DNA of 64,000 bases from Bacteroidales bacterium (GTDB lineage: Bacteria; Bacteroidota; Bacteroidia; Bacteroidales; TTA-H9), in assembly GCA_030656615.1 (NCBI GenBank), contig JAUSOY010000058.1, positions 1 through 64,000 on the forward strand, written 5' to 3'. Shown in pieces: positions 1 to 64,000 of this stretch. The notes beneath the pieces are model-generated. The model made no database searches and had not been told where the DNA came from. It saw only the letters and a list, made by a program, of their open reading frames with translations. The position numbers and the translations under genes are program-made. Each line of letters starts with the position of its first letter. The first letter of the stretch is position 1.

Positions 1-32
1 TTCGGGTAATATCCAAAAACCCAAAAGATCTT

Positions 33-140
<108 letters not shown>

Positions 141-148
141 ATTACACT

Positions 149-186
149 AAAACCCGGTTCATATTATTTGAGCCGGGTTTTTTCTA
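149..186 (+). terminator. rRNA operon terminator
   Basis: AAACCCGGTTC pairs with GAGCCGGGTTT across a short AT-rich loop, and a run of T follows. This is a classic rho-independent terminator 10 bases after the 5S gene. Confidence 0.9.
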
Positions 187-313
187 TTTTATAAATCCTC
201 CTCTTTATTCGTATTTCAACGATATCTTTCAATCCGAATATTCTTGTTGATTCTACTACCATACCTTAGCTCCCAACTCTGAATTCACATCGCGCTTCAA
301 AAAATTCTTCTGA

Positions 314-350
314 TAAAAAAAGCCACTATACCCTTGCGGATAAAGCGGCT
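314..350 (-). terminator. terminator of the SQR/DsrE operon
   Basis: Read on the minus strand, AGCCGCTTTATCC and GGGTATAGTGGCT form a 13-bp stem with one mismatch and a GCAA tetraloop, followed by a run of seven T. It lies 27 bases after the DsrE-like gene stop and closes the minus-strand sulfur operon. Confidence 0.85.
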
Positions 351-376
351 CTGAATAGCGATTGACTCGGATATGC

Positions 377-871
377 TTATACAAAAATTATCTGTGTGCC
401 ATCACCCGAAGCCAGTTGATAAAACTGCCCTACTGTAATGATGTCTTTTACATGTTCCGAAAAATCTTCTTTCTTAAGTTTGAACATATCCGCAGCAAGC
501 TTACATGCAAAAATTTCACCACCGCCTGCTACTATCATTTCGAGAAATTCTTCAATGGTTGGTATATCCAGTTTTTCCATTTCCTTTTTCATCATAAGAG
601 ATACACCAGCTTCTACACCAGGTAACATTCCTAAAATACTTGGAAAGGGAAGACCTCCGGGCATACGCATCGCCGGATTGCCCAAGGTAGCGGTATGAAG
701 TTTATTCATTTGCTTTTTAGTAATGGCATCGAGCCCGAAAAAGGTAAAAAACATTTTGGCTTCAATGCCTTCCATCAATGCACCATTTCCGAGTACCATC
801 GCAGCATAAACATCTTCGAGGGCGCCCTTGGCACATACTATCAGGACTTTTTTTAATGGTTTGTCTGTCAT
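377..871 (-). CDS. DsrE/DsrF-like sulfur relay protein
   Basis: This 164-residue cytoplasmic protein has the small alpha/beta fold pattern of the DsrE/DsrF/DrsE-like family, which carries persulfide sulfur between partner proteins. The start KKVLIVCAKGALEDVYAAM is the typical first strand and helix, and a conserved-looking cysteine, C123, sits in FACKLAADMF, where family members hold the sulfur. A second cysteine is C13. It is the last gene of a four-gene minus-strand operon (SQR-like, DUF1641, TusE-like, DsrE-like), 18 bp after the TusE-like gene and just before a strong terminator. By context it probably accepts or passes sulfane sulfur produced by the SQR-like enzyme. The exact donor and acceptor cannot be read from the sequence. 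Confidence 0.85.
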   Translation of the reverse strand: MTDKPLKKVLIVCAKGALEDVYAAMVLGNGALMEGIEAKMFFTFFGLDAITKKQMNKLHTATLGNPAMRMPGGLPFPSILGMLPGVEAGVSLMMKKEMEKLDIPTIEEFLEMIVAGGGEIFACKLAADMFKLKKEDFSEHVKDIITVGQFYQLASGDGTQIIFV

Positions 872-889
872 AATTCGATTGATTTTGGG

Positions 890-1201
890 TTATACACAAG
901 AGGTTGGTTTGGAAATTCCTGCTATCAGCGACGCATTCTTCAGCGGACCACCAGGAAACAAATCGTAGAGACCTTTGATATCTACAATACCTGATTTGCC
1001 GACTCTACGTAGAGTCAGAGATTCTCCGGCTTTTACGGCATTTCTGAGATATTCCAATACTTCAAAATGTTTTGGAGTTAACTCAATATTTACCGTTTTT
1101 GCGATTTCAACGGCCATTTCTTTGGTCCAGTCCTCAGAATTAATTAGATATCCTTCTTCTGTCACCTGTACACTTTTTCCGACATATTGTTTAATATTCA
1201 T
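890..1201 (-). CDS. TusE/DsrC-family sulfur carrier
   Basis: This 103-residue protein belongs to the TusE/DsrC/DsvC family, whose flexible C-terminal arm carries sulfur on its penultimate cysteine. The arm here ends AGISKPTSCV, so the penultimate Cys (C102) is present. The second arm cysteine that defines true DsrC, eleven residues upstream, is Ser91. The protein is therefore TusE-like in its chemistry, with no intramolecular trisulfide or disulfide switch. There is no dsrAB sulfite reductase and no other tus gene in the window. It lies between DUF1641 and the DsrE-like gene in one operon, which suggests it takes sulfur from the SQR-like protein or the DsrE-like protein. Family assignment is firm; the partner is inferred. 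Confidence 0.88.
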   Translation of the reverse strand: MNIKQYVGKSVQVTEEGYLINSEDWTKEMAVEIAKTVNIELTPKHFEVLEYLRNAVKAGESLTLRRVGKSGIVDIKGLYDLFPGGPLKNASLIAGISKPTSCV

Positions 1202-1222
1202 AATGGAATTATTTAGGGTTTT

Positions 1223-1894
1223 TTACAATGATTTATTATTGGATAGGTTTTTCATAAAAGTGACCATGAAGCCTAAAGCCCGCTTCATTTCTGGTTGATT
1301 GAGTTCGCGCATTAATTTCCAAATCGAATACTCCGGTGTTTTTTCATATTCCATGCTTCCAAAAACTTTTACTGCGTTATTCACGGCCGTCATCATTTCC
1401 GGCTGAGTGAGCGAACGTACGGTTTCAATGATGGTGACGATATTATCGGCCAAAGATTTTACATCTTCCGGTTTATAATGACTGACCACATTATCAAGAA
1501 TTCGGGTGCTTTCAGCGAAAAATTCGAAATAACCTTTCTGATCAAACTCATGGAGCTTCTGGGTATATGTGATTATCATTTCGTTGGCCACTGGACCGGC
1601 ATCTTTCAGAAAATCCATCATACTTTCAAAGGTTTCGAGAAAGCGGTTGATATTCTGAATATTTCTCAGTAACCTTAATCCCAATGACATAATTTCATCG
1701 GGATTAATTTCAACCATTCGGTTTTCCAATTCTGATTCGGCATACTGGTAAATCGATTTACCAACAATAGACAGATCCGATACCAGATCTTCCATTTTTG
1801 ATGACTGAAGCCGCTGCTGATTCACATATTCGAGTAGCAAATCCATCTTGCCATTCAGAGCGTTTATCTGTTCTTGCAATGATTTTTCATCCAT
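1223..1894 (-). CDS. DUF1641 domain protein
   Basis: This 223-residue soluble, mostly helical protein starts with a short coiled-coil-like stretch (about residues 1-40). The C-terminal half carries the DUF1641 signature around EYSIWKLMRELNQPEMKRAL and GFMVTFMKNL. The molecular role is unknown. In many bacteria DUF1641 proteins are encoded beside FAD-dependent SQR-like or formate dehydrogenase-related oxidoreductases, which suggests an accessory or docking subunit. Here it is 12 bp downstream of the SQR-like gene and 21 bp upstream of the TusE-like gene, so it is almost certainly cotranscribed. It may tether the sulfur-carrier proteins to the flavoprotein, but that is inference. Confidence 0.85.
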   Translation of the reverse strand: MDEKSLQEQINALNGKMDLLLEYVNQQRLQSSKMEDLVSDLSIVGKSIYQYAESELENRMVEINPDEIMSLGLRLLRNIQNINRFLETFESMMDFLKDAGPVANEMIITYTQKLHEFDQKGYFEFFAESTRILDNVVSHYKPEDVKSLADNIVTIIETVRSLTQPEMMTAVNNAVKVFGSMEYEKTPEYSIWKLMRELNQPEMKRALGFMVTFMKNLSNNKSL

Positions 1895-1906
1895 GTCTAC
1901 TCCTTA

Positions 1907-3142
1907 TTATATGTCACGTTTTTTACCGGCCATCGTCATCAGGGGTTCTATTGGCATTTCTTTTCCTTTCAGAAGAATGTGCCAGTAAATCCACCGGAAC
2001 ATCACTTTTCCATAATGATTAATGCGTGTGTTTTTTAGAAGTCCGAAAGGACCAATACCCGGTAATGGGAAGGTGCCCGGAAGTGGTTCCGTGGTATAAT
2101 TGAAATCAATGAGTGCTCCTTTTCCAAAACCTGTTTCAATGTAACAGTTGGCGTGGCCGTCAAATTTTGCCATCAACGGACGGTTTTCCATGGCACTCAT
2201 CAGGTTTTCGAAGAGAATTTCAGCTGCGAAATGTGCAACGGAACCTGCTTTGGATGTTGGGATATTGGCGGCATCGCCCAAAACGAATATGTTCTCAAAT
2301 TTCTCTGAACGAAGAGTGTATTTATCTGTAAGAACAAAATTTAAATCATCGCCCAAACCACTTCGCTCTACCATTTCAGAACCCATATTCACAGGAACAA
2401 TCGTCAGCACATCAAAAGGAATTCTTTTTTCATCATAAGAAACCAACTCTTTGGTTTCGTTATCAATGTGTTCAATATAAAAATCAGGGATGATATTGAT
2501 GTTTTTCTCGTGCATGAGCTCGCTCAGCATCTTTGTAGCAATGGGCTTGGTGAATGCTCCTGAAAGGGGTGTAACGAAGCTTATCTCCACCTTGTCGCGT
2601 ATCCCTTTCTCAGTGAAGTAGGCATCAGCCAGAAAAACAAACTCCAATGGAGCAACCGGGCATTTAAATGGCAGGTCTGCAATGGCCATCACCAGTTTTC
2701 CACCTTCCCATCCCTTAAAAAATTTCTGCAGGGCTACAGCACCTTCTACGGTATAGAAATCAAAAATTTCTTTATGCCATAATTTATCTTTTAATCCGGG
2801 CGTTTCCTCTGGTCTGATTTGGGTGCCCGTGGCGATTATTAAAAAATCGTATAGTAATACCCTTCCTTCTTCTAAAAATACCTTGTTATTTTCAGCTTCC
2901 ACACGATCGATGCTGCTATATACTACCTTAACACCCGCCGGGAAAAAGTCGCCTTTGGGTTTTATCACATCATGTTTCTGATAAATTCCGAATGGAATAA
3001 AAAGAAAACCAGGCTGATAGTAATGTTTGCGGTGTTGGTCTACAATCGTTATTTCCCATTCTTCCATGTCGAGGGCTTTGGCCAGCTTATTCGCCATAAT
3101 GGTACCCGCTGTACCAGCTCCAAGAATTAGTATTCTTCTCAT
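1907..3142 (-). CDS. sulfide:quinone oxidoreductase-like flavoprotein
   Basis: This 411-residue FAD/NAD(P)-binding oxidoreductase has the N-terminal Rossmann motif GAGTAG (residues 8-13), an ATG motif (ATGTQ, about 104-108) and the FAD-binding FVLGDAANIPTSKAG stretch near 286-300. It keeps two cysteines, C161 in PFKCPVAPLEF and C333 in HANCYIETGFGKG, at the places of the two active-site cysteines that handle sulfur in SQR. There are no other cysteines. The C-terminal stretch HYGKVMFRWIYWHILLKG looks like the amphipathic membrane-anchoring helix of SQR. It probably oxidises sulfide or a related sulfur compound and feeds electrons to quinone. It is the first gene of the operon. Its promoter and an Fnr-like site lie in the 146-bp divergent gap to the Crp/Fnr gene. 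Confidence 0.88.
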   Translation of the reverse strand: MRRILILGAGTAGTIMANKLAKALDMEEWEITIVDQHRKHYYQPGFLFIPFGIYQKHDVIKPKGDFFPAGVKVVYSSIDRVEAENNKVFLEEGRVLLYDFLIIATGTQIRPEETPGLKDKLWHKEIFDFYTVEGAVALQKFFKGWEGGKLVMAIADLPFKCPVAPLEFVFLADAYFTEKGIRDKVEISFVTPLSGAFTKPIATKMLSELMHEKNINIIPDFYIEHIDNETKELVSYDEKRIPFDVLTIVPVNMGSEMVERSGLGDDLNFVLTDKYTLRSEKFENIFVLGDAANIPTSKAGSVAHFAAEILFENLMSAMENRPLMAKFDGHANCYIETGFGKGALIDFNYTTEPLPGTFPLPGIGPFGLLKNTRINHYGKVMFRWIYWHILLKGKEMPIEPLMTMAGKKRDI

Positions 3143-3198
3143 TAGGTTTGAGTATTGGTTATTGTGTTATATGTATCTATGTAATTATAAGACGCCAT

Positions 3199-3206
3199 CA
3201 AAGTTA
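3199..3206 (-). promoter_or_regulatory. -7 element for the SQR operon
   Basis: On the minus strand this reads TAACTTTG, an exact match to the Bacteroidota -7 consensus TAnnTTTG, about 57 bases before the SQR-like start codon. I see no TTG at the ideal -33 spacing, so the promoter may depend on an activator. Confidence 0.45.
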
Positions 3207-3241
3207 GTTCGGAAGACTGATTTAGATATACTTTGGCCGTA

Positions 3242-3253
3242 TGATATTTATCA
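3242..3253. promoter_or_regulatory. Fnr/Crp-type palindrome TGAT-N4-ATCA
   Basis: The sequence TGATATTTATCA (within the perfect 14-mer ATGATATTTATCAT) equals the core of the FNR box TTGAT-N4-ATCAA. It lies between the divergent SQR operon and the Fnr-type regulator, 35 bases before the preferred regulator start. It could serve autoregulation, control of the sulfur operon, or both. Confidence 0.5.
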
Positions 3254-3288
3254 TGGAATTGTTTAGTAACTTCGTTTTTTATAAAAAT

Positions 3289-3984
3289 ATGGACGAATTA
3301 TCCGAAAAATGTACTTGTGCCGAGTGTCATATGCGCACCTTGTTTTTTGCACACGTTTCAAAAGACGAATTACAAAAAGTGTGTAGTCTAAAAACAGAGG
3401 TGGCGTATGGAAAAGGAGATGTTATTGTTAAAGAAGGAGATAAAATAGGGGGATTTTTATATCTTCAAAAAGGTTTGCTGAAGCTTTCGCGCAAGACCTC
3501 CGACGGACGCGATCAAATACTTTGTATTTCAAAACCCTTTGATTTTGTTAGCCTTTTAAGTGTTTTCTCAGCTTCTGAATTTAATTATTCTGTTACGGCC
3601 ATCTCTGATTCTTTAACCTGTGTTCTTGATTTTAATATGGTTAAAGATTTGGTAAAGGAGAATGGAAGTTTTGCACTCGATCTAATTCAAAAATTATCAG
3701 AAACCTCAGATCAGATTATTCTTAATTCACTGGAAATTAAGCGTAAACATCTTCATGGACGAGTGGCTCATGTATTACTGTTTTTTTCTGATGATATCTA
3801 TAAATCGGCTGTTTTTGAACTTCCCCTTTCGCGCAAAGAAATCGCCGAATATATTGGAATGACCACCGAAAACGTCATCCGTACCTTATCAGAATTCCGA
3901 AAAGACGGCATTATTGGCATTGAAGGGAAACGAATTACCATAATCGATTCTGATCGATTACACAGTATTTCTGAACACGGCTGA
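3289..3984 (+). CDS. Crp/Fnr-family transcription regulator
   Basis: The protein has 231 residues from the ATG at 3289; an in-frame ATG at 3241 would add 16 residues but would place the start on the palindrome. The N-terminus has C8, C10 and C13 ahead of MRTLFF, and there is a further cysteine at C79. This resembles the iron-sulfur ligands of FNR sensors, although the spacing differs from E. coli FNR. A cyclic-nucleotide-type beta-barrel (about 25-140) and a winged HTH (about 180-220) follow. The recognition helix contains ENVIR, so the Glu and Arg that read TGA half-sites in FNR/CRP are kept. It is divergent from the sulfur operon, which it probably controls in response to oxygen, NO or redox state. 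Confidence 0.88.
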   Translation: MDELSEKCTCAECHMRTLFFAHVSKDELQKVCSLKTEVAYGKGDVIVKEGDKIGGFLYLQKGLLKLSRKTSDGRDQILCISKPFDFVSLLSVFSASEFNYSVTAISDSLTCVLDFNMVKDLVKENGSFALDLIQKLSETSDQIILNSLEIKRKHLHGRVAHVLLFFSDDIYKSAVFELPLSRKEIAEYIGMTTENVIRTLSEFRKDGIIGIEGKRITIIDSDRLHSISEHG

Positions 3985-4003
3985 GAGCTGTCTATTTTAT
4001 ACC

Positions 4004-4011
4004 TAATTTTG
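4004..4011 (+). promoter_or_regulatory. -7 element upstream of the helicase gene
   Basis: TAATTTTG is an exact match to TAnnTTTG, 46 bases before the TTG start of the DEAD-box helicase and just after the regulator stop codon. No clear -33 TTG is visible. Confidence 0.35.
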
Positions 4012-4056
4012 CCCTTTAAACTTTTGGGTTTATTTTTCCTTTAATCTACGTTTATT

Positions 4057-5283
4057 TTGAAATTTAGTGATTTTCGTTTTGATACAATGCTCCAGGATGC
4101 TATCGACTCTATGGGTTACGATACACCAACCCCAATTCAGGAACAAGCAATACCCATAATTCTCGAAGGTAAAGATCTTATTGCCTCCGCCCAGACGGGT
4201 ACCGGAAAAACAGCCGCATTTCTGCTGCCTCTTATTCAAAAATTGATGAATACCCCGGTTGATAATCTGGTGAAAGTGTTGGTGATTGTTCCCACACGTG
4301 AGCTGGCTTTGCAAATCGATCAGCAAATGGAAGGCTTTTCGTATGGTACTACGGTGAGTTCCATCGCGGTTTATGGTGGTAACGACGGCGTTTCCTTTAG
4401 CCGCGAAAAAACAGCACTTACCACTGGTGCTGGCGTTGTAGTTTGTACGCCCGGCAGAATGATTGCTCATATTAATATGGGTTATGTTGATTTTTCAGGA
4501 CTTCAAACACTTGTACTGGACGAAGCCGATCGTATGCTTGATATGGGTTTCTTTGATGATATCATGAAAATCCTTAACCGCTTGCCCCAATGCCAACGAT
4601 TGATGTTTTCAGCTACCATGCCACCTAAAATCAAGGAATTGGCAAGAAAAATCATGAATCATCCCGAAGAAATCAGCCTGGCGGTATCAAAACCAGCCGA
4701 ACGTGTTCTTCAGGTGGCTTACGTTGTTTACGAAAATCAAAAAATACCATTCCTCCGCAAATTGCTGTCGCATCAATCACTAAAATCGGTTATTGTATTC
4801 TGTTCTACCAAAATTAAGGCGAAGGAGCTTTCGGCTGATTTAAAACGTAATAAACTCCCTGTGGATGTCATACATTCCGATTTGGATCAACAAGCCCGGG
4901 AAGATGTTTTACGGAGTTTTACCAATGGTAGCCTCAATATTCTTGTGGCAACTGATATTATTTCTCGCGGGATAGATGTTGATAATATTGATTTGATTGT
5001 GAATTTTGACGTTCCCAATGACAGCGAGGATTATGTTCACCGCATTGGCCGTACCGCACGTGCTGATGCCGAAGGCGTGGCTGTTACACTGATTAGTGAA
5101 AAGGAACAATCGAAATTTTTAAGGATAGAAGAATTTTTAGGACAGGAAGTCTATAAAGATCATTTATCAGCAGAATTTGGGGAAACCCCGGAATATCAGC
5201 CAAAAAAGAGAATGCCGGGAAGTCATCGTAATTTTAGCTCTGGGAAGAGGCCGCAGCGAAAAAGCCACGGATCTCAGAGGTGA
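4057..5283 (+). CDS. DEAD-box ATP-dependent RNA helicase
   Basis: This 408-residue helicase has all the expected motifs in order: Q motif (PTPIQEQAIP), motif I AQTGTGKT, Ia PTRELA, Ib TPGRM, II DEAD, III SAT, IV VIVFCST, V ATDIISRGID and VI HRIGRTAR. A short basic tail (about 380-408) probably binds RNA. The family unwinds RNA during ribosome assembly, mRNA decay or cold growth. The length and tail resemble RhlE-type proteins, but the exact subfamily is not certain. The start is a TTG codon at 4057, chosen because it opens directly onto the conserved Q-motif region (KFSDFRFD) and there is no nearby ATG. It has its own -7 element 46 bases upstream. Confidence 0.95.
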   Translation: MKFSDFRFDTMLQDAIDSMGYDTPTPIQEQAIPIILEGKDLIASAQTGTGKTAAFLLPLIQKLMNTPVDNLVKVLVIVPTRELALQIDQQMEGFSYGTTVSSIAVYGGNDGVSFSREKTALTTGAGVVVCTPGRMIAHINMGYVDFSGLQTLVLDEADRMLDMGFFDDIMKILNRLPQCQRLMFSATMPPKIKELARKIMNHPEEISLAVSKPAERVLQVAYVVYENQKIPFLRKLLSHQSLKSVIVFCSTKIKAKELSADLKRNKLPVDVIHSDLDQQAREDVLRSFTNGSLNILVATDIISRGIDVDNIDLIVNFDVPNDSEDYVHRIGRTARADAEGVAVTLISEKEQSKFLRIEEFLGQEVYKDHLSAEFGETPEYQPKKRMPGSHRNFSSGKRPQRKSHGSQR

Positions 5284-5423
5284 TTTTGTGTGGAGTAATG
5301 TTGACTATTGTTGCGTATGGTTCTATTATAATAAAGGGGTAAAATTGCAGGTTATAACTTATTAGTTGTGAGTAGATGACCATAATATCAATTTTTTAGT
5401 TGATGCTTTTCATTCTTTCTACA

Positions 5424-5445
5424 CTGCATTGTTAGCGAAATGCAG
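5424..5445. terminator. hairpin between convergent genes
   Basis: CTGCATT and AATGCAG form a 7-bp stem over an 8-base loop in the 203-bp gap between the convergent helicase and DUF3857-like genes. The plus side is followed by TCTTTGATT, a poor T-run, so it is only a weak terminator candidate. The remainder of the gap shows nothing clear. Confidence 0.3.
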
Positions 5446-5486
5446 TCTTTGATTAAAAACAAGATCTCCATTCTCAATATAAAATA

Positions 5487-7610
5487 TTACTCTACAGTAA
5501 ATATGATAGTACTATTATTCAGCGATTCAATTTTTTCATAAAGTTCTTTCACCGCACGGATATTGCTGCGGGAGATTTTTGGCGAAACAACAGAATAATA
5601 ACTTGATATTTTCAAAGCATCCGGAGATGGCTGCTCAAAAAGGATGGTCAATTCTCCCAGTTCATTTGTGATAGAAACATCAACGGGAGCATTCAATAAG
5701 CGCACATTTTTATCAAACTTCAATAAATATACATAGGTGTCTTTTCCTTTAAAATCCGGATAGAAATCTAACTGACGATTAAGCGTATCGAAACCCGTAT
5801 AAATAATGTGGTTAAACCAGTTTTTAAGGTTTATAGAAAGAGTGTCGTTTTTATTTTGAATGATATTATCGGCCTTATATTGTGTATTAATTATTGCTTG
5901 AAATGGGTAATCTTTGCTTTTGATTAGGACTTTTTTGCTTATTAGTTTAACCTGAGGATTCAATTCCCATATTCTTTTGTTATAAATTGTATTTATAGTT
6001 TCATCTTTTACATCCCATTGATACAATCCTCGAGTAAGTGTGGAGTATTGACCCGAAACATTGATTCGAGCATCAAAAACGGCAGATAGGGCATTCACAT
6101 TTACAGTTACCATAATATTGCTCATTCGGGAATTACTGTTGAGGTTACTGGAGGGTGTAATCACCTGATTAAGTTTTGTACTTACAGTTCGATAGAACAT
6201 GAAATCCTCATAATTGAACAATCTTGCCCAGATATTTTCATGATAGAAAGGGAATTCATTCAAATAATACCCGAAACTTGCGCGCTTTGGATGTATAAAC
6301 AGTAGATTGTTGTTTTTTAGCCATACCCCAAAAATATAATCACTGTCGTATATGGGGACAAAATAGTCGTTGTCAATTTCTCCGCAGCGTTTATCGCATA
6401 AAAAAATAAAGGAAGCATCCCAGTTCATCTTTGCAAAAATTGAGTAGTAAATTGCATAGCGATTGCTTTCTCTTATTTTATTGCTCATTAGATATTCTCC
6501 CACTCTATGGGCTGTGGGATCGACTTTTCTGAGGATTCTGCTGTCTTCGTATTCAAAATTATCTACAATGGTATTATGTATTTTTTGGAGTTTTTCGAAG
6601 CCTGTGCTATCGGTTGTAATATTCTGAGTTTCCTTTTTGACAAATTGGTCAATTAAGCTCGTTTGTTTGGTTTTCACTCCTTCGATAATGGATGCCGATT
6701 CGCCCCAGGCGATGTTACTTCGATTGCTCGTCATAATCAAGTATAAAGGAGTTTTGTTGTCATCATATATGAAATATGCGTTGCGCCTTAAGCCGTAGGG
6801 TCTTATCGTAAAAATTATGTTCGGAAGTTCTAGATATGGACGGCTACCCTTTTCGCTGATACAGCCTTGAAGTTTCTTTCTATACCAGCTATACACTTTC
6901 CTTGAATTGCTCTCAACATCCGAATCGGGCTCTCCTTTGTTTTTATAAACTATATCCAGATAGAGGTCAGATGGAAGCGATATCCTCAGATGATATTGTT
7001 CTTTATAAGTATCTCCGTGAAAGAAAATTCTGAAAGATGACAACTTTTCAAAATTCGATTCATATTTTACTTCATAGTTATACTCTACTGTTATTTCATC
7101 TTTTAAACCCAGATTTTCGATACGATACGAATACTCATAATGTTGGCCGTATACCTCCCCATTTTCAGCTATATTTTTAACAATACTGCAATTTGCATTT
7201 ATTTTTGCAGGAATCATTTCTCCATTGGGTTTGGTAATAGTAGCCTTGAAAAAATTTACTTGCAGGTCTGAATAATTCTTTTTATGGGCACTTTCTATCG
7301 GCTGATGCAGAATATAGGTTGGGTCAAAGCTCTCAGGTAAAATGAACGTGGAAAATTTATTAATGCCTGCTTCCGAATTAACTTTAAACCGGACTTTCCG
7401 TGTGATGGTAAAAATGATAAATTCTACCTTTTTCCCGGATATAATGATGGAATTAGAATCATTGATTATGGTGGCATCACGGGAAGAGAAATTATTTAGA
7501 GTGTCTTTCGTTTGTCCGAAAAATGATACATTTTCTATACTATCGGCTAGAATAGTAATGGGGATTGAAATAGATAGAATTATTAAAAACAGAAGTCGCG
7601 TTATTTTCAT
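5487..7610 (-). CDS. secreted DUF3857/transglutaminase-like protein, probably inactive
   Basis: This 707-residue protein begins with a signal peptide (about 1-22, ending ILADS). Residues about 60-270 look like the beta-rich DUF3857 domain. Residues about 340-440 look like a transglutaminase core: KIHNTIVDNFEYEDSR precedes the site where active members have GDCKDKA, but here the text reads RESNRYA. The catalytic Cys is missing and the following His and Asp positions are not recognisable either. It therefore appears to be a pseudoenzyme, perhaps binding peptide or cell-wall material. A beta-rich C-terminal region follows and no membrane segment is seen. Two other secreted-protein genes lie upstream on the same strand. 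A -7 element at 7673-7680 suggests its own transcript. Confidence 0.7.
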   Translation of the reverse strand: MKITRLLFLIILSISIPITILADSIENVSFFGQTKDTLNNFSSRDATIINDSNSIIISGKKVEFIIFTITRKVRFKVNSEAGINKFSTFILPESFDPTYILHQPIESAHKKNYSDLQVNFFKATITKPNGEMIPAKINANCSIVKNIAENGEVYGQHYEYSYRIENLGLKDEITVEYNYEVKYESNFEKLSSFRIFFHGDTYKEQYHLRISLPSDLYLDIVYKNKGEPDSDVESNSRKVYSWYRKKLQGCISEKGSRPYLELPNIIFTIRPYGLRRNAYFIYDDNKTPLYLIMTSNRSNIAWGESASIIEGVKTKQTSLIDQFVKKETQNITTDSTGFEKLQKIHNTIVDNFEYEDSRILRKVDPTAHRVGEYLMSNKIRESNRYAIYYSIFAKMNWDASFIFLCDKRCGEIDNDYFVPIYDSDYIFGVWLKNNNLLFIHPKRASFGYYLNEFPFYHENIWARLFNYEDFMFYRTVSTKLNQVITPSSNLNSNSRMSNIMVTVNVNALSAVFDARINVSGQYSTLTRGLYQWDVKDETINTIYNKRIWELNPQVKLISKKVLIKSKDYPFQAIINTQYKADNIIQNKNDTLSINLKNWFNHIIYTGFDTLNRQLDFYPDFKGKDTYVYLLKFDKNVRLLNAPVDVSITNELGELTILFEQPSPDALKISSYYSVVSPKISRSNIRAVKELYEKIESLNNSTIIFTVE

Positions 7611-7647
7611 ACGGCATCGTATTATTCTGAATAAACCTTTTCCTACC

Positions 7648-7664
7648 TCACATAGACTATGTGA
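7648..7664. repeat. near-perfect palindrome upstream of the DUF3857-like gene
   Basis: TCACATAG-A-CTATGTGA has 8-bp arms around a single base. It begins about 9 bases downstream (minus strand) of a TATATTTG element at 7673-7680, close to the expected transcription start. It may be an operator or a 5' hairpin. Confidence 0.5.
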
Positions 7665-7672
7665 AACTGATC

Positions 7673-7680
7673 CAAATATA
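7673..7680 (-). promoter_or_regulatory. -7 element for the DUF3857-like gene
   Basis: The minus strand reads TATATTTG, an exact TAnnTTTG match, 63 bases before the start codon at 7610. No well-spaced -33 TTG is seen. Confidence 0.35.
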
Positions 7681-7727
7681 CAATATATGTGATTAAAACG
7701 GGTTAAAATTGCATCCTTATGTCTTCA

Positions 7728-8600
7728 TTAATTTGGATTACGCATATGCTGGGAATATGAATATGGTAAAACATAAATTGAATTGACGGGATTGCCATCT
7801 TTAGTGGCGGGAATCCAGCGTGGCATTGACAATAAAACCCGTTGAAGTTCCTTGTCGTATGAATTTGAAAAGCTCCCCAGAAATTTCACTATTTCAATTC
7901 TTCCACTTGGTTTAACTTTAATAATTACAACAGCATTACCATATAAATCAGACATTCTGATCGAATTTGTAATACGCAACGTGTTTTGGATGTGAGACGA
8001 CAGAGCTTCTTCGCCAATTCGAAAATGACTATAATAAACATTGCCGTATTCTGTTTCAAGCAAATCTTCTATTGTTCTGCTTTTAGGGTAATTTATTGGG
8101 TCATTTACAGTTATAAGAGAGTCTATAATCACTCCACTTTTGTCAAAATGTACAAAAGAATTTTCAACTTCTTTCCCTGCCTTATAATTTCCCTCACATA
8201 TAAGATTTCCTGTTTCATTGTAAAACAACCAATGTCCTTCCTCAAGGTCTTTAATGAAATTGCCTGTCGATTCAAGTACACCGTTTTCTCTAAAGTAATT
8301 CCACTGACCGTGCTTCCGGTTGTTTTTATAGTTCCCTTCAATCATTACCACGCCCGGAGGGCTGTAAAATTTCCAAAGGCTATCTTTATTATTCATTTTA
8401 TACCAACCCGATGTGTTTAATGTTGAGTCATTGTTAAGAACGACATATGTGCCATGCTTTATCCGGGTTTTCTTTTTCAATACCTGATAAACCTTCTCTA
8501 CTTGGTTTGTATTGTAATAATACGATTTCAGAGTTATTAGGTCCTGACTATATATCAGTGTGTTAAGAGAAAAAAGTAATAATGTGATTATCGTTCTCAA
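7728..8600 (-). CDS. secreted MORN-repeat protein with TonB-type C-terminal domain
   Basis: This 290-residue protein starts with a signal peptide (about 1-18, ending LIYSQ). Residues about 60-150 hold MORN-variant (YwqK-type) repeats such as GQWNYFRENGVLESTGNF and GHWLFYNETGNLICEGNY. The C-terminal region (about 190-285) resembles a TonB C-terminal domain: NAVVIIKVKPSGRIEIVKFLGS, then MPRWIPATKDGNPVNSIYVLP. The usual N-terminal TonB membrane anchor and proline-rich linker are replaced by a signal peptide and MORN repeats. The protein is exported to the periplasm or beyond, and its function is unknown. It has a well-formed promoter at 8654-8684. Automatic labels such as antitoxin YwqK would be misleading, because no toxin partner is near. 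Confidence 0.8.
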   Translation of the reverse strand: MRTIITLLLFSLNTLIYSQDLITLKSYYYNTNQVEKVYQVLKKKTRIKHGTYVVLNNDSTLNTSGWYKMNNKDSLWKFYSPPGVVMIEGNYKNNRKHGQWNYFRENGVLESTGNFIKDLEEGHWLFYNETGNLICEGNYKAGKEVENSFVHFDKSGVIIDSLITVNDPINYPKSRTIEDLLETEYGNVYYSHFRIGEEALSSHIQNTLRITNSIRMSDLYGNAVVIIKVKPSGRIEIVKFLGSFSNSYDKELQRVLLSMPRWIPATKDGNPVNSIYVLPYSYSQHMRNPN

Positions 8601-8653
8601 GAATCGTAATTATTTGTAAATAATGATGAGTGATATTTGTCTGTAATGAATTT

Positions 8654-8684
8654 CAAAATTAATGTGTTTTGGCTGGATTCTCAA
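8654..8684 (-). promoter_or_regulatory. promoter of the MORN-TonB protein gene
   Basis: On the minus strand, TTG (8684-8682) and TAATTTTG (8661-8654) are separated by 20 bases. This fits the Bacteroidota sigma-ABfr consensus. It predicts a leader of roughly 45-50 nt before the ATG at 8600. Confidence 0.6.
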
Positions 8685-8710
8685 TCGACGCCAGTATTCC
8701 ATCTTATCTT

Positions 8711-9163
8711 TCATTTAAAAATATCATTGTTTTGAAGATGATCAAATACAAGTCCTTTAGGAATATTTGTTTTTCCTTTTATCTCAACATCAAAATACAA
8801 CATAATAGTGTCTGATTCACCTCTTGTTACTAAAACAAATAAATCAAGGGTTTCAGCACCTAGACTTTGCGGACTCCCAAACCTCAAAGGAATAGTTTTT
8901 TTTCTTGGCTGGTTAGCAGGTTTCTTTACGGTTGCATGACCAATAACTTGAAATGCTTTTTCATTGTATTTCAACTTTGATAAATAATGCCAAGCCAATT
9001 GTGTGTTTTTCTCCCAATTGTTATAATGACCTATCAATATAGGATTTTCAGCAGAGTAACCATAATCAACTTGCTCTGATTGTTGAATAGTTGAAAAATA
9101 ATCTTTCGTACTAGTACACCCAAATAAAAATATAATTACAATCGAATAGCAAGTATTTTTCAT
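8711..9163 (-). CDS. small predicted lipoprotein, function unknown
   Basis: This 150-residue protein begins with a short hydrophobic signal (about 2-15) and a lipobox-like FLFGC, so Cys16 would be lipidated and the protein anchored to a membrane. The remaining sequence is polar and contains a basic KKPANQPRKK stretch. I do not recognise any domain. It is on the same strand as the two secreted-protein genes downstream, but the gaps of about 110 bp and the separate promoter of the next gene suggest it is transcribed alone. A TATATTTG element lies at 9225-9232 on the minus strand, about 60 bases upstream of the start. The 230-bp stretch upstream shows nothing else clear. Confidence 0.7.
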   Translation of the reverse strand: MKNTCYSIVIIFLFGCTSTKDYFSTIQQSEQVDYGYSAENPILIGHYNNWEKNTQLAWHYLSKLKYNEKAFQVIGHATVKKPANQPRKKTIPLRFGSPQSLGAETLDLFVLVTRGESDTIMLYFDVEIKGKTNIPKGLVFDHLQNNDIFK

Positions 9164-9393
9164 TATTGTAATAAGTTAAATTATTACTGTCTAGAATGTT
9201 GGGATAACATGCATGCACCCGCCACAAATATAAGTAGAAAGGGTTATCATTCGTTAAATGATGAAAAATAATTATTAAGCAGAAGTAAAGATTGTATGTT
9301 GTAGCAATTTAGACAAATCTCGCCCAGTATATTTAAGCAGATGGTTTATTTAAAGGTAGTAGAATCCCCTTTAGAAAATTTCAATTGGGCAGA

Positions 9394-10287
9394 TTACTGA
9401 CTGAATCGCAATAAACTTCCATAAGGCAGTTTTCGTCCGGCATTATCAGCCTGATACAGTTCACCGCATTCCTTATTACTGACTTCTCCGTATATGGTAT
9501 CGAAAAGGTTTTCGGTAATCAGGGGAGAAGTACCTTTAGCATACAAATTGATAATTGTAAAATGGTTTTCGGGTGCAAGCAACTGTCGGCAATTCTTTAA
9601 TAATTCGTTGATGCTTTCCTCGAGTTTCCATTTTTCACCCTTGGGCCCACGGCCATATGCCGGAGGATCCATAATAATACCGTGATAGGTATTTCCCCTT
9701 CGAACTTCCCGTTCTACAAATTTTACGGCATCTTCGAGCATCCAGCGGATGTTATCGAGGCCGCTTAGTTCCATGTTTTCGCGTGTCCAACTGATGAGTT
9801 GTTTGAGTGCTTCTACATGCGTTACTTCAGCTCCTGCTGCTTTAGCTATCACCGATGCCGCTCCGGTATAGGCAAAAAGATTCAGAAATCGTGGGCGTTC
9901 TACCGGCATATTTTTAATTTGCTCATAAATATACGTCCAGTTGGCAGCCTGTTCAGGAAAAATTCCCACATGACGGAAGGGGGTAAGACCCAGGCGCATT
10001 TTAAGCTGAAAATCATGACATGGAAAAGTAATTAACCATTGCTCAGGCATTTCTTTTCGCCTGAACCATTCGCCTTTTTCTTCATTTTCGGATTGCTCTG
10101 TGCTTGATTTCATGCGGAAAGTGGCATGAGCCAAACGTTTCCATTCCCCATCGCTGAGGTTTTTATCCCAAATGGCCTTGGGTTCGGGCCGCGAAAGAAT
10201 ATAATTGCCAAATCGTTCTAGTTTCTGAAAACCTCCGGTATCCATCAGTTCGTAATCGGTCCAGCTTTGGGGTGTAAAGAGTTTCAT
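9394..10287 (-). CDS. class I SAM-dependent methyltransferase (RlmI-related)
   Basis: This 297-residue cytoplasmic enzyme carries the SAM-binding motif I LNLFAYTGAASV (about 134-145), an acidic motif II in VTHVEALKQLISWTREN, and the catalytic-region motif DPPAYGRGPKGEKW (about 207-220). These resemble the RlmI/RlmL C-terminal methyltransferases of COG1092, which methylate 23S rRNA. The PUA domain typical of RlmI is absent. Its start is 15 bp downstream of the U32-family gene stop on the same strand, so the two are very likely cotranscribed, and a TrmH-type rRNA methyltransferase gene is divergent from the pair. The substrate is probably rRNA, but the base and position cannot be assigned. Confidence 0.85.
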   Translation of the reverse strand: MKLFTPQSWTDYELMDTGGFQKLERFGNYILSRPEPKAIWDKNLSDGEWKRLAHATFRMKSSTEQSENEEKGEWFRRKEMPEQWLITFPCHDFQLKMRLGLTPFRHVGIFPEQAANWTYIYEQIKNMPVERPRFLNLFAYTGAASVIAKAAGAEVTHVEALKQLISWTRENMELSGLDNIRWMLEDAVKFVEREVRRGNTYHGIIMDPPAYGRGPKGEKWKLEESINELLKNCRQLLAPENHFTIINLYAKGTSPLITENLFDTIYGEVSNKECGELYQADNAGRKLPYGSLLRFSQ

Positions 10288-10302
10288 GGCTTGTTTTCTT
10301 TC

Positions 10303-12129
10303 TTATTTCTTGTATACATTATCAGCAATAACATTCATTTCGCAGTTTTTGCAATCGAACTGAAGCAAAAAACGGTTGCGGTAATCGGTGATGTACAAAG
10401 GCATTTTGTAAGGATTTTTCATTTCAAGCAAACACTGTCCGGTTTCACGCAAAATGCAGTGTTTGGTCGTCATGAGAATATCGTTTTTTTTCACCTTTCC
10501 TTCTTCAAATCCCTGAACAATTTTCTCTACGCCATGCCGTTGGTAAAAATCAGCTGCTTTAGCATTCAATACATTGGAGTGAAAACTGTCTAAAGCGAAG
10601 GGGTAAGGATGGTTTGTGGGATTGATTCGGCTCTCTTTCTTTAGTTTTCCTGCTTTGCGGAGCGAAAGCAGTGTATCTATGGCTTGTCGGCGTAATGCAT
10701 TGAGTGTTGATGCCGGGATAAATAGTTCGGGACATTCGATTTGAACTTCCGAAAAGATAAAAGGCGTATCACCCGTTTTACAAATTTGCCTGTGAATATT
10801 AGCAAGATTTGCCTCCTTGTTGTTTGCCGTTTCCGGTGCTATCTCAATTTCAGCGCTTGCCTCAAATAAATCATTATCGATTACTTTGAGTACCAATGAA
10901 GAATGTTCCAGGCTTAAAACACCTTTAATTTCCATGGTTCTTTTGGCAGTTGAACCTTCCATTTGTTTATCAAAAGCCTGATTATGATTTCGATAGATAT
11001 CCGATTTGCGTTCGGGATGTATGGGTGTTGCTAAAAATAAACGATTATCACTGACCTTGTTAATTCTTACGCCTTCCCATTGCCCATTGACTCCTTTAAA
11101 CATAATGCCATCGCCATTATGAAGCGTGGAATTTCCATCCAATTCTATCCATCCCGGACCGGAATCTTTGATTTTTCCCATAAACTCACCCATCGATTTG
11201 GGCGTTTCCGGCGACCATTGACCACTTTCAGCGCCATGAAGAAAATATTCTGTAAAGCCACGATTGAAACTGGCTTCGGGTTTGGGTGTAAAGCTGTAGC
11301 TCGTTTTTCCGGAAGTCGATTTGGAAAATCCCTCCCGTTTTTCTATTTCAATATCCAGTTTCTGGCGATACCAGGCGGTAATATTCTTTAAATATCCAAT
11401 ATCCTTTAATCGGCCTTCAATTTTAAAACTGCTTATACCGGCATCAATCATCTCGCCCAGGGATTCTGAACGGTTCATGTCTTTGAGCGAAAGAAGATGC
11501 TGGTTTTTTATCAGTTCTTTTCCATCGCCGTCCAGTAATGTATAAAAAGAGCGACAGGGCTGCGCACATTGTCCGCGGTTAGCCGAGCGGCCACAAATGG
11601 CATGACTCATATAACATTGTCCGCTGTACGATACACATAATGCACCATGTACAAAGGCTTCGAGGGGTACGCTGCTTTGTTTTCGTATATTTTTAATTTG
11701 CTCCAGACTCAGTTCACGGGCAAGAATTACCCGACTAAAACCTGCTTTTTCGAGAAACAATACTTTTTCAGGGGTGGTATTATGCGTTTGAGTGCTGGCA
11801 ATGAGAGGCAGGGGAGGCAGATCCATTTCCAAAAGTCCAATGTCCTGAATGATAAATGCATCAACGCCTGTTTCATAAAGCTGAAACATCAACTTACGGG
11901 CTTCTTCCAGTTCAGAATCAAACAAAAGCGTGTTGATGGTAACGTACACTTTAGCGTGATAAATGGATGCAAAATCAACCAATTCTTTAATATCGTCTTC
12001 AGAATTTGCTGCAGCCGAGCGGGCTCCAAAACCGGAGGCTCCAATGTATACAGCATCAGCTCCATGTTTGATGGCCTCTATTCCAAAAGTGGCATTTTTA
12101 GCCGGAGCCAGTAGTTCTATTTTTTGCAT
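10303..12129 (-). CDS. U32-family protein, RlhA-like (rRNA/tRNA hydroxylation)
   Basis: The protein has 608 residues from the ATG at 12129; an upstream in-frame ATG at 12159 would add ten residues of poor fit, and homologues begin at KIELLAPAKN. The N-terminal TIM-barrel-like U32 region includes LEAFVHGALCVSYSGQC and the cysteine cluster MSHAICGRSANRGQCAQPCR, with four conserved Cys for an iron-sulfur cluster. A C-terminal extension of about 300 residues matches the DUF3656-containing architecture of E. coli RlhA, which makes 5-hydroxycytidine in 23S rRNA using prephenate as cofactor; related TrhP acts on tRNA. These proteins are often labelled peptidase, but proteolysis is doubtful. It is cotranscribed with the RlmI-related methyltransferase. 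Confidence 0.88.
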   Translation of the reverse strand: MQKIELLAPAKNATFGIEAIKHGADAVYIGASGFGARSAAANSEDDIKELVDFASIYHAKVYVTINTLLFDSELEEARKLMFQLYETGVDAFIIQDIGLLEMDLPPLPLIASTQTHNTTPEKVLFLEKAGFSRVILARELSLEQIKNIRKQSSVPLEAFVHGALCVSYSGQCYMSHAICGRSANRGQCAQPCRSFYTLLDGDGKELIKNQHLLSLKDMNRSESLGEMIDAGISSFKIEGRLKDIGYLKNITAWYRQKLDIEIEKREGFSKSTSGKTSYSFTPKPEASFNRGFTEYFLHGAESGQWSPETPKSMGEFMGKIKDSGPGWIELDGNSTLHNGDGIMFKGVNGQWEGVRINKVSDNRLFLATPIHPERKSDIYRNHNQAFDKQMEGSTAKRTMEIKGVLSLEHSSLVLKVIDNDLFEASAEIEIAPETANNKEANLANIHRQICKTGDTPFIFSEVQIECPELFIPASTLNALRRQAIDTLLSLRKAGKLKKESRINPTNHPYPFALDSFHSNVLNAKAADFYQRHGVEKIVQGFEEGKVKKNDILMTTKHCILRETGQCLLEMKNPYKMPLYITDYRNRFLLQFDCKNCEMNVIADNVYKK

Positions 12130-12267
12130 CTGCCTGTTTTTCGGTGCAAATATCCTCATTTTATGGCAAACAGAGGGCTTTATGCCGTAATTGGCCGTAA
12201 AACACCTTTATAGTTTCTGTTTCACTCAATATTAATTCGTGCTGAGGCAAAGCATTGCCGTATTTTA

Positions 12268-12275
12268 TACCTTTG
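12268..12275 (+). promoter_or_regulatory. -7 element upstream of the TrmH-type gene
   Basis: TACCTTTG is an exact TAnnTTTG match. It predicts a transcript start near 12280, which excludes upstream start codons and supports the ATG at 12306. No good -33 TTG is present at the expected spacing. Confidence 0.4.
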
Positions 12276-12305
12276 CAGTATTGCATTAAAGCATTTAACA
12301 GGCAT

Positions 12306-13118
12306 ATGCTCATTAGCAGTCTTCAAAATCCAAAAGTCAAGTATCTGATTAAGCTTCAGACAAAGTCAGCTTTTCGTCGTGACGAAGGTGTGGCAATGGT
12401 GGAAGGTTTGCGTGAGTCGCTTATTGCTTTATCTGCCGGACTTTTGCCCCAAAGTGTTTTTTTCTGCCCGGGAATGCATCCCTTGGATGAAAACTTAGGA
12501 GAACTCTTGAAAGCCGTTGATAGTCATCAACAATTTGAATTAAGTCAGCATGTATTTGAGCGCCTGGCATACCGCGATGGTTCTGATGGAATTATTTGTC
12601 TTTTTAAAGCACCACGGAATGAGCTTTCAGAGTTTATTCCTCCTTCCGAATCATTGATTTTAATTCTGGAATCGGTAGAAAAACCTGGAAATCTTGGTGC
12701 CGTTTTACGTACGGCCGATGCAGCCTCAGTGGATGCTGTGATTGTTTGTGATCCCTCCACCGATCTATATAACCCCAACGTAATTCGTTCCAGTTTGGGA
12801 TGTGTTTTTACGACGCCTGTTTTCTCTGCCGGAAATACGGAAACACTTCAATGGCTTAAACAACATTCGATTCGGATATTTGCTTCCCTGCTTTCAGAAA
12901 AATCGTCACCCTATCATTTATCCGATTATCGAAATTCATCCGCATTATTGATGGGAACCGAAGCCACAGGACTTTCAGATTTCTGGATTCGTGCGGCCGA
13001 TGAACACATTATTATTCCGATGCTGGGCAAAATTGACTCACTAAATGTTTCAAATGCCACGGCAATTCTTACTTTTGAAGCCATGCGCCAGCGCGATTTT
13101 CGTCATCATTCTTTATAA
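12306..13118 (+). CDS. TrmH/SpoU-family RNA methyltransferase
   Basis: The protein has 270 residues from ATG 12306; the longer frame from 12255 would begin upstream of the likely transcript start. The N-terminal substrate-binding part begins with SLQNPKVKYLIKLQTKSAFR. The C-terminal SPOUT domain has its three motifs: ILESVEKPGNLGAVLRTADA, NPNVIRSSLGCVFTTPV, and GTEATGLSDFW followed by IPMLGKIDSLNVSNATAI. The family makes 2'-O-methylribose in rRNA or tRNA, with RlmB and TrmH as examples, and the exact target is not clear. It is divergent from the U32/methyltransferase pair and lies one base upstream of the porin gene, so it may be cotranscribed with it. Confidence 0.92.
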   Translation: MLISSLQNPKVKYLIKLQTKSAFRRDEGVAMVEGLRESLIALSAGLLPQSVFFCPGMHPLDENLGELLKAVDSHQQFELSQHVFERLAYRDGSDGIICLFKAPRNELSEFIPPSESLILILESVEKPGNLGAVLRTADAASVDAVIVCDPSTDLYNPNVIRSSLGCVFTTPVFSAGNTETLQWLKQHSIRIFASLLSEKSSPYHLSDYRNSSALLMGTEATGLSDFWIRAADEHIIIPMLGKIDSLNVSNATAILTFEAMRQRDFRHHSL

Positions 13119-13119
13119 T

Positions 13120-15168
13120 ATGCCAGAAAATACTTCCATAAAATTCATAAGACTCCAATCGTTGCATTCGTTCATAAAAGGTATTTCTTTTTATCACGGA
13201 AGTATACATTATCGATTTTTGCGATTATTAATCATTGGTGTGATGCTTCTTTTGGCAAGTTTTTCATTAATGGCTCAAAAAAAATCCTCTGCCGATTCCT
13301 CTGCTGTTTATGTTTTTAAGCCCGATTTTCATACGTTAAATCGTTGGACACCCGTGTTGGTTGATACCATGCCTGTTAATAATCAGCGTTATGATGCCGT
13401 TATTTCAGGGGATAGGTTTTTTGCCGCATTGGGAAATACCGGATTGGCTTCTTTGGATCTGTTGCCCGATTTTGTTCCTGAAGCAGGATTCAGGTACGGT
13501 AGAAAAGCGTTTGATGCATATCGGTATACAGTGGAAAATGTTCCCTGGTATCAAAGCCGAAAGCCTTTTACTGAAATATTATGGGTGAGTGGACCGGGTA
13601 AGGAAAATAATCTTCAGGCCATGCATTCGCAGAATTTTTATAAGGGACTGACCGGTGGCATCAATTATCGCCTCACCTCGTCGCCCGGAGCCTATCAACG
13701 CCAAAAAGTCAGCGATCATAATGTTGCGATTACCCTTCGGTATTTTTCGCCCGATAAGCGTTATGGGGGAGAAGCCGCCTTTGTTAGCAATAAATTCATT
13801 GTTCAGGAAAATGGTGGCATTGCCAACCGGGAGATGTTTGAAGGAAGTACGGAATTAAACCGTTCAGTAATTCCCGTAAATCTTCAACTGGCATCCAATA
13901 CAGAACGAAATGTGCGGGTGATGCTTTCGCAGTTTTATGAATTGGGATTTTCTCGTCAGCAAAAAATCAAAGCCGATACCTTGCCTGCTGAACAGGTAAC
14001 GGCAGCAGATTACCTTAAAACCGATTCCATAGCGCAGGATACCCTTGCTAATGATAAAATAATCAAGGCATTACGCAAATTTACCCGTTTTGGACGCATC
14101 GTTCATACCTTTACCTATGGTTATGACTGGTATGAGTATGAGGATGGAAGTCCAAACTCCGGGTTTTATTCCAACATTCTTATCGATTCGTTGAAAACCC
14201 GTGATTCGGTTCATATACAACGATTTGAAAATGAAATCGGATGGACAAACGCTTCCTATCTTCTCGAAAATAAATTTCCGGTTGAACTATATGCCGGAAT
14301 TAAACATCAGGCAGTGGCTTTCAGGGCCGATTCACTGCAAAAGAATTTTAATCAGGTGATTCTTAAAGGTTCTGCAAAAATTGTTTTACCCCGGGGTTTT
14401 CAACTTTCGGGTGATGCTTTTATTATCAAAGGCGATTATAATGATGGCGATTTGGGCATCGCGGCCCGCATTGATCTTCCTTTCGCGAAAAAGCTTTTGC
14501 TTTCCGGAGGGCTGAATCTGGGATCTTCCAAGCCCGATTTTTATTCGCAATATCATTATTCAAATCATTTTTATTGGAATAACGATTTTGCCCGTTCAGA
14601 GTATTACAGGCTTTGGGTTAATATGAAGTGGTTTACACTGTATGCCGGTTTCGAATATTATTTGCTGAATGAGGCTGTTTTTTATGATGTAAATGGAAGG
14701 CCAAGTCAGAAGAATGGGGAAACATCGCTTCTTCGGCTAAATTTGAAGCATGTATTGAAATGGAGAAAATTTACCGCCGAAAATCATGTTATCATTCAAA
14801 AACCAACGGATACAACGGTTTTGCGACTGCCCGAAATACTGGCGCGCTCTACCTGGTATTTTACCCTCTCCGTTTTTAAAGGCGCATTGATTTTTCAGCC
14901 GGGCATTGATGTTTCGTATAATACTGCATATTACAGCAATGCTTACATGCCTGCTACGGGTGTGTTCTATCACCAAAATACGGAAACTACGGGCAATTTT
15001 TTTAATGCCGATATCTATGCCAACTTTAAGATTAAACGGGCCCGTATTTTTGTGCGCTACCGGCATGTTAACAGCCATTGGGGACCGTATGATTATTATG
15101 CGGCTCCAGGCTACCCCTTAAAAGACGCCGGATTGAATTTTGGAGTGAACTGGCGGTTTTATGATTGA
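13120..15168 (+). CDS. putative outer-membrane porin (Porin_10 type)
   Basis: The protein has 682 residues from the ATG at 13120, directly after the TrmH-type stop. The signal sequence is atypically far in: a hydrophobic core RLLIIGVMLLLASFSLMAQ lies about 35-55 residues after this start, so a later start may be the true one. The mature part has alternating aromatic beta-strand patterns (RYGRKAFDAYRYTVENVPWY, FWRFYD-like end) and resembles the Bacteroidota putative-porin family Porin_10. The C-terminus ends in the aromatic pattern LNFGVNWRFYD, expected for a beta-barrel terminal strand. It is probably an outer-membrane barrel, and its substrate is unknown. It is followed by a terminator hairpin before the convergent gene. 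Confidence 0.75.
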   Translation: MPENTSIKFIRLQSLHSFIKGISFYHGSIHYRFLRLLIIGVMLLLASFSLMAQKKSSADSSAVYVFKPDFHTLNRWTPVLVDTMPVNNQRYDAVISGDRFFAALGNTGLASLDLLPDFVPEAGFRYGRKAFDAYRYTVENVPWYQSRKPFTEILWVSGPGKENNLQAMHSQNFYKGLTGGINYRLTSSPGAYQRQKVSDHNVAITLRYFSPDKRYGGEAAFVSNKFIVQENGGIANREMFEGSTELNRSVIPVNLQLASNTERNVRVMLSQFYELGFSRQQKIKADTLPAEQVTAADYLKTDSIAQDTLANDKIIKALRKFTRFGRIVHTFTYGYDWYEYEDGSPNSGFYSNILIDSLKTRDSVHIQRFENEIGWTNASYLLENKFPVELYAGIKHQAVAFRADSLQKNFNQVILKGSAKIVLPRGFQLSGDAFIIKGDYNDGDLGIAARIDLPFAKKLLLSGGLNLGSSKPDFYSQYHYSNHFYWNNDFARSEYYRLWVNMKWFTLYAGFEYYLLNEAVFYDVNGRPSQKNGETSLLRLNLKHVLKWRKFTAENHVIIQKPTDTTVLRLPEILARSTWYFTLSVFKGALIFQPGIDVSYNTAYYSNAYMPATGVFYHQNTETTGNFFNADIYANFKIKRARIFVRYRHVNSHWGPYDYYAAPGYPLKDAGLNFGVNWRFYD

Positions 15169-15192
15169 GACTCGGAACCAGAGGCAAGCAGT

Positions 15193-15225
15193 GAGCCTGT
15201 CGAACTGCACTCGAAGGCTCCTTTT
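15193..15225 (+). terminator. terminator hairpin after the porin gene
   Basis: GAGCCT pairs with AGGCTC, and inside it TCGA pairs with TCGA across ACTGCAC, with one bulged G. CTTTTAAAA follows. The word GAGCCTGTCGAA resembles dispersed palindromic repeats known in Bacteroidota genomes, but I see only one copy here. Confidence 0.5.
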
Positions 15226-15239
15226 AAAACTCTTAACTC

Positions 15240-15554
15240 TTAACTATGTATGTCTTTTCCGATCTTATCCTCTACCGATTTAATTTTGGCATCCATTCGG
15301 TTTTGCTGGCCAGGGCGGATATCAAGACTGAACGTGGCATATACTCTGCTGCAATCATTTTCTAAAAGTTTATAGGCATCATTAATCACTTTCAGAGCTT
15401 CTTCCAGTGTTTCTGTTTCAATAATGGTTGCCATGGGCGTCAGGCTGTATGGTATTCCCGATTCTCTTATCATGGCAATGATACGGCTGACGTATGGACT
15501 CACGCTGTCTCCCTTATCGGTTGGAAACATGGCCATTTGAAGGATTATTGACAT
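15240..15554 (-). CDS. thiamine-binding protein, MTH1187/YqgV family
   Basis: This 104-residue protein matches the small ferredoxin-like MTH1187/YkoF-type thiamine-binding fold (PF01910). The start MSIILQMAMFPTDKGDSVSPYV and the stretch YSLTPMATIIETETLEEALKVI are characteristic. The family binds thiamine or its hydroxymethylpyrimidine moiety and usually forms tetramers; its cellular task is unclear. It is the last gene of a tight minus-strand cluster (YqaA-like, aroE, this gene), 17 bp after aroE. The length fits the family, so it is complete. A link to shikimate synthesis is not expected and is probably only cotranscription. Confidence 0.88.
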   Translation of the reverse strand: MSIILQMAMFPTDKGDSVSPYVSRIIAMIRESGIPYSLTPMATIIETETLEEALKVINDAYKLLENDCSRVYATFSLDIRPGQQNRMDAKIKSVEDKIGKDIHS

Positions 15555-15571
15555 AGTTTTTTTTGATAAAA

Positions 15572-16318
15572 TTACGAATTCCAGATTTCCCAGGCGGCTT
15601 CGGCCTGTATTTCAAGCATCGCTTGACCATTTTGTACTCTGGCGCCTCTTTCTGAACCTTCTGCCATAAACCCTGTAATGGCCGGGTTGTAAATTAAATC
15701 GAATAACAAATGCCCGGAATGTATAAAATGGTAGGGCAGAGGTGGTTTTTCACTTAAAGCAGGCCACATACCCAAAGGTGTGGTGTTGATAATGATGGTG
15801 TGTGATTCAATGATCGTTCTGTCAATTTCTTCCCAAATAATGTGACCGGGTCCGGGATGTCTGGAAACTACTGTACAATGTATCCTGCATTGATTTTCGA
15901 GGCAGTACTTTACCGAAGCAGCTGAGCCTCCATTTCCTAAAATCAATGCCTTTTTATCCATAGGGAAAATGAGTGGTAAAATACTCTTATAAAAACCAAT
16001 CACATCAGTATTATATCCCTTTAAAAAAACAGAATCTGAATTACGAAGTATTTTTATGGTATTAACAGAACCGATGGCGGTGGCTTCTTCTGAAATATCA
16101 TCCAGAAGAGGAATAATGTTTTTTTTGTAAGGAATGGTAATATTGAGTCCCGATAATTTGGGATTATTAGAAATCAACAGTCGAAAATCCTGTAAATTTT
16201 CAAGTGGGAAAAGCTGGTAATCTGCATCGTTTATTTTCTCTTTCCGGAACTTTTCATCGAAAAATGCCGGTGAAAATGAATGAGATAGAGGATAACCGAT
16301 CAGACCGAAAATTCGCAT
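15572..16318 (-). CDS. aroE: shikimate dehydrogenase
   Basis: This 248-residue NADPH-dependent enzyme reduces 3-dehydroshikimate to shikimate in aromatic amino-acid synthesis. Visible motifs are GYPLSHSFSP (substrate-binding Ser residues), GLNITIPYKK with the catalytic Lys, GSVNTI, the cofactor-binding loop ILGNGGSAASV, NTTPLGMWP, and the C-terminal NGQAMLEIQAEAAWEIW. Length is slightly below the usual 270, as is common in Bacteroidota. It lies one base after the YqaA-like gene and 17 bp before the thiamine-binding gene, so the three are almost certainly one transcript. No other aromatic pathway gene is in the window. Confidence 0.95.
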   Translation of the reverse strand: MRIFGLIGYPLSHSFSPAFFDEKFRKEKINDADYQLFPLENLQDFRLLISNNPKLSGLNITIPYKKNIIPLLDDISEEATAIGSVNTIKILRNSDSVFLKGYNTDVIGFYKSILPLIFPMDKKALILGNGGSAASVKYCLENQCRIHCTVVSRHPGPGHIIWEEIDRTIIESHTIIINTTPLGMWPALSEKPPLPYHFIHSGHLLFDLIYNPAITGFMAEGSERGARVQNGQAMLEIQAEAAWEIWNS

Positions 16319-16319
16319 G

Positions 16320-16934
16320 CTATACCAGGTATTTTATCAATACAAATCCTCCCACTAGTAAAACCGTAAATCCAATGGCCAGTAAATTGAAATACTTATC
16401 AATAAATGCTTTTATCGATTCTCCATATTTCCATATGAGCCAGGCTACCAGAAAAAACCGTGCACCACGGCTTATCAGTGAAGCTACTAATAGCATTATC
16501 ACGCTGATATTAAATGCGCCTGCTGAGATGGTAAATACTTTAAAAGGAATGGGTGTAAAGCCGGCCGTAAAAATTACCCAGAAGTCCCATTTTTCGTACA
16601 TTCCCTGAACATTGTAAAATAGTTCGTGGGTAAATCCGGGGATGATATCGAAAAAGAAATTTGCAAGCGATGAAAATTCACTAGGCGATGACCACCAGAT
16701 ATAATGCCCAATCAGATAACCGGCTACTGCTCCTAATACTGAGGAAATTGTACAAATTCCTGCATATCGGAATGCTTTACTCTGCATACCCAGAATAAGA
16801 GCGATGAGCAGTGGGTCTGGAGGAATGGGAAAAAAGCTGGCTTCAGCAAAACTGAGAATAAATAAAGCTATGGCTCCATATGGACTGTTGGCCCAACTTA
16901 GAACCCAATCATATAATTTTCTGAAAATATTCAT
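16320..16934 (-). CDS. YqaA-like DedA/VTT-domain membrane protein
   Basis: This 204-residue integral membrane protein has about five hydrophobic segments. The VTT/SNARE-associated domain signature is visible in LFILSFAEASFFPIPPDPLL, then LGAVAGYLIGHYIWW, and FTAGFTPIPFKVFTISAGAF. DedA-like proteins act as lipid flippases or scramblases or affect membrane potential, and the YqaA branch is poorly characterised. It is the first gene of the YqaA-like/aroE/thiamine-binding cluster. A TATTTTTG element lies on the minus strand at 16971-16978, about 37 bases before the start codon, in the 81-bp gap after the TPR gene. Confidence 0.88.
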   Translation of the reverse strand: MNIFRKLYDWVLSWANSPYGAIALFILSFAEASFFPIPPDPLLIALILGMQSKAFRYAGICTISSVLGAVAGYLIGHYIWWSSPSEFSSLANFFFDIIPGFTHELFYNVQGMYEKWDFWVIFTAGFTPIPFKVFTISAGAFNISVIMLLVASLISRGARFFLVAWLIWKYGESIKAFIDKYFNLLAIGFTVLLVGGFVLIKYLV

Positions 16935-17015
16935 TCAAGAAAGGATGAAATGTGATTACTGCGTAAGCAACAAAAATACTGAGACCAATTGGATAATTGA
17001 TACTCCTTTGTGGCA

Positions 17016-18449
17016 TTAATTATTTTCGGGTTGATCGCCAGGAGGTCTTATGGACTGCAGATGCCGAAGAATTTCCGGATGATATTGTAATCCGGGCATT
17101 TCTTCGATGAGTTTAAACAATCCATCCGGATCGGTGTCTACCGCCTCGGTGAGGGTGAGGCTGGCTTCCTCATTTCTTCCGGTCATAAAAAGCAAAGAGG
17201 CGAGTTTATAAAGAATATCGGCTCCCTGATCGATATGTTGTTTTAATCCGGTGTTTAATGAATCGATGGCGCCTTCGAGATTTCCTGTTTTTTCGAGAAT
17301 GGATGCTATTTCGAGCCAAACACCTTTATGACCCGGATTAAGTCGGGTAACCATATTATACGATACCAGTGCATTTTCGGTAAGGCCGAGTTTGAGTTGT
17401 AAATCGCCCTGAATATGATAATACTCCGGATTTGTTATATCGAGGCGAATCGCCTTTTCTACATGACGGAGCGCTGTTTTTACTTGTCCCATACTATCAT
17501 AGCTCAATGCCAGTCCTATCCATGCATCGGCCATGGAATCATCGAGGCGAACAGCTATTTCGAAGTTTTCGGCCGATTTGTGGTAATCGTCCATTTTTTC
17601 ATAACATTCGCCAATATAATAGTAGGTAAGTGCATCAGCGTTTTCAATTTCCAGTGCTTCTTCGTATGTTTTTATCGCCTTTTTATATTGTTCTAATTCG
17701 AAAAAAGCATTGGCTTTATTGAAAAGTGCTTCAGAAAAATATTCATCAATGGCCAGAGAAAAATCGAATGCTTCTATCGCTTTTTCGTATAAAGAAAGAT
17801 TATTGAAGGTTATCCCCAGATTAAACCATCCATAGACCGAGTAAGGATTCTCATCCAGAAATTTCTTAAAATATTCGACACATTCTTCTAACCGGAAGGA
17901 TATTTCGTAGCAAAATGATAATTCATTAATGAGACTATCGTTTTCGGGATTAAATTCGAGGCCTTTGTGAAGATTTTCGATGGCCTGATCGTATTCGCCC
18001 AGCTTTTGATACTCGTATGCTATCGACAGAAAAACTTCGTCTTTATCTTCGGTTTGGTCCAGTGCTTTTTTATAGAACACAACTGCTTCCTGATGATTGT
18101 TTTGTTTGCTCAGAATGGCACCTTTAGTAAGAAATATTTCTGAATTGAAAGGTTCCATCTTTTCAAGATCATCGATGATGAGCATGGCTTCTTCCGTTTT
18201 ATCTGAGGCCGCGCATAACTGAGCCTTTTTTAGCATAAATGCGGTGGAATCGGGGTGTTGGGCCGAAGCAATGTCAATGGCTTTTTCTGCCATAGGAAGA
18301 TTATACCCTTCGAGATAATAATTGATAATATCCTCAAATTCTTCCACGTCGAAGAATTCAGCAGATTTTTGCCGGATCATCTCTTCGAAACGCTTGATAT
18401 TCAGCATTTCGGACTCGTCCTGGGTTTCGTCAAAAAAGTCGTCGTTCAT
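17016..18449 (-). CDS. tetratricopeptide-repeat protein
   Basis: This 477-residue protein is composed almost entirely of TPR units of about 34 residues (about 11-12 copies from residue 40 on), for example AVVFYKKALDQTEDKDEVFLSIAYEYQKLG and AIEAFDFSLAIDEYFSEALFNKANAFFEL. No signal peptide or membrane segment is seen, so it is probably cytoplasmic. TPR arrays are protein-binding scaffolds and no catalytic domain is present. The strongly acidic N-terminus (MNDDFFDETQDESEML) is notable. A TAAGTTTG element at 18466-18473 (minus strand) lies just before the start codon. It precedes the YqaA-like/aroE cluster on the same strand with an 81-bp gap, so partial read-through is possible. Confidence 0.88.
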   Translation of the reverse strand: MNDDFFDETQDESEMLNIKRFEEMIRQKSAEFFDVEEFEDIINYYLEGYNLPMAEKAIDIASAQHPDSTAFMLKKAQLCAASDKTEEAMLIIDDLEKMEPFNSEIFLTKGAILSKQNNHQEAVVFYKKALDQTEDKDEVFLSIAYEYQKLGEYDQAIENLHKGLEFNPENDSLINELSFCYEISFRLEECVEYFKKFLDENPYSVYGWFNLGITFNNLSLYEKAIEAFDFSLAIDEYFSEALFNKANAFFELEQYKKAIKTYEEALEIENADALTYYYIGECYEKMDDYHKSAENFEIAVRLDDSMADAWIGLALSYDSMGQVKTALRHVEKAIRLDITNPEYYHIQGDLQLKLGLTENALVSYNMVTRLNPGHKGVWLEIASILEKTGNLEGAIDSLNTGLKQHIDQGADILYKLASLLFMTGRNEEASLTLTEAVDTDPDGLFKLIEEMPGLQYHPEILRHLQSIRPPGDQPENN

Positions 18450-18638
18450 AGTTTGAATTCGGCTGCAAACTTACTTAAAATTCGGAAGATGAGCTCAGGG
18501 TTTTAATGGAACTTTTTCTCCAGAGGCAACCGTGGAAGCTTCCCGAGTCTTAGTAATAAAGATTGCATTAGTCAAGGGAGGTGTATTTATCGGTAATTGC
18601 TGCAATGTGAAATGGAATACTTCTGTTTAAAAAAAATG

Positions 18639-18646
18639 TAAATTTG
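18639..18646 (+). promoter_or_regulatory. -7 element of glmM
   Basis: TAAATTTG is an exact TAnnTTTG match, 20 bases before the glmM ATG. This implies a very short leader. No clear TTG sits at the -33 distance. Confidence 0.45.
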
Positions 18647-18666
18647 TCGTCGAAAACGCACGAACA

Positions 18667-20061
18667 ATGACTTTAATAAAATCGATTTCAGGGATTAGGG
18701 GAACTATCGGTGGCAAATCAGGGGAAGGCTTAAGTCCTCATGATTTAGTAATGTACACAGCAGCTTTTGCAACATTTATTTCACGCCGCCGCGAAAAAGA
18801 CCGGATTAAAATTCTTATCGGCCGCGACGCCCGTATTTCGGGACGTATGGTCAGTAATATTGTTACTGGTACCTTGCAAGCCATGGGTGTTGATGTGGTT
18901 GATGTTGACCTTACTACAACGCCTACCGCCGAAATTGCCGTTACTCATTTGAAATGTGACGCAGGCATTATTCTGACAGCCAGCCACAATCCCCGTCAGT
19001 GGAATGCATTGAAGCTCCTGAATCATAATGGTGAATTTCTTTCAGCAGCCGATGGAGCGGAAGTGCTTCGGATAGCAAACAATGGCGATTATACTTTTGC
19101 TGCCGTCGAAAAGTTGGGTAAGCATGAGATAAATTTGCAAATGTTCGACAGGCATATCGAAATGATACTGGCTCTGCCAGATGTAGATAAGGATGCAATT
19201 TCAAAAGCCGGATTTAAAGTAGTGGTGGACACCATTAATTCTACCGGTTCTCTTGTAATTCCGGATTTGTTGAAGGCATTGGGTGTAAAGGTATTTGAAA
19301 TGGTGAATGGTGAACCTAACGGACAATTTGCTCATAATCCTGAACCTTTACCAGAGCATCTGTCGGGTATTTGTGAACTGATGAATCGTAGCTCGTTTAA
19401 TGTTGGTTTTGTTGTTGATCCGGATGTGGATCGTCTGGCCATTGTGAGTGAAAATGGTGAGGTATTTGGTGAAGAGTATACGCTGGTAGCGGTTGCCGAT
19501 TATATATTACAACGCAGGGGAGGAAATACGGTTTCCAATCTTTCATCATCCATGGCCTTGCGGGACGTAACACTTGCCGCCGGATATGAATATCATGCGT
19601 CAGCCGTTGGCGAAGTGAATGTAGTTGAAAAAATGAAGGAAGTAAATGCGGTTATTGGCGGTGAAGGCAATGGCGGAGTTATTTTACCCGAATTGCATTA
19701 CGGGCGCGATGCTTTAGTAGGTATCGCTTTATTTCTCAGCCATCTGGCGAAATCAGGGAAAAGCTGTTCCGCTCTGAGAGCTTCATATCCATCGTATTTT
19801 ATCTCAAAAAATAAAATTGAATTACTACCCGAAATGGATATTTCTTCCATTATGCAAGCGATGCGTCAGAAATATTCGAATTATCCTTTGAATGATATTG
19901 ACGGTCTTCGTTTTGAAATCGGGAAAGAATGGGTACATCTGAGGCAGTCGAATACGGAACCCATTATCCGCATATATGCCGAGGCTGATTCGCAGGGGAT
20001 CGCTGACAGACTTGGTCAAAAGATTAAAGACGACATTCGGGAAATTGCTATGCAGCGGTAA
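18667..20061 (+). CDS. glmM: phosphoglucosamine mutase
   Basis: This 464-residue member of the alpha-D-phosphohexomutase family interconverts glucosamine-6-phosphate and glucosamine-1-phosphate for peptidoglycan and LPS precursors. Visible motifs are the phosphoserine loop TASHNPRQWNALK, the metal-binding loop DPDVDRLAIV, the sugar-binding GEGNGGVI and the phosphate-binding RQSNTEPIIRIYAEA. The Bacteroidota GlmM proteins share the start MTLIKSISGIRGTIGG. A phosphomannomutase activity cannot be excluded from sequence alone. It has its own -7 element and is followed by a weak hairpin. Confidence 0.9.
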   Translation: MTLIKSISGIRGTIGGKSGEGLSPHDLVMYTAAFATFISRRREKDRIKILIGRDARISGRMVSNIVTGTLQAMGVDVVDVDLTTTPTAEIAVTHLKCDAGIILTASHNPRQWNALKLLNHNGEFLSAADGAEVLRIANNGDYTFAAVEKLGKHEINLQMFDRHIEMILALPDVDKDAISKAGFKVVVDTINSTGSLVIPDLLKALGVKVFEMVNGEPNGQFAHNPEPLPEHLSGICELMNRSSFNVGFVVDPDVDRLAIVSENGEVFGEEYTLVAVADYILQRRGGNTVSNLSSSMALRDVTLAAGYEYHASAVGEVNVVEKMKEVNAVIGGEGNGGVILPELHYGRDALVGIALFLSHLAKSGKSCSALRASYPSYFISKNKIELLPEMDISSIMQAMRQKYSNYPLNDIDGLRFEIGKEWVHLRQSNTEPIIRIYAEADSQGIADRLGQKIKDDIREIAMQR

Positions 20062-20064
20062 TAA

Positions 20065-20084
20065 TATTAACAAGCGCGTTAATA
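20065..20084 (+). terminator. hairpin after glmM
   Basis: TATTAAC and GTTAATA form a perfect 7-bp stem over AAGCGC, four bases after the glmM stop, followed by AGTTTT. The stem is AT-rich and the T-run short, so this is a weak terminator candidate. Confidence 0.35.
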
Positions 20085-20164
20085 AGTTTTGGAAAACCCC
20101 ATAACTTTTCAACCAGGCATATAGGGATTCTTTTCTATTTTTACCCTATTACAAATCCTTTGCT

Positions 20165-20389
20165 ATGAAGACGAGTGCTCGCAAAAGAAAATCGACCCGT
20201 TTCAAAACGATATCATTTAAAATTACGGCACGTCAGCGTCGTTCGCTTGAAAATTATTGCCGAATTCATAATACAACACCGATTAAGGTAATAAAACAGC
20301 GTATGGACCCATTTCTTTCAAAATTTGTGGAAATGAGCGATCGTAAACCGGTGGTTGTCAATCAACTTGATTTATTCGGAGAAGAATAG
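20165..20389 (+). CDS. small basic protein of unknown function
   Basis: This 74-residue protein has a very basic N-terminal half (MKTSARKRKSTRFKTISFKI) followed by a helix-turn-helix-like stretch TARQRRSLENYCRIHNTTPIKVIKQRM and an acidic tail ending QLDLFGEE. The pattern suggests nucleic-acid binding, but I do not recognise a family. It is preceded by 103 bp and ends 6 bp before the convergent recR stop. Codon use looks like that of its neighbours. It is a plausible real gene because the frame is open with a sensible composition and fills the gap, but there is no independent proof. Confidence 0.6.
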   Translation: MKTSARKRKSTRFKTISFKITARQRRSLENYCRIHNTTPIKVIKQRMDPFLSKFVEMSDRKPVVVNQLDLFGEE

Positions 20390-20395
20390 GATCGG

Positions 20396-21016
20396 CTATT
20401 TTCTTCCACCAGCTTCGTAAGGGGTTCGGTGTAGAATACTTCTTCCAAGGGTAACTTCATCAGTAAATTCTAATTCGTCGCCTACAGCCACACCGCGGGC
20501 AATGGTACTAAATTGAATATTATATTGAGCCATTTTCCGGTAGAGATAGTAGTTGGTGGTATCGCCTTCGAGGGTAGCCGGTAAAGCCAGAATGACTTCA
20601 TGAATGCCTCCCTTGCTGATTCGCTCTATCAGGCTGTGAATATTTAAATCGTTGGGGCCAATGCCTTCAATGGGCGAAATTTTCCCTCCTAAAACATGGT
20701 ATACGCCTTTATATTGAGTGGTATTTTCTATGGCCATAATATCGCGTATGCTTTCCACCACACATACCATCGAGATGTCTCTTTTATCATTGCTACAGAT
20801 ATCGCAGATGGTTTTATCACTTAAATTATGACAAATGCTGCATATACCGATGTTTGTACGCATTTCCATCATGGCTTTACTAAACTGTTCTACTTCTGAG
20901 GTATCTTCGGCTAATAAATGCAAACATAAACGCAAGGCGGTCTTACGACCAATTCCGGGAAGTTTTGAAAATTCGGCTACTGCATTTTCGAGTAGTTTGG
21001 AAGGATATGGAACCAA
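20396..21016 (-). CDS. recR: recombination mediator RecR
   Basis: RecR acts with RecO and RecF to load RecA at gaps. The protein shows the helix-hairpin-helix [13 protein letters not shown], the C4 zinc finger [16 protein letters not shown], and a Toprim domain beginning [11 protein letters not shown] with the [11 protein letters not shown] stretch. The open frame extends to a GTG at 21055, but homologues begin just before YPSKLLE. The TTG at 21016 gives 206 residues, the usual length. A TATTTTTG element at 21045-21052 (minus strand) also places the transcript start downstream of the GTG. It is convergent with the small basic-protein gene and divergent from a MORN-protein gene. Confidence 0.93.
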
Positions 21017-21088
21017 TGGATAATAATTTTTAAATAAGTGTAGACAAAAATACACGAAATTTGCGTTTTAATACCAGATATTACACGT

Positions 21089-21865
21089 ATGAAACCTTTG
21101 ATATATAGTTGCCTCTTTGTCTTAATGATTGTTTTTCAGGCGAATGCGCAAACCGACACGCTCGCATTTAATAAATCGGATGCTCAGGGAAAGAAGCAGG
21201 GAAGCTGGCAAAAAAAACATCCCAATGGAAAGATCCGTTATTCCGGACAATTTTTGAATGATATCCCGGTAGGTGAGTTCCGGTATTTTTTTAGTAATGG
21301 TAAATTAAATGCCATCGTGAATCATAAAGGCAATGGCATTCATGCTTCAACTTCTGTTTTTAATGAGGCGGGTGATACCACAGCCAAAGGCTTTTATTTC
21401 AGTCAGCAAAAAGATAGCATTTGGAATTATTATGATAAAAACCATAAAATTATTTCCACAGAATTATACCACAAGGGTTTAGCAAATGGCTGTTGGGTTT
21501 TATATTATCCCGGAGATACGCTGGCTGCAGAAAAAACGTCGTATAAAAATGGAAAGAAGCAGGGCGATTTTATCCAGTACTTTTCGAATGGAAGTATAAA
21601 AGTTAAGGGACAATATCAAAATGATATTCTTTCAGGTGTGTACCGCTCGTATTATCCGGATGGCAAAGCGTTGAATGAAGGAAGGTATACTGACGGACTT
21701 GCTGATGGATTATGGAAGTACTATACCAATGATGGCCGTCTGAAAAGGGAGGAGTGGCTTAAAAAAGGTGAATTGTTAAAAGAAGAAATATATATTCCGG
21801 ATGAACCGATTGTAGACAAACCCCTTGATCCTTCACTGGATCCGGAAAAGAATGAAGGATTTTAA
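21089..21865 (+). CDS. secreted MORN-repeat (YwqK-type) protein
   Basis: This 258-residue protein has a clear signal peptide (about 1-20, ending ANAQ). It then consists of about seven MORN-variant repeats of about 23 residues, for example KKQGSWQKKHPNGKIRYSGQ and LADGLWKYYTNDGRLKREEW. The C-terminus is acidic and proline-rich (DEPIVDKPLDPSLDPEKNEG). No enzyme motif is present. Proteins of this sort are common in Bacteroidota and have no established function; the antitoxin label used by some databases is not supported, because there is no toxin gene beside it. It is a distant relative of the repeat half of the 7728-8600 protein. Confidence 0.82.
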   Translation: MKPLIYSCLFVLMIVFQANAQTDTLAFNKSDAQGKKQGSWQKKHPNGKIRYSGQFLNDIPVGEFRYFFSNGKLNAIVNHKGNGIHASTSVFNEAGDTTAKGFYFSQQKDSIWNYYDKNHKIISTELYHKGLANGCWVLYYPGDTLAAEKTSYKNGKKQGDFIQYFSNGSIKVKGQYQNDILSGVYRSYYPDGKALNEGRYTDGLADGLWKYYTNDGRLKREEWLKKGELLKEEIYIPDEPIVDKPLDPSLDPEKNEGF

Positions 21866-21869
21866 TTTT

Positions 21870-22511
21870 TTATTGTGACAGGAATTGTTTGACATCTGAA
21901 AGATTGTCAAAAACCGGTAAACCACTGCTTTTTAAGCGGCTTTTTGATTGGTGTCCATAAGAAACAAGCAGGCAATTACATCCGATAATACCGGCAACTT
22001 CTGCATCATGCAAGGTATCACCAATGAGCCAGGTGTTTTTTTTGTCGAGATGATGCGTCGAAATAAGCGTTTTAGCAAGTTCAGCTTTCCCACCACCGTA
22101 ATGATTATCAATGCCATCAATCCGTGAAAAATACGATCCTATTTTTCGTTGATGAACCGCATCATACAATGCCTGCTGTTCCATTGCTGACAAAATGAAC
22201 TGAGAATAATTTTGCTGCTTAAAGATGCTGAGCACTTCATGAGCATTATCGACTAATTCGAGTGAATCTACGTTTTGGAGGTACATATCCATAAAACGTA
22301 AACCGATGTCTGAAAATGGGTCTTTAGTAAAATCAATGCCAATATCCTGATAATATTTTTTAACCGGAAAGTCGAAAACCTCACGGTAACGATCGGCGTT
22401 GAGGAGTGGAAGCGTTCTTTCAGAAAGCAGAACATTCATAATTTTTATGCAATATTCCACATCGGCTAGCAACGTGCCATTCCAGTCCCAGATAATACTT
22501 TTCTGATTCAT
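21870..22511 (-). CDS. HAD-superfamily hydrolase
   Basis: The protein has 213 residues from the ATG at 22511; the frame reaches an ATG at 22526, but that codon lies in the terminator hairpin of the upstream gene. Motif I is DWNGTLL with Trp in place of the usual second hydrophobic, motif II is FILSAMEQ, a Lys follows in GGGKAEL, and motif III is LIGDTLHDAEVA. The cap is helical (class C1), as in phosphoglycolate phosphatase and related beta-phosphoglucomutase-like enzymes. It probably hydrolyses a small phosphate ester, and its substrate is unknown. It follows the DUF1015 gene on the same strand, but the strong terminator between them suggests separate transcripts or read-through only. Confidence 0.85.
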   Translation of the reverse strand: MNQKSIIWDWNGTLLADVEYCIKIMNVLLSERTLPLLNADRYREVFDFPVKKYYQDIGIDFTKDPFSDIGLRFMDMYLQNVDSLELVDNAHEVLSIFKQQNYSQFILSAMEQQALYDAVHQRKIGSYFSRIDGIDNHYGGGKAELAKTLISTHHLDKKNTWLIGDTLHDAEVAGIIGCNCLLVSYGHQSKSRLKSSGLPVFDNLSDVKQFLSQ

Positions 22512-22525
22512 ACTGTGTAAAAACA

Positions 22526-22552
22526 AAAGCCCCCGGAATTACCGGAGGCTTT
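22526..22552 (-). terminator. terminator of the serA/DUF1015 operon
   Basis: AAAGCCCCCGG pairs with CCGGAGGCTTT (11 positions, one mismatch) over AATTA. On the minus strand a TTTTGTTTTT tract follows. It lies 14 bases after the DUF1015 stop codon. Confidence 0.85.
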
Positions 22553-22566
22553 AAATTGTCAATTAA

Positions 22567-23814
22567 TTATTCGAGCGAATGAATTACCAGTCCGGAGCGA
22601 AGCTTTGGTTCGAACCAGGTGGTTTTTGGAGGCATGATATTTCCGGTGTCGGCAATGTCGATTAGCTGTTTCATCGATACGGCGTAAAGTGCAAATGCAA
22701 CGGCCATATCACCATTATCAACGCGGCGTTTCAATTCATTTAAACCACGGATACCACCAATAAAATCGATACGCTTTGATGTTCTAAGGTCTTTGATATC
22801 AAGTATTTGATCCAATACAAGATTTGATAAAATGGTAACGTCTAAAACACCTATGGGATCGTTATCGTTATACGTACCGGGCTTTGCTTCCAGGCTGTAC
22901 CATTTTCCACCCAGATACATGCTGAATTGATGTAGTTTTTCGGGTTTAAAAATCTCCGTACCTACTTCTTTAATATCAAAAACCAGCGCAAGTTTCGCTA
23001 GAAAATCTTCATGACTCAGTCCGTTAAGGTCTTTAACCACCCGATTGTAATCGATGATTTTTAACTGATTATCCGGAAAATGAACAGCCATAAAGAAATT
23101 ATACTCTTCGGTTCCGTTGTGCTTGGGATTATTCTTGCGTTTTTCGGCTCCTACAAGTGCAGCTGCAGCGGTACGATGATGTCCATCGGCAACATAGGTG
23201 GCAGGGATGCTGGCAAAAATTTCAACAATACGGTTTATGGTTGCTTTATCATCGATAGTCCAGAAGTGATGTCCAAAACCTTCATCGGCAATGAAATCAT
23301 ATACCGGTTTTTGATTTTTTACAATTGAATCAACGATTTTATCGATTTCGGCATGAGCAGGATAAGCAAAGAAAACAGGTTCAATGTTTGCATCGGTAAC
23401 CCTTACGTGAATCATCCGGTCTTCTTCTTTATCGCGTCTAGTCAGTTCATGCTTTTTAATGACCCCATTCAGGTAATCATCTACACCGGCACTACCAACA
23501 ATACCATATTGTGTACGACCATCCATGGTTTGGGCATAGATATAAAGTTTTTCTTCATTATCCTGAACAAGCCATCCATTATCAACGAATTTTTTAAAAT
23601 TCGATGCAGCCCGGGCATACACTTCCGGTGCATGCTCGTCCATATCAAGTGGAAGTTCGAGTTCGGGTTTTGTAATACGCAGAAGTGAATATTGATTGCC
23701 TTCGGCCTCAATACGTGCTTCAGCAGAGTTAAGTACATCATAAGGTCTGGAAGCTAGTTCTTTAGCTATTTCAGCCGGGGGCCTCAGTCCTTTGAATGGT
23801 TTCAAAATTGCCAT
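22567..23814 (-). CDS. DUF1015 family protein
   Basis: This 415-residue cytoplasmic protein matches DUF1015: it starts MAILKPFKGLRPP with SRPYDVLN, and contains KKHELTRRDKEEDRM, VADGHHRTAAAALV and a C-terminal ISNLVLD-like block. The DGHHR motif resembles the ATP-phosphate-binding loop of ParB/sulfiredoxin-like proteins such as SerK, a free-serine kinase, so a link to serine metabolism is plausible. The gene is the last of a three-gene operon with serA at its head. The function is not established. Confidence 0.87.
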   Translation of the reverse strand: MAILKPFKGLRPPAEIAKELASRPYDVLNSAEARIEAEGNQYSLLRITKPELELPLDMDEHAPEVYARAASNFKKFVDNGWLVQDNEEKLYIYAQTMDGRTQYGIVGSAGVDDYLNGVIKKHELTRRDKEEDRMIHVRVTDANIEPVFFAYPAHAEIDKIVDSIVKNQKPVYDFIADEGFGHHFWTIDDKATINRIVEIFASIPATYVADGHHRTAAAALVGAEKRKNNPKHNGTEEYNFFMAVHFPDNQLKIIDYNRVVKDLNGLSHEDFLAKLALVFDIKEVGTEIFKPEKLHQFSMYLGGKWYSLEAKPGTYNDNDPIGVLDVTILSNLVLDQILDIKDLRTSKRIDFIGGIRGLNELKRRVDNGDMAVAFALYAVSMKQLIDIADTGNIMPPKTTWFEPKLRSGLVIHSLE

Positions 23815-23841
23815 CGTATGTAAATTTAGTTTTCGGGGTTT

Positions 23842-24291
23842 TTAATAGTTTTTGTGATCGTAATGATTTGGTTGGTTTGCTGTTACTGGTTCTTCTTCCT
23901 GTTCATTTGCGAAACGGTGGATGGAGCTAATCATGGCACCAAGCATTTTCACCATTTCAATTAATACTGATTTTGATTCCTCAAGTTCTTCATCAGAGAA
24001 CAATCCACCGCGGTGCATAACATGTGATGCGACTAAACATTCCCGTACGGAGCTTTTCGACATTCTGAGGAACTGTAAAAAATCGTCTTTCGGACGTACA
24101 GAGCCTTCGGCAATGTTTGTGATGACCTGATAGGCTGCTTCGATAAACTTATTATACACGGCAGCCTCTCCTGCTGCAAATGGTTTGTTCCCTTTTGATT
24201 GTACCCAAATTAAGTAGTCAATGGCTTTGTGATAGATTCTTAAATCCTCGAATTTAAAAAAAGGAAGATTTCTGTGTTCATGTCGTTCCAT
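23842..24291 (-). CDS. four-helix-bundle protein (23S-insert type)
   Basis: The protein has 149 residues from ATG 24291 (MERHEHRNLPFFKFEDL); the frame is open to 24360 but the extra 23 residues look like leader. The pattern FEDLRIYHKAIDYLIWV, ITNIAEGSVRPKDDFLQFLRMSKSSVRECL matches the four-helix-bundle family (PF05635, TIGR02436), which forms pentamers and includes proteins encoded within 23S rRNA insertions. Its function is unknown. It sits between serA (gap about 70 bp) and DUF1015 (27 bp) in a three-gene operon, which is an unusual place for a member of this family. Confidence 0.85.
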   Translation of the reverse strand: MERHEHRNLPFFKFEDLRIYHKAIDYLIWVQSKGNKPFAAGEAAVYNKFIEAAYQVITNIAEGSVRPKDDFLQFLRMSKSSVRECLVASHVMHRGGLFSDEELEESKSVLIEMVKMLGAMISSIHRFANEQEEEPVTANQPNHYDHKNY

Positions 24292-24361
24292 TTCTCTCTC
24301 AGTTTTACCTTTATTATAATACCTCAATGGAAGTATGGGGGAATCCCTCCCCCAATACATC

Positions 24362-25282
24362 TTAGTTTACCTGAAAAGTTTTGTCTCCCTTTTCGAAGAA
24401 TCCCACAATTTGTTTGGCAGCAGCTATCCCGGCATTATTATTGGCTTCCGATGTTTGAGCTCCCATTTTTTTCGGGGTGAAGAAGAATTTACCGGCAAAT
24501 TTATCAGCTAATTCAGCTTTAATTGCGGGTTCAATATCACTTAAATACCTGAAATCAGGTCTTTCAGTAAACATAGTCAGTAATCCTGCCTCATCAATCA
24601 CTTCTTTACGTGCCGTGTTTACAAGCGTAGCGCCCTTTGGCATCATTGAAAGCAATTCGAAATTGATTGATTTTTTTGTTTTTTCATTGGCCGGAATATG
24701 TAAAGATACATATTGGCATGTTTTGTATAATTCTTCGACACTGCCTACTGGTTTTACACCCTCGGCTTCCATTTTTGCTGCGTCAACGAAAAGATCATAG
24801 GCATACACTTCCATACCGAATCCTTTTGCAATTTCTGCAACATAACGTCCCACATTGCCATAGGCATGGATCCCCAATTTTTTATGGCGAAGTTCGGTGC
24901 CCGATGAACCATCGTATTGGTTTCGTGCTTGCAAAACCATCATTCCCAATGCCAGTTCAGCCACAGCATTTGAGTTTTGTCCCGGGGTATTCATGGCTAC
25001 AATGCTTTTTTCAGTACAGGCAGCCAAATCGATATTATCGTATCCTGCACCGGCCCTGACAACAATTTTAAGGTTTTTAGCAGCAGCGATAACGTCTTTA
25101 TCAACAATATCCGAACGAATAATGATGGCATCGGCGTCGGCGACACCGGTCAGAAGTTCTTCTTTTGAAGTGTATTTTTCGAGAAGGCCAAGTTGGTAAC
25201 CGGCTTCTTCGGTAATTTTACGAATACCACTCACGGCAGATGCTGCAAATGGTTTGTCAGTAACTACAAGAATTTTTTTCAT
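24362..25282 (-). CDS. serA: D-3-phosphoglycerate dehydrogenase (short, no ACT domain)
   Basis: This 306-residue enzyme oxidises 3-phosphoglycerate in the first step of serine synthesis. It has the 2-hydroxyacid dehydrogenase layout: substrate loop RAGAGYDNID, NAD-binding GIHAYGNVGRYVA, the catalytic Arg in VNTARKEVIDEA and the Glu in LSDIEPAIKAE. The usual catalytic His motif (TPHxG) is replaced by FTPKKMGAQT, with Lys271/272. This Lys form is known from Entamoeba PGDH and Bacteroidales relatives, so the enzyme is probably active. It lacks ASB and ACT domains, so serine feedback through ACT is absent. It heads a serA - four-helix-bundle - DUF1015 operon with a strong promoter. Confidence 0.93.
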   Translation of the reverse strand: MKKILVVTDKPFAASAVSGIRKITEEAGYQLGLLEKYTSKEELLTGVADADAIIIRSDIVDKDVIAAAKNLKIVVRAGAGYDNIDLAACTEKSIVAMNTPGQNSNAVAELALGMMVLQARNQYDGSSGTELRHKKLGIHAYGNVGRYVAEIAKGFGMEVYAYDLFVDAAKMEAEGVKPVGSVEELYKTCQYVSLHIPANEKTKKSINFELLSMMPKGATLVNTARKEVIDEAGLLTMFTERPDFRYLSDIEPAIKAELADKFAGKFFFTPKKMGAQTSEANNNAGIAAAKQIVGFFEKGDKTFQVN

Positions 25283-25321
25283 ATCGTTGTTTTTTTAAAG
25301 CGGATTGGTCATTTTATACAA

Positions 25322-25350
25322 CAAAGGTATAATATCTGTTTAAATCACAA
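25322..25350 (-). promoter_or_regulatory. promoter of the serA operon
   Basis: On the minus strand, TTG (25350-25348), 18 bases, then TACCTTTG (25329-25322). This matches the Bacteroidota consensus at both elements. It predicts a start near 25318 and a leader of about 35 nt. Confidence 0.7.
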
Positions 25351-25360
25351 GGGAAAATAT

Positions 25361-28300
25361 TTAGCGAATTACGGTTATAATTCCTTTATATAATCTTCCA
25401 TTCCCAAGACTTAGCAAATAATAATATACCCCGTCCGATACTTTTTCGCCAGCACTATTTCTTCCGTCCCACTGATTCATATATCCGGTGTATCGTATCA
25501 ATTCATTTCCCCAGCGGTTAAATATAATTAATTCATTTTGCGGATAATATTCGATGTTGACGATAACGAAATAGTCATTATAACCATCGGAGTTGGGTGT
25601 GATGACATTCGGAATGAAAAGTTCACAATCTTTTTCAAGAATACGGGTTGAGTCCTTTGTCAGACAGCCTTCTGCATCGGTAAGTGTTGCAAGATATAAA
25701 CCGGATGTAAGATTGTTGATGGATAATCCCATCCAGCCAATATTCCAACTACAATTGAAAGGTGGTGTGCCTCCATCCACTTCAAGGATGATAAATCCAT
25801 CTGTGAAACCCTGGCAAACTTCTTCCGAATACTCTTTTGTAATAATAACTGAATCGGGCTGTGATAAGGAGAATGATTTTTCGAGCCGGCAATTGTTTTT
25901 ATCAGTAATGATGCATGAATAAATTCCGGCTTTGAGGTAATATAATGATGTTTCGTGTTGACCATTATTCCATATTATTTGATAGGGAGGAGTCCCTCCT
26001 TCTATGGAACCGGTAATGCTTCCCAGGTTCGAACCAAAACAGGGTGGTTCATTCAATAATGGAGCAAAATCCAACACAGGAGGAGCCGTAATGATGAAAC
26101 TAAGGTCTTTAATACATCCTGCTGCATCAGTCATTTGAAGATTGTACGGGCCTGCTGATAGATTATTTAAATTGGCGGTGGTTTCACCATCGCTCCACAG
26201 GTATTGATAGGGCGCTAATCCACCATAGAACTGAAGTTTAATAGATCCTTCCGGCACCCCGCCTCCACATTTTTGATTTGATACCTCCGATTCCCAGGTA
26301 ATGCCGGGATAGTCTATCAGATTTATGCTGGCCTGACGGATGCATCCAAAAGCATCATTGACAGTTAGTTGATAGTTTCCGGCTGGTATTTCGCTCAGGT
26401 TTTGGGTCAATGAAACATTATTCCACAGGAATCCATATGGCGACTGTCCTCCAGTGATGATGCTTTGAATTTCACCATCCAACGAACCTGCACAAGTGGG
26501 ATTTTTAGGAATCAGCTGTATATGAAGACTGTCAGCAGCCTCAAGAACATTAAATGATAAGGTTGTATCGCAATTGTGATTATCAGATATTGTTAATGTA
26601 TATATTCCGGGTCCTAATCCGCTGATAGAAGACAGATTGCTTCCTGTTGACCATTCATATATATATGGTGGGCTGCCACCTTCTACAATGACTTGAATAT
26701 TTGCATCCTGATAACTCTTGCAACTTACATGGTTTAATATACTCTCAATATTGAATGCCGGAGGTGATTCCAGCATAAAAATACTATCAACACTACAGTT
26801 ATTTGCATCTATAACATTTACAGCGTATTGTCCGCTACTGAGTCCTGTCAGCATAGAGCCAGTATTTCCATTATTCCAGAGAATGGAATAGGGTGGCACT
26901 CCTCCACTTATCTGAAGTTCTATACTTCCATTGTTTGAATTATGGCAAATAAGAGGAGTAATTACGGGGTTGATGAGTAGGGCAGGGGGTTGACTAATGC
27001 TTATCGTAAATGTTGTATCGCAACCCGATATATCGATTAGTTGGGCGGTATAATCGCCAGCCTGGAGATTGTGGATGTTGTTTCCGGTCATTCCATTCGA
27101 CCAATATATACTATAAGGTGGATTCCCTCCCGAAATGATCAATGAAATTCTTCCGGTGGCAAATCCGTAACAAAGAACATCCGTCTTGTATGTGCCCATA
27201 ACAAATGGTGGTGGATTCGTAAGGGTAAATGAAAAGGATGTGTCACAGTGATTATTATCCGTTATTGTCAGATGATAAACCCCGGCTGGAATGGCATTCA
27301 GATTTTGTGAAGTAGATCCATTCGACCATTGGAAGGTATAAGGCGGAAGCCCACCACTGACCTGAACATGGATATAGCCTGTAGAATCACCAAAACAATT
27401 GGGGTTCTGAATTACAGTTACAGCCTGTAATGGTGGTTTGCTTTGTATTTCGAATGATAATAAGGTATCGCATCCTCCAAGGTCTTGTACATAAACCTGA
27501 TAATTTCCAGGGCATAGTTTGGAAATACTTCTGCCCGAATCGCCGGTACTCCACTGAATGGTATATGGTAAAATGCCATTCATAATATTAAGTGCTGCCG
27601 ACCCGGTACATCGCCCATAACAAGCGGGATGCGATAGTCGCAGGAGCACATGAAATAAATCGGCTTGTATCCACAGACTATCAGAAGCCACGCAACCGTC
27701 AGCCGATTTTGTTTTAAGGACCAACCAGAATGAAGTATCGGGTTGTATGATTACCGTTTGGTATGTTGTGCTTCCAAGGATCATCGAAGCGGGAGACCAT
27801 AAGTATTCAAGATTATGAGGCGGGAAAATGGAGATGGCATGAACATGAGCCGTATCTCCTTTGCATATGATTCCAGGATTAGTAATATACATTTCGAGGT
27901 TAGTAATCTGAATGCTGACAGAATCTGTGATAATGCATCCAAATGAACTGATTACTTTCAGGTAATACGTATAACTCCCATTGCCTGCACTGACGTTTAT
28001 CAGACTGTCGGAAGGATAATTATTTAATGTATCTGAAAATGCAGGATTACTCGACCATAAAAAAGATGAGTTGGGTGAAGTGGAGGCTCCGGTCAAAGTG
28101 ACGGGTGAAGAACAATAAACCGTGTCAGTTCCTGCAGTTGCTGAAAAACTGGCCACCTCAACAAGTTGAAGAAATGTATCCTGGCAGGCAGCGGTTTGCA
28201 TATAACAGGTATAAAGCGTGCTTGAAGCAGGATTTGCCATAGGATTTTGTATGGTACTGCTATTGAGGCCAGTGGAAGGAACCCAGTTAAAGGTAGCATT

Positions 28301-30970
28301 GCTGGGCGCAATTCCTGTCCAGCCGATGCTGATGGGCGTGTTATTGCATTTTTGAATACTGTCGAGCCACAGGGTTGAATCGGAACCGATGGAGAGTGTT
28401 CGGTAGGTTGTATCAGATAAATTGCAACTTCCGGGTAAATAGGATATTAATTGTATTGTATATGTTCCCGGCGATTGATATATATGAGTAGGATTTAATG
28501 ATGTAGAAGTGTTTAAACTACCGGATGATGGGTCATCAAAATCCCACAGATAGGAAGTGCCACGGCTGAGGTTCTGGAATTGGACGGAATAAGGAGCGCA
28601 TCCATCGGAAGGTTGAATAAAAGAAGCCAGGGCAAAATCGGATTTCAAGCTCATTTTGAATATGGCGTTGTTGCAATTACTCGAGGCATTTACATTGGAC
28701 CAGGCTCCTGGATTGGGCTGGGTGGGAAACTGTTGACATCCTCCGCAGGAGGCACAAACCGATTGAATAATATTACCGGATGGGTCGAATCGAGAGGTTC
28801 CTCCATCCACATGATCGTGGCCTGAATAACTACACCCGGTATAATACCGTTCGCCAAAAAAAGTAGCGTATTCGAGGTGGCTGGCATCCTGGCCAAATAC
28901 CGCTACGTAAAAATCCTGTCCATCGGTCAGTGGTTGAATAGCATCGGGGGTTAGTGGCATATTGACAGTTCCAAATACAGAGCCCCAGGGATAAGAAACA
29001 CCGCCTGAAATGCTGTTTCCCCAAATTCTGCCCCAACCAGATACATATATTCTTTTACACTTATCAACCATAAATGCTGTTGGAGAAATATTGGGTTTTC
29101 CATTACTGGTACCAAATACGGTACTCCAGTTCAAGGTTTGGAGATTGTATGGAAGCCGTGCAATAAATTGTCCGCTGTTGGGCTGTCCATAGGTGGCATT
29201 AATCATCAAACTGCTTCCTGCTGCCTTTGTTTGCCCATATACATAGACGCTGCCTTTTTTGTCGGTTCGCATAAAAAAGCATTGGTCGTATGAAGATGAA
29301 CCAAAATATGTTGATGAAATTATTTGTTGGCCGTTTTCACTTATGTGGCTGATAAATCCATCAGCACTTCCTCCTTGATAATTGGTTTTGTAGGCTGACG
29401 GACTTACCGGGAAATTTGAACTTAATGTGCCGCCACTGCAATATATCTGATTGTTTTCGTCGACATCCACCGAATAAATGGCATCATCGGAGTTGCCTCC
29501 CAGATATGAAGACCATAACAGCGTACTGAGTTGTGGGTTTAATTTAAAAAGAACTCCATCCTGTTGACCCTTTCGGGTATTCTGAAAAGGATTTTGTAAA
29601 GGGAAATCACTCGAAAAACTCGTACTGCCGATAATAATGTTATCGTTTTCGTCTATCGTTATTTCTCCTCTTGCTCCATCACCATAATTGAAATACAACG
29701 AATCATTTCCAATGGTATTGAATGCATTGTATCTTGAGCGATAATGCAGGCCATCATTTCCACTTCCTCCGATGAACGTGGAATACTTTAACTGGGTACC
29801 TGAAGAAGAAAGACAAGAAACGAAAATGTCTGAACCTAAAGGGAAATTGGTTCCAAATCCATATGATATGGAAGGTCCACCATTAAAACTCTGATCGTAA
29901 GCAGCGTTGGTAACCGGGAAATTGGCAGAACCGGTACTGCCAAAAACCAGTAAATCACCTGCCTGATTTACAATCAGGCTATGAGGTAAATCGGCATAGG
30001 TACCACCCAGATAGGTTGCAAATAATCGTTGGGTTCCCGATGGATTGTATTTTATAATTCCAATATCACAATTGCCCCCAAAAGTAGTTTGATAAGCACC
30101 AAGGCTAACCGGGTAAAGCGAACCAAATACAATGCCTCCCGAATAAACATTTCCTTCAGAATCGAATGTGCCGGTGAATCCCCAATTGTCGGAGGATGAT
30201 CCGGAATACGTCGAAAATATTAAAGAGGGATCGATGTATAAGGTATCTTCGGAGGAATAATTTTGTATATCGAAACTGACGATGTTATTTTTTACAGAAA
30301 ACTGGACTAAAGGGTTTGATAATAAGGAGCTCCCGCCCCTCCAAACTTTTGGAATATCCTCTTCAAGGGATGCAAAATCGCAGGGGATAATTAGTTTTTT
30401 ATCCTTTATTGTTAGCTTTTTAATGCCTTCATATTGCATTTTGATTAATGATGGGTTTGCGCCCGGAAGAATGATGATATCGTACTTTAATCCATCTTCG
30501 CCGGACGAAAAACGAATGTCAATTCCAGGGTAAATATCGCTTAACCGGACTTCATCATACTTTTTTACTCCTGATTTCCAGTTTGATGGATTATCAGAAT
30601 TATAATAATTAATATAATCGTCGGATGCGCCTTTTTTGGCAATCTGAGGCTCCTGGCTATTTAGAAATTTGATTTTGTAAGCCAGGCCTTTTATTTGAAA
30701 TGGAGATTGTTGATAGTTTCCCGGATTTTGCTTTATCTCGCTCAAAGGATTCTGACATATATTTACCGTAATTCCGTCATTTTCGATAAAAATCCCGGTC
30801 TGACTGTTGACGTCAGCTTTAAAAAGAATCTGTGATGGCCATTGGCCAATATTTTCTATGTATTCAATAGAATGATGATGGTCCTGCGCTTTAATAATAA
30901 GTGAAGGCAAACCCATCAGAAGAATGCAAAGGATTATGTTTTTATATTGATTGATAATCAGAGACCTCAT
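25361..30970 (-). CDS. giant T9SS-secreted protein with SprB repeats
   Basis: This 1869-residue secreted protein has a signal peptide (about 1-29). A DUF7948-like N-terminal domain (YIENIGQWPSQILFKADV, about 35-245) is followed by SBBP-type beta-propeller repeats (about 250-760), a PKD domain around residues 783-860 (YLWDFDDP), an Ig-like region, and nine tandem SprB repeats (about 1107-1782). The last 87 residues (LFIPNVITPNSDGYNDYF, then NRWGNELIRYTG, WDGRNSAGEKVSDGVYYY) form a type B T9SS C-terminal signal, also called gliding-motility-associated C-terminal. It is exported through T9SS and probably displayed at or released from the cell surface as an adhesin or binding protein. Gliding by this organism cannot be concluded. 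No partner gene adjoins it. Confidence 0.92.
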   Translation of the reverse strand: MRSLIINQYKNIILCILLMGLPSLIIKAQDHHHSIEYIENIGQWPSQILFKADVNSQTGIFIENDGITVNICQNPLSEIKQNPGNYQQSPFQIKGLAYKIKFLNSQEPQIAKKGASDDYINYYNSDNPSNWKSGVKKYDEVRLSDIYPGIDIRFSSGEDGLKYDIIILPGANPSLIKMQYEGIKKLTIKDKKLIIPCDFASLEEDIPKVWRGGSSLLSNPLVQFSVKNNIVSFDIQNYSSEDTLYIDPSLIFSTYSGSSSDNWGFTGTFDSEGNVYSGGIVFGSLYPVSLGAYQTTFGGNCDIGIIKYNPSGTQRLFATYLGGTYADLPHSLIVNQAGDLLVFGSTGSANFPVTNAAYDQSFNGGPSISYGFGTNFPLGSDIFVSCLSSSGTQLKYSTFIGGSGNDGLHYRSRYNAFNTIGNDSLYFNYGDGARGEITIDENDNIIIGSTSFSSDFPLQNPFQNTRKGQQDGVLFKLNPQLSTLLWSSYLGGNSDDAIYSVDVDENNQIYCSGGTLSSNFPVSPSAYKTNYQGGSADGFISHISENGQQIISSTYFGSSSYDQCFFMRTDKKGSVYVYGQTKAAGSSLMINATYGQPNSGQFIARLPYNLQTLNWSTVFGTSNGKPNISPTAFMVDKCKRIYVSGWGRIWGNSISGGVSYPWGSVFGTVNMPLTPDAIQPLTDGQDFYVAVFGQDASHLEYATFFGERYYTGCSYSGHDHVDGGTSRFDPSGNIIQSVCASCGGCQQFPTQPNPGAWSNVNASSNCNNAIFKMSLKSDFALASFIQPSDGCAPYSVQFQNLSRGTSYLWDFDDPSSGSLNTSTSLNPTHIYQSPGTYTIQLISYLPGSCNLSDTTYRTLSIGSDSTLWLDSIQKCNNTPISIGWTGIAPSNATFNWVPSTGLNSSTIQNPMANPASSTLYTCYMQTAACQDTFLQLVEVASFSATAGTDTVYCSSPVTLTGASTSPNSSFLWSSNPAFSDTLNNYPSDSLINVSAGNGSYTYYLKVISSFGCIITDSVSIQITNLEMYITNPGIICKGDTAHVHAISIFPPHNLEYLWSPASMILGSTTYQTVIIQPDTSFWLVLKTKSADGCVASDSLWIQADLFHVLLRLSHPACYGRCTGSAALNIMNGILPYTIQWSTGDSGRSISKLCPGNYQVYVQDLGGCDTLLSFEIQSKPPLQAVTVIQNPNCFGDSTGYIHVQVSGGLPPYTFQWSNGSTSQNLNAIPAGVYHLTITDNNHCDTSFSFTLTNPPPFVMGTYKTDVLCYGFATGRISLIISGGNPPYSIYWSNGMTGNNIHNLQAGDYTAQLIDISGCDTTFTISISQPPALLINPVITPLICHNSNNGSIELQISGGVPPYSILWNNGNTGSMLTGLSSGQYAVNVIDANNCSVDSIFMLESPPAFNIESILNHVSCKSYQDANIQVIVEGGSPPYIYEWSTGSNLSSISGLGPGIYTLTISDNHNCDTTLSFNVLEAADSLHIQLIPKNPTCAGSLDGEIQSIITGGQSPYGFLWNNVSLTQNLSEIPAGNYQLTVNDAFGCIRQASINLIDYPGITWESEVSNQKCGGGVPEGSIKLQFYGGLAPYQYLWSDGETTANLNNLSAGPYNLQMTDAAGCIKDLSFIITAPPVLDFAPLLNEPPCFGSNLGSITGSIEGGTPPYQIIWNNGQHETSLYYLKAGIYSCIITDKNNCRLEKSFSLSQPDSVIITKEYSEEVCQGFTDGFIILEVDGGTPPFNCSWNIGWMGLSINNLTSGLYLATLTDAEGCLTKDSTRILEKDCELFIPNVITPNSDGYNDYFVIVNIEYYPQNELIIFNRWGNELIRYTGYMNQWDGRNSAGEKVSDGVYYYLLSLGNGRLYKGIITVIR
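25627..27652 (-). repeat. nine tandem SprB-type repeats (about 225 bp each)
   Basis: The region encodes nine consecutive units of about 75 residues with the frame NPxCxGxxxGxIxxxxxGGxPPYxxxWxNG...LxAGxYxxxxxDxxxC. Units are divergent in sequence, with no near-identical copies by eye, so the array looks old and not recently expanded. Confidence 0.85.
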
Positions 30971-30976
30971 ACCAAC

Positions 30977-30984
30977 AAATATAC
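30977..30984 (-). promoter_or_regulatory. -7-like element at the start of the SprB-repeat gene
   Basis: The minus strand reads TATATTTG only seven bases before the annotated ATG at 30970. If real, the transcript would be nearly leaderless or translation would start further in. No -33 TTG is evident, so this may be chance. Confidence 0.25.
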
Positions 30985-31112
30985 TAAGAAATTATCGATT
31001 AAAATATGAGCTTATCTTGTTTCCTAAGTTGTTAAAATCCATGTTTTAAACGACTCATTATCAACAATTACATTATTAATATTCACTTAAAAGAAATTTC
31101 TTTTTTATCGTC

Positions 31113-31144
31113 TTGTAAAATGCATAAATATTGTCATATCTTTG
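31113..31144 (+). promoter_or_regulatory. orphan plus-strand promoter
   Basis: TTG (31113-31115), 21 bases, then TATCTTTG (31137-31144). Both elements match the Bacteroidota consensus. No plus-strand protein gene lies downstream for over 20 kb. Confidence 0.6.
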
Positions 31145-31147
31145 CAT

Positions 31148-31245
31148 CGAAGAAAGAAATCATTTTATGATTTTTATTTTCATTGGTTTGTAAATTGTTT
31201 TTGGTTAAAGTTTGGAAAAACGGGAGGGGACTCCCGTTTTTCCTA
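31148..31245 (+). ncRNA. candidate small RNA of about 95 nt
   Basis: A consensus promoter (31113-31144) predicts a start near 31148, and a strong terminator hairpin ends near 31245. Between them there is no credible open frame; the only frame continues through the terminator. A small hairpin AAATCAT-TTT-ATGATTT occurs at 31157-31173. The terminator is symmetrical and may instead serve the histidine kinase gene on the other strand, so the RNA is a prediction. It does not resemble tmRNA, 6S or SRP RNA that I can recognise. Confidence 0.4.
31216..31241. terminator. bidirectional terminator
   Basis: AAAAACGGGAG and CTCCCGTTTTT form an 11-bp perfect stem over the tetraloop GGGA. It has T-runs on both strands, so it can end the plus-strand candidate small RNA and the minus-strand histidine kinase transcript (stop at 31301). 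Confidence 0.85.
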
Positions 31246-31300
31246 TTTTAGGCCGACTGGAATCCTAAAATTTCTGTTTCCCCGATTCAGTCAGGGTCTT

Positions 31301-34300
31301 TTATTTTACTTTAACGTATTGATTGATTACCTGAAATAAGGCATCACGGCGTATGGGTTTCGGAAGATAGTCGTCGCATCCTGATTCGAGTGCAAGCATT
31401 CGATCGCCTGACATGGCATAGGCTGTTTGGGCCACAATGGGAACCTTAAATCCTTCCGATTTAATAATTTTAGTTGCTTCCAGGCCGTCCATCAATGGCA
31501 TTTTAATATCCATTAATATTAAGTCTATATTTGGATTCTCCCTGACAATGCGAATGGCGTCCGAGCCATTTAGTGCAAATAATAATTTAGCATTGGTTGG
31601 TTTGAGCATACTTTCAAGGAGCAAATAATTGGAAGGTTCATCTTCTGCGATAAGTATACATATACTACTCCAATCATTATTATCTTTATCTAATGGAAGT
31701 ACATCTTCGGGTTCCGGGATTGAAGGAACGGTGAATCGGATTGTAAAAGTGGTGCCTTCATTTACTTTGGACTCAAAATTAATTTCACCATTCATTAATT
31801 CAATAAGTTTTTTTGAAATGGAGAGGCCAAGTCCTAAACCACCGTATTTACGGGTAGAGGTATCGTCTACTTGTCTGAACTTTTCAAAAATAATTTTTTG
31901 TTTTTCCGGTGGAATTCCAATGCCTGTGTCTTTTATAAACAATTCAGTAGTTTCTTTGTCTATCATGCGATACCCAAAAGTAATCCCACCTTCCTCTGTA
32001 AATTTGATTGAATTACGAAAAATGGCCATCATTACCTGGTTAAGCTTCGCTGTATCCGTCACCAGACAAACTCCTGGGTTTGATGGGTCAGGTTGATAAT
32101 CGATCAATAAATTGGGTTTATTGGATGACGCAATTTCGCCAATGAGCAGGTCATTCAATTCACGCATGAAGGAGTCGAGTTCAATACTTTCATTACTGAG
32201 GCTGATTTCCCCAGATTCGAGTACAGATGCATAAAACATATCATTGATAATCCCCAGCAGGTGATTGCCACTGTGATTAATAACTTTAACAAAATCAATG
32301 ATTTCTTCGGTGGAGTATGATTCATCTATCAGATTTGAAAACCCGATGATGGCATTTAGCGGGGTACGCAATTCGTGTGACATGGTAGCCAAAAAACTCG
32401 ATTTAAGCCGATCGCTTTCTTCGGCCCGTTCTTTTGCGAGTTTTAATTCGGCAGTGCTTTTCTGTCGGGCAACGATATTTAAAGATGCTTCCATTAATAA
32501 GCGGAGCTGGTGAACGTCTGCGGCATCATATCCGGAAGCTTTGTTATACAGGCACACCAAATTTGATCCCGATTCATCGATCGGAAAATTGACGCACATG
32601 ATTCGTGTTACACCTTCCAACGAATCGGCAAAGGCCAATTCACGAATTTGAGATTCGGTGTTGAGGATAAGTGGCTGATTGTTATTACTGATATGCTTAA
32701 GGATCGATTTTGTATTGTTTTTGTCACCATCCGTAAGTTTTTGATAAATTGTGAGAGCCCCAGGGCTTAAAAATAAGGGTTTAATCTCTTTAAAATTATT
32801 GTTAAGTGAAATCATCATGCCGTCTACACTTCCTGTAATATCAATGGCAGCAGTGATAGCTAATTGGTTGAGGTTTTCAATATTCTCATGCTGAGATTGA
32901 GCAATACTTAATAAAGTTTCGAGACGGGCAGCATTTTTGAGAATAATTTCCTTTGCTTGTTTTTGTTGTGTAATATCGCGGTATATACCGTATACGGCCT
33001 TTTGTTCACCATCAATGAAAACGGGTTTTCCGATAATGGCAACATCGATTAATTTTCCGGATTTTGTCCGGCGCCTGGTTTCTAAATCAATTACCTTCCC
33101 TTCAATCACTGCATTTGTTGCTTCTGAACCTTCTCCGGATAGGATATCCGGGACAATTAAATTATTGATAAATATACCAAGGTATTCGTCGGGTTCATAT
33201 TCAAAAAGTTCCGTGAATTTTTTATTCGCGTTAAGGATGCGATCCTTTAAATCAAGAATTGCAATGGCGTAAGGTGCGAAATCAAAAAGATATTCGAAGT
33301 ATTTATGCTGAATCCTCAGTTGTTCAAGGGCATTCACGCGATCAGATACATCGAGCCCTGTGCTTTGTATTTCTACTAAAGTTCCCGCATCATCAAATAA
33401 TCCACGATCGGTCCATTGGTGCCATACAATATGTCCATCCAATGTTTTGTCTTTATGTTCGTCAGTTTCTACCGGATTATCAACCGTTATCCGGTCAATT
33501 TTTTTCAATAGACGTTTTTTGCTATCGTCAGGTATCCAATCGTAAAAATTTTTCCCTAAAATATCTCCTTCGGTTGTTCTGTAATATGTACAGTATGCTC
33601 TATTTACAAAGGTGATGGTACCGTCGGGTTTCCACCTTATTAAAAACTCTGTTTGATCTTCAAAAACCCGTTCAATATTTACCCGGGTATGATCAAGTTC
33701 CTGTTGTATTTTTTTACGTTCGGTCAAGTCGCGTACATTGGCGATTATAAGGTCCTTCTCTTGATTGGCTATACTCGCTAATATTTCTACTGGAATAAAT
33801 TGTCCATCCTTTTTTTTCCAGATTGTCTCTAATAAATATGGCGATTTGGTTCTTATTTGATTGATATTGTTTTTTGATACCTCAAGATTGCCATCGGCCC
33901 TAAATGATGTAATTTTCTTTCTTTTTAATTCATCAACAGAATAACCTAACAGTGTGGAAGCTTTATCGTTTGCTTCTAAAATCAGGCCGTCAAAATCGTG
34001 ATATATTATTGCATCATTGGAGAGTTTGAATAACATCCTGAACTTTTCTTCGCTTTCACTTAACTCAGAATTTAAGTCATCAAGTAAAGTAACTTCTGTA
34101 AATAAGGTAGAAAAGGTTTTATCTTTTTCGGGGAATGCTAATACATGAAATGTTTTGTTCAGGATTGATGAATATGATTGAAAATCGGCAACTTCACCGG
34201 TACTAATAACTTGTTCATATCGCTCTAACCAGTATTCTTCAATGCCCGGAATCAGGGTTTTAACATTTTTACCTACTGCATTTTTTAATCCCGTTAACTC

Positions 34301-34450
34301 TTCAAATATCGCATTGGTTTCAAGAAATGTATAATCAATTGCTTTTCCATCAGCATCATAAATCATTTGATGAAGCGCATATCCCATTTTAAACTTCCCA
34401 AAAACCTGAGAAATCAATGCGGATGAAAAGTTATCGCTTAGTATGCTCAT
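31301..34450 (-). CDS. soluble hybrid sensor histidine kinase with four PAS domains
   Basis: This 1049-residue protein has no transmembrane segment and so senses a cytoplasmic signal. Domains in order: an N-terminal PAS-like domain (about 15-125), PAS (135-255), PAS (258-380), PAS (385-495), a GAF-like region (about 510-650), HisKA with phospho-acceptor His692 in SHELRTPL, HATPase with GIGIPPEKQ and GLGLGLSISKKL (about 790-905), and a receiver domain with Asp981 in LMDIKMPLMDG. Phosphate would pass from His692 to Asp981 and then to an unknown Hpt or regulator; neither is encoded nearby. It has its own promoter at 34494-34523 and a terminator downstream, so it is a single-gene unit. The signal is unknown. 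Confidence 0.93.
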   Translation of the reverse strand: MSILSDNFSSALISQVFGKFKMGYALHQMIYDADGKAIDYTFLETNAIFEELTGLKNAVGKNVKTLIPGIEEYWLERYEQVISTGEVADFQSYSSILNKTFHVLAFPEKDKTFSTLFTEVTLLDDLNSELSESEEKFRMLFKLSNDAIIYHDFDGLILEANDKASTLLGYSVDELKRKKITSFRADGNLEVSKNNINQIRTKSPYLLETIWKKKDGQFIPVEILASIANQEKDLIIANVRDLTERKKIQQELDHTRVNIERVFEDQTEFLIRWKPDGTITFVNRAYCTYYRTTEGDILGKNFYDWIPDDSKKRLLKKIDRITVDNPVETDEHKDKTLDGHIVWHQWTDRGLFDDAGTLVEIQSTGLDVSDRVNALEQLRIQHKYFEYLFDFAPYAIAILDLKDRILNANKKFTELFEYEPDEYLGIFINNLIVPDILSGEGSEATNAVIEGKVIDLETRRRTKSGKLIDVAIIGKPVFIDGEQKAVYGIYRDITQQKQAKEIILKNAARLETLLSIAQSQHENIENLNQLAITAAIDITGSVDGMMISLNNNFKEIKPLFLSPGALTIYQKLTDGDKNNTKSILKHISNNNQPLILNTESQIRELAFADSLEGVTRIMCVNFPIDESGSNLVCLYNKASGYDAADVHQLRLLMEASLNIVARQKSTAELKLAKERAEESDRLKSSFLATMSHELRTPLNAIIGFSNLIDESYSTEEIIDFVKVINHSGNHLLGIINDMFYASVLESGEISLSNESIELDSFMRELNDLLIGEIASSNKPNLLIDYQPDPSNPGVCLVTDTAKLNQVMMAIFRNSIKFTEEGGITFGYRMIDKETTELFIKDTGIGIPPEKQKIIFEKFRQVDDTSTRKYGGLGLGLSISKKLIELMNGEINFESKVNEGTTFTIRFTVPSIPEPEDVLPLDKDNNDWSSICILIAEDEPSNYLLLESMLKPTNAKLLFALNGSDAIRIVRENPNIDLILMDIKMPLMDGLEATKIIKSEGFKVPIVAQTAYAMSGDRMLALESGCDDYLPKPIRRDALFQVINQYVKVK

Positions 34451-34493
34451 CGTAGTAATCGAATTTTATCCTCCATTGGTCTTTACATCTTTT

Positions 34494-34523
34494 CAAATGT
34501 ACATAGATTCATGATTAATTCAA
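34494..34523 (-). promoter_or_regulatory. promoter of the hybrid histidine kinase gene
   Basis: On the minus strand TTG (34523-34521), 19 bases, then TACATTTG (34501-34494). It predicts a leader of about 40 nt. The -33 TTG overlaps the palindrome CAAATATATTTG (34521-34532), which itself contains -7-like words on both strands. Confidence 0.6.
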
Positions 34524-34581
34524 ATATATTTGAAAAAAACAAAAACATACTTATTTGATGATAATGAATGTGTCGTGTATT

Positions 34582-34794
34582 CTATTTTATAATTTCTTCG
34601 CACTGATAACCTAATGTTTGAATAATGGTCTCAATTTCCCTGGCTGTTAGCGAGGTTTCTACCGTCAGGATTTTTTCATCGCTTTCAGTATCAACTTCCC
34701 AATGTTCAATTTCCAGACTTTTATTAAGCGCCGGACTTACTTTGGCAATGCATGAATTGCAATGAATGTTTGTTTTAAACAGGTGGTTAGCCAT
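34582..34794 (-). CDS. HMA-domain metal chaperone (CopZ-like)
   Basis: This 70-residue protein is a single heavy-metal-associated ferredoxin-like domain. The metal-binding loop is HCNSC near residues 11-15 (CxxC), followed by the helix IAKVSPALNK and a C-terminal GYQCEE. The family carries Cu(I), or less often another soft metal, to a P-type ATPase. It starts 3 bp after the stop of the copA-like gene and is surely cotranscribed, which supports copper delivery to that pump. The loop lacks the common GMT start and has IHCNSC, a mild variation. Confidence 0.85.
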   Translation of the reverse strand: MANHLFKTNIHCNSCIAKVSPALNKSLEIEHWEVDTESDEKILTVETSLTAREIETIIQTLGYQCEEIIK

Positions 34795-34797
34795 ATC

Positions 34798-36987
34798 TTA
34801 TAGTTTTATAAATTTTAAGCGCAAACTATTACTTACAACTGAAACCGAACTAAATGCCATGGCTGCACCGGCAATCATTGGACTTAGCAGCCATCCGCCG
34901 AAAGGGTATAATAGTCCTGCCGCTAGTGGTAAGCAAATAATATTGTAGAAAAATGCCCAAAATAAGTTTTGCTGAATGATACTAAGTGTTCTTTTTGAGA
35001 TTTTAATGGCTTTTGGTATCTGTAATAAATCGGCCCCCATGAGGGTTATGCCGGCAGTTTCCATGGCTATGTCGCTACCATGTCCCATGGCAATGCTTAC
35101 ATTGGCCTCGGCAAGTGCAGCAGCATCATTGATGCCATCGCCCACCATTGCCGTTATTGAATTTTTACCCTGACTTTCTTTTATAATCTGGTGTTTATCT
35201 TCAGGCAGCAATTCTGAATGCCAGGCAGTAATGTTGCATTCATTTGCTATCCGCATTACTGCACTTTCTTTGTCACCGCTTAAAATTTCGATTTCAATGT
35301 TGAATTCATTTAATTGCTCTACCACTGATTTTGCTTCTGGTTTAACAGGATCATTAATAAGAAAACGGGCCAGGCATTTGGATTCGTCTGAGAAATAAAC
35401 TTCAGAAAGGCCATAGTCTGTTCCTGTTTTTGATGTATCGATGGTAATGTTATTATTAATAAGTAATCGATTACTCCCGATAAAATATCGTTTCCCTTGA
35501 TAACTTCCGGATATTCCCATGCCAGGAATTGCCTCAAAATTCTCTATTTCCAACTGTTGTCCAAAATCTTTGTAAAAATCAACAATGGCTGTTGAAAGCG
35601 GGTGCTCTGAAAGTCGTTCCATGGCCGCTACAACGTGTTTAAAAGCCAGCTGGTCATCCGTCCACCATTCTTCCTTTGTTAGCGTGGGCATTCCGAAGGT
35701 TAGAGTTCCGGTTTTGTCGATAAACAATTTATTTATTCTGGCTGCCATTTCCAGATTTGACGCATCCTTTATTAAAATACCTTCCAAAGCAGCACGATTA
35801 ATCCCCGACATGATGGCTGCCGGTGTTGCCAAGCCCAATGCACACGGACAAGCAATAATTAGTACACTGACCATGCTGAGAATAGCATGATTAAGGTGTT
35901 CAAGTCCGCCTATGGCCAGCCATAATCCAAAAGTGATAACGGCAAGCAAAATTACCACGGGTACAAACCAGGCTGAGATTTTATCCGCAAGTTTTTGAAT
36001 TGGAGCTTTTGATGCCTGCGCTTCACGAATAATACGTACGATATGCGCCAGATGCGTATCATCGCCGGTATGTTCTGCTAAAATCAGTAAACTTCCCTGT
36101 TGGTTTTGCGTTCCGGCCTTTACTTCCTGTCCCTTTTCTTTTTTAACAGGCAAAACCTCACCACTAAACATACTTTCATCTACCCACGATTGCCCGCTGA
36201 TGACTTTCCCATCCACGGGAATACGGTCGGAAGGTTTTATTCTTACCCGGTCATATAATTTTACTTCATCAACTCCAATGGTGATTTCTTCATTGTTGCG
36301 GACTACAGTTAGTTGTCGGGGCTGAAGATCCATTAATAAATGGATGGCCAGTGCACTTTTGGTTTTGGCTTTCTCTTCAAGAAATTTACCGAGAAGTATA
36401 AAGGCAATAATTATCGCGGATGATTCAAAATAAACGGCCGGCATCAGTCCCTTTTCAATAAAAAAGGAAGGATTCAGAAGACTGAAGGATGAAAAAACGA
36501 ATGCAACACCTGTGCTCAGGGCTACAAGTGTATCCATGGTTGATCGTCCTTTAAGAGCTTGTCGCCAGGCAGATGTGTAAAATCTTCTACCTGGAAATAT
36601 CATCAAAACGAAGGTAAGAACGAATGAGAAATAGGCCAGATTGTGATAATGATGAAAGAACATTCCCTGTATAAAAACAGGTATTGCTAATATGGATGCA
36701 AATATTAGCCTCTTTTGCAATTGCTTGAGTTCGTTTTTGCGATGATTGATCGAATTATTTCCCTGAGCATCATCTTCCAGAGGAGTATAACCGATGTCTT
36801 TGATTTTTTTTGAGATGTCAGAAAGCTTAGTGGTTTCGTCCTCAAATTCTATAAGTACCGTGTTTTCTGCAAGATTGGCAGCAACGTTCACCACACCTTT
36901 CATTTTACCAACTTCCTTTTCGATACCACTTACGCAGGAGGCACAAGTCATTCCGGATACCGGGATTATTCTTTTAATCGTATTCAT
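34798..36987 (-). CDS. copA: copper-translocating P-type ATPase
   Basis: The protein has 729 residues from ATG 36987 (MNTIKRIIPVSGMTCASC); the frame opens five codons earlier at 37002. The N-terminal HMA domain carries GMTCASC. Eight membrane segments follow the P1B topology, with the ion-binding CPC in ACPCALGLATP, the TGE-like actuator loop in SMFSGEVLP (SGE here), the phosphorylation site DKTGTLT (Asp429 counted from 37002), the HP motif in SEHPLSTA and the hinge GDGINDAAAL. It exports Cu(I) from the cytoplasm. The CPC motif with GMTCASC strongly supports copper. It is flanked by ygbA upstream and the HMA chaperone downstream, all on one strand. Confidence 0.93.
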   Translation of the reverse strand: MNTIKRIIPVSGMTCASCVSGIEKEVGKMKGVVNVAANLAENTVLIEFEDETTKLSDISKKIKDIGYTPLEDDAQGNNSINHRKNELKQLQKRLIFASILAIPVFIQGMFFHHYHNLAYFSFVLTFVLMIFPGRRFYTSAWRQALKGRSTMDTLVALSTGVAFVFSSFSLLNPSFFIEKGLMPAVYFESSAIIIAFILLGKFLEEKAKTKSALAIHLLMDLQPRQLTVVRNNEEITIGVDEVKLYDRVRIKPSDRIPVDGKVISGQSWVDESMFSGEVLPVKKEKGQEVKAGTQNQQGSLLILAEHTGDDTHLAHIVRIIREAQASKAPIQKLADKISAWFVPVVILLAVITFGLWLAIGGLEHLNHAILSMVSVLIIACPCALGLATPAAIMSGINRAALEGILIKDASNLEMAARINKLFIDKTGTLTFGMPTLTKEEWWTDDQLAFKHVVAAMERLSEHPLSTAIVDFYKDFGQQLEIENFEAIPGMGISGSYQGKRYFIGSNRLLINNNITIDTSKTGTDYGLSEVYFSDESKCLARFLINDPVKPEAKSVVEQLNEFNIEIEILSGDKESAVMRIANECNITAWHSELLPEDKHQIIKESQGKNSITAMVGDGINDAAALAEANVSIAMGHGSDIAMETAGITLMGADLLQIPKAIKISKRTLSIIQQNLFWAFFYNIICLPLAAGLLYPFGGWLLSPMIAGAAMAFSSVSVVSNSLRLKFIKL

Positions 36988-37026
36988 CGGTATTTTCAAC
37001 AATTATTCAGAAGGAAAGTTCGTGAT

Positions 37027-37332
37027 TTACGGCTTGATTTTTCGAATATAATATCGAAGGGCGAGAATGGGATGTCGCCAAATTATTCTGGGACCAGAAT
37101 ATCGCATAACTTTTTTCATTTCTTCGCGATAATCGGGATGAAAACAATGTACTGTACACCTATTGCAAATGGGTTTGTTTTTACCAAAAGAGCAACGACC
37201 AATTTTACCCATAGCATACATAGCAAGTTCGTTACACTCGCAACACATGCCGAATTTCTTGCCGTGATGGGCATTGCAATAAATTCGTGTCAATGCGATT
37301 AAAGTTCTTTTTTCTCTTCGCAGTTTATCCAT
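37027..37332 (-). CDS. ygbA: YgbA-family nitrosative-stress protein
   Basis: This 101-residue cytoplasmic protein matches the YgbA/nitrous oxide-stimulated promoter family (PF11756). It has eight cysteines: C19, C30, C31, C33, C47, C56, C59 and C63, in IYCNAHH, GMCCECNEL, RCSFGKNKPICNRCTVHCF, and the conserved tail MRYSGPRIIWRHPILALRY. The many cysteines suggest a zinc or iron-sulfur site. In enterobacteria ygbA is controlled by NsrR and helps cells recover from NO. Here it lies about 40 bp upstream of copA and 33 bp after the end of the glycan operon, on one strand. Cotranscription with copA is likely; no promoter is obvious in the small gap. Confidence 0.9.
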   Translation of the reverse strand: MDKLRREKRTLIALTRIYCNAHHGKKFGMCCECNELAMYAMGKIGRCSFGKNKPICNRCTVHCFHPDYREEMKKVMRYSGPRIIWRHPILALRYYIRKIKP

Positions 37333-37365
37333 TCACAATTAAACAAACTATTCTCCAAACCTCTG

Positions 37366-38100
37366 TTAATTCATTAGTCTGGAGGATACAGGCTCGATAA
37401 TTATTTGTATCTGATCAATCAGAACACCTTGCTTTGTATTTTGTTCATTTGTGCATATGTTGTAACACAAAATGTATACCCAGCGTGCTTCAGTATTCTT
37501 ATTGTAAATATAGTGAATCTCTGAATCTATTACAAGTTTTTTCAGACTTTGGTAGTGAATTTTTTCTAATGGATCTGTACTAACTGCAAAATCTATTTTA
37601 ATTTGTTGATTATCGAAAGCCGTTTTGACTATTATTTTAGAAATATTGACAGAGGTTCCCAGCGAGATTTTTAAAAGTACACTATCCCCGAAAAAGCGAA
37701 TTGGATTATGAGGAATGCTATCGAAAAGGCTGAGCAGTGTACTTTTACCATAGACCGAATCGTATAATGCCGATGAAGAGACCCATTCAATATGGGGAAT
37801 GCGCCTGAATGTATATGCGGCATTATTATTTAAAACATTTTTTTTATGACTAATGGCTCTTAAACCACAGCTACGACTAATTAATATCGGTCTTTTATAT
37901 GCACCCGAGGCAGAGTCGGGGGATGTGCCATCGAAACTATAATAGACACTATCTGAAGGAAAAATTCTGACTTCCAGCGATCGACTGAAAAAAAAAGTGT
38001 CTTTTATTCTTTCCTGAAGGCTATATACTCCCAACGATTCCTGACTCCAACCGATGAGTGGGAAAAAGATAATTATTAAGGAATATATTGTTTTTTTCAT
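37366..38100 (-). CDS. secreted protein with chitobiase C-terminal-like domain
   Basis: The protein has 244 residues from ATG 38100 (MKKTIYSLIIIFFPLIGWSQ), with a clear signal peptide; the frame extends nine codons further but that overlaps the GH20 gene. Residues about 40-100 hold a chitobiase/hexosaminidase C-terminal-like domain: VYYSFDGTSPDSASGAYKRP with the sugar-associated YTFRRI end. A beta-rich domain follows (about 120-240), perhaps an F5/8-type or other jelly-roll fold. The gene starts one base after the GH20 stop, whose product carries the same type of chitobiase C-terminal domain. It may be a carbohydrate-binding accessory of GH20, but this is inference, and no enzymatic motif is seen. 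Confidence 0.65.
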   Translation of the reverse strand: MKKTIYSLIIIFFPLIGWSQESLGVYSLQERIKDTFFFSRSLEVRIFPSDSVYYSFDGTSPDSASGAYKRPILISRSCGLRAISHKKNVLNNNAAYTFRRIPHIEWVSSSALYDSVYGKSTLLSLFDSIPHNPIRFFGDSVLLKISLGTSVNISKIIVKTAFDNQQIKIDFAVSTDPLEKIHYQSLKKLVIDSEIHYIYNKNTEARWVYILCYNICTNEQNTKQGVLIDQIQIIIEPVSSRLMN

Positions 38101-38101
38101 T

Positions 38102-40459
38102 CTAATAAACAATAAGTTCGTCAGCAAAAAGCCAGGCTATTTCTCCCGAAGCAATATGATTTTCAGGACAAATACCTTGATTTTTAACTTTTAAGCGTAT
38201 ACTTTTAACATTGGCGTTAACTTTGGTAGAATACCTCCAATAGCCGGCTTTTTCATTTTTGTTCAGTAGGATTGGTTTCACTGTCAGAGGTTTAAATGTT
38301 TTATCATCATCAGAAACCTCAATAACTACATTGGTAGGTTTAAAAATCCAGGCAGCTTGATTTTCGAGGAAACTAATAGCGATGCTGTCAACGGATTTTG
38401 GTTGATCAAATTGAAGAGAATATTCAAGATCATCGCCTTTGAATCCCAGCCATTGCCCGTTATTGTGCACTAAGCCACCACATATGCCATCTGTAAGTGT
38501 TTGCCCCCCCTGTGCGGAATACTTAAAGTATGGGTCAGAAACTAATTTTGTTTTACCACCCAGCCCTTTATGAATAATAATATCATAAGAGGTGGATTTT
38601 TCTTTGATTTTATCGTTTTCGAAAATACCCGATTTAATTGTGAGTGAATTTTCGATGCGGACTGGTCCATCGTAGGTTTTCGATTGCATATTTGGCTCAC
38701 GGCCATCGAGTGTGTATTTAATAAGGGGTTCGAATTGTTCTGAATTCAGATTAATATAGTATACCGATGCGGTAGAGTTCCAGGCTGGTGTCATATCTGT
38801 TTTATACGAACCTTTTGAATAGTTAATTTCTGTAGAATCAAAAATCTGAAAATGATGACGAAGTCGTCGTCGGAAGTCCTGATAGTCAATCCGATTTTCT
38901 TGCGACCAGCATACTTCGGCCATGGCTAACATGCGGGGTATAGCCATATACAATACATGCGATTCGGTGGCCATGTATTCTGTCCAAATGTTGCCCTGAG
39001 CGCCCAGAATATGTTTTTTATTTGATTCATCCAAAGAAGGGGGTATCGGATTGAACTCATAGACCTTTTTTAAGGTTAGAAAACCTCCGATGGCTTCTGG
39101 TTCTGTTTCCGGATCGGCCTGATAATAATCAAAATAGCAGTGTGAAGTGGGCGTCATGATAACATCGTGGCCTTGTGTAGCCGCTTCAATGCCTCCTTCC
39201 ATTCCCCGCCATGACATTACGGTGGCACCGGGTGATAATCCACCTTCCAGAATTTCGTCCCAACCGATAAGTTTTTTGCCTCTTGCCGTCAATATTTCTT
39301 CTGCTTTATGAATGAACCATGATTGAAGTTCATTTTCGTCTTTAAGATTTTCCTTTTTTATCCTCGTCTGGCATTTTTTACATTGTTTCCATTGGGTTTT
39401 GTCTGCCTCATCACCCCCGATATGGATGTATGGGCCCGGAAAAAGAGAAGCTACTTCATCCAGTACATTTTCTATGAATTCAAAAACACCATCATTTCCG
39501 GCGCATAAAATATCCGTATTTGGCCAGTATGAGCCTGATTGAACGTCAAGTTTTTTTCCACGGCAAGAAAGCTCGGGATAAGCGGCAAAAATTTCACTGG
39601 AATGCCCGGGCATCTCAATTTCAGGAATTATTAAGATGTGCCGTTTTGCAGCATAGGCGATAATGTCTTTAATCTCATCTTGTGTATAAAATCCTCCTTT
39701 AGTAGCTTTCTCACCGGGTTTTGGAGGTTCATGTTGCCTCCAGTTCTGTTGATCTCTGTCAACATGCCAGGCACAAATGCCAGTGAGCTCGGGATATTTT
39801 TTTATTTCGATGCGCCAGCCATTATCATCGGTAAGATGCCAATGAAAAACATTCATTTTAAAAGTAGCCATCAAATCGAGGTACTTTTTGATAAAATCAG
39901 GACCAAAGAAATGCCTCGAAACATCCAGATGCATTCCACGATACGAAAAACGAGGCTTGTCAGTGATATTAATGGCTGGAAGTTTTATCCTTTCTGTCCG
40001 AGTATTTGGGAAGTGAAACTCTATCGGTATGAGTTGTAATAAACTTTGAATGCCATAAAATAATCCAGCTTGTGTATTGGCTTGAATCACCAATCCAGAA
40101 TTGGAGGATGTGAGTTTATATCCTTCTGCTCCCAGCGCTGAATCGGCATTATATGTAGAGAGTAAAATACTGTTATGAAAACCATTGATGTCTTCGAAAT
40201 GTTGAATCTGAGGTTTCGTGCCTATGATTTTTTCAATAATTCCGGCCAGTAATTCAGCGGTTTCTTTGGTTTCCTTTTGGTCTGATTGTAAGATGATGGG
40301 TGTTTCCTTATCAACGACAAAACCATCTGGTCCGTTATGTCCAAAGCGCATTGGCCTAGGGATAAGGTACTTTTCATCATCAAATTTTTTGGATGGACTG
40401 CAGGCCGAGAAAAATCCAAAGAAAATAATCCCTATTAAAATGAATTGTAATGTTTTCAT
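38102..40459 (-). CDS. GH20 beta-N-acetylhexosaminidase lipoprotein
   Basis: This 785-residue enzyme removes terminal beta-linked GlcNAc or GalNAc. It has a lipobox FFSAC (Cys20), so it is likely anchored in the periplasm or outer membrane. A GH20b domain (about 35-155) precedes the catalytic barrel (about 165-520), with the signature Asp350-Glu351 in HIGGDEADKTQW, where Glu is the acid/base and Asp orients the acetamido group. Sugar-site residues SRHFF, HWHLTDDNGWR and WDEILEGG are present. A chitobiase C-terminal domain (about 570-620) and an F5/8-type carbohydrate-binding domain (about 650-785) follow. It overlaps the NahK-like gene by four bases. Confidence 0.93.
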   Translation of the reverse strand: MKTLQFILIGIIFFGFFSACSPSKKFDDEKYLIPRPMRFGHNGPDGFVVDKETPIILQSDQKETKETAELLAGIIEKIIGTKPQIQHFEDINGFHNSILLSTYNADSALGAEGYKLTSSNSGLVIQANTQAGLFYGIQSLLQLIPIEFHFPNTRTERIKLPAINITDKPRFSYRGMHLDVSRHFFGPDFIKKYLDLMATFKMNVFHWHLTDDNGWRIEIKKYPELTGICAWHVDRDQQNWRQHEPPKPGEKATKGGFYTQDEIKDIIAYAAKRHILIIPEIEMPGHSSEIFAAYPELSCRGKKLDVQSGSYWPNTDILCAGNDGVFEFIENVLDEVASLFPGPYIHIGGDEADKTQWKQCKKCQTRIKKENLKDENELQSWFIHKAEEILTARGKKLIGWDEILEGGLSPGATVMSWRGMEGGIEAATQGHDVIMTPTSHCYFDYYQADPETEPEAIGGFLTLKKVYEFNPIPPSLDESNKKHILGAQGNIWTEYMATESHVLYMAIPRMLAMAEVCWSQENRIDYQDFRRRLRHHFQIFDSTEINYSKGSYKTDMTPAWNSTASVYYINLNSEQFEPLIKYTLDGREPNMQSKTYDGPVRIENSLTIKSGIFENDKIKEKSTSYDIIIHKGLGGKTKLVSDPYFKYSAQGGQTLTDGICGGLVHNNGQWLGFKGDDLEYSLQFDQPKSVDSIAISFLENQAAWIFKPTNVVIEVSDDDKTFKPLTVKPILLNKNEKAGYWRYSTKVNANVKSIRLKVKNQGICPENHIASGEIAWLFADELIVY

Positions 40460-41541
40460 CGATCGTGTTTTTTGATTATATCATGAATGATGGCCTGATT
40501 CTTTTCCATATCAGCCAACATGGCAAATTGTGAACGAGCCCTCACAAGATTATGGGTTTCATATGTTGTTTTATAATAAATATCTCCGTTGAGATAATCA
40601 GTTAAAAATCTTAATCCAATGATAAAAGTAAGCAATTGTGGAGCTATTGGCAGGATGTTTTTTTCTTCAGGGCTTAACATGTTTTTAGTCAGTGAAAGCC
40701 AGGCCGAAGTCCATGCTTCAAAAAACTCTAATTGGATACCGGCTTTACTGGTTTCCACTTCATCTTCAGAAGTTTTACTGGCAGAAGTGCGGATGGCATC
40801 ACCAAAATCGTGCAGTATGGAGCCCGGCATTACGGTATCCAAATCAATCATGCAGATCCCTTTCATGTTTTTATCAAACAGAATGTTGTTGATTTTGGGA
40901 TCGTTATGGGTTACACGCTTTGGAAGATTGGCGATAGCCAGATCATACGGTAAAAGCCTATCGATGTTTGTTTCAGCGACTTCCAGCTCTTTTGGAATGT
41001 TTTTTGCCCGTTGGAAAGCATCCTTGTCAAGAGCATCTTCAAATTGATTTTTTCGCAAAATCAGGCTATGAAAATCAGGAAGAGTCGTATAAAGTTTTTG
41101 AGCATCGAGTTTTTTAAGGCTTTGATGAAAAAGACCTGTAATACGGCCCGCTTCATGAGCAGAGTCATCATTTTCTACGGTGTCAATGGTTTGGCTGCCG
41201 GCAATATAGCTCATTGCCCTCCAGGCACTGCCTGTTTCATCCCATTGGATTATTTCCTTGTTTGAGCCATATATTAATTGAATGGTCGCGTTTTCTGAGG
41301 AAGTACTTTGTTGGGCAATATGCTGTGTTACCAACTCAATATTACACATCATTTTTTCGGCTTCGCGAAATATTTTTGTGTTGATGCGTTGAAGAATGAA
41401 TGGCTTGGACTGATCACGATTGACAAGGAAAGTATCATTGATGTGCCCTGAGCCATAGGATTCTATCGAATACAGCTTCTGCGAATCGAATCGCAGAGCC
41501 ATCTCTTCGATAGTTTCATTTTTTATGTTGTGAGCATTCAC
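40456..41541 (-). CDS. nahK: NahK-like N-acetylhexosamine 1-kinase
   Basis: This 361-residue cytoplasmic aminoglycoside-phosphotransferase-fold enzyme closely resembles bifidobacterial NahK/LnpB (about 359 residues): SYGSGHINDTFLV, LQRINTKIF, and the catalytic THNDPKINNILFD followed by MIDLDTVMPGSILHDFGDAIR. NahK phosphorylates GlcNAc or GalNAc at C1 to give HexNAc-1-phosphate for nucleotide-sugar formation. Start is a GTG at 41541, overlapping the stop of the upstream nucleotidyltransferase gene by one base. The gene is between GH20 and that nucleotidyltransferase in a tight operon, so substrate HexNAc is probably produced by GH20. Specificity for GlcNAc versus GalNAc is not readable. Confidence 0.85.
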   Translation of the reverse strand: MNAHNIKNETIEEMALRFDSQKLYSIESYGSGHINDTFLVNRDQSKPFILQRINTKIFREAEKMMCNIELVTQHIAQQSTSSENATIQLIYGSNKEIIQWDETGSAWRAMSYIAGSQTIDTVENDDSAHEAGRITGLFHQSLKKLDAQKLYTTLPDFHSLILRKNQFEDALDKDAFQRAKNIPKELEVAETNIDRLLPYDLAIANLPKRVTHNDPKINNILFDKNMKGICMIDLDTVMPGSILHDFGDAIRTSASKTSEDEVETSKAGIQLEFFEAWTSAWLSLTKNMLSPEEKNILPIAPQLLTFIIGLRFLTDYLNGDIYYKTTYETHNLVRARSQFAMLADMEKNQAIIHDIIKKHDR

Positions 41542-42455
41542 TACCAGAGACGTGTGGGATATATCCCTTTTTGGGTAAGTTCAATCAGTTTATTAACCAC
41601 CGTCGGACGGTCTTCAGGAAAAGTAACGCCAAACCATTGTTCGTCGATGTCGAGAACTTTAAACCGGGCCTTTCCACTTTGAATGAGCGTATCAGCAACC
41701 GTGGGGATATAAAATTCTGCCTTGGGATCATTCTGATTTTTCTGAAGAAATTCGATGAACATCTTTTCAAAATCCTCAAAAATATCCGGAAAAAATCCCC
41801 AGGTATTCATCGATACAAATGTTTCGGAAGGAAGGAAAACCAATTGATTTTTTTCGTCGGGATATGCAATAAGTTTATGGGTTTTATGAATGTTTTTTAT
41901 TTCGGTTACAGTCATAAGATAGCCTTCGTCATTGCATTCGCACACGCCTCTTGAAACACCACCATGTTCACTTAATGTATTGGCAATACGATAACCAGCT
42001 AGTGCATATTCTTTGGATTGATGCGCTGTTTCACTAAAAAATGCGGCCAGTGCTTCAAAAGCACCTTTGCCGTAAAAATCATCGGCATTAATTACTGCGA
42101 ATGCTTCCTTGATTTTGTCTTTCGCCATTAATACGGCATGTCCGGTTCCCCATGGCTTTGTCCTTTCTGCCGGAACATTGAATCCAGCAGGAAGCTTATC
42201 AATTTCCTGAAAAACATAGTCTACTTCAATGGCATCGCCATAACGCGTTCCGAAAAAACTAATAAACTCCTGTTCAATTTGTTTACGGATTATAAAAACG
42301 ACCTTTCCGAATCCACAACGGATGGCATCATAAATCGAATAATCAATAATTGTTTCGCCGGATGGCCCTAATTGGTCCAATTGTTTGAGGCCACCATAAC
42401 GGCTTCCGATACCTGCGGCAAGTACTAATAATGTGGGTTTTGATGTATTTGTCAT
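41541..42455 (-). CDS. sugar-1-phosphate nucleotidyltransferase
   Basis: This 304-residue enzyme has the N-terminal nucleotide-binding motif LAAGIGSRYGGLKQLDQLGPSGE, the metal-binding NADDFYGK, and a C-terminal FYIPTVADTLIQSG block. It couples an NTP with a sugar-1-phosphate. By context it probably turns HexNAc-1-phosphate made by the NahK-like kinase into UDP-HexNAc, as LnpC or a GlmU-type activity does in the lacto-N-biose pathway, but the sequence is not a close LnpC homologue by eye. It is 13 bp upstream of the end of the MFS transporter gene and overlaps the nahK start by one base. Confidence 0.8.
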   Translation of the reverse strand: MTNTSKPTLLVLAAGIGSRYGGLKQLDQLGPSGETIIDYSIYDAIRCGFGKVVFIIRKQIEQEFISFFGTRYGDAIEVDYVFQEIDKLPAGFNVPAERTKPWGTGHAVLMAKDKIKEAFAVINADDFYGKGAFEALAAFFSETAHQSKEYALAGYRIANTLSEHGGVSRGVCECNDEGYLMTVTEIKNIHKTHKLIAYPDEKNQLVFLPSETFVSMNTWGFFPDIFEDFEKMFIEFLQKNQNDPKAEFYIPTVADTLIQSGKARFKVLDIDEQWFGVTFPEDRPTVVNKLIELTQKGIYPTRLW

Positions 42456-42468
42456 AGTCTGAATAGAA

Positions 42469-43728
42469 TTACCATTTTCTTAGTTTATACCATTTACCGG
42501 CATATAAAAGAATAACAAGATAACAAGGAATTAGGATCGTATACGCTTTTTGTGGGCTGGTGATATCGGCTAAAAATCCCCAAACTAAAGGCAAAATGGC
42601 TCCACCTGCGATGGCCATAATGAGAATGGCAGAGCCTGTTTTAATAAATTTTCCTAAATCGTGAATGGCTAATGGCCAGATGGCCGGCCATACCAATGCA
42701 TTTGCGAAGCCTAAGGCAGCTATAAAAGCAATTGAATAATATCCTTTTGTCAGTAAAATGCCTCCGGTAAATATCAAACCCAGAATGGCAGAAACTAATA
42801 AAGCAAACCGTTGTGAAATGAAATTAGGAATAAAAATAATACCGCCAATGTATCCTACAACCATAGCGATGAGCGTAAATGTGGTGAAATTTTTTGCTTC
42901 GCCTAAGGGAATTCCAATTTGAGTCCCATATGCAATAATGGTATCACCGGCAATTACTTCTGCACCTACATAAAAGAATAATGCAAGAGCGCCAAGAATC
43001 AACTGTGGGAACTGAAAAATACCCGTTTTACTGTTAATTTCTTCATTTTGAGTTTCCTCTGCTTCAACTTCCGGAAGTGGTGAAAAACGTATCATCAGAC
43101 CCAGCAAAAATAAGACGATGGACATTCCGATGTATGGATTTATAACTCTGGCGGCTAGTTCGTCTAAAGCAGCAGTTTTCTCACCCGGTAGTAAGGTTTC
43201 GAGACTTGAAACCAATTCATCTCCACCTTTTAGAATAAAATAGGCCAGAATTAAAGGAGCAATGGCACCGGCCACTTTATTGCAAATTCCCATAATGCTG
43301 ATTCGCCTTGCTGCACTATCGAGAGGACCTATGATGGTGATGTAAGGATTGGATGCTGTTTGTAAAAGAGCCAATCCACTGCCCATTATAAATAATCCTG
43401 CAAGAAATAATTCGAAAGTACGACCAAGGGCGGCGGGAATAAATACCAGTGTGCCCAAAGCCATTACCCATAAACCAATCATCATTCCATTACGGAAACC
43501 CGTTTTTCGTAAAACCCAGGATGATGGCAGTGCCATAACCGTATAGCTGATGTAAAATGCAAAAGCCACAAAGAGCGATTGGAAATTACTGAGCTCGCAT
43601 GAAATCTTTAAGTAGGGAATCAGTATTCCATTAAGCCAGGTGACGAAACCAAAAATAAAAAATAAGGTTCCGATGATGCCGATGGATAAGGCATAGTTTG
43701 GACGCAGACGATGTTGGGTAGCTTGCAT
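42469..43728 (-). CDS. sugar MFS transporter (FucP/NagP-like)
   Basis: This 419-residue inner-membrane protein has about 12 hydrophobic segments and the FucP-family features: FFIFGFVTWLNGILIPYL in TM1, the QTASNPYITIIGP loop, and GICNKVAGAIAPLI. Relatives import fucose (FucP), GlcNAc (NagP) or glucose/galactose by H+ symport. By context it may carry GlcNAc, GalNAc or galactose. It is 13 bp before the nucleotidyltransferase and 6 bp after the GH2 gene, so it is part of the operon. Confidence 0.9.
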   Translation of the reverse strand: MQATQHRLRPNYALSIGIIGTLFFIFGFVTWLNGILIPYLKISCELSNFQSLFVAFAFYISYTVMALPSSWVLRKTGFRNGMMIGLWVMALGTLVFIPAALGRTFELFLAGLFIMGSGLALLQTASNPYITIIGPLDSAARRISIMGICNKVAGAIAPLILAYFILKGGDELVSSLETLLPGEKTAALDELAARVINPYIGMSIVLFLLGLMIRFSPLPEVEAEETQNEEINSKTGIFQFPQLILGALALFFYVGAEVIAGDTIIAYGTQIGIPLGEAKNFTTFTLIAMVVGYIGGIIFIPNFISQRFALLVSAILGLIFTGGILLTKGYYSIAFIAALGFANALVWPAIWPLAIHDLGKFIKTGSAILIMAIAGGAILPLVWGFLADITSPQKAYTILIPCYLVILLYAGKWYKLRKW

Positions 43729-43734
43729 AATTGC

Positions 43735-48250
<4,516 letters not shown>

Positions 48251-48254
<4 letters not shown>

Positions 48255-50965
48255 TTTTGAATGCTTACTGAGGTTTGGATTTTATGTATCATAACACTTT
48301 CGGACTTTGACAGGCGTGCGGATGGCAAAGGAGGATAAATCCCAATCGTATAGTTGCCTTTATTCTGGGTCTCATAAATATAGGCTTCCTCCTGAGGTGA
48401 ATGTTGTAGCCAAATTTCCGTTTCGCCTGTAAAATCTTTACCGGCAACTGCGAAGTTAAGTTTTATTTCGGCATTTTCTGAACCCAATGGAATCGTATAC
48501 CAGGCCCATAAACGGTCTTTGTTGATAAATGCTTTTGTTTCAATACCATTGATAAATATGGTTAAATCGGGAATACTTGTTTCGGTTGCAGGAGAATGAC
48601 TCTTTACTTTTATTGCCATTTCCATCGAAATTTCTTCCACCGGATTATATTCTAAAATCAGCTTGTTTTTTGCTTCAGGATTTTTACAAATGAGTGATTT
48701 TTTTATTCTTTCAGGTGAAATTACCGCAACATCTTTTCCCGCTCTTGTTAATCGAAGTTTTTTGATTTTGTCTGGTCTCGATAAATCATTTTTGGTTAAA
48801 GATTTTAGGCTGTTAATCAGGATTTTATTGTCTTTATATTCAATACTAAAGGGTGTGTTGACCGGTAGATTATCTTTTATTTCTGCACGAGGCATGAGTT
48901 CAAAAATGGCCGTTTCGAAGCCACTCAATGGTATTATTATTTTATCACCCGTTTTGAATTCGTCCTTAAAAATGAAATGAAAGGGATAAACCTGATGCAG
49001 AACCAATCCATTGGCCGATGCATTTAATCCCTGCGAAGCATCAAGAACGATTTCTATGGAAGTTTCTTCAATCACCGGATTCCGTATAGCGATAATCCCT
49101 TTGTTTCCTTTGAAATGTGAATATCCATAAGCTTCACCTTTTGCCGGATTTCTGCCTATCATAAAGGTTTCTGATAGAATATCTGCTCTGTCGCGTGCCC
49201 ATTTCATCGATTGTGATATGGCGGTCCATTCTTCAGGATTCAAAATGTCAGGTGAAATGTATAGTTCGTACATACTTACTCCTCTGGCAAAGTAGAAAAG
49301 AACATCATTGGTAAATTTATCAATGGGGTCAACTTCGCCACCCAAACGCTCCAGTTCGCCCTTTATAATGCCATGAGTCATCAGATTGGCAATGGGAAAC
49401 CATAAATCTTTGGTTTTAAAATCTTCATATAAAACCATGTCGCGGTAGGTAATGGCTGCATCGCGCATACTGATGGAAGGAACATCTGCCCAGTCGTGAT
49501 CGGCGCCATCCATCCATATTTGATTGGCATACATGACCCACCACGGGCTAAGCCAGGTACCGCTGGTAATGTTTAAATATACATCGGGTGAAACATTCCT
49601 CACCGACCGGCACATCCGTTTAACACTTTCCATAACGGCTCTTCGGGAGTATTCGCCGATGGCATGGCCGTGATCGCTTTCGCTGCAAGAAAACTGAATT
49701 CCATCCCATTTGAAATATCGCACCCCTTCATTTTTTGTAAAATCAACGACTCTTTTTTCGAACAAGTTTGAATAGTTTTTTCCTGCCAGACAAAGCATGG
49801 CATCGTCGCGTGTTTTTCCGACAACTTCATAATTATGCTTTTTCATCCAGTCGATGCGCTTCATACGGAATGAATAACCACCCGTTGGGCCAAACCAAAT
49901 ACCCAAATCGGTATTTAGTTTCCGGAGTTCTGCCGAAATATTTTTCATCCCGTTTGGGAATTCCTTTGCCTTGGTTACCCAATCACTTTCATACACATCC
50001 CATCCATCATCCAAAACAAAAGCATCGAGTTTAATATCGTGTTTTTCGATCATGTTTTCACGAATCAGTTTGATGATTCGCATGACGTTTTCTTCATTCA
50101 TGTGATATTTGGGTGCAACGCGCGGATATTCTGTTGCTCGTAAATCGTACCAGCTGTTATATAATGCGTAGGGTTTTGCGGGTGCAACACGGATATCTAT
50201 AACGTATTGCATAAAGTGTAATTTAACATTATGGTCTGGAGTCAAGCCTAAAACGGTCCAGTCGCTTGCCAGCCATTCGGCATCGGCCTTTTCACCCATT
50301 TCTTGTCCGCAACGGAAAAGAGGTACATTGTTTTCGGATAGTAATTCATTTGTAGCAGCGGGATATTCAAGACCGGCAAAAAAGCCTCCATTGTGGGAAG
50401 TTGCTGCCACGGGTTGACCGAACCCACCGCGTTTTATTACATCAATGGAGCTATGAATGCGTGAATTGTATGGAAAGAGTTTTTTAATAAAATGATATCC
50501 ATAAAGGCTATCGCGGACAGAAATACGCTTTCTGACCCAGGGTTTTCCAGCTACCGTTTGATATTCAATTTTTAGTTGAAGTTCTGAATCATCAGCATCC
50601 AGAAAAAGAGTAATACTTCCGGAAATGGATTGATCGATCTTTTTTATTGTAAAATCTTTTAAGGCCAGATTGTAATCATTGTCTGCGTTATTTTCTCTGT
50701 TGGGTGGTCTCCATGATGTCCAGAACGTTTCGATACGGATATCTTCATCGGTATCAATCATTATTGGGGGAGTGGCTTTTTGCTTATCAGAAATCAAGGT
50801 GTAGGTTCCGGATGCCAGTTTATTGTTGGCAATGGCCAGTTCGAGCTTGATATTTTCGTTGCTGGTTTCAAGTATTTTAATGAAAGGCTTACGTTCGCGT
50901 TGTCCATTGATATTTGCAGACAAAATCAGGAACAAGATGGCGGTAAATAAAGTTTTGAATTTCAT
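48251..50965 (-). CDS. secreted GH36-like (clan GH-D) alpha-glycosidase
   Basis: This 904-residue protein has a signal peptide ending ANINGQ. After a beta-rich N-terminal domain (about 30-270) comes a barrel with YNSWYDLRATEYPR, FVLDDGWDVYESDW, and the likely nucleophile Asp421 in YFKWDGIQF, as in GH36/GH27 clan enzymes. The block SGTWLSPWWVMYANQIWMDGADHDW would carry the acid/base region. A beta-sandwich and an additional C-terminal region complete it. The likely substrate is an alpha-linked galactose or N-acetylgalactosamine. By context with GH20 and a HexNAc kinase, alpha-GalNAc is attractive but unproven. It is the first structural gene after the ROK regulator. Confidence 0.75.
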
Positions 50966-50991
50966 GGTTTGTATTGGATTTTGATTTGGTC

Positions 50992-52221
50992 TTACATTAC
51001 ATCTTTGAATAAGTGTTGAATCAGACTTACATGGGCTCCCAAAAGAACGGCCTGATGTCCTAGTTGTGAAGTTACTATTTCAGTTCCTTCCGCGAATTTT
51101 TGAACAGGAATACTATGCATTGCTTGCTTAATTGGATTTATAATCAAGTCGCCTGTACCTGCAAAACAACCACCAATAATGATCATTTCCGGATTGAGAA
51201 GTATTATTAATGTGCTGATTCCCAATCCAAGTTCATGACCTGTGTCTTGTATGATTTTTTTGCACGATGCGTGTCCTTGTTGGGCAAATTCCAGAATTCC
51301 TTCGTAGAAGTTTTTGTTGCCCGCTGCGGTTGTTTTTTGAATCACAGAAACATCTTCTGTGGATAATATTTCCATAGCACTTTTTTCCATGGCAGGTCCA
51401 CTTACGATGGTTTCAAGACAACCCTCCTGACCACAATAACAGGGTATTAATGAATTAGTACCTTTAGTGTGCCCGAATTCTGCAGCTGAACCTGTATTAC
51501 CACGGTATAATTGTCCGTTTAGTATCATACCCATACCTAATCCTGCTCCAACATTGATGCACAATACATCGTTTTTTCCGGCAGCTAGCCCAAATACATG
51601 CTCACCCCGCGTCATTAGCCGGGCATCATTATCAATCAGTACATCTTTATTTAACTTATTGTGGAGAAAATCCCATAAATTGGGTTCTAATTCGGTAAAA
51701 TATGATCTCGATATTTTTTTATCCGGATCAATCAGACCAGGCAGAGCAACTGAGATTCCGGAAATTTTTGAAAAAGGTACCGCAGACTCGAGGATAAAAA
51801 GTTCAATAATCGAAACAAGCCATTCGGCATAGGCCTGATTATCCTCTAATTTTTTAATATGTGTTTTTATGGGATGATGTATTTCATTATTGAAATCAAT
51901 GAGTGCCATTCGAACATCTGAAATGCTGATATCCAGACATAGAGAATAACATGCACGTGATTTAATTTTGTATTGATGTGGTTTTCGTCCGCCTTCTGAT
52001 GGCCCTTCGCCCATATCTTCAACAAATGCATCGGCTATTAACTCCTTAATTAACCGATCGACCGAAGGCATACTTATTTTAAGTTCCCGCGACAGAAGTG
52101 GAATAGTCTGAGGGCCTGAACTATTCATCCGATGAACTATTTTTTTCTTCAGATGATTGCGTTTGTGACGAACAGCCGTTGAATTACTAGGGGTATCGCT
52201 TATAAAATCAAACATTGTCAT
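50992..52221 (-). CDS. ROK-family transcription regulator (NagC/Mlc-like)
   Basis: This 409-residue protein has an N-terminal winged HTH (about 25-80, LLSRELKISMPSVDRLIKEL) and a ROK sugar-kinase-like domain with the zinc-binding CYCGQEGCLE and the glycine-rich INVGAGLGMGMILNGQLYRGNTGSAAEFGHTK. NagC and Mlc, members of the same family, respond to GlcNAc-6-P and PtsG. It is at the head of the glycan operon, 26 bp upstream of the GH36-like gene, so it probably controls the whole set in response to a HexNAc or galactose derivative. The DNA target is not identified; a divergent Pho-controlled operon lies upstream. Confidence 0.92.
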   Translation of the reverse strand: MTMFDFISDTPSNSTAVRHKRNHLKKKIVHRMNSSGPQTIPLLSRELKISMPSVDRLIKELIADAFVEDMGEGPSEGGRKPHQYKIKSRACYSLCLDISISDVRMALIDFNNEIHHPIKTHIKKLEDNQAYAEWLVSIIELFILESAVPFSKISGISVALPGLIDPDKKISRSYFTELEPNLWDFLHNKLNKDVLIDNDARLMTRGEHVFGLAAGKNDVLCINVGAGLGMGMILNGQLYRGNTGSAAEFGHTKGTNSLIPCYCGQEGCLETIVSGPAMEKSAMEILSTEDVSVIQKTTAAGNKNFYEGILEFAQQGHASCKKIIQDTGHELGLGISTLIILLNPEMIIIGGCFAGTGDLIINPIKQAMHSIPVQKFAEGTEIVTSQLGHQAVLLGAHVSLIQHLFKDVM

Positions 52222-52304
52222 CCATGTTTTTATGGGCGAAGATATGATAAATTACTTATTAAATTTTTTTATAAAGATGATTAGATCTGCAATTCATGGA
52301 TGAT

Positions 52305-52336
52305 TTTAACATTAATTTAATACAACCTTAATTTTG
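52305..52336 (+). promoter_or_regulatory. candidate Pho box and promoter of the pst operon
   Basis: Three 7-bp direct repeats occur at exact 11-bp spacing: TTTAACA (52305), TTTAATA (52316) and CTTAATT (52327). The last overlaps the -7 element TAATTTTG (52329-52336). The 11-bp phase matches PhoB-type boxes, which replace a -35 or -33 element. No TTG sits at -33, as expected for an activated promoter. The box is about 100 bases upstream of the porin start. Confidence 0.55.
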
Positions 52337-52432
52337 GGATAAAGTAACAGCGATTACTTTGCAGCATGAAAATGACCAGAAATGATAAATCAATTTCAAC
52401 AGTATTATAAAACAAAAACAATAAAGATTTTT

Positions 52433-53722
52433 ATGAAAACACGATCAATCTTTAGCATCATTGTCATCCTTATGATGGCAATATCGACCAAAGCTCAGGT
52501 GAATGAACCCAGTCCGCTGGATACACTTACTGCTTACACTTCGAAACTGTCATCTACGCTTGATAAATTTCAGAAGCTAAAAATTTCTGGCTATATTCAG
52601 GCACAGTACCAAAAAGCTGATACAGCAGGAATTTCATCCATGGCCGGTGGTAACTTCCCAACCAATAGCGATAATATTTTTAAAGTACGACGTGGAAGAC
52701 TCAAATTTCAACATACAGGTGATTATAGTCAGTTTGTTGTACAGTTCGATATTACAGAAAAGGGGATGGGCATTAAAGATGCGTATGCAAAATTTACTGA
52801 TCCTCTTATTAATGTATTTAGTATTACTTCCGGGGTTTTTAATCGCCCATTTGGTTACGAAATTGGTTATTCGTCATCAAAAAGAGAAAGTCCTGAGCGT
52901 TCACGCATTATTCAGACTCTTTTTCCAGGAGAACGTGATTTGGGTGCTATGCTTACCATTCAGGCTCCCAAAGCCTCACCCTGGCATTTCTTAAAACTCG
53001 ATGCAGGAATCTTTGCCGGTAATGGAACACAATCAGAGTTTGATAATGGAAAAGATATTATTGGCCGTTTGGGTATTGAAAGGAATACCCGCAATGAAAA
53101 AATGAAATACGGCTTAGGTGTGTCCTATTATAATGGCCGTGTTTATCAAGGAACCAATAATTTGTTTGAAATGAATAATGCAGGCACTTCTGCTGCATTT
53201 TCAAAAATTGACGCCGATAGCATCCCTGGAACCTTATTAAAACGCGAATATCTTGGCGTTGATGCCCAGTTTAATCTAGAAAGCTTCTTAGGAATAACTT
53301 CAGTGATGGCCGAATATGTAAGTGGTACGCAACCATCAGCACTAAAATCGAATGCCAGCCCTTCCAAATCCATTCCGGATTACGATACCTATTTAAGAAA
53401 CGTAAGTGGTGCTTATGTTTATTTCATTCACTCCATTGCAGGTACCCGCCATTCGATAATCGCCAAATACGATTTCTTCGACCCCAACACCAAGGTAAAA
53501 GGCGATGAAATTGGAATGAAAGATTCCGGACAAACAGCCACAAACTCCGCTGACCTTCAATATACAACGCTGGGTCTTGGATGGATTTGTGCCATAAATA
53601 GCAATACCCGAATGACCCTTTATTATGATATTGTTACAAATGAAACATCTTCCAATCTCAGTGGATATTCAAAAGATTTGAAAGACAATGTGATAACATT
53701 GCGATTACAGTATAAATTTTAA
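52433..53722 (+). CDS. phosphate-selective porin (OprP/OprO-like)
   Basis: The protein has 429 residues from ATG 52433, chosen because it opens a signal peptide MKTRSIFSIIVILMMAISTKAQ; the frame extends upstream to 52382. A short coiled-coil-like stretch precedes KISGYIQAQYQ, the first strand of the barrel, followed by FKVRRGRLKFQHTGDYSQFVVQFDI, as in the OprP family (PF07396). The C-terminus LQYKF is an outer-membrane terminal strand. It mediates phosphate or related anion uptake across the outer membrane. It is the first gene of the pst-phoU operon and directly downstream of the candidate Pho box, consistent with phosphate-starvation induction. Confidence 0.9.
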   Translation: MKTRSIFSIIVILMMAISTKAQVNEPSPLDTLTAYTSKLSSTLDKFQKLKISGYIQAQYQKADTAGISSMAGGNFPTNSDNIFKVRRGRLKFQHTGDYSQFVVQFDITEKGMGIKDAYAKFTDPLINVFSITSGVFNRPFGYEIGYSSSKRESPERSRIIQTLFPGERDLGAMLTIQAPKASPWHFLKLDAGIFAGNGTQSEFDNGKDIIGRLGIERNTRNEKMKYGLGVSYYNGRVYQGTNNLFEMNNAGTSAAFSKIDADSIPGTLLKREYLGVDAQFNLESFLGITSVMAEYVSGTQPSALKSNASPSKSIPDYDTYLRNVSGAYVYFIHSIAGTRHSIIAKYDFFDPNTKVKGDEIGMKDSGQTATNSADLQYTTLGLGWICAINSNTRMTLYYDIVTNETSSNLSGYSKDLKDNVITLRLQYKF

Positions 53723-53763
53723 TGATACGAAATCACTTAGTAAAGAATTAAAAATTTAAAGAA

Positions 53764-54576
53764 ATGAAAAAATTAGTATTAATAGTATTCGCCATTGTAT
53801 CAGTTATGGGTGGAATGGCTCAGAAAATAAAAGGTAGTGATACCGTATTGCCCCTTTCTCAGAAAGAAGCGGAGCAGTTTATAAAAAACAGCAGCATGGC
53901 CCGCGTCACAGTTACCGGAGGTGGTTCAGGAGTTGGTATTGCGGCACTGATTGATGGTACTACTGAAATTGCTCAGGCATCGAGAAAAATCAAAATGGAC
54001 GAAAAAATGAAACTGAAAGAAGCAGGGGTAAGCTACAAAGAAGTTATCATTGCCAACGATGCACTTGCCGTTGTGGTTAATCCTAAAAATAAGGTAAGCA
54101 ATTTAACTCGTGAACAACTTGAGGGCATATTTACAGGTAAAATTAATAACTGGAAAGCGTTAGGTGGCGACGATATGAAAATCGTGGTCTATTCCAGAGA
54201 AACATCCTCAGGTACCTATGAATTTTTTAAGGATCATGTAATGAATCGTAAGAATTTCGCCCTCGATGTGTTATCGATGCCAGCCACCGGTGCTATTATT
54301 CAAAGTGTTGGTCAAACTGCCGGAGCTATTGGATACGTTGGCCTGGCATATCTTCATCCCTCGGTTAAAGCCATTCATGTTTCCTACAACAAAGGTAAAA
54401 CGTATATAGAGCCATCCATGGCAACAGCAGTAAATAAGACGTATCCAGTCGTTCGCCCTTTGATGTATTATTATAATTCCAAGGATGAAAGTAAAGTCAA
54501 AAAGTATATTGATTATGTTTTGTCGCCTGAAGGACAAAAAATAGTTGAGCAGGTAGGATATATTCCAGTTAAGTAG
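53764..54576 (+). CDS. pstS: periplasmic phosphate-binding protein PstS
   Basis: This 270-residue protein has a signal peptide (about 1-19, ending GMAQ). The phosphate-binding features are IKGSDTVLP, TGGGSGVGIAALIDGTTEIAQASR and the loop YSRETSSGTYEFF, with QTAGAIGYVGLAYL after. It captures phosphate in the periplasm and delivers it to PstCA. It is 41 bp after the porin gene and 60 bp before the PstC start in one operon. Confidence 0.95.
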   Translation: MKKLVLIVFAIVSVMGGMAQKIKGSDTVLPLSQKEAEQFIKNSSMARVTVTGGGSGVGIAALIDGTTEIAQASRKIKMDEKMKLKEAGVSYKEVIIANDALAVVVNPKNKVSNLTREQLEGIFTGKINNWKALGGDDMKIVVYSRETSSGTYEFFKDHVMNRKNFALDVLSMPATGAIIQSVGQTAGAIGYVGLAYLHPSVKAIHVSYNKGKTYIEPSMATAVNKTYPVVRPLMYYYNSKDESKVKKYIDYVLSPEGQKIVEQVGYIPVK

Positions 54577-54636
54577 TAGTGGTTGACGTAAATGCTTGTC
54601 CGTGGCCCAGCTGCGGATGAGCTTTTATCCATTTCA

Positions 54637-55842
54637 ATGAAAAAGAACAAATCATTTTTTACCAGATTTATTCAAAAGTTTGCAGAGGGACTGATAACGC
54701 TAAGTGGAGGTGTAACCAGTCTGGCTGTAATTTTAATTGTGGTTTATCTTTTTAAAGAGAGTGTTGGGTTGTTTCAAAGAACCACGGTAGCACAGGAATT
54801 TGTTATGGCAGTTCATAAATCAAATTCCATTGACCATCTCGATGCTACGAAGATAAAGCTCGTTTTTGATCAGGAGATTACTAATTGGAAACAGCTTGGT
54901 GGTCCCAACGATACCATTATTACTTTCCGTTGGGAAGATGCCGGATATTATTTTACGGAAGAAGAAATGGGAGCCGATTTTGAAAATCTTCCCCATTGCA
55001 TAGCTGTTATGGCCGATACGATGACCGGCATGTTGGCTTTTATTCCGAAGCATTATATTACGAATGAATTTACCGGTAAGATTCTGAGCGAGGAAAAGGT
55101 AAGCCCGGGAAGTTTTTTCTTTGGAAAAGAATGGTTTCCAACGGCGGAGCCTGCAGCTCAGCTCGGTGTTTGGCCTCTTATTATGGGCACATTATGGGTA
55201 AGTCTGGGGGCTATTTTATTATCGTTGCCATTGGGTTTAGGAGTGGCAATCTACCTTTCTGAGATTGCTTCTGATAAACTTCGAAGAGTTATTAAGCCCC
55301 TCATCGAATTACTTGCTGGTATTCCCTCGGTCGTTTTTGGGTTCTTTGGTCTTGTAATCATTGTACCAATAATACAGCGGTGGTTTGATTTACCCGTTGG
55401 AGAAACAGCCCTGGCCGGGAGTGTTATTTTGGCCATTATGGCTCTTCCAACTATTATTACGATTGCAGAGGATGCCATGCGTACTGTTCCCCGCTCCATG
55501 CGTGAAGCAAGTCTGGCTTTGGGCGCAAGTCGCTGGCAGACAATATACAGGGTAGTTGTTCCATATGCCGCTTCGGGAATTTCCGCAGCTGCCATTTTAG
55601 GTGTTGGAAGGGCCGTTGGGGAAACCATGGCTGTGTTGATGGTTACCGGTAATGCTGCAATTATTCCCCATTCTTTTTTCGAACCTGTACGAACAATTCC
55701 TGCCACCATCGCTGCTGAGTTGGGAGAAGCACCACAGGGCGGTATTCATTATGAAGCACTCTTTACACTTGGAGTCATTTTATTTGTAATCACCTTATGC
55801 ATTAACCTCCTGGTTGATTATTTATCGACCCGCAAGAGGTAA
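54637..55842 (+). CDS. pstC: phosphate ABC transporter permease PstC with inserted PstS-like segment
   Basis: The protein has 401 residues from ATG 54637; an upstream frame ATG at 54592 is less likely. It is longer than usual PstC (about 300-320). TM1 is near residues 22-40; then residues about 51-145 form an extra periplasmic part that aligns with PstS, including DATKIKLVFDQEITNWKQLGG versus the PstS text TREQLEGIFTGKINNWKALGG. The PstS phosphate loop is not conserved there. Five more membrane segments follow, with the ABC permease EAA loop MREASLALGASRWQTIYRVV. With PstA it forms the inner-membrane channel for phosphate. Confidence 0.93.
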   Translation: MKKNKSFFTRFIQKFAEGLITLSGGVTSLAVILIVVYLFKESVGLFQRTTVAQEFVMAVHKSNSIDHLDATKIKLVFDQEITNWKQLGGPNDTIITFRWEDAGYYFTEEEMGADFENLPHCIAVMADTMTGMLAFIPKHYITNEFTGKILSEEKVSPGSFFFGKEWFPTAEPAAQLGVWPLIMGTLWVSLGAILLSLPLGLGVAIYLSEIASDKLRRVIKPLIELLAGIPSVVFGFFGLVIIVPIIQRWFDLPVGETALAGSVILAIMALPTIITIAEDAMRTVPRSMREASLALGASRWQTIYRVVVPYAASGISAAAILGVGRAVGETMAVLMVTGNAAIIPHSFFEPVRTIPATIAAELGEAPQGGIHYEALFTLGVILFVITLCINLLVDYLSTRKR

Positions 55843-55863
55843 TTATTTTTTGTAATCTGTATT

Positions 55864-56745
55864 ATGATATTGATGAAAAATATACTTACTAAAGGGAAAA
55901 AGAGAAGCGAATGGATCGCTTTCGGAATATTCCGATTGATGAGCCTGATGGTTGTTCTTGTTCTTTTTAGCATTCTTGGATTCATAATTTATAATGGAAT
56001 TTCTGTTATCAGCTGGGAATTTATAACGGGGATGCCTGAAGATGGGATGATGTCGGGAGGAATTTTTCCGGCTATTGTTGGTACGCTATGTCTGGTAGCC
56101 GGGAGTATGATTTTCAGTTTTCCTATTGGTGTTCTTTCAGGAATTTATATGAATGAATATGCAAGCAATGGGGTGGTTATCCGATTTATTCGTCTGATGA
56201 CCAATAATTTGGCAGGAATACCTTCCATCGTATTCGGACTATTTGGAATGGCTCTTTTTGTCAACAGCCTTGGATTTGGTGATTCTATTCTGGCGGGTTC
56301 TTTGACCCTCGGATTGCTGTCGCTTCCGGTTATTATCCGTACCACAGAAGAAGCTTTGCGTTCTGTAGATGATACATTCAGACATGGCAGTTATGCGTTG
56401 GGTGCTTCAAAACTGTATACTATTCGAAAGGTTGTATTACCCATTGCCTATCCAAATATTATTACTGGTCTTATTTTATCCATCGGAAGAGTATCTGGCG
56501 AAACCGCTCCCATTCTTTTTACGGTAGCGGCTTATTTTTTACCCAGACTACCTTCAGGTGTTTTTGATCAAGTGATGGCCCTGCCTTACCATCTGTATGT
56601 ACTTTCAACCAGTGGTACAGATATCGAATCGGCACGACCGATGGCGTATGGAACGGCACTGGTGCTAATATTTATCGTGCTGCTAATGAACTTACTGGCC
56701 AACGGCTTGCGCCGGTATTTCAATTCAAAAGTTAAAATGAATTAA
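55864..56745 (+). CDS. pstA: phosphate ABC transporter permease PstA
   Basis: This 293-residue inner-membrane protein has six hydrophobic segments, starting [21 protein letters not shown]. The motif [13 protein letters not shown], the [20 protein letters not shown] segment and the EAA loop ([25 protein letters not shown]) match PstA. The loop [20 protein letters not shown] after TM1 is typical. It pairs with PstC and is energised by PstB. It starts 21 bp after pstC; an ATG at 55873 would also fit. Confidence 0.95.
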
Positions 56746-56749
56746 TTAC

Positions 56750-57502
56750 ATGTTAAAAATACAAACAAGGGATTTAAATTTGTTTTATGGCTCATTTCAA
56801 GCACTGAAGAACATCAGTATGGAAATTAAAGCCAACAAAGTAACGGCTCTGATAGGTCCTTCCGGATGTGGTAAATCAACCTATCTTCGGGTATTTAATC
56901 GTATGAACGATTTAATACCAAATGTAAAAATTCAGGGTGATGTTATGATTGATGGTGAAAATATTTATAGGTCGGGGATTAATATTGATGAACTTAGGAT
57001 GAATGTCGGTATGGTATTCCAAAAACCAAATCCCTTCCCAAAAAGTATTTTCGAAAATGTTGCCTATGGACTCAGAGTGAATGGTATCCATGATAAAACT
57101 GAAATAGAGGAATCTGTAGTTAATTCTTTGAAACAGGCTGCTTTATGGACAGAAGTGGATGGCAAACTTAATAAATCGGCCTATGAATTATCGGGCGGAC
57201 AGCAACAGCGGCTATGTATCGCACGTGCATTGGCTATAAAACCATCCATCATATTAATGGATGAACCAGCCTCTGCTTTGGATCCAATTTCAACGGCAAA
57301 AATTGAAGAATTAATACATCAGTTGAAAAGCGAAATCACTATTGTAATTGTTACACATAATATGCAACAAGCGTCGAGAGTGAGTGATTATACCGGCTTT
57401 TTCTATCTGGGCGAACTCATCGAGTTCGGTAAAACAACCAAGATATTTACTAAACCGGATAATCCGCATACTGAGAATTATATTACTGGACGTTTCGGTT
57501 AA
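56750..57502 (+). CDS. pstB: phosphate ABC transporter ATPase PstB
   Basis: This 250-residue ATPase has Walker [10 protein letters not shown], the PstB-specific [20 protein letters not shown]-loop, signature LSGGQQQR, Walker [13 protein letters not shown] and the H-loop VTHNMQQA. It hydrolyses ATP to drive phosphate import through PstCA. It starts 4 bp after pstA and ends 11 bp before phoU. Confidence 0.97.
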
Positions 57503-57513
57503 AAACTATATCC

Positions 57514-58194
57514 ATGAATCATTTAGAAAACGAAATTAATAAATTGAAAGAGGAAATTTCTGGTATGTGGACCATGGTCATTTCCCAACTTTCTAATGCC
57601 CGTGAAGCCTTAATGAATTTTGACAAAGATTTGGCTGCAGAGGTACTGTTTAAGGAGCGAATGGTCGATGTGTATGAATTAAAGATAGATAAGGACTCTG
57701 AAAGTATCCTTGCACTGTATCAACCAGTTGCATCGGACTTGCGTTTTGTTTTAGCGGTTCTTAAAATCAATACGAATATTGAGAGAATTGCTGATGTGGC
57801 AAAGGGAATAGCAAAGTTTGTTGCCAAGTCGCCTAAAGAAACACTCAATCAGGAATTACTAACAGCCGGCCGTATCGAGGAATTATTTGCTATGCTTCAG
57901 AGTATGCTTTCTGAGGTGTTTAGCGCTTTTGAAGAAGAAAATCCCAAATTGGCCTTTAAAGTTTTTGCCAAAGACGAATTGATTGATAAGATTACACGAA
58001 GCCTTGATGATACACTGGCTGATTACATCCGAAAGAACCCCTCAGAAATACATGAAACCATGCAAATTTTTAGCATAGTACGCAAACTGGAGCGGGTAGG
58101 GGATCATTGTTCAAATATCGCAGAAGAAATTGTATTTTGTACAGAAGCCAATGTGTTGAAACACAGCAAAAAAAAGAAACTAAAGAATAGCTGA
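57514..58194 (+). CDS. phoU: phosphate-signalling protein PhoU
   Basis: This 226-residue protein has the two tandem three-helix bundles of PhoU, each with a metal-binding E/DxxxD-type motif: VLKINTNIERIADVAKGIAK in the first half and IVRKLERVGDHCSNIAEEI in the second. It dampens Pho regulon activation by signalling through the Pst transporter to a PhoR-type kinase. No phoB or phoR is in the window. It is the last gene of the operon, followed by a strong inverted repeat. Confidence 0.95.
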   Translation: MNHLENEINKLKEEISGMWTMVISQLSNAREALMNFDKDLAAEVLFKERMVDVYELKIDKDSESILALYQPVASDLRFVLAVLKINTNIERIADVAKGIAKFVAKSPKETLNQELLTAGRIEELFAMLQSMLSEVFSAFEEENPKLAFKVFAKDELIDKITRSLDDTLADYIRKNPSEIHETMQIFSIVRKLERVGDHCSNIAEEIVFCTEANVLKHSKKKKLKNS

Positions 58195-58438
58195 GCTCTT
58201 CAGCAGTAATAGCTGTTTTAGAATGTAATCGCTCTTTTAAATGAATTCAATCAAAAGACCGAAAGGAGTAAAATTTATTTCTTTCGGTCTTTTGATGAGC
58301 CAGAATTTGTTTGTGTTGAGAATAATTCATGGCAGCCAGTTAGATATCTTGTGTTTTTAATTTTGTAAGCATTAATTGAGCTGAATTATGATTTTTAAAT
58401 GTCTTTTAATGAGATTGTTAACTTTGGACAATAAATTA
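58195..58438. other. phoU downstream region
   Basis: Apart from the 15-bp inverted repeat at 58251-58295, the region holds two TAnnTTTG words (58358-58365 TAATTTTG and 58419-58426 TAACTTTG), neither with a correctly spaced TTG. No gene is supported. Confidence 0.3.
58251..58295 (+). terminator. terminator-like inverted repeat after phoU
   Basis: TCAAAAGACCGAAAG (58251-58265) and CTTTCGGTCTTTTGA (58281-58295) form a 15-bp perfect stem with a 15-base AT-rich loop, 57 bases after the phoU stop. The T-run lies within the stem end, so it is a likely, though not classical, terminator. Confidence 0.65.
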
Positions 58439-58555
58439 ATGACGGGGCTATACAATTTGATTGTTACGTTTTGTACAGCATTATACTTCTTGTTATTGCT
58501 TTTTAACCAGCGTTCAATGCTGAGAATCATTGATAAATTTATAACTGATTATTAG
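58439..58555 (+). CDS. possible 38-residue membrane peptide
   Basis: An open frame begins ATG at 58439 (MTGLYNLIVTFCTALYFLLL) with a single hydrophobic segment of about 18 residues and a short polar tail. An exact TAACTTTG element at 58419-58426 is 12 bases upstream, but no -33 TTG is seen. The frame overlaps the end of the convergent SGNH gene by 42 bases. It may be noise; I list it because no other use of this gap is apparent. Confidence 0.2.
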   Translation: MTGLYNLIVTFCTALYFLLLLFNQRSMLRIIDKFITDY

Positions 58556-59782
58556 TTTGGTAGCTGTACTAATTTCAATGATATACATGCCTGGAGAGAG
58601 TTTTTGGATATCAATCTGTTTTTCAGATACCTTTATTCTTCCAACCATATGAATCCGACCGCTTATATCTGCAATACGATAATTTAACGATTCAGACGGA
58701 AATTGATTCAGTACTAATTTTGAAATAATTGGATGATAAAACAGTCGCAATGGTAGAGGTTCTTTGGGTTGATTTATGTTGACGAAAATATCAATTGCTC
58801 TGGATGTGCTATCACTCATTTCGCAGTGGGTTGCTATGAGTTTTACTGTATAAACTCCGGGTAATGAATAGATGTGTATGGGGTTTATGGCAGAGGAAAA
58901 ATTCCCATCGCCAAAATCCCATAAGAATTCAGTAGCATTGGTGGATATATTCGTGCAATTGAGTTGATTACCACTGGTAATCGAATAGTTAAATGAGGAT
59001 CTGGGATCGTATTCGCCAATATGCCATATATTCAGATTATTGTAAACAACCAATCGGGCTGCGTTGCGGATTTCGGCCGCTTCACTCGCCGGAAGTGTTG
59101 AATTATAGGTAATTTTTAATGGGTCATTTCTGAAAATCGCTGCATAAAAACTACAGGCAGCAGCATACGTGCCTGCTACAGATGGATGACTTTCATCGCT
59201 TTGGTATAATTCGATGGCAGGATAATTTTGCCGGATATAACGCCAAACGGCACCAACAGGAGATAGAATAGCATGATTACTATCGGCCATCATCCGGTAT
59301 CGTAAATTTAGTAAACTATCCATTCCCAAATACGTACAAACGGGTGGCCACATAGTACAATTAGAAGCATCCCCGTTTTTTCTTCCCCAGGTCATATAAA
59401 AAATGGTTTCGCCGCAAGGATTATGATTGTTGATTACGCTGTCAAGAAAACGTGCATAGGGGAATACTTCAATTTCAACCTGACCGATGGGCATCGCCGG
59501 CCGCTGACTTTGTTCCTGCAATACAACATAATCCCAACCTCCTTCTGAAATCTTTGAAAGGGAAGTGGGGTTTGTTGAATGTCCTTCCAATGTATATCCT
59601 CCGGGGGTATTACTGTCGAACAGTAGCGTATCACCCGCAGATAAAGCTGCATTGGCCAATGTTTCGGGCAAATTGTTTACATAGGTATAACTATTTCCAA
59701 GGAATAATATCCTTTTCGATTGGCTTTGGGCATAAATCGTAAAACAGCAGGTATAAGAAAGTATAAAGAAAAGATGCTTCAT
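58514..59782 (-). CDS. SGNH-fold (DUF4886-like) protein with PKD domain and T9SS type A signal
   Basis: This 422-residue secreted protein begins with a signal peptide ending TIYAQ. The SGNH/GDSL-type domain (about 22-255) has the Ser motif FLGNSYTYVNNLP, the Gly/Asn block YMTWGRKNG and the Asp-x-x-His motif DESHPSVAGTYAA, so a Ser-His-Asp esterase is plausible. A PKD domain follows (WDFGDGNFSSAINPIHIYS, about 295-335). The last 80 residues (ISGRIHMVG, KLSPGMYIIEIS) form a type A T9SS sorting domain. It probably acts on an ester or acetyl group of a surface or environmental polymer. It is a single gene with no obvious terminator or partner, and converges with phoU. Confidence 0.85.
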   Translation of the reverse strand: MKHLFFILSYTCCFTIYAQSQSKRILFLGNSYTYVNNLPETLANAALSAGDTLLFDSNTPGGYTLEGHSTNPTSLSKISEGGWDYVVLQEQSQRPAMPIGQVEIEVFPYARFLDSVINNHNPCGETIFYMTWGRKNGDASNCTMWPPVCTYLGMDSLLNLRYRMMADSNHAILSPVGAVWRYIRQNYPAIELYQSDESHPSVAGTYAAACSFYAAIFRNDPLKITYNSTLPASEAAEIRNAARLVVYNNLNIWHIGEYDPRSSFNYSITSGNQLNCTNISTNATEFLWDFGDGNFSSAINPIHIYSLPGVYTVKLIATHCEMSDSTSRAIDIFVNINQPKEPLPLRLFYHPIISKLVLNQFPSESLNYRIADISGRIHMVGRIKVSEKQIDIQKLSPGMYIIEISTATKLIISYKFINDSQH

Positions 59783-59941
59783 TAATAAATCAATTATGTG
59801 GTACTCAGAGAATAAATGTAGTAATTTAAATGAAGGTTTATTACTAGGGCTTCATTAAAGTACATTTATAAACCAGTAAAAAATAAATAAATTAAAACTA
59901 CAGCGTCCCGGTACAATATTTGCTGAGATCCTACATTATTA

Positions 59942-59959
59942 TTAACAAAGCTTTGTTAA
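59942..59959. repeat. 18-bp perfect palindrome upstream of the exbB operon
   Basis: TTAACAAAGCTTTGTTAA is a perfect palindrome, 66 bases before the exbB start codon and about 160 bases upstream of the start of the divergent SGNH gene. It looks like an operator for a dimeric regulator. No regulator gene is adjacent. Confidence 0.5.
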
Positions 59960-60024
59960 AAACCTTCTGTTTTTGCCCTGCCAAATGCACTAAAAAACTG
60001 TAATTTAGCACAAAATTATTGTAT

Positions 60025-60759
60025 ATGTCAGCTTCTGTAATGCTTTTTGTAACTCAGGCTGTGACGGGGATTACCGACACTGCACTTAACGTAGGCTCAA
60101 TGTCTGCCCAAAATGCACCTGCTCAGGCAGGAGAAATCTCATTGTCTGTTCTCGAACTTGCCCAGAAAGGTGGCTGGATCATGGCTATTTTGGGTGTGAT
60201 GTCGGTGATTGCTGTTTATATTTTTGTTGAAAGATATCTGGCTATCACAAAATCAAGCAAAGAGGAACGCAATTTTATTAATAACATTCGCGATTTTATT
60301 CATAACGGACGCATCGATTCTGCATTGGCTCTATGTCGTGCACAAGACAGCCCCATTGCCCGAATGATTGAAAAAGGACTGCAGCGTTTGGGTAAACCCC
60401 TTGGCGATATCAATACAGCCATCGAAAACGTTGGTAAACTTGAAATATCCCGACTCGAGAAAAATATAGCAGGTTTAGCTACCATAGCTGGTGCGGCCCC
60501 AATGCTTGGTTTCTTAGGAACCGTTATTGGTATGATTCAGGCTTTTTATGATATGTCGATGGCGGGTAATAATGTTGATATCATTATCCTTTCCAGTGGT
60601 ATTTATCAGGCAATGGTGACTACCGTGGGTGGATTAGTCGTTGGTATTGTGGCCTATGTTTGTTATAATATTCTGGTAGCACGTATCGAAAAACTTGTAT
60701 TTATACTCGAAAATCGCGCAACCGACTTCATGGATTTGCTCCAGGAACCTGCTTCCTAA
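60025..60759 (+). CDS. exbB: ExbB/TolQ-type proton channel subunit
   Basis: The protein has 244 residues from ATG 60025; a TTG two codons upstream could also be used. It has an unusual N-terminal extension with one hydrophobic region and an Ala/Gln-rich stretch, then TM segments (GGWIMAILGVMSVIAVYIFVERYLA), a cytoplasmic domain and the conserved APMLGFLGTVIGMIQAF plus the final TM block of the MotA/TolQ/ExbB family. With ExbD it forms the proton channel that powers TonB. The gene is followed by exbD (18 bp) and tonB (1-bp overlap). Confidence 0.92.
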   Translation: MSASVMLFVTQAVTGITDTALNVGSMSAQNAPAQAGEISLSVLELAQKGGWIMAILGVMSVIAVYIFVERYLAITKSSKEERNFINNIRDFIHNGRIDSALALCRAQDSPIARMIEKGLQRLGKPLGDINTAIENVGKLEISRLEKNIAGLATIAGAAPMLGFLGTVIGMIQAFYDMSMAGNNVDIIILSSGIYQAMVTTVGGLVVGIVAYVCYNILVARIEKLVFILENRATDFMDLLQEPAS

Positions 60760-60777
60760 ACGATTAAAATTGCTGTT

Positions 60778-61224
60778 ATGGCTATACGCTCACGTAACAA
60801 ATTAGACCCCTCATTCAGCTCGGCATCCATGTCAGATTTGGTATTCCTGTTGTTGATATTTTTCATGATATCATCAACACTTATCAGTCCCAATGCTGTA
60901 AAACTTCTGCTTCCCAGTAGTAACAGTAAAACCATGGCTAAGCAAACAGTTACTGTTTATATTAATGAGCGGTTTGAATATATGATGGATATCGATGGTA
61001 ATGGCAATGCCGTTCCGGTTAATCTGGAACTGATGCGCCAAACCCTCGAAAATCAACTTCGCCTTCAGGCAGAGGATGCTTCCGTGGTACTGCGTACTGA
61101 CCGGACAGTTCCGGTTCAGTATGTTGTAAGTATTTTTGATGTTGTAAATGGCATTAACGAAACCTATCAAACGAAGTACAAAGTAATTTTGGCAACCCGG
61201 CCTGATAAATCCGGTAATATTTAA
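60778..61224 (+). CDS. exbD: ExbD/TolR-type subunit
   Basis: This 148-residue protein has a single N-terminal TM segment (SDLVFLLLIFFMISSTLI) with the proton-channel Asp in MSDLVFL, followed by a periplasmic domain. This is the ExbD/TolR layout. It works with the adjacent ExbB to drive TonB. The last base of its stop overlaps the tonB start codon. Confidence 0.93.
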   Translation: MAIRSRNKLDPSFSSASMSDLVFLLLIFFMISSTLISPNAVKLLLPSSNSKTMAKQTVTVYINERFEYMMDIDGNGNAVPVNLELMRQTLENQLRLQAEDASVVLRTDRTVPVQYVVSIFDVVNGINETYQTKYKVILATRPDKSGNI

Positions 61225-62018
61225 TGGAGAATAATAAAACATACGGCATTATTGGAACGCTGGCATTTCATGCAATGTTGCTGCTTCTGTTGTTTTATTT
61301 TGCCTTGCGCACCCCACTACCTTTACCAGGTGAAGAAGGGGTGGAGGTGAACCTCGGATATTCAACCCAGGGCATGGGCGATATTCAGCCTCCGGAAATT
61401 CCGGCAAGTCAGCAGGCTTCCATACCATCCTCTACACGTGTTCAAAAAGAAGATTTGGTTACACAAGATATCGAAGATGCTCCTGCTGTTGCTGAAAAGG
61501 CGAAAGAAAAACCATCAGAAAAAAAATCAACCATTCCTGTTCAAAAACCTGCTGAAGTGAAACCTCAGGAACCTAAGGTAAATACGAATGCAATGTATAC
61601 CGGCAAGCAACAGGGAACACAGAATTCTGGTAATCAAGGAATATCCGGAGGTGTTGGAGATCAGGGAAAACCTGACGGTACCCCGGGTTCAAATAATTAT
61701 GATGGACAGGGTGGTTCTGGTAATGGAATAGCATTTAGTCTGGATGGTAGAGGAAAAGTGTACCTCAATCAACCTCCTTACACTTCAAGCGAACAGGGTA
61801 GGGTTGTGGTCGAAATCATTGTTGACCGCCTGGGAAATGTAACACGAGCTACGGCTGGTAAAAAAATTCCTGGAACAACCATTGGTACCACCACAACGGA
61901 TCAAGTGTTGTGGAATGCTGCCCGTCAGGCAGCGCTTCGCTCAAAATTTACTGCCGATCCTTCTGCTGCCGAAGAGCAAAGAGGATACATTTCTTATAAT
62001 TTCGTGAAATTACAATAG
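61224..62018 (+). CDS. tonB: TonB-family energy transducer
   Basis: This 264-residue protein has an N-terminal TM anchor (GIIGTLAFHAMLLLLLFYFAL), a charged and Pro-rich linker (about 75-115: EKAKEKPSEKKS, QKPAEVKPQEPK), a Gly/Asn-rich stretch (NSGNQGISGGVGDQGKPDG) and a TonB C-terminal domain with VVVEIIVDRLGNVTRATAG. It links the inner-membrane ExbBD motor to outer-membrane receptors. The His at residue 17 in the TM fits the conserved His of the SHLS-like motif. Confidence 0.88.
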   Translation: MENNKTYGIIGTLAFHAMLLLLLFYFALRTPLPLPGEEGVEVNLGYSTQGMGDIQPPEIPASQQASIPSSTRVQKEDLVTQDIEDAPAVAEKAKEKPSEKKSTIPVQKPAEVKPQEPKVNTNAMYTGKQQGTQNSGNQGISGGVGDQGKPDGTPGSNNYDGQGGSGNGIAFSLDGRGKVYLNQPPYTSSEQGRVVVEIIVDRLGNVTRATAGKKIPGTTIGTTTTDQVLWNAARQAALRSKFTADPSAAEEQRGYISYNFVKLQ

Positions 62019-62445
62019 CTGTTTATTGGCGATTTGTAATTATAAAAAACTGGCGTTAATTGTCGACGTATTATGGACAATTATCTGGTTTTGTGTGTTG
62101 TATTGTCTGCCACTAATCGTTTTTCGATATAAATTTTAGAATCGCCACAAGTATATTCAGGTTTTCGTTGACTATGTTCGTTTTGATCAATTGCTTCCGT
62201 TTCTGTCTGATTGTTGTAAGGAAATGAAATATATACACGACATTCGAATAAATTGCAAATGTGTTATGCTATTTTTTGTTCTTAGAAAATCAGTATCATC
62301 ACAGAACCGTTAATCATTTTTTCTTCCTGAATCCCACTATTTCTCGAATCGATTGAACAAATAGTACGTCTCCATTTGTTATGTAATATAAATAATATTC
62401 AAATTTCTGCATATTTATTAATTCTTAACAAAACCCTCATCGGAA
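62019..62445. other. 427-bp intergenic region with two stem-loops
   Basis: No gene is visible on either strand. TAATTGTC/GACAATTA (62057-62083) forms an 8-bp stem that may end the tonB transcript. AACAAAT/ATTTGTT (62356-62380) forms a 7-bp stem in the leader of the next gene. No exact TAnnTTTG element is found on the plus strand. Confidence 0.4.
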
Positions 62446-64000
62446 GTGTATAAAATCGAATCGAAAATTGACGTCCTTTCGGAGGACTTTCTCCGCAATA
62501 AGGCAGCTTTCATGCAACAATTGGGTCATTTCAGAATGACCATGAAAGACACGATGTTTCCTTCCGGAGACGATGAATCAATGCTAAGGCATACTTCCCG
62601 CGGTAAACTCATGGTCAGAGATCGAATCAATAAACTCGTCGATTCCAACACGCCCTTTCTCGAATTGTCGCCTCTTGCGGCGCTGGATCAATACGATAAT
62701 GCGTTTAAATCGGCAGGAATCATTACCGGGATTGGAGTAATTCATGGTCGGGAAACAGTCATTATTGCAAATGATGCCACCATGAAGGGCGGTACGTATA
62801 TGCGATTTACAATCCGTAAACATCTAAGGGCTCAGGAAATTGCCATCGAAAATCATCTTCCCTGTGTCTATTTGGTTGATTCGGGTGGAGTTTTTCTACC
62901 AGAGCAGGACAGTGTTTTTCCTGATCGTGATCATTTTGGACGTTTCTTTTATAATCAGGCCATAATGTCATCGATGGGATTGCCACAAATTGCCATCGTT
63001 ATGGGTTCTTGCACTGCCGGAGGTGCTTATGTTCCGGCTATGAGTGACGAAACAATTATTGTGCGTAATCAGGGTACCATCTTTTTGGCTGGTCCACCTC
63101 TGGTGAAAGCGGCCACGGGTGAAGTAGTAAGCCCCGAAGAACTGGGCGGGGCGGAAGTTCATACCTCCCTTTCTGGTGTGGCAGATCATTTGGCAGAAAA
63201 TGACCAGCATGCCCTTCAGATTTGTCGGAATATTTTTGAAAATCTGGGGACAATTTCAAAAGATAAACTTCAACGTTTTCCTATTGAAGAACCTGCTTAC
63301 GATCCGCAAGAATTATACGGACTGGCTCCCATCGATTTCCGTAAAATGCTTGATCCACGAGAAATTATCGCCCGTATGGTAGATGGGAGTTATTTTCACG
63401 AATTCAAAGAAAAGTACGCGCCCACACTGGTTACTGGTTTTGCCAGAATCATGGGATATCCGGTTGGTATATTAGCCAACCATGGAGTATTGTTTTCAGA
63501 ATCCGCACTAAAAGGAACTCATTTTATTGAACTCTGTTCGGAGCGTAAAATTCCGCTGATCTTTCTTCAGAATGTCACCGGTTTTATGGTTGGAAGAGAG
63601 TACGAACGCAATGGAATTGCAAAAGATGGTGCAAAAATGGTTCATGCAGTTGCTACGGCCAATGTCCCCAAGTTTACCGTAATTTTTGGTGGCTCCTTTG
63701 GAGCAGGTAATTATGGAATGGCTGGCAGAGCGTATAGTCCACGCTTACTATTTATGTGGCCCAATGCTAAAATTTCGGTCATGGGAGGCGAGCAGGCTGC
63801 CAACGTTTTGGCTACCATCAAACAAGACCAATATGAAGCCTCTGGCAAAACACCTGACTGGGAGGCTTTGGATGCAATGAAAAAATCGATAATGGATAAG
63901 TACGAAAAGGAAGGCTCTGCGTATTATAGTACCTCTCGTTTGTGGGACGACGGAATTATCGACCCGGTAGATACCCGAAAAATTTTGGCTATGGGTATCT
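62446..64000 (+). CDS. acyl-CoA carboxylase carboxyltransferase subunit (MCC-beta-like), cut by window end
   Basis: The first 518 residues are present and the stop is beyond the window. The N-terminal half ([68 protein letters not shown]) and C-terminal half ([56 protein letters not shown]) match methylcrotonyl-CoA carboxylase beta, usually about 535 residues. It transfers CO2 from biotin to an acyl-CoA, probably methylcrotonyl-CoA in leucine degradation; propionyl or geranyl-CoA are alternatives. The start is inferred as GTG at 62446, which gives [16 protein letters not shown]; a stop lies upstream at 62419. An ATG at 62512 would drop 22 residues of the usual N-terminus. Confidence 0.9.

Follow-up and report, generated by a model that had tools for sequence, protein, structure and literature searches.

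In bifidobacteria, the lacto-N-biose/galacto-N-biose pathway involves NahK, LnpB, and LnpD. It shares with the operon described here an anomeric N-acetylhexosamine (HexNAc) kinase and, as predicted for the operon, the conversion of both HexNAc and galactose (Gal) into UDP-sugars via their sugar 1-phosphates. The operon differs in that hydrolases take the place of the phosphorylase, a PF00483-type nucleotidyltransferase that of the GalT-like LnpB, and an MFS importer that of the ABC importer.

Within the Bacteroidota, BT4240 from B. thetaiotaomicron has been measured as a GalNAc 1-kinase with a roughly 275-fold preference over GlcNAc, and is needed for growth on GalNAc (Ndeh 2025, PMC11992087). 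The kinase is encoded in operon 1 of the BT4240-50 polysaccharide utilization locus together with a GH2 enzyme (BT4241), an MFS protein (BT4242), and a GH109 enzyme (BT4243), and in the published model Gal and GalNAc are released in the periplasm. Like the operon described here, operon 1 thus combines a NahK-type kinase, a GH2 galactosidase, and an MFS importer; unlike it, operon 1 as listed contains no nucleotidyltransferase, CutC, GH20, or ROK protein, and it adjoins genes for SusCD, an M60-like peptidase, and a sigma/anti-sigma pair. For GalNAc-1-P the paper goes no further than "downstream metabolism", and the terms nucleotidyl, UDP, and epimerase are absent from the main text (PMC11992087).

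A separate line of work concerns organisms that harbor a galactokinase gene (galK) and lack galT. For 70 genomes, the PF00483 nucleotidyltransferase gene galY (Amuc_0031) was predicted to stand in for galT (Ravcheev and Thiele 2017, PMC5583593), the uridylylation of Gal-1-P by GalY being a prediction in that paper too. In the passages on galY the enzyme is predicted for galactose only, with no mention of a kinase partner or of HexNAc-1-P, and the GalNAc pathway reconstructed there is placed only in Actinobacteria, Firmicutes, and Proteobacteria (PMC5583593). Persicobacter also has galK without GalT, and the HIT protein proposed there did not, unlike galK and galE, increase in the second phase of growth (PMC5300873). 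In Akkermansia, which has galK and no galT candidate, a toxic build-up of galactose-1-P has been proposed (PMC13313206).

The operon kind and its parts are therefore already known or predicted. To these the operon adds the coupling of the nucleotidyltransferase (hereafter NT) to the NahK-type kinase (hereafter KIN) and a pattern of gene occurrence, which together turn two gaps, the missing GalT and the fate of HexNAc-1-P, into one assay question. As judged from gene context, Gal and HexNAc are activated by one shared enzyme, which may also supply a step that galactose metabolism lacks in many bacteria. Among the open-licence PMC matches listed, neither the coupling nor the shared-enzyme reading was found, and no title or abstract opening joined NT to a kinase or reported a test of NT.

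Organization of the operon

The window analyzed here is a stretch of 64,000 nucleotides from a Bacteroidales bacterium (assembly GCA_030656615.1, contig JAUSOY010000058.1, positions 1 to 64,000). The operon comprises nine co-directional genes on the minus strand, running from 52221 down to 37366 in the following order.

50992..52221, minus strand: ROK-family regulator (NagC/Mlc-like), first gene; Pfam ROK, 3.4e-51
48251..50965, minus strand: putatively secreted GH36/clan GH-D-like alpha-glycosidase, 904 residues; Pfam Melibiase, 8.8e-9
47514..48254, minus strand: CutC-family protein; Pfam CutC, 2.5e-67
43735..47517, minus strand: GH2 LacZ-type beta-galactosidase with a LamG insertion and a signal peptide; NF052611, 1046 bits, above the cut-off of 999
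42469..43728, minus strand: NagP/GluP-type inner-membrane sugar symporter (MFS); TIGR01272 gluP, 280.8, above the cut-off of 202.6
41541..42455, minus strand: nucleotidyltransferase NT ("GalY" type), 304 residues; Pfam NTP_transferase above cut-off, PDB 3pnn
40456..41541, minus strand: NahK-type N-acetylhexosamine 1-kinase KIN, 361 residues, APH fold family; matches to NahK in the PDB
38102..40459, minus strand: GH20 beta-N-acetylhexosaminidase, probable lipoprotein, with an Fn3-associated domain; Pfam GH20, 1.1e-120
37366..38100, minus strand: small, putatively secreted protein with a CHB_HEX_C/Fn3-associated (chitobiase-type C-terminal) domain, last gene; Pfam, 8.1e-9, signal peptide

All of the enzymes named in the original prediction, which was made from the letters of the locus, are present as open frames on the minus strand with Pfam and curated-model matches. 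Its gene list had overlooked the CutC gene between those for the GH36-like and GH2 enzymes, and 37366-38100 is a separate gene for a small signal-peptide protein. The tight packing that had been described, with overlaps of 1-4 bp, applies to four of the eight junctions: GH36-like/CutC (4 bases), CutC/GH2 (4 bases, counted from the ATG at 47517), NT/KIN (1 base, which needs a GTG start, the next ATG at 41502 giving a gap instead), and KIN/GH20 (4 bases). At the other four there are gaps of 26, 6, 13, and 1 bases, the last measured from the ATG at 38100.

No SusC/SusD gene (TonB-plug or SusD) was detected among the nine operon proteins or 17 other scanned proteins of the window, as had been claimed for the neighborhood of the operon. 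The genome has 20 TonB-plug matches, none of which lies on the window's contig. The operon thus lacks the adjacent SusC/SusD pair by which a polysaccharide utilization locus is recognized.

The GH2 protein, with GH2 and Laminin_G_3 domains in Pfam, lies in an open frame of 43735-47529, in which the ATG at 47517 is the likely start. The GH20 enzyme has a lipobox-like N terminus, as read from the translation, and carries a GGDEAD motif, which we take to be catalytic. The GH36-like protein matches Melibiase at 35.2 bits (cut-off 27) over residues 307-485 only, most of the protein being without a model. A 4-row profile of this protein and its relatives matched GH36 alpha-galactosidases in the PDB (best 1.6e-7), and the DDGW, K-x-D, and W484/D489 residues are invariant in the 4 rows. 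Its specificity may be for either alpha-Gal or alpha-GalNAc. An AlphaFold2 model on 4 rows was poor (pLDDT 53), and the profile search took the place of a fold search. Signal peptides, read by eye, place the hydrolases outside the cytoplasm, which we regard as their probable location. The importer matches the NagP model at 418.3 bits, under its cut-off of 625. No GNB/LNB phosphorylase was found among the nine operon proteins, which agrees with the earlier proposal that hydrolases stand in for a phosphorylase.

The kinase and the nucleotidyltransferase

The only PDB sequences that match KIN at E <=0.001 are three NahK entries (3.9e-67 to 5.2e-65), the best of which, 4ocu, aligns at 3.9e-67 over residues 5-355 of 361. 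The APH catalytic motifs (H212, D214, N219, and D233) are invariant in 32 KIN rows. Near full-length similarity and these motifs together place KIN with NahK, and the assignment made in the original prediction is upheld. KIN is present as a single copy in the window's genome and is predicted to phosphorylate HexNAc at O1. BT4240 can be likened to KIN, from its published description, as another NahK relative (PMC11992087). Clusters of GH109 genes beside KIN or NT, together with BT4240, point to GalNAc as the sugar in many relatives; in the window, GH20 would fit either HexNAc.

NT, also a single-copy gene, has by far its best PDB match in 3pnn, which is aligned over its full length (5.5e-106), and only weakly matches one glucose-1-phosphate uridylyltransferase in the PDB (0.0047). 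The closest solved structure, 3pnn, was deposited as "conserved domain protein", and its listing gives no function. In the window's own genome NT is a PF00483 protein alongside galK and without galT, which is the setting of GalY; the likeness of the two, both PF00483 nucleotidyltransferases of galK-positive, galT-negative genomes, is one of domain and genome pattern (PMC5583593). In the Akkermansia sp. locus L234 a relative of NT with 48% identity adjoins a relative of KIN. The simplest reading of gene context and occurrence is that NT is a UTP-dependent uridylyltransferase for both Gal-1-P and HexNAc-1-P.

Coupling of NT to KIN and conservation of the operon

A sample of 296 genomes from the phylum contains KIN in 46, NT in 52, and both in 45 (Fisher p 1.5e-44, kinship ignored), and in 23 of these 45 the two genes are same-strand neighbors. 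The 100 fetched stretches hold 86 kinase genes (a count that leaves out kinase G096 of L136), 39 of which have an adjoining same-strand NT that lies upstream in all 39 cases; the other 47 kinase genes lack an adjoining NT, some of them at contig ends. A query with the single kinase gave no match against named genomes, and an alignment-based scan gave at least 590 named loci. Of the best 80 of these, 38 contain an adjacent NT-KIN pair, and the paired loci come from Bacteroidota, Clostridia, Verrucomicrobiota including an Akkermansia, Lentisphaerae, Acidobacteria, and others.

Relatives largely share the composition and gene order of the operon, which is therefore more than a chance arrangement. 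The same-family genome G315 (L158) has ROK-CutC-GH2-NagP-NT-KIN-GH20 in the same order, at 36-67% identity and without the GH36-like gene. Other relatives have NT-KIN-GH20 (G428, L159), ROK-(NagB-PIG-L)-NagP-NT-KIN-GH20 (L160), ROK-GH36-like-GH2-NT-KIN-GH20 (L169, which shares its sequence with L245, so that one record is present in two different counts), and ROK-GH36-like-NagP-NT-KIN (L180). Clusters that share a same-strand run with KIN or NT are GH109 (18 runs), NagP (17), an SSF transporter (10), NagB-PIG-L, GH20, GH2, and ROK (7 each), and a 4-epimerase-like protein (5); those outside the window take their names from one or two scanned members apiece.

The earlier view of the locus as an undescribed way to use HexNAc glycans is not supported in the light of these widespread NT-KIN pairs, of BT4240 as a measured GalNAc 1-kinase (PMC11992087), and of the prediction of galY in 2017 (PMC5583593).

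Occurrence of NT with galK and galT

GalT (PF01087) is present in 76 of the 296 genomes. The occurrence of galK was scored by PF10509 at E <1e-12, a threshold chosen after the scores were known, which gave 125 genomes and left out 15 weaker matches of 140. In the window's class, NT is found in 34 of 34 genomes with galK and no galT, as against 8 of 24 with both genes, and in 7 of those 8 NT is coupled to KIN; the class set of 73 genomes may lack genomes that match nothing, which leaves the galK-positive counts unaffected. Over the whole phylum, NT is present in 37 of 55 and in 9 of 70 such genomes, respectively. The contrast recurs within two families, f24 (3 of 3 against 1 of 17) and f6 (3 of 3 against 5 of 17), and all 7 genomes that have NT without KIN are galK-positive and galT-negative. 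Outside the class, 18 of 21 genomes with galK and no galT are without NT, which is thus no universal GalT replacement. When galK is ignored, NT and galT are not anti-correlated over the phylum (galT in 10 of 52 genomes with NT and in 66 of 244 without, p 0.30, a value that like the other P-values takes no account of kinship); the signal appears among galK-positive genomes and for uncoupled NTs.

In a quick tree of NT sequences, coupled and free-standing NTs do not form two clades, since at least 10 label changes are required, 3 of which are forced by well-supported branches. The labels are more clustered than in shuffles (1 of 500 as low), and some specialization of NT is therefore possible. 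Divergent KIN-coupled NTs, possibly specific for HexNAc, comprise a clade each in f5 and f6 and a long row in f8. The window's NT falls among the coupled NTs of its family, and the free-standing NTs nearest to it belong to the same order.

Present in every sampled genome of the class with galK and no galT, NT is one testable candidate for the missing GalT of galK-bearing organisms. Its coupling to KIN ties this gap to the product of a NahK-type kinase that has been left at "downstream metabolism" (PMC11992087). If one enzyme does both jobs, the use of galactose and of HexNAc in Bacteroidota would have a common step, and models of metabolism in which galactose or GalNAc counts as unusable would have to be revised.

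Proposed pathway and alternatives

The window's genome contains galK (C70) and galE, the latter scoring over its curated cut-off. These gene calls and the following absences rest on model searches of an assembly that is 96.84% complete in 90 contigs. There is no PF01087 match in the genome, and hence neither galT nor a bifidobacterial-type GalT-like (HIT) uridylyltransferase was found. No nagA was detected (TIGR00221, E <=0.001), no protein matches nagB (PF01182), and the SIS genes are those for GlmS, KpsF/KdsD-type, and GmhA-type proteins, with none of the NagB-II/AgaS type. The combination of NagA with NagB or NagB-II/AgaS that marks the Nag catabolic pathway was thus not found in the genome. 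Each single absence could be an assembly gap, and several together make catabolism through HexNAc-6-P unlikely.

We propose that the operon is a ROK-regulated system for the salvage of both Gal and HexNAc, in which one shared NT would serve Gal-1-P and HexNAc-1-P. We hold the chances of this reading to be evenly balanced: observed are the genes, their order and conservation, and what model searches found present or absent, the activities, substrates, and locations of the proteins and the control by ROK all being predictions. The secreted GH2, GH20, and GH36-like enzymes would act outside the cytoplasm, releasing Gal and HexNAc from oligosaccharides, and the NagP/GluP-type symporter would import the monosaccharides. 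KIN would then convert HexNAc into HexNAc-1-P, and GalK, encoded elsewhere, would convert Gal into Gal-1-P. With UTP, NT would form UDP-Gal from Gal-1-P and UDP-HexNAc from HexNAc-1-P, and GalE would act on at least UDP-Gal, such that galactose would reach central metabolism without GalT. Galactose can accordingly be burnt via GalK, NT, and GalE if NT accepts Gal-1-P. The most likely end product of HexNAc is UDP-HexNAc, mainly for the envelope, because no gene for a GlcNAc-6-P deacetylase or GlcN-6-P deaminase was found; HexNAc is probably used in biosynthesis and not as a carbon source for growth, given that no nagA, PF01182, or NagB-II/AgaS-type gene was detected. Against this, a regulator and three secreted hydrolases in one operon seem excessive for HexNAc salvage alone. 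The original prediction, that HexNAc-1-P is directed to nucleotide sugars, survives as the route through kinase and nucleotidyltransferase and is altered in that gene occurrence suggests that NT also serves Gal-1-P.

A broader form of the proposal, which is possible though somewhat short of probable, is that NT is a single promiscuous UDP-sugar pyrophosphorylase, completing the Leloir pathway as well as a HexNAc 1-phosphate route. The NT-KIN tandem would then be a widespread, unrecognized module for sugar activation in Bacteroidota, Verrucomicrobiota, Clostridia, and others. NT would serve as the GalT that many Bacteroidia and Akkermansia lack, and would catalyze the step that is missing after GalNAc kinases of the BT4240 type. 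In the organism of the window, for which searches gave no HexNAc-6-P catabolic genes, HexNAc would pass directly to UDP-HexNAc.

The pattern of occurrence could also be one of inherited kinship, with NT dedicated to HexNAc-1-P and to KIN, and Gal-1-P handled by a relaxed GalU or UDP-sugar pyrophosphorylase. The coupling of NT to KIN in 9 galT-positive genomes too, the divergent coupled NTs of f5, f6, and f8, and the clustering of coupling in the NT tree are all as would be expected from such a dedicated enzyme, which we nevertheless judge unlikely against the contrast in the class (34/34 vs 8/24), its recurrence within f24 and f6, and the 7 genomes that have NT without KIN, every one of which has galK and no galT. 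Cell-wall recycling has also to be considered, in that AmgK and MurU are an anomeric MurNAc/GlcNAc kinase and a uridylyltransferase, and GH20-type enzymes are able to act on wall fragments. NT and KIN have the same two folds and would perform the same chemistry as this pair. We regard a role of this sort as very improbable, for KIN matched only NahK entries in the PDB at E <=0.001, the operon also contains genes for a beta-galactosidase and a GH36-like enzyme, and a GH109 cluster occurs in 18 of the runs with KIN or NT.

The remaining alternative is catabolic, with HexNAc-1-P or UDP-HexNAc converted into HexNAc-6-P and burnt by unrecognized deacetylase and deaminase steps, perhaps with CutC. 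The operon resembles a nutrient operon, CutC lies within it and is marginally matched by the deoC model (E 0.0009), and the requirement for BT4240 in growth of B. thetaiotaomicron on GalNAc (PMC11992087) would fit such a role. In the 7 relatives with a NagB-PIG-L cluster in the KIN/NT run, two members of which are short, the cluster points to catabolism. In the window's genome, where PF01182, TIGR00221, and NagB-II/AgaS-type SIS genes were all absent from the searches, a catabolic route appears rather unlikely, and salvage of Gal and HexNAc through a shared NT is the reading that we prefer.

The regulator and CutC

The ROK protein matches both the NagC and the Mlc models under their cut-offs. 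Its gene lies inside the operon, as originally described, and it would be the likely controller of the operon; a ROK cluster is likewise present in 7 of the same-strand KIN/NT runs from the 100 fetched stretches. An imperfect palindrome upstream of the gene is a candidate for its binding site.

52255..52276, minus strand: candidate ROK operator, imperfect palindrome upstream of the ROK gene; a lead only

The candidate has 21 of 22 bases in common with the ROK upstream region of L186, for which 20 shuffles gave at most 18, and is the single site in the window at <=3 mismatches (0.05 expected). For the other eight ROK upstream regions, each compared with 20 shuffles, 7 were no better than the shuffles and L120 was better by one base. 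Being common to one of nine upstream regions, the 22-base site is a lead only.

CutC is without a role in the proposed salvage model. A literature link between CutC and glycan use gave nothing relevant among the matches listed, and in one of these (PMC10316084) "CutC" is merely part of an author name in the reference list. CutC as a replacement for NagB was set aside, the cases being too few. In L158 a relative of CutC is encoded within the same run; in L226 one lies immediately upstream of KIN, and in the KIN-containing stretch L168 one neighbors GH2.

Relatives of the operon

In seven relatives, the same-strand gene run that holds the NahK-type kinase or the nucleotidyltransferase also contains a PIG-L type deacetylase fused to NagB (PRK02122 family), which suggests that the system also has a catabolic form, absent from the window. 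Within this fusion cluster the members from relatives' stretches L105 and L160 were scanned; others are found in L100, L106, and L109, and those in L103 and L183 are shorter. A cluster of small proteins, labeled CBM9-type from one scanned member, lies close to the kinase gene in eight runs (L108, L186, L103, and five more), none of which holds the nucleotidyltransferase.

Neither galT nor the nucleotidyltransferase, its proposed replacement, was found in 18 galK-containing genomes sampled from the phylum (G013, G034, G047, G085, and 14 others), and outside the window's class galactose 1-phosphate may be handled by some other solution.

Associated and neighboring genes

47514-48254, CutC-family gene
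52382-57502, phosphate-uptake type operon, divergent from the ROK gene
34798-37332, HMA-domain P-type ATPase gene and YgbA-type (nitrous oxide-stimulated promoter family) gene
25361-30970, protein of 1869 residues that carries SprB repeats and a type IX secretion signal (CHU_C)
18667-20061, phosphoglucomutase/phosphomannomutase-family gene

The CutC-family gene is likewise close to the kinase, GH20, and GH2 genes in relatives L158, L226, and L168; among the open-licence PMC papers listed by literature searches, none linked CutC with sugar use. The divergent operon, which starts 160 bases from the ROK gene, encodes a porin O/P-like protein, a phosphate-binding-type protein, two permeases, and an ATPase, and the P-type ATPase and YgbA-type genes lie immediately downstream of the nine-gene operon. 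The phosphoglucomutase/phosphomannomutase-family gene possibly encodes GlmM or Pgm, connecting 1- and 6-phosphates.
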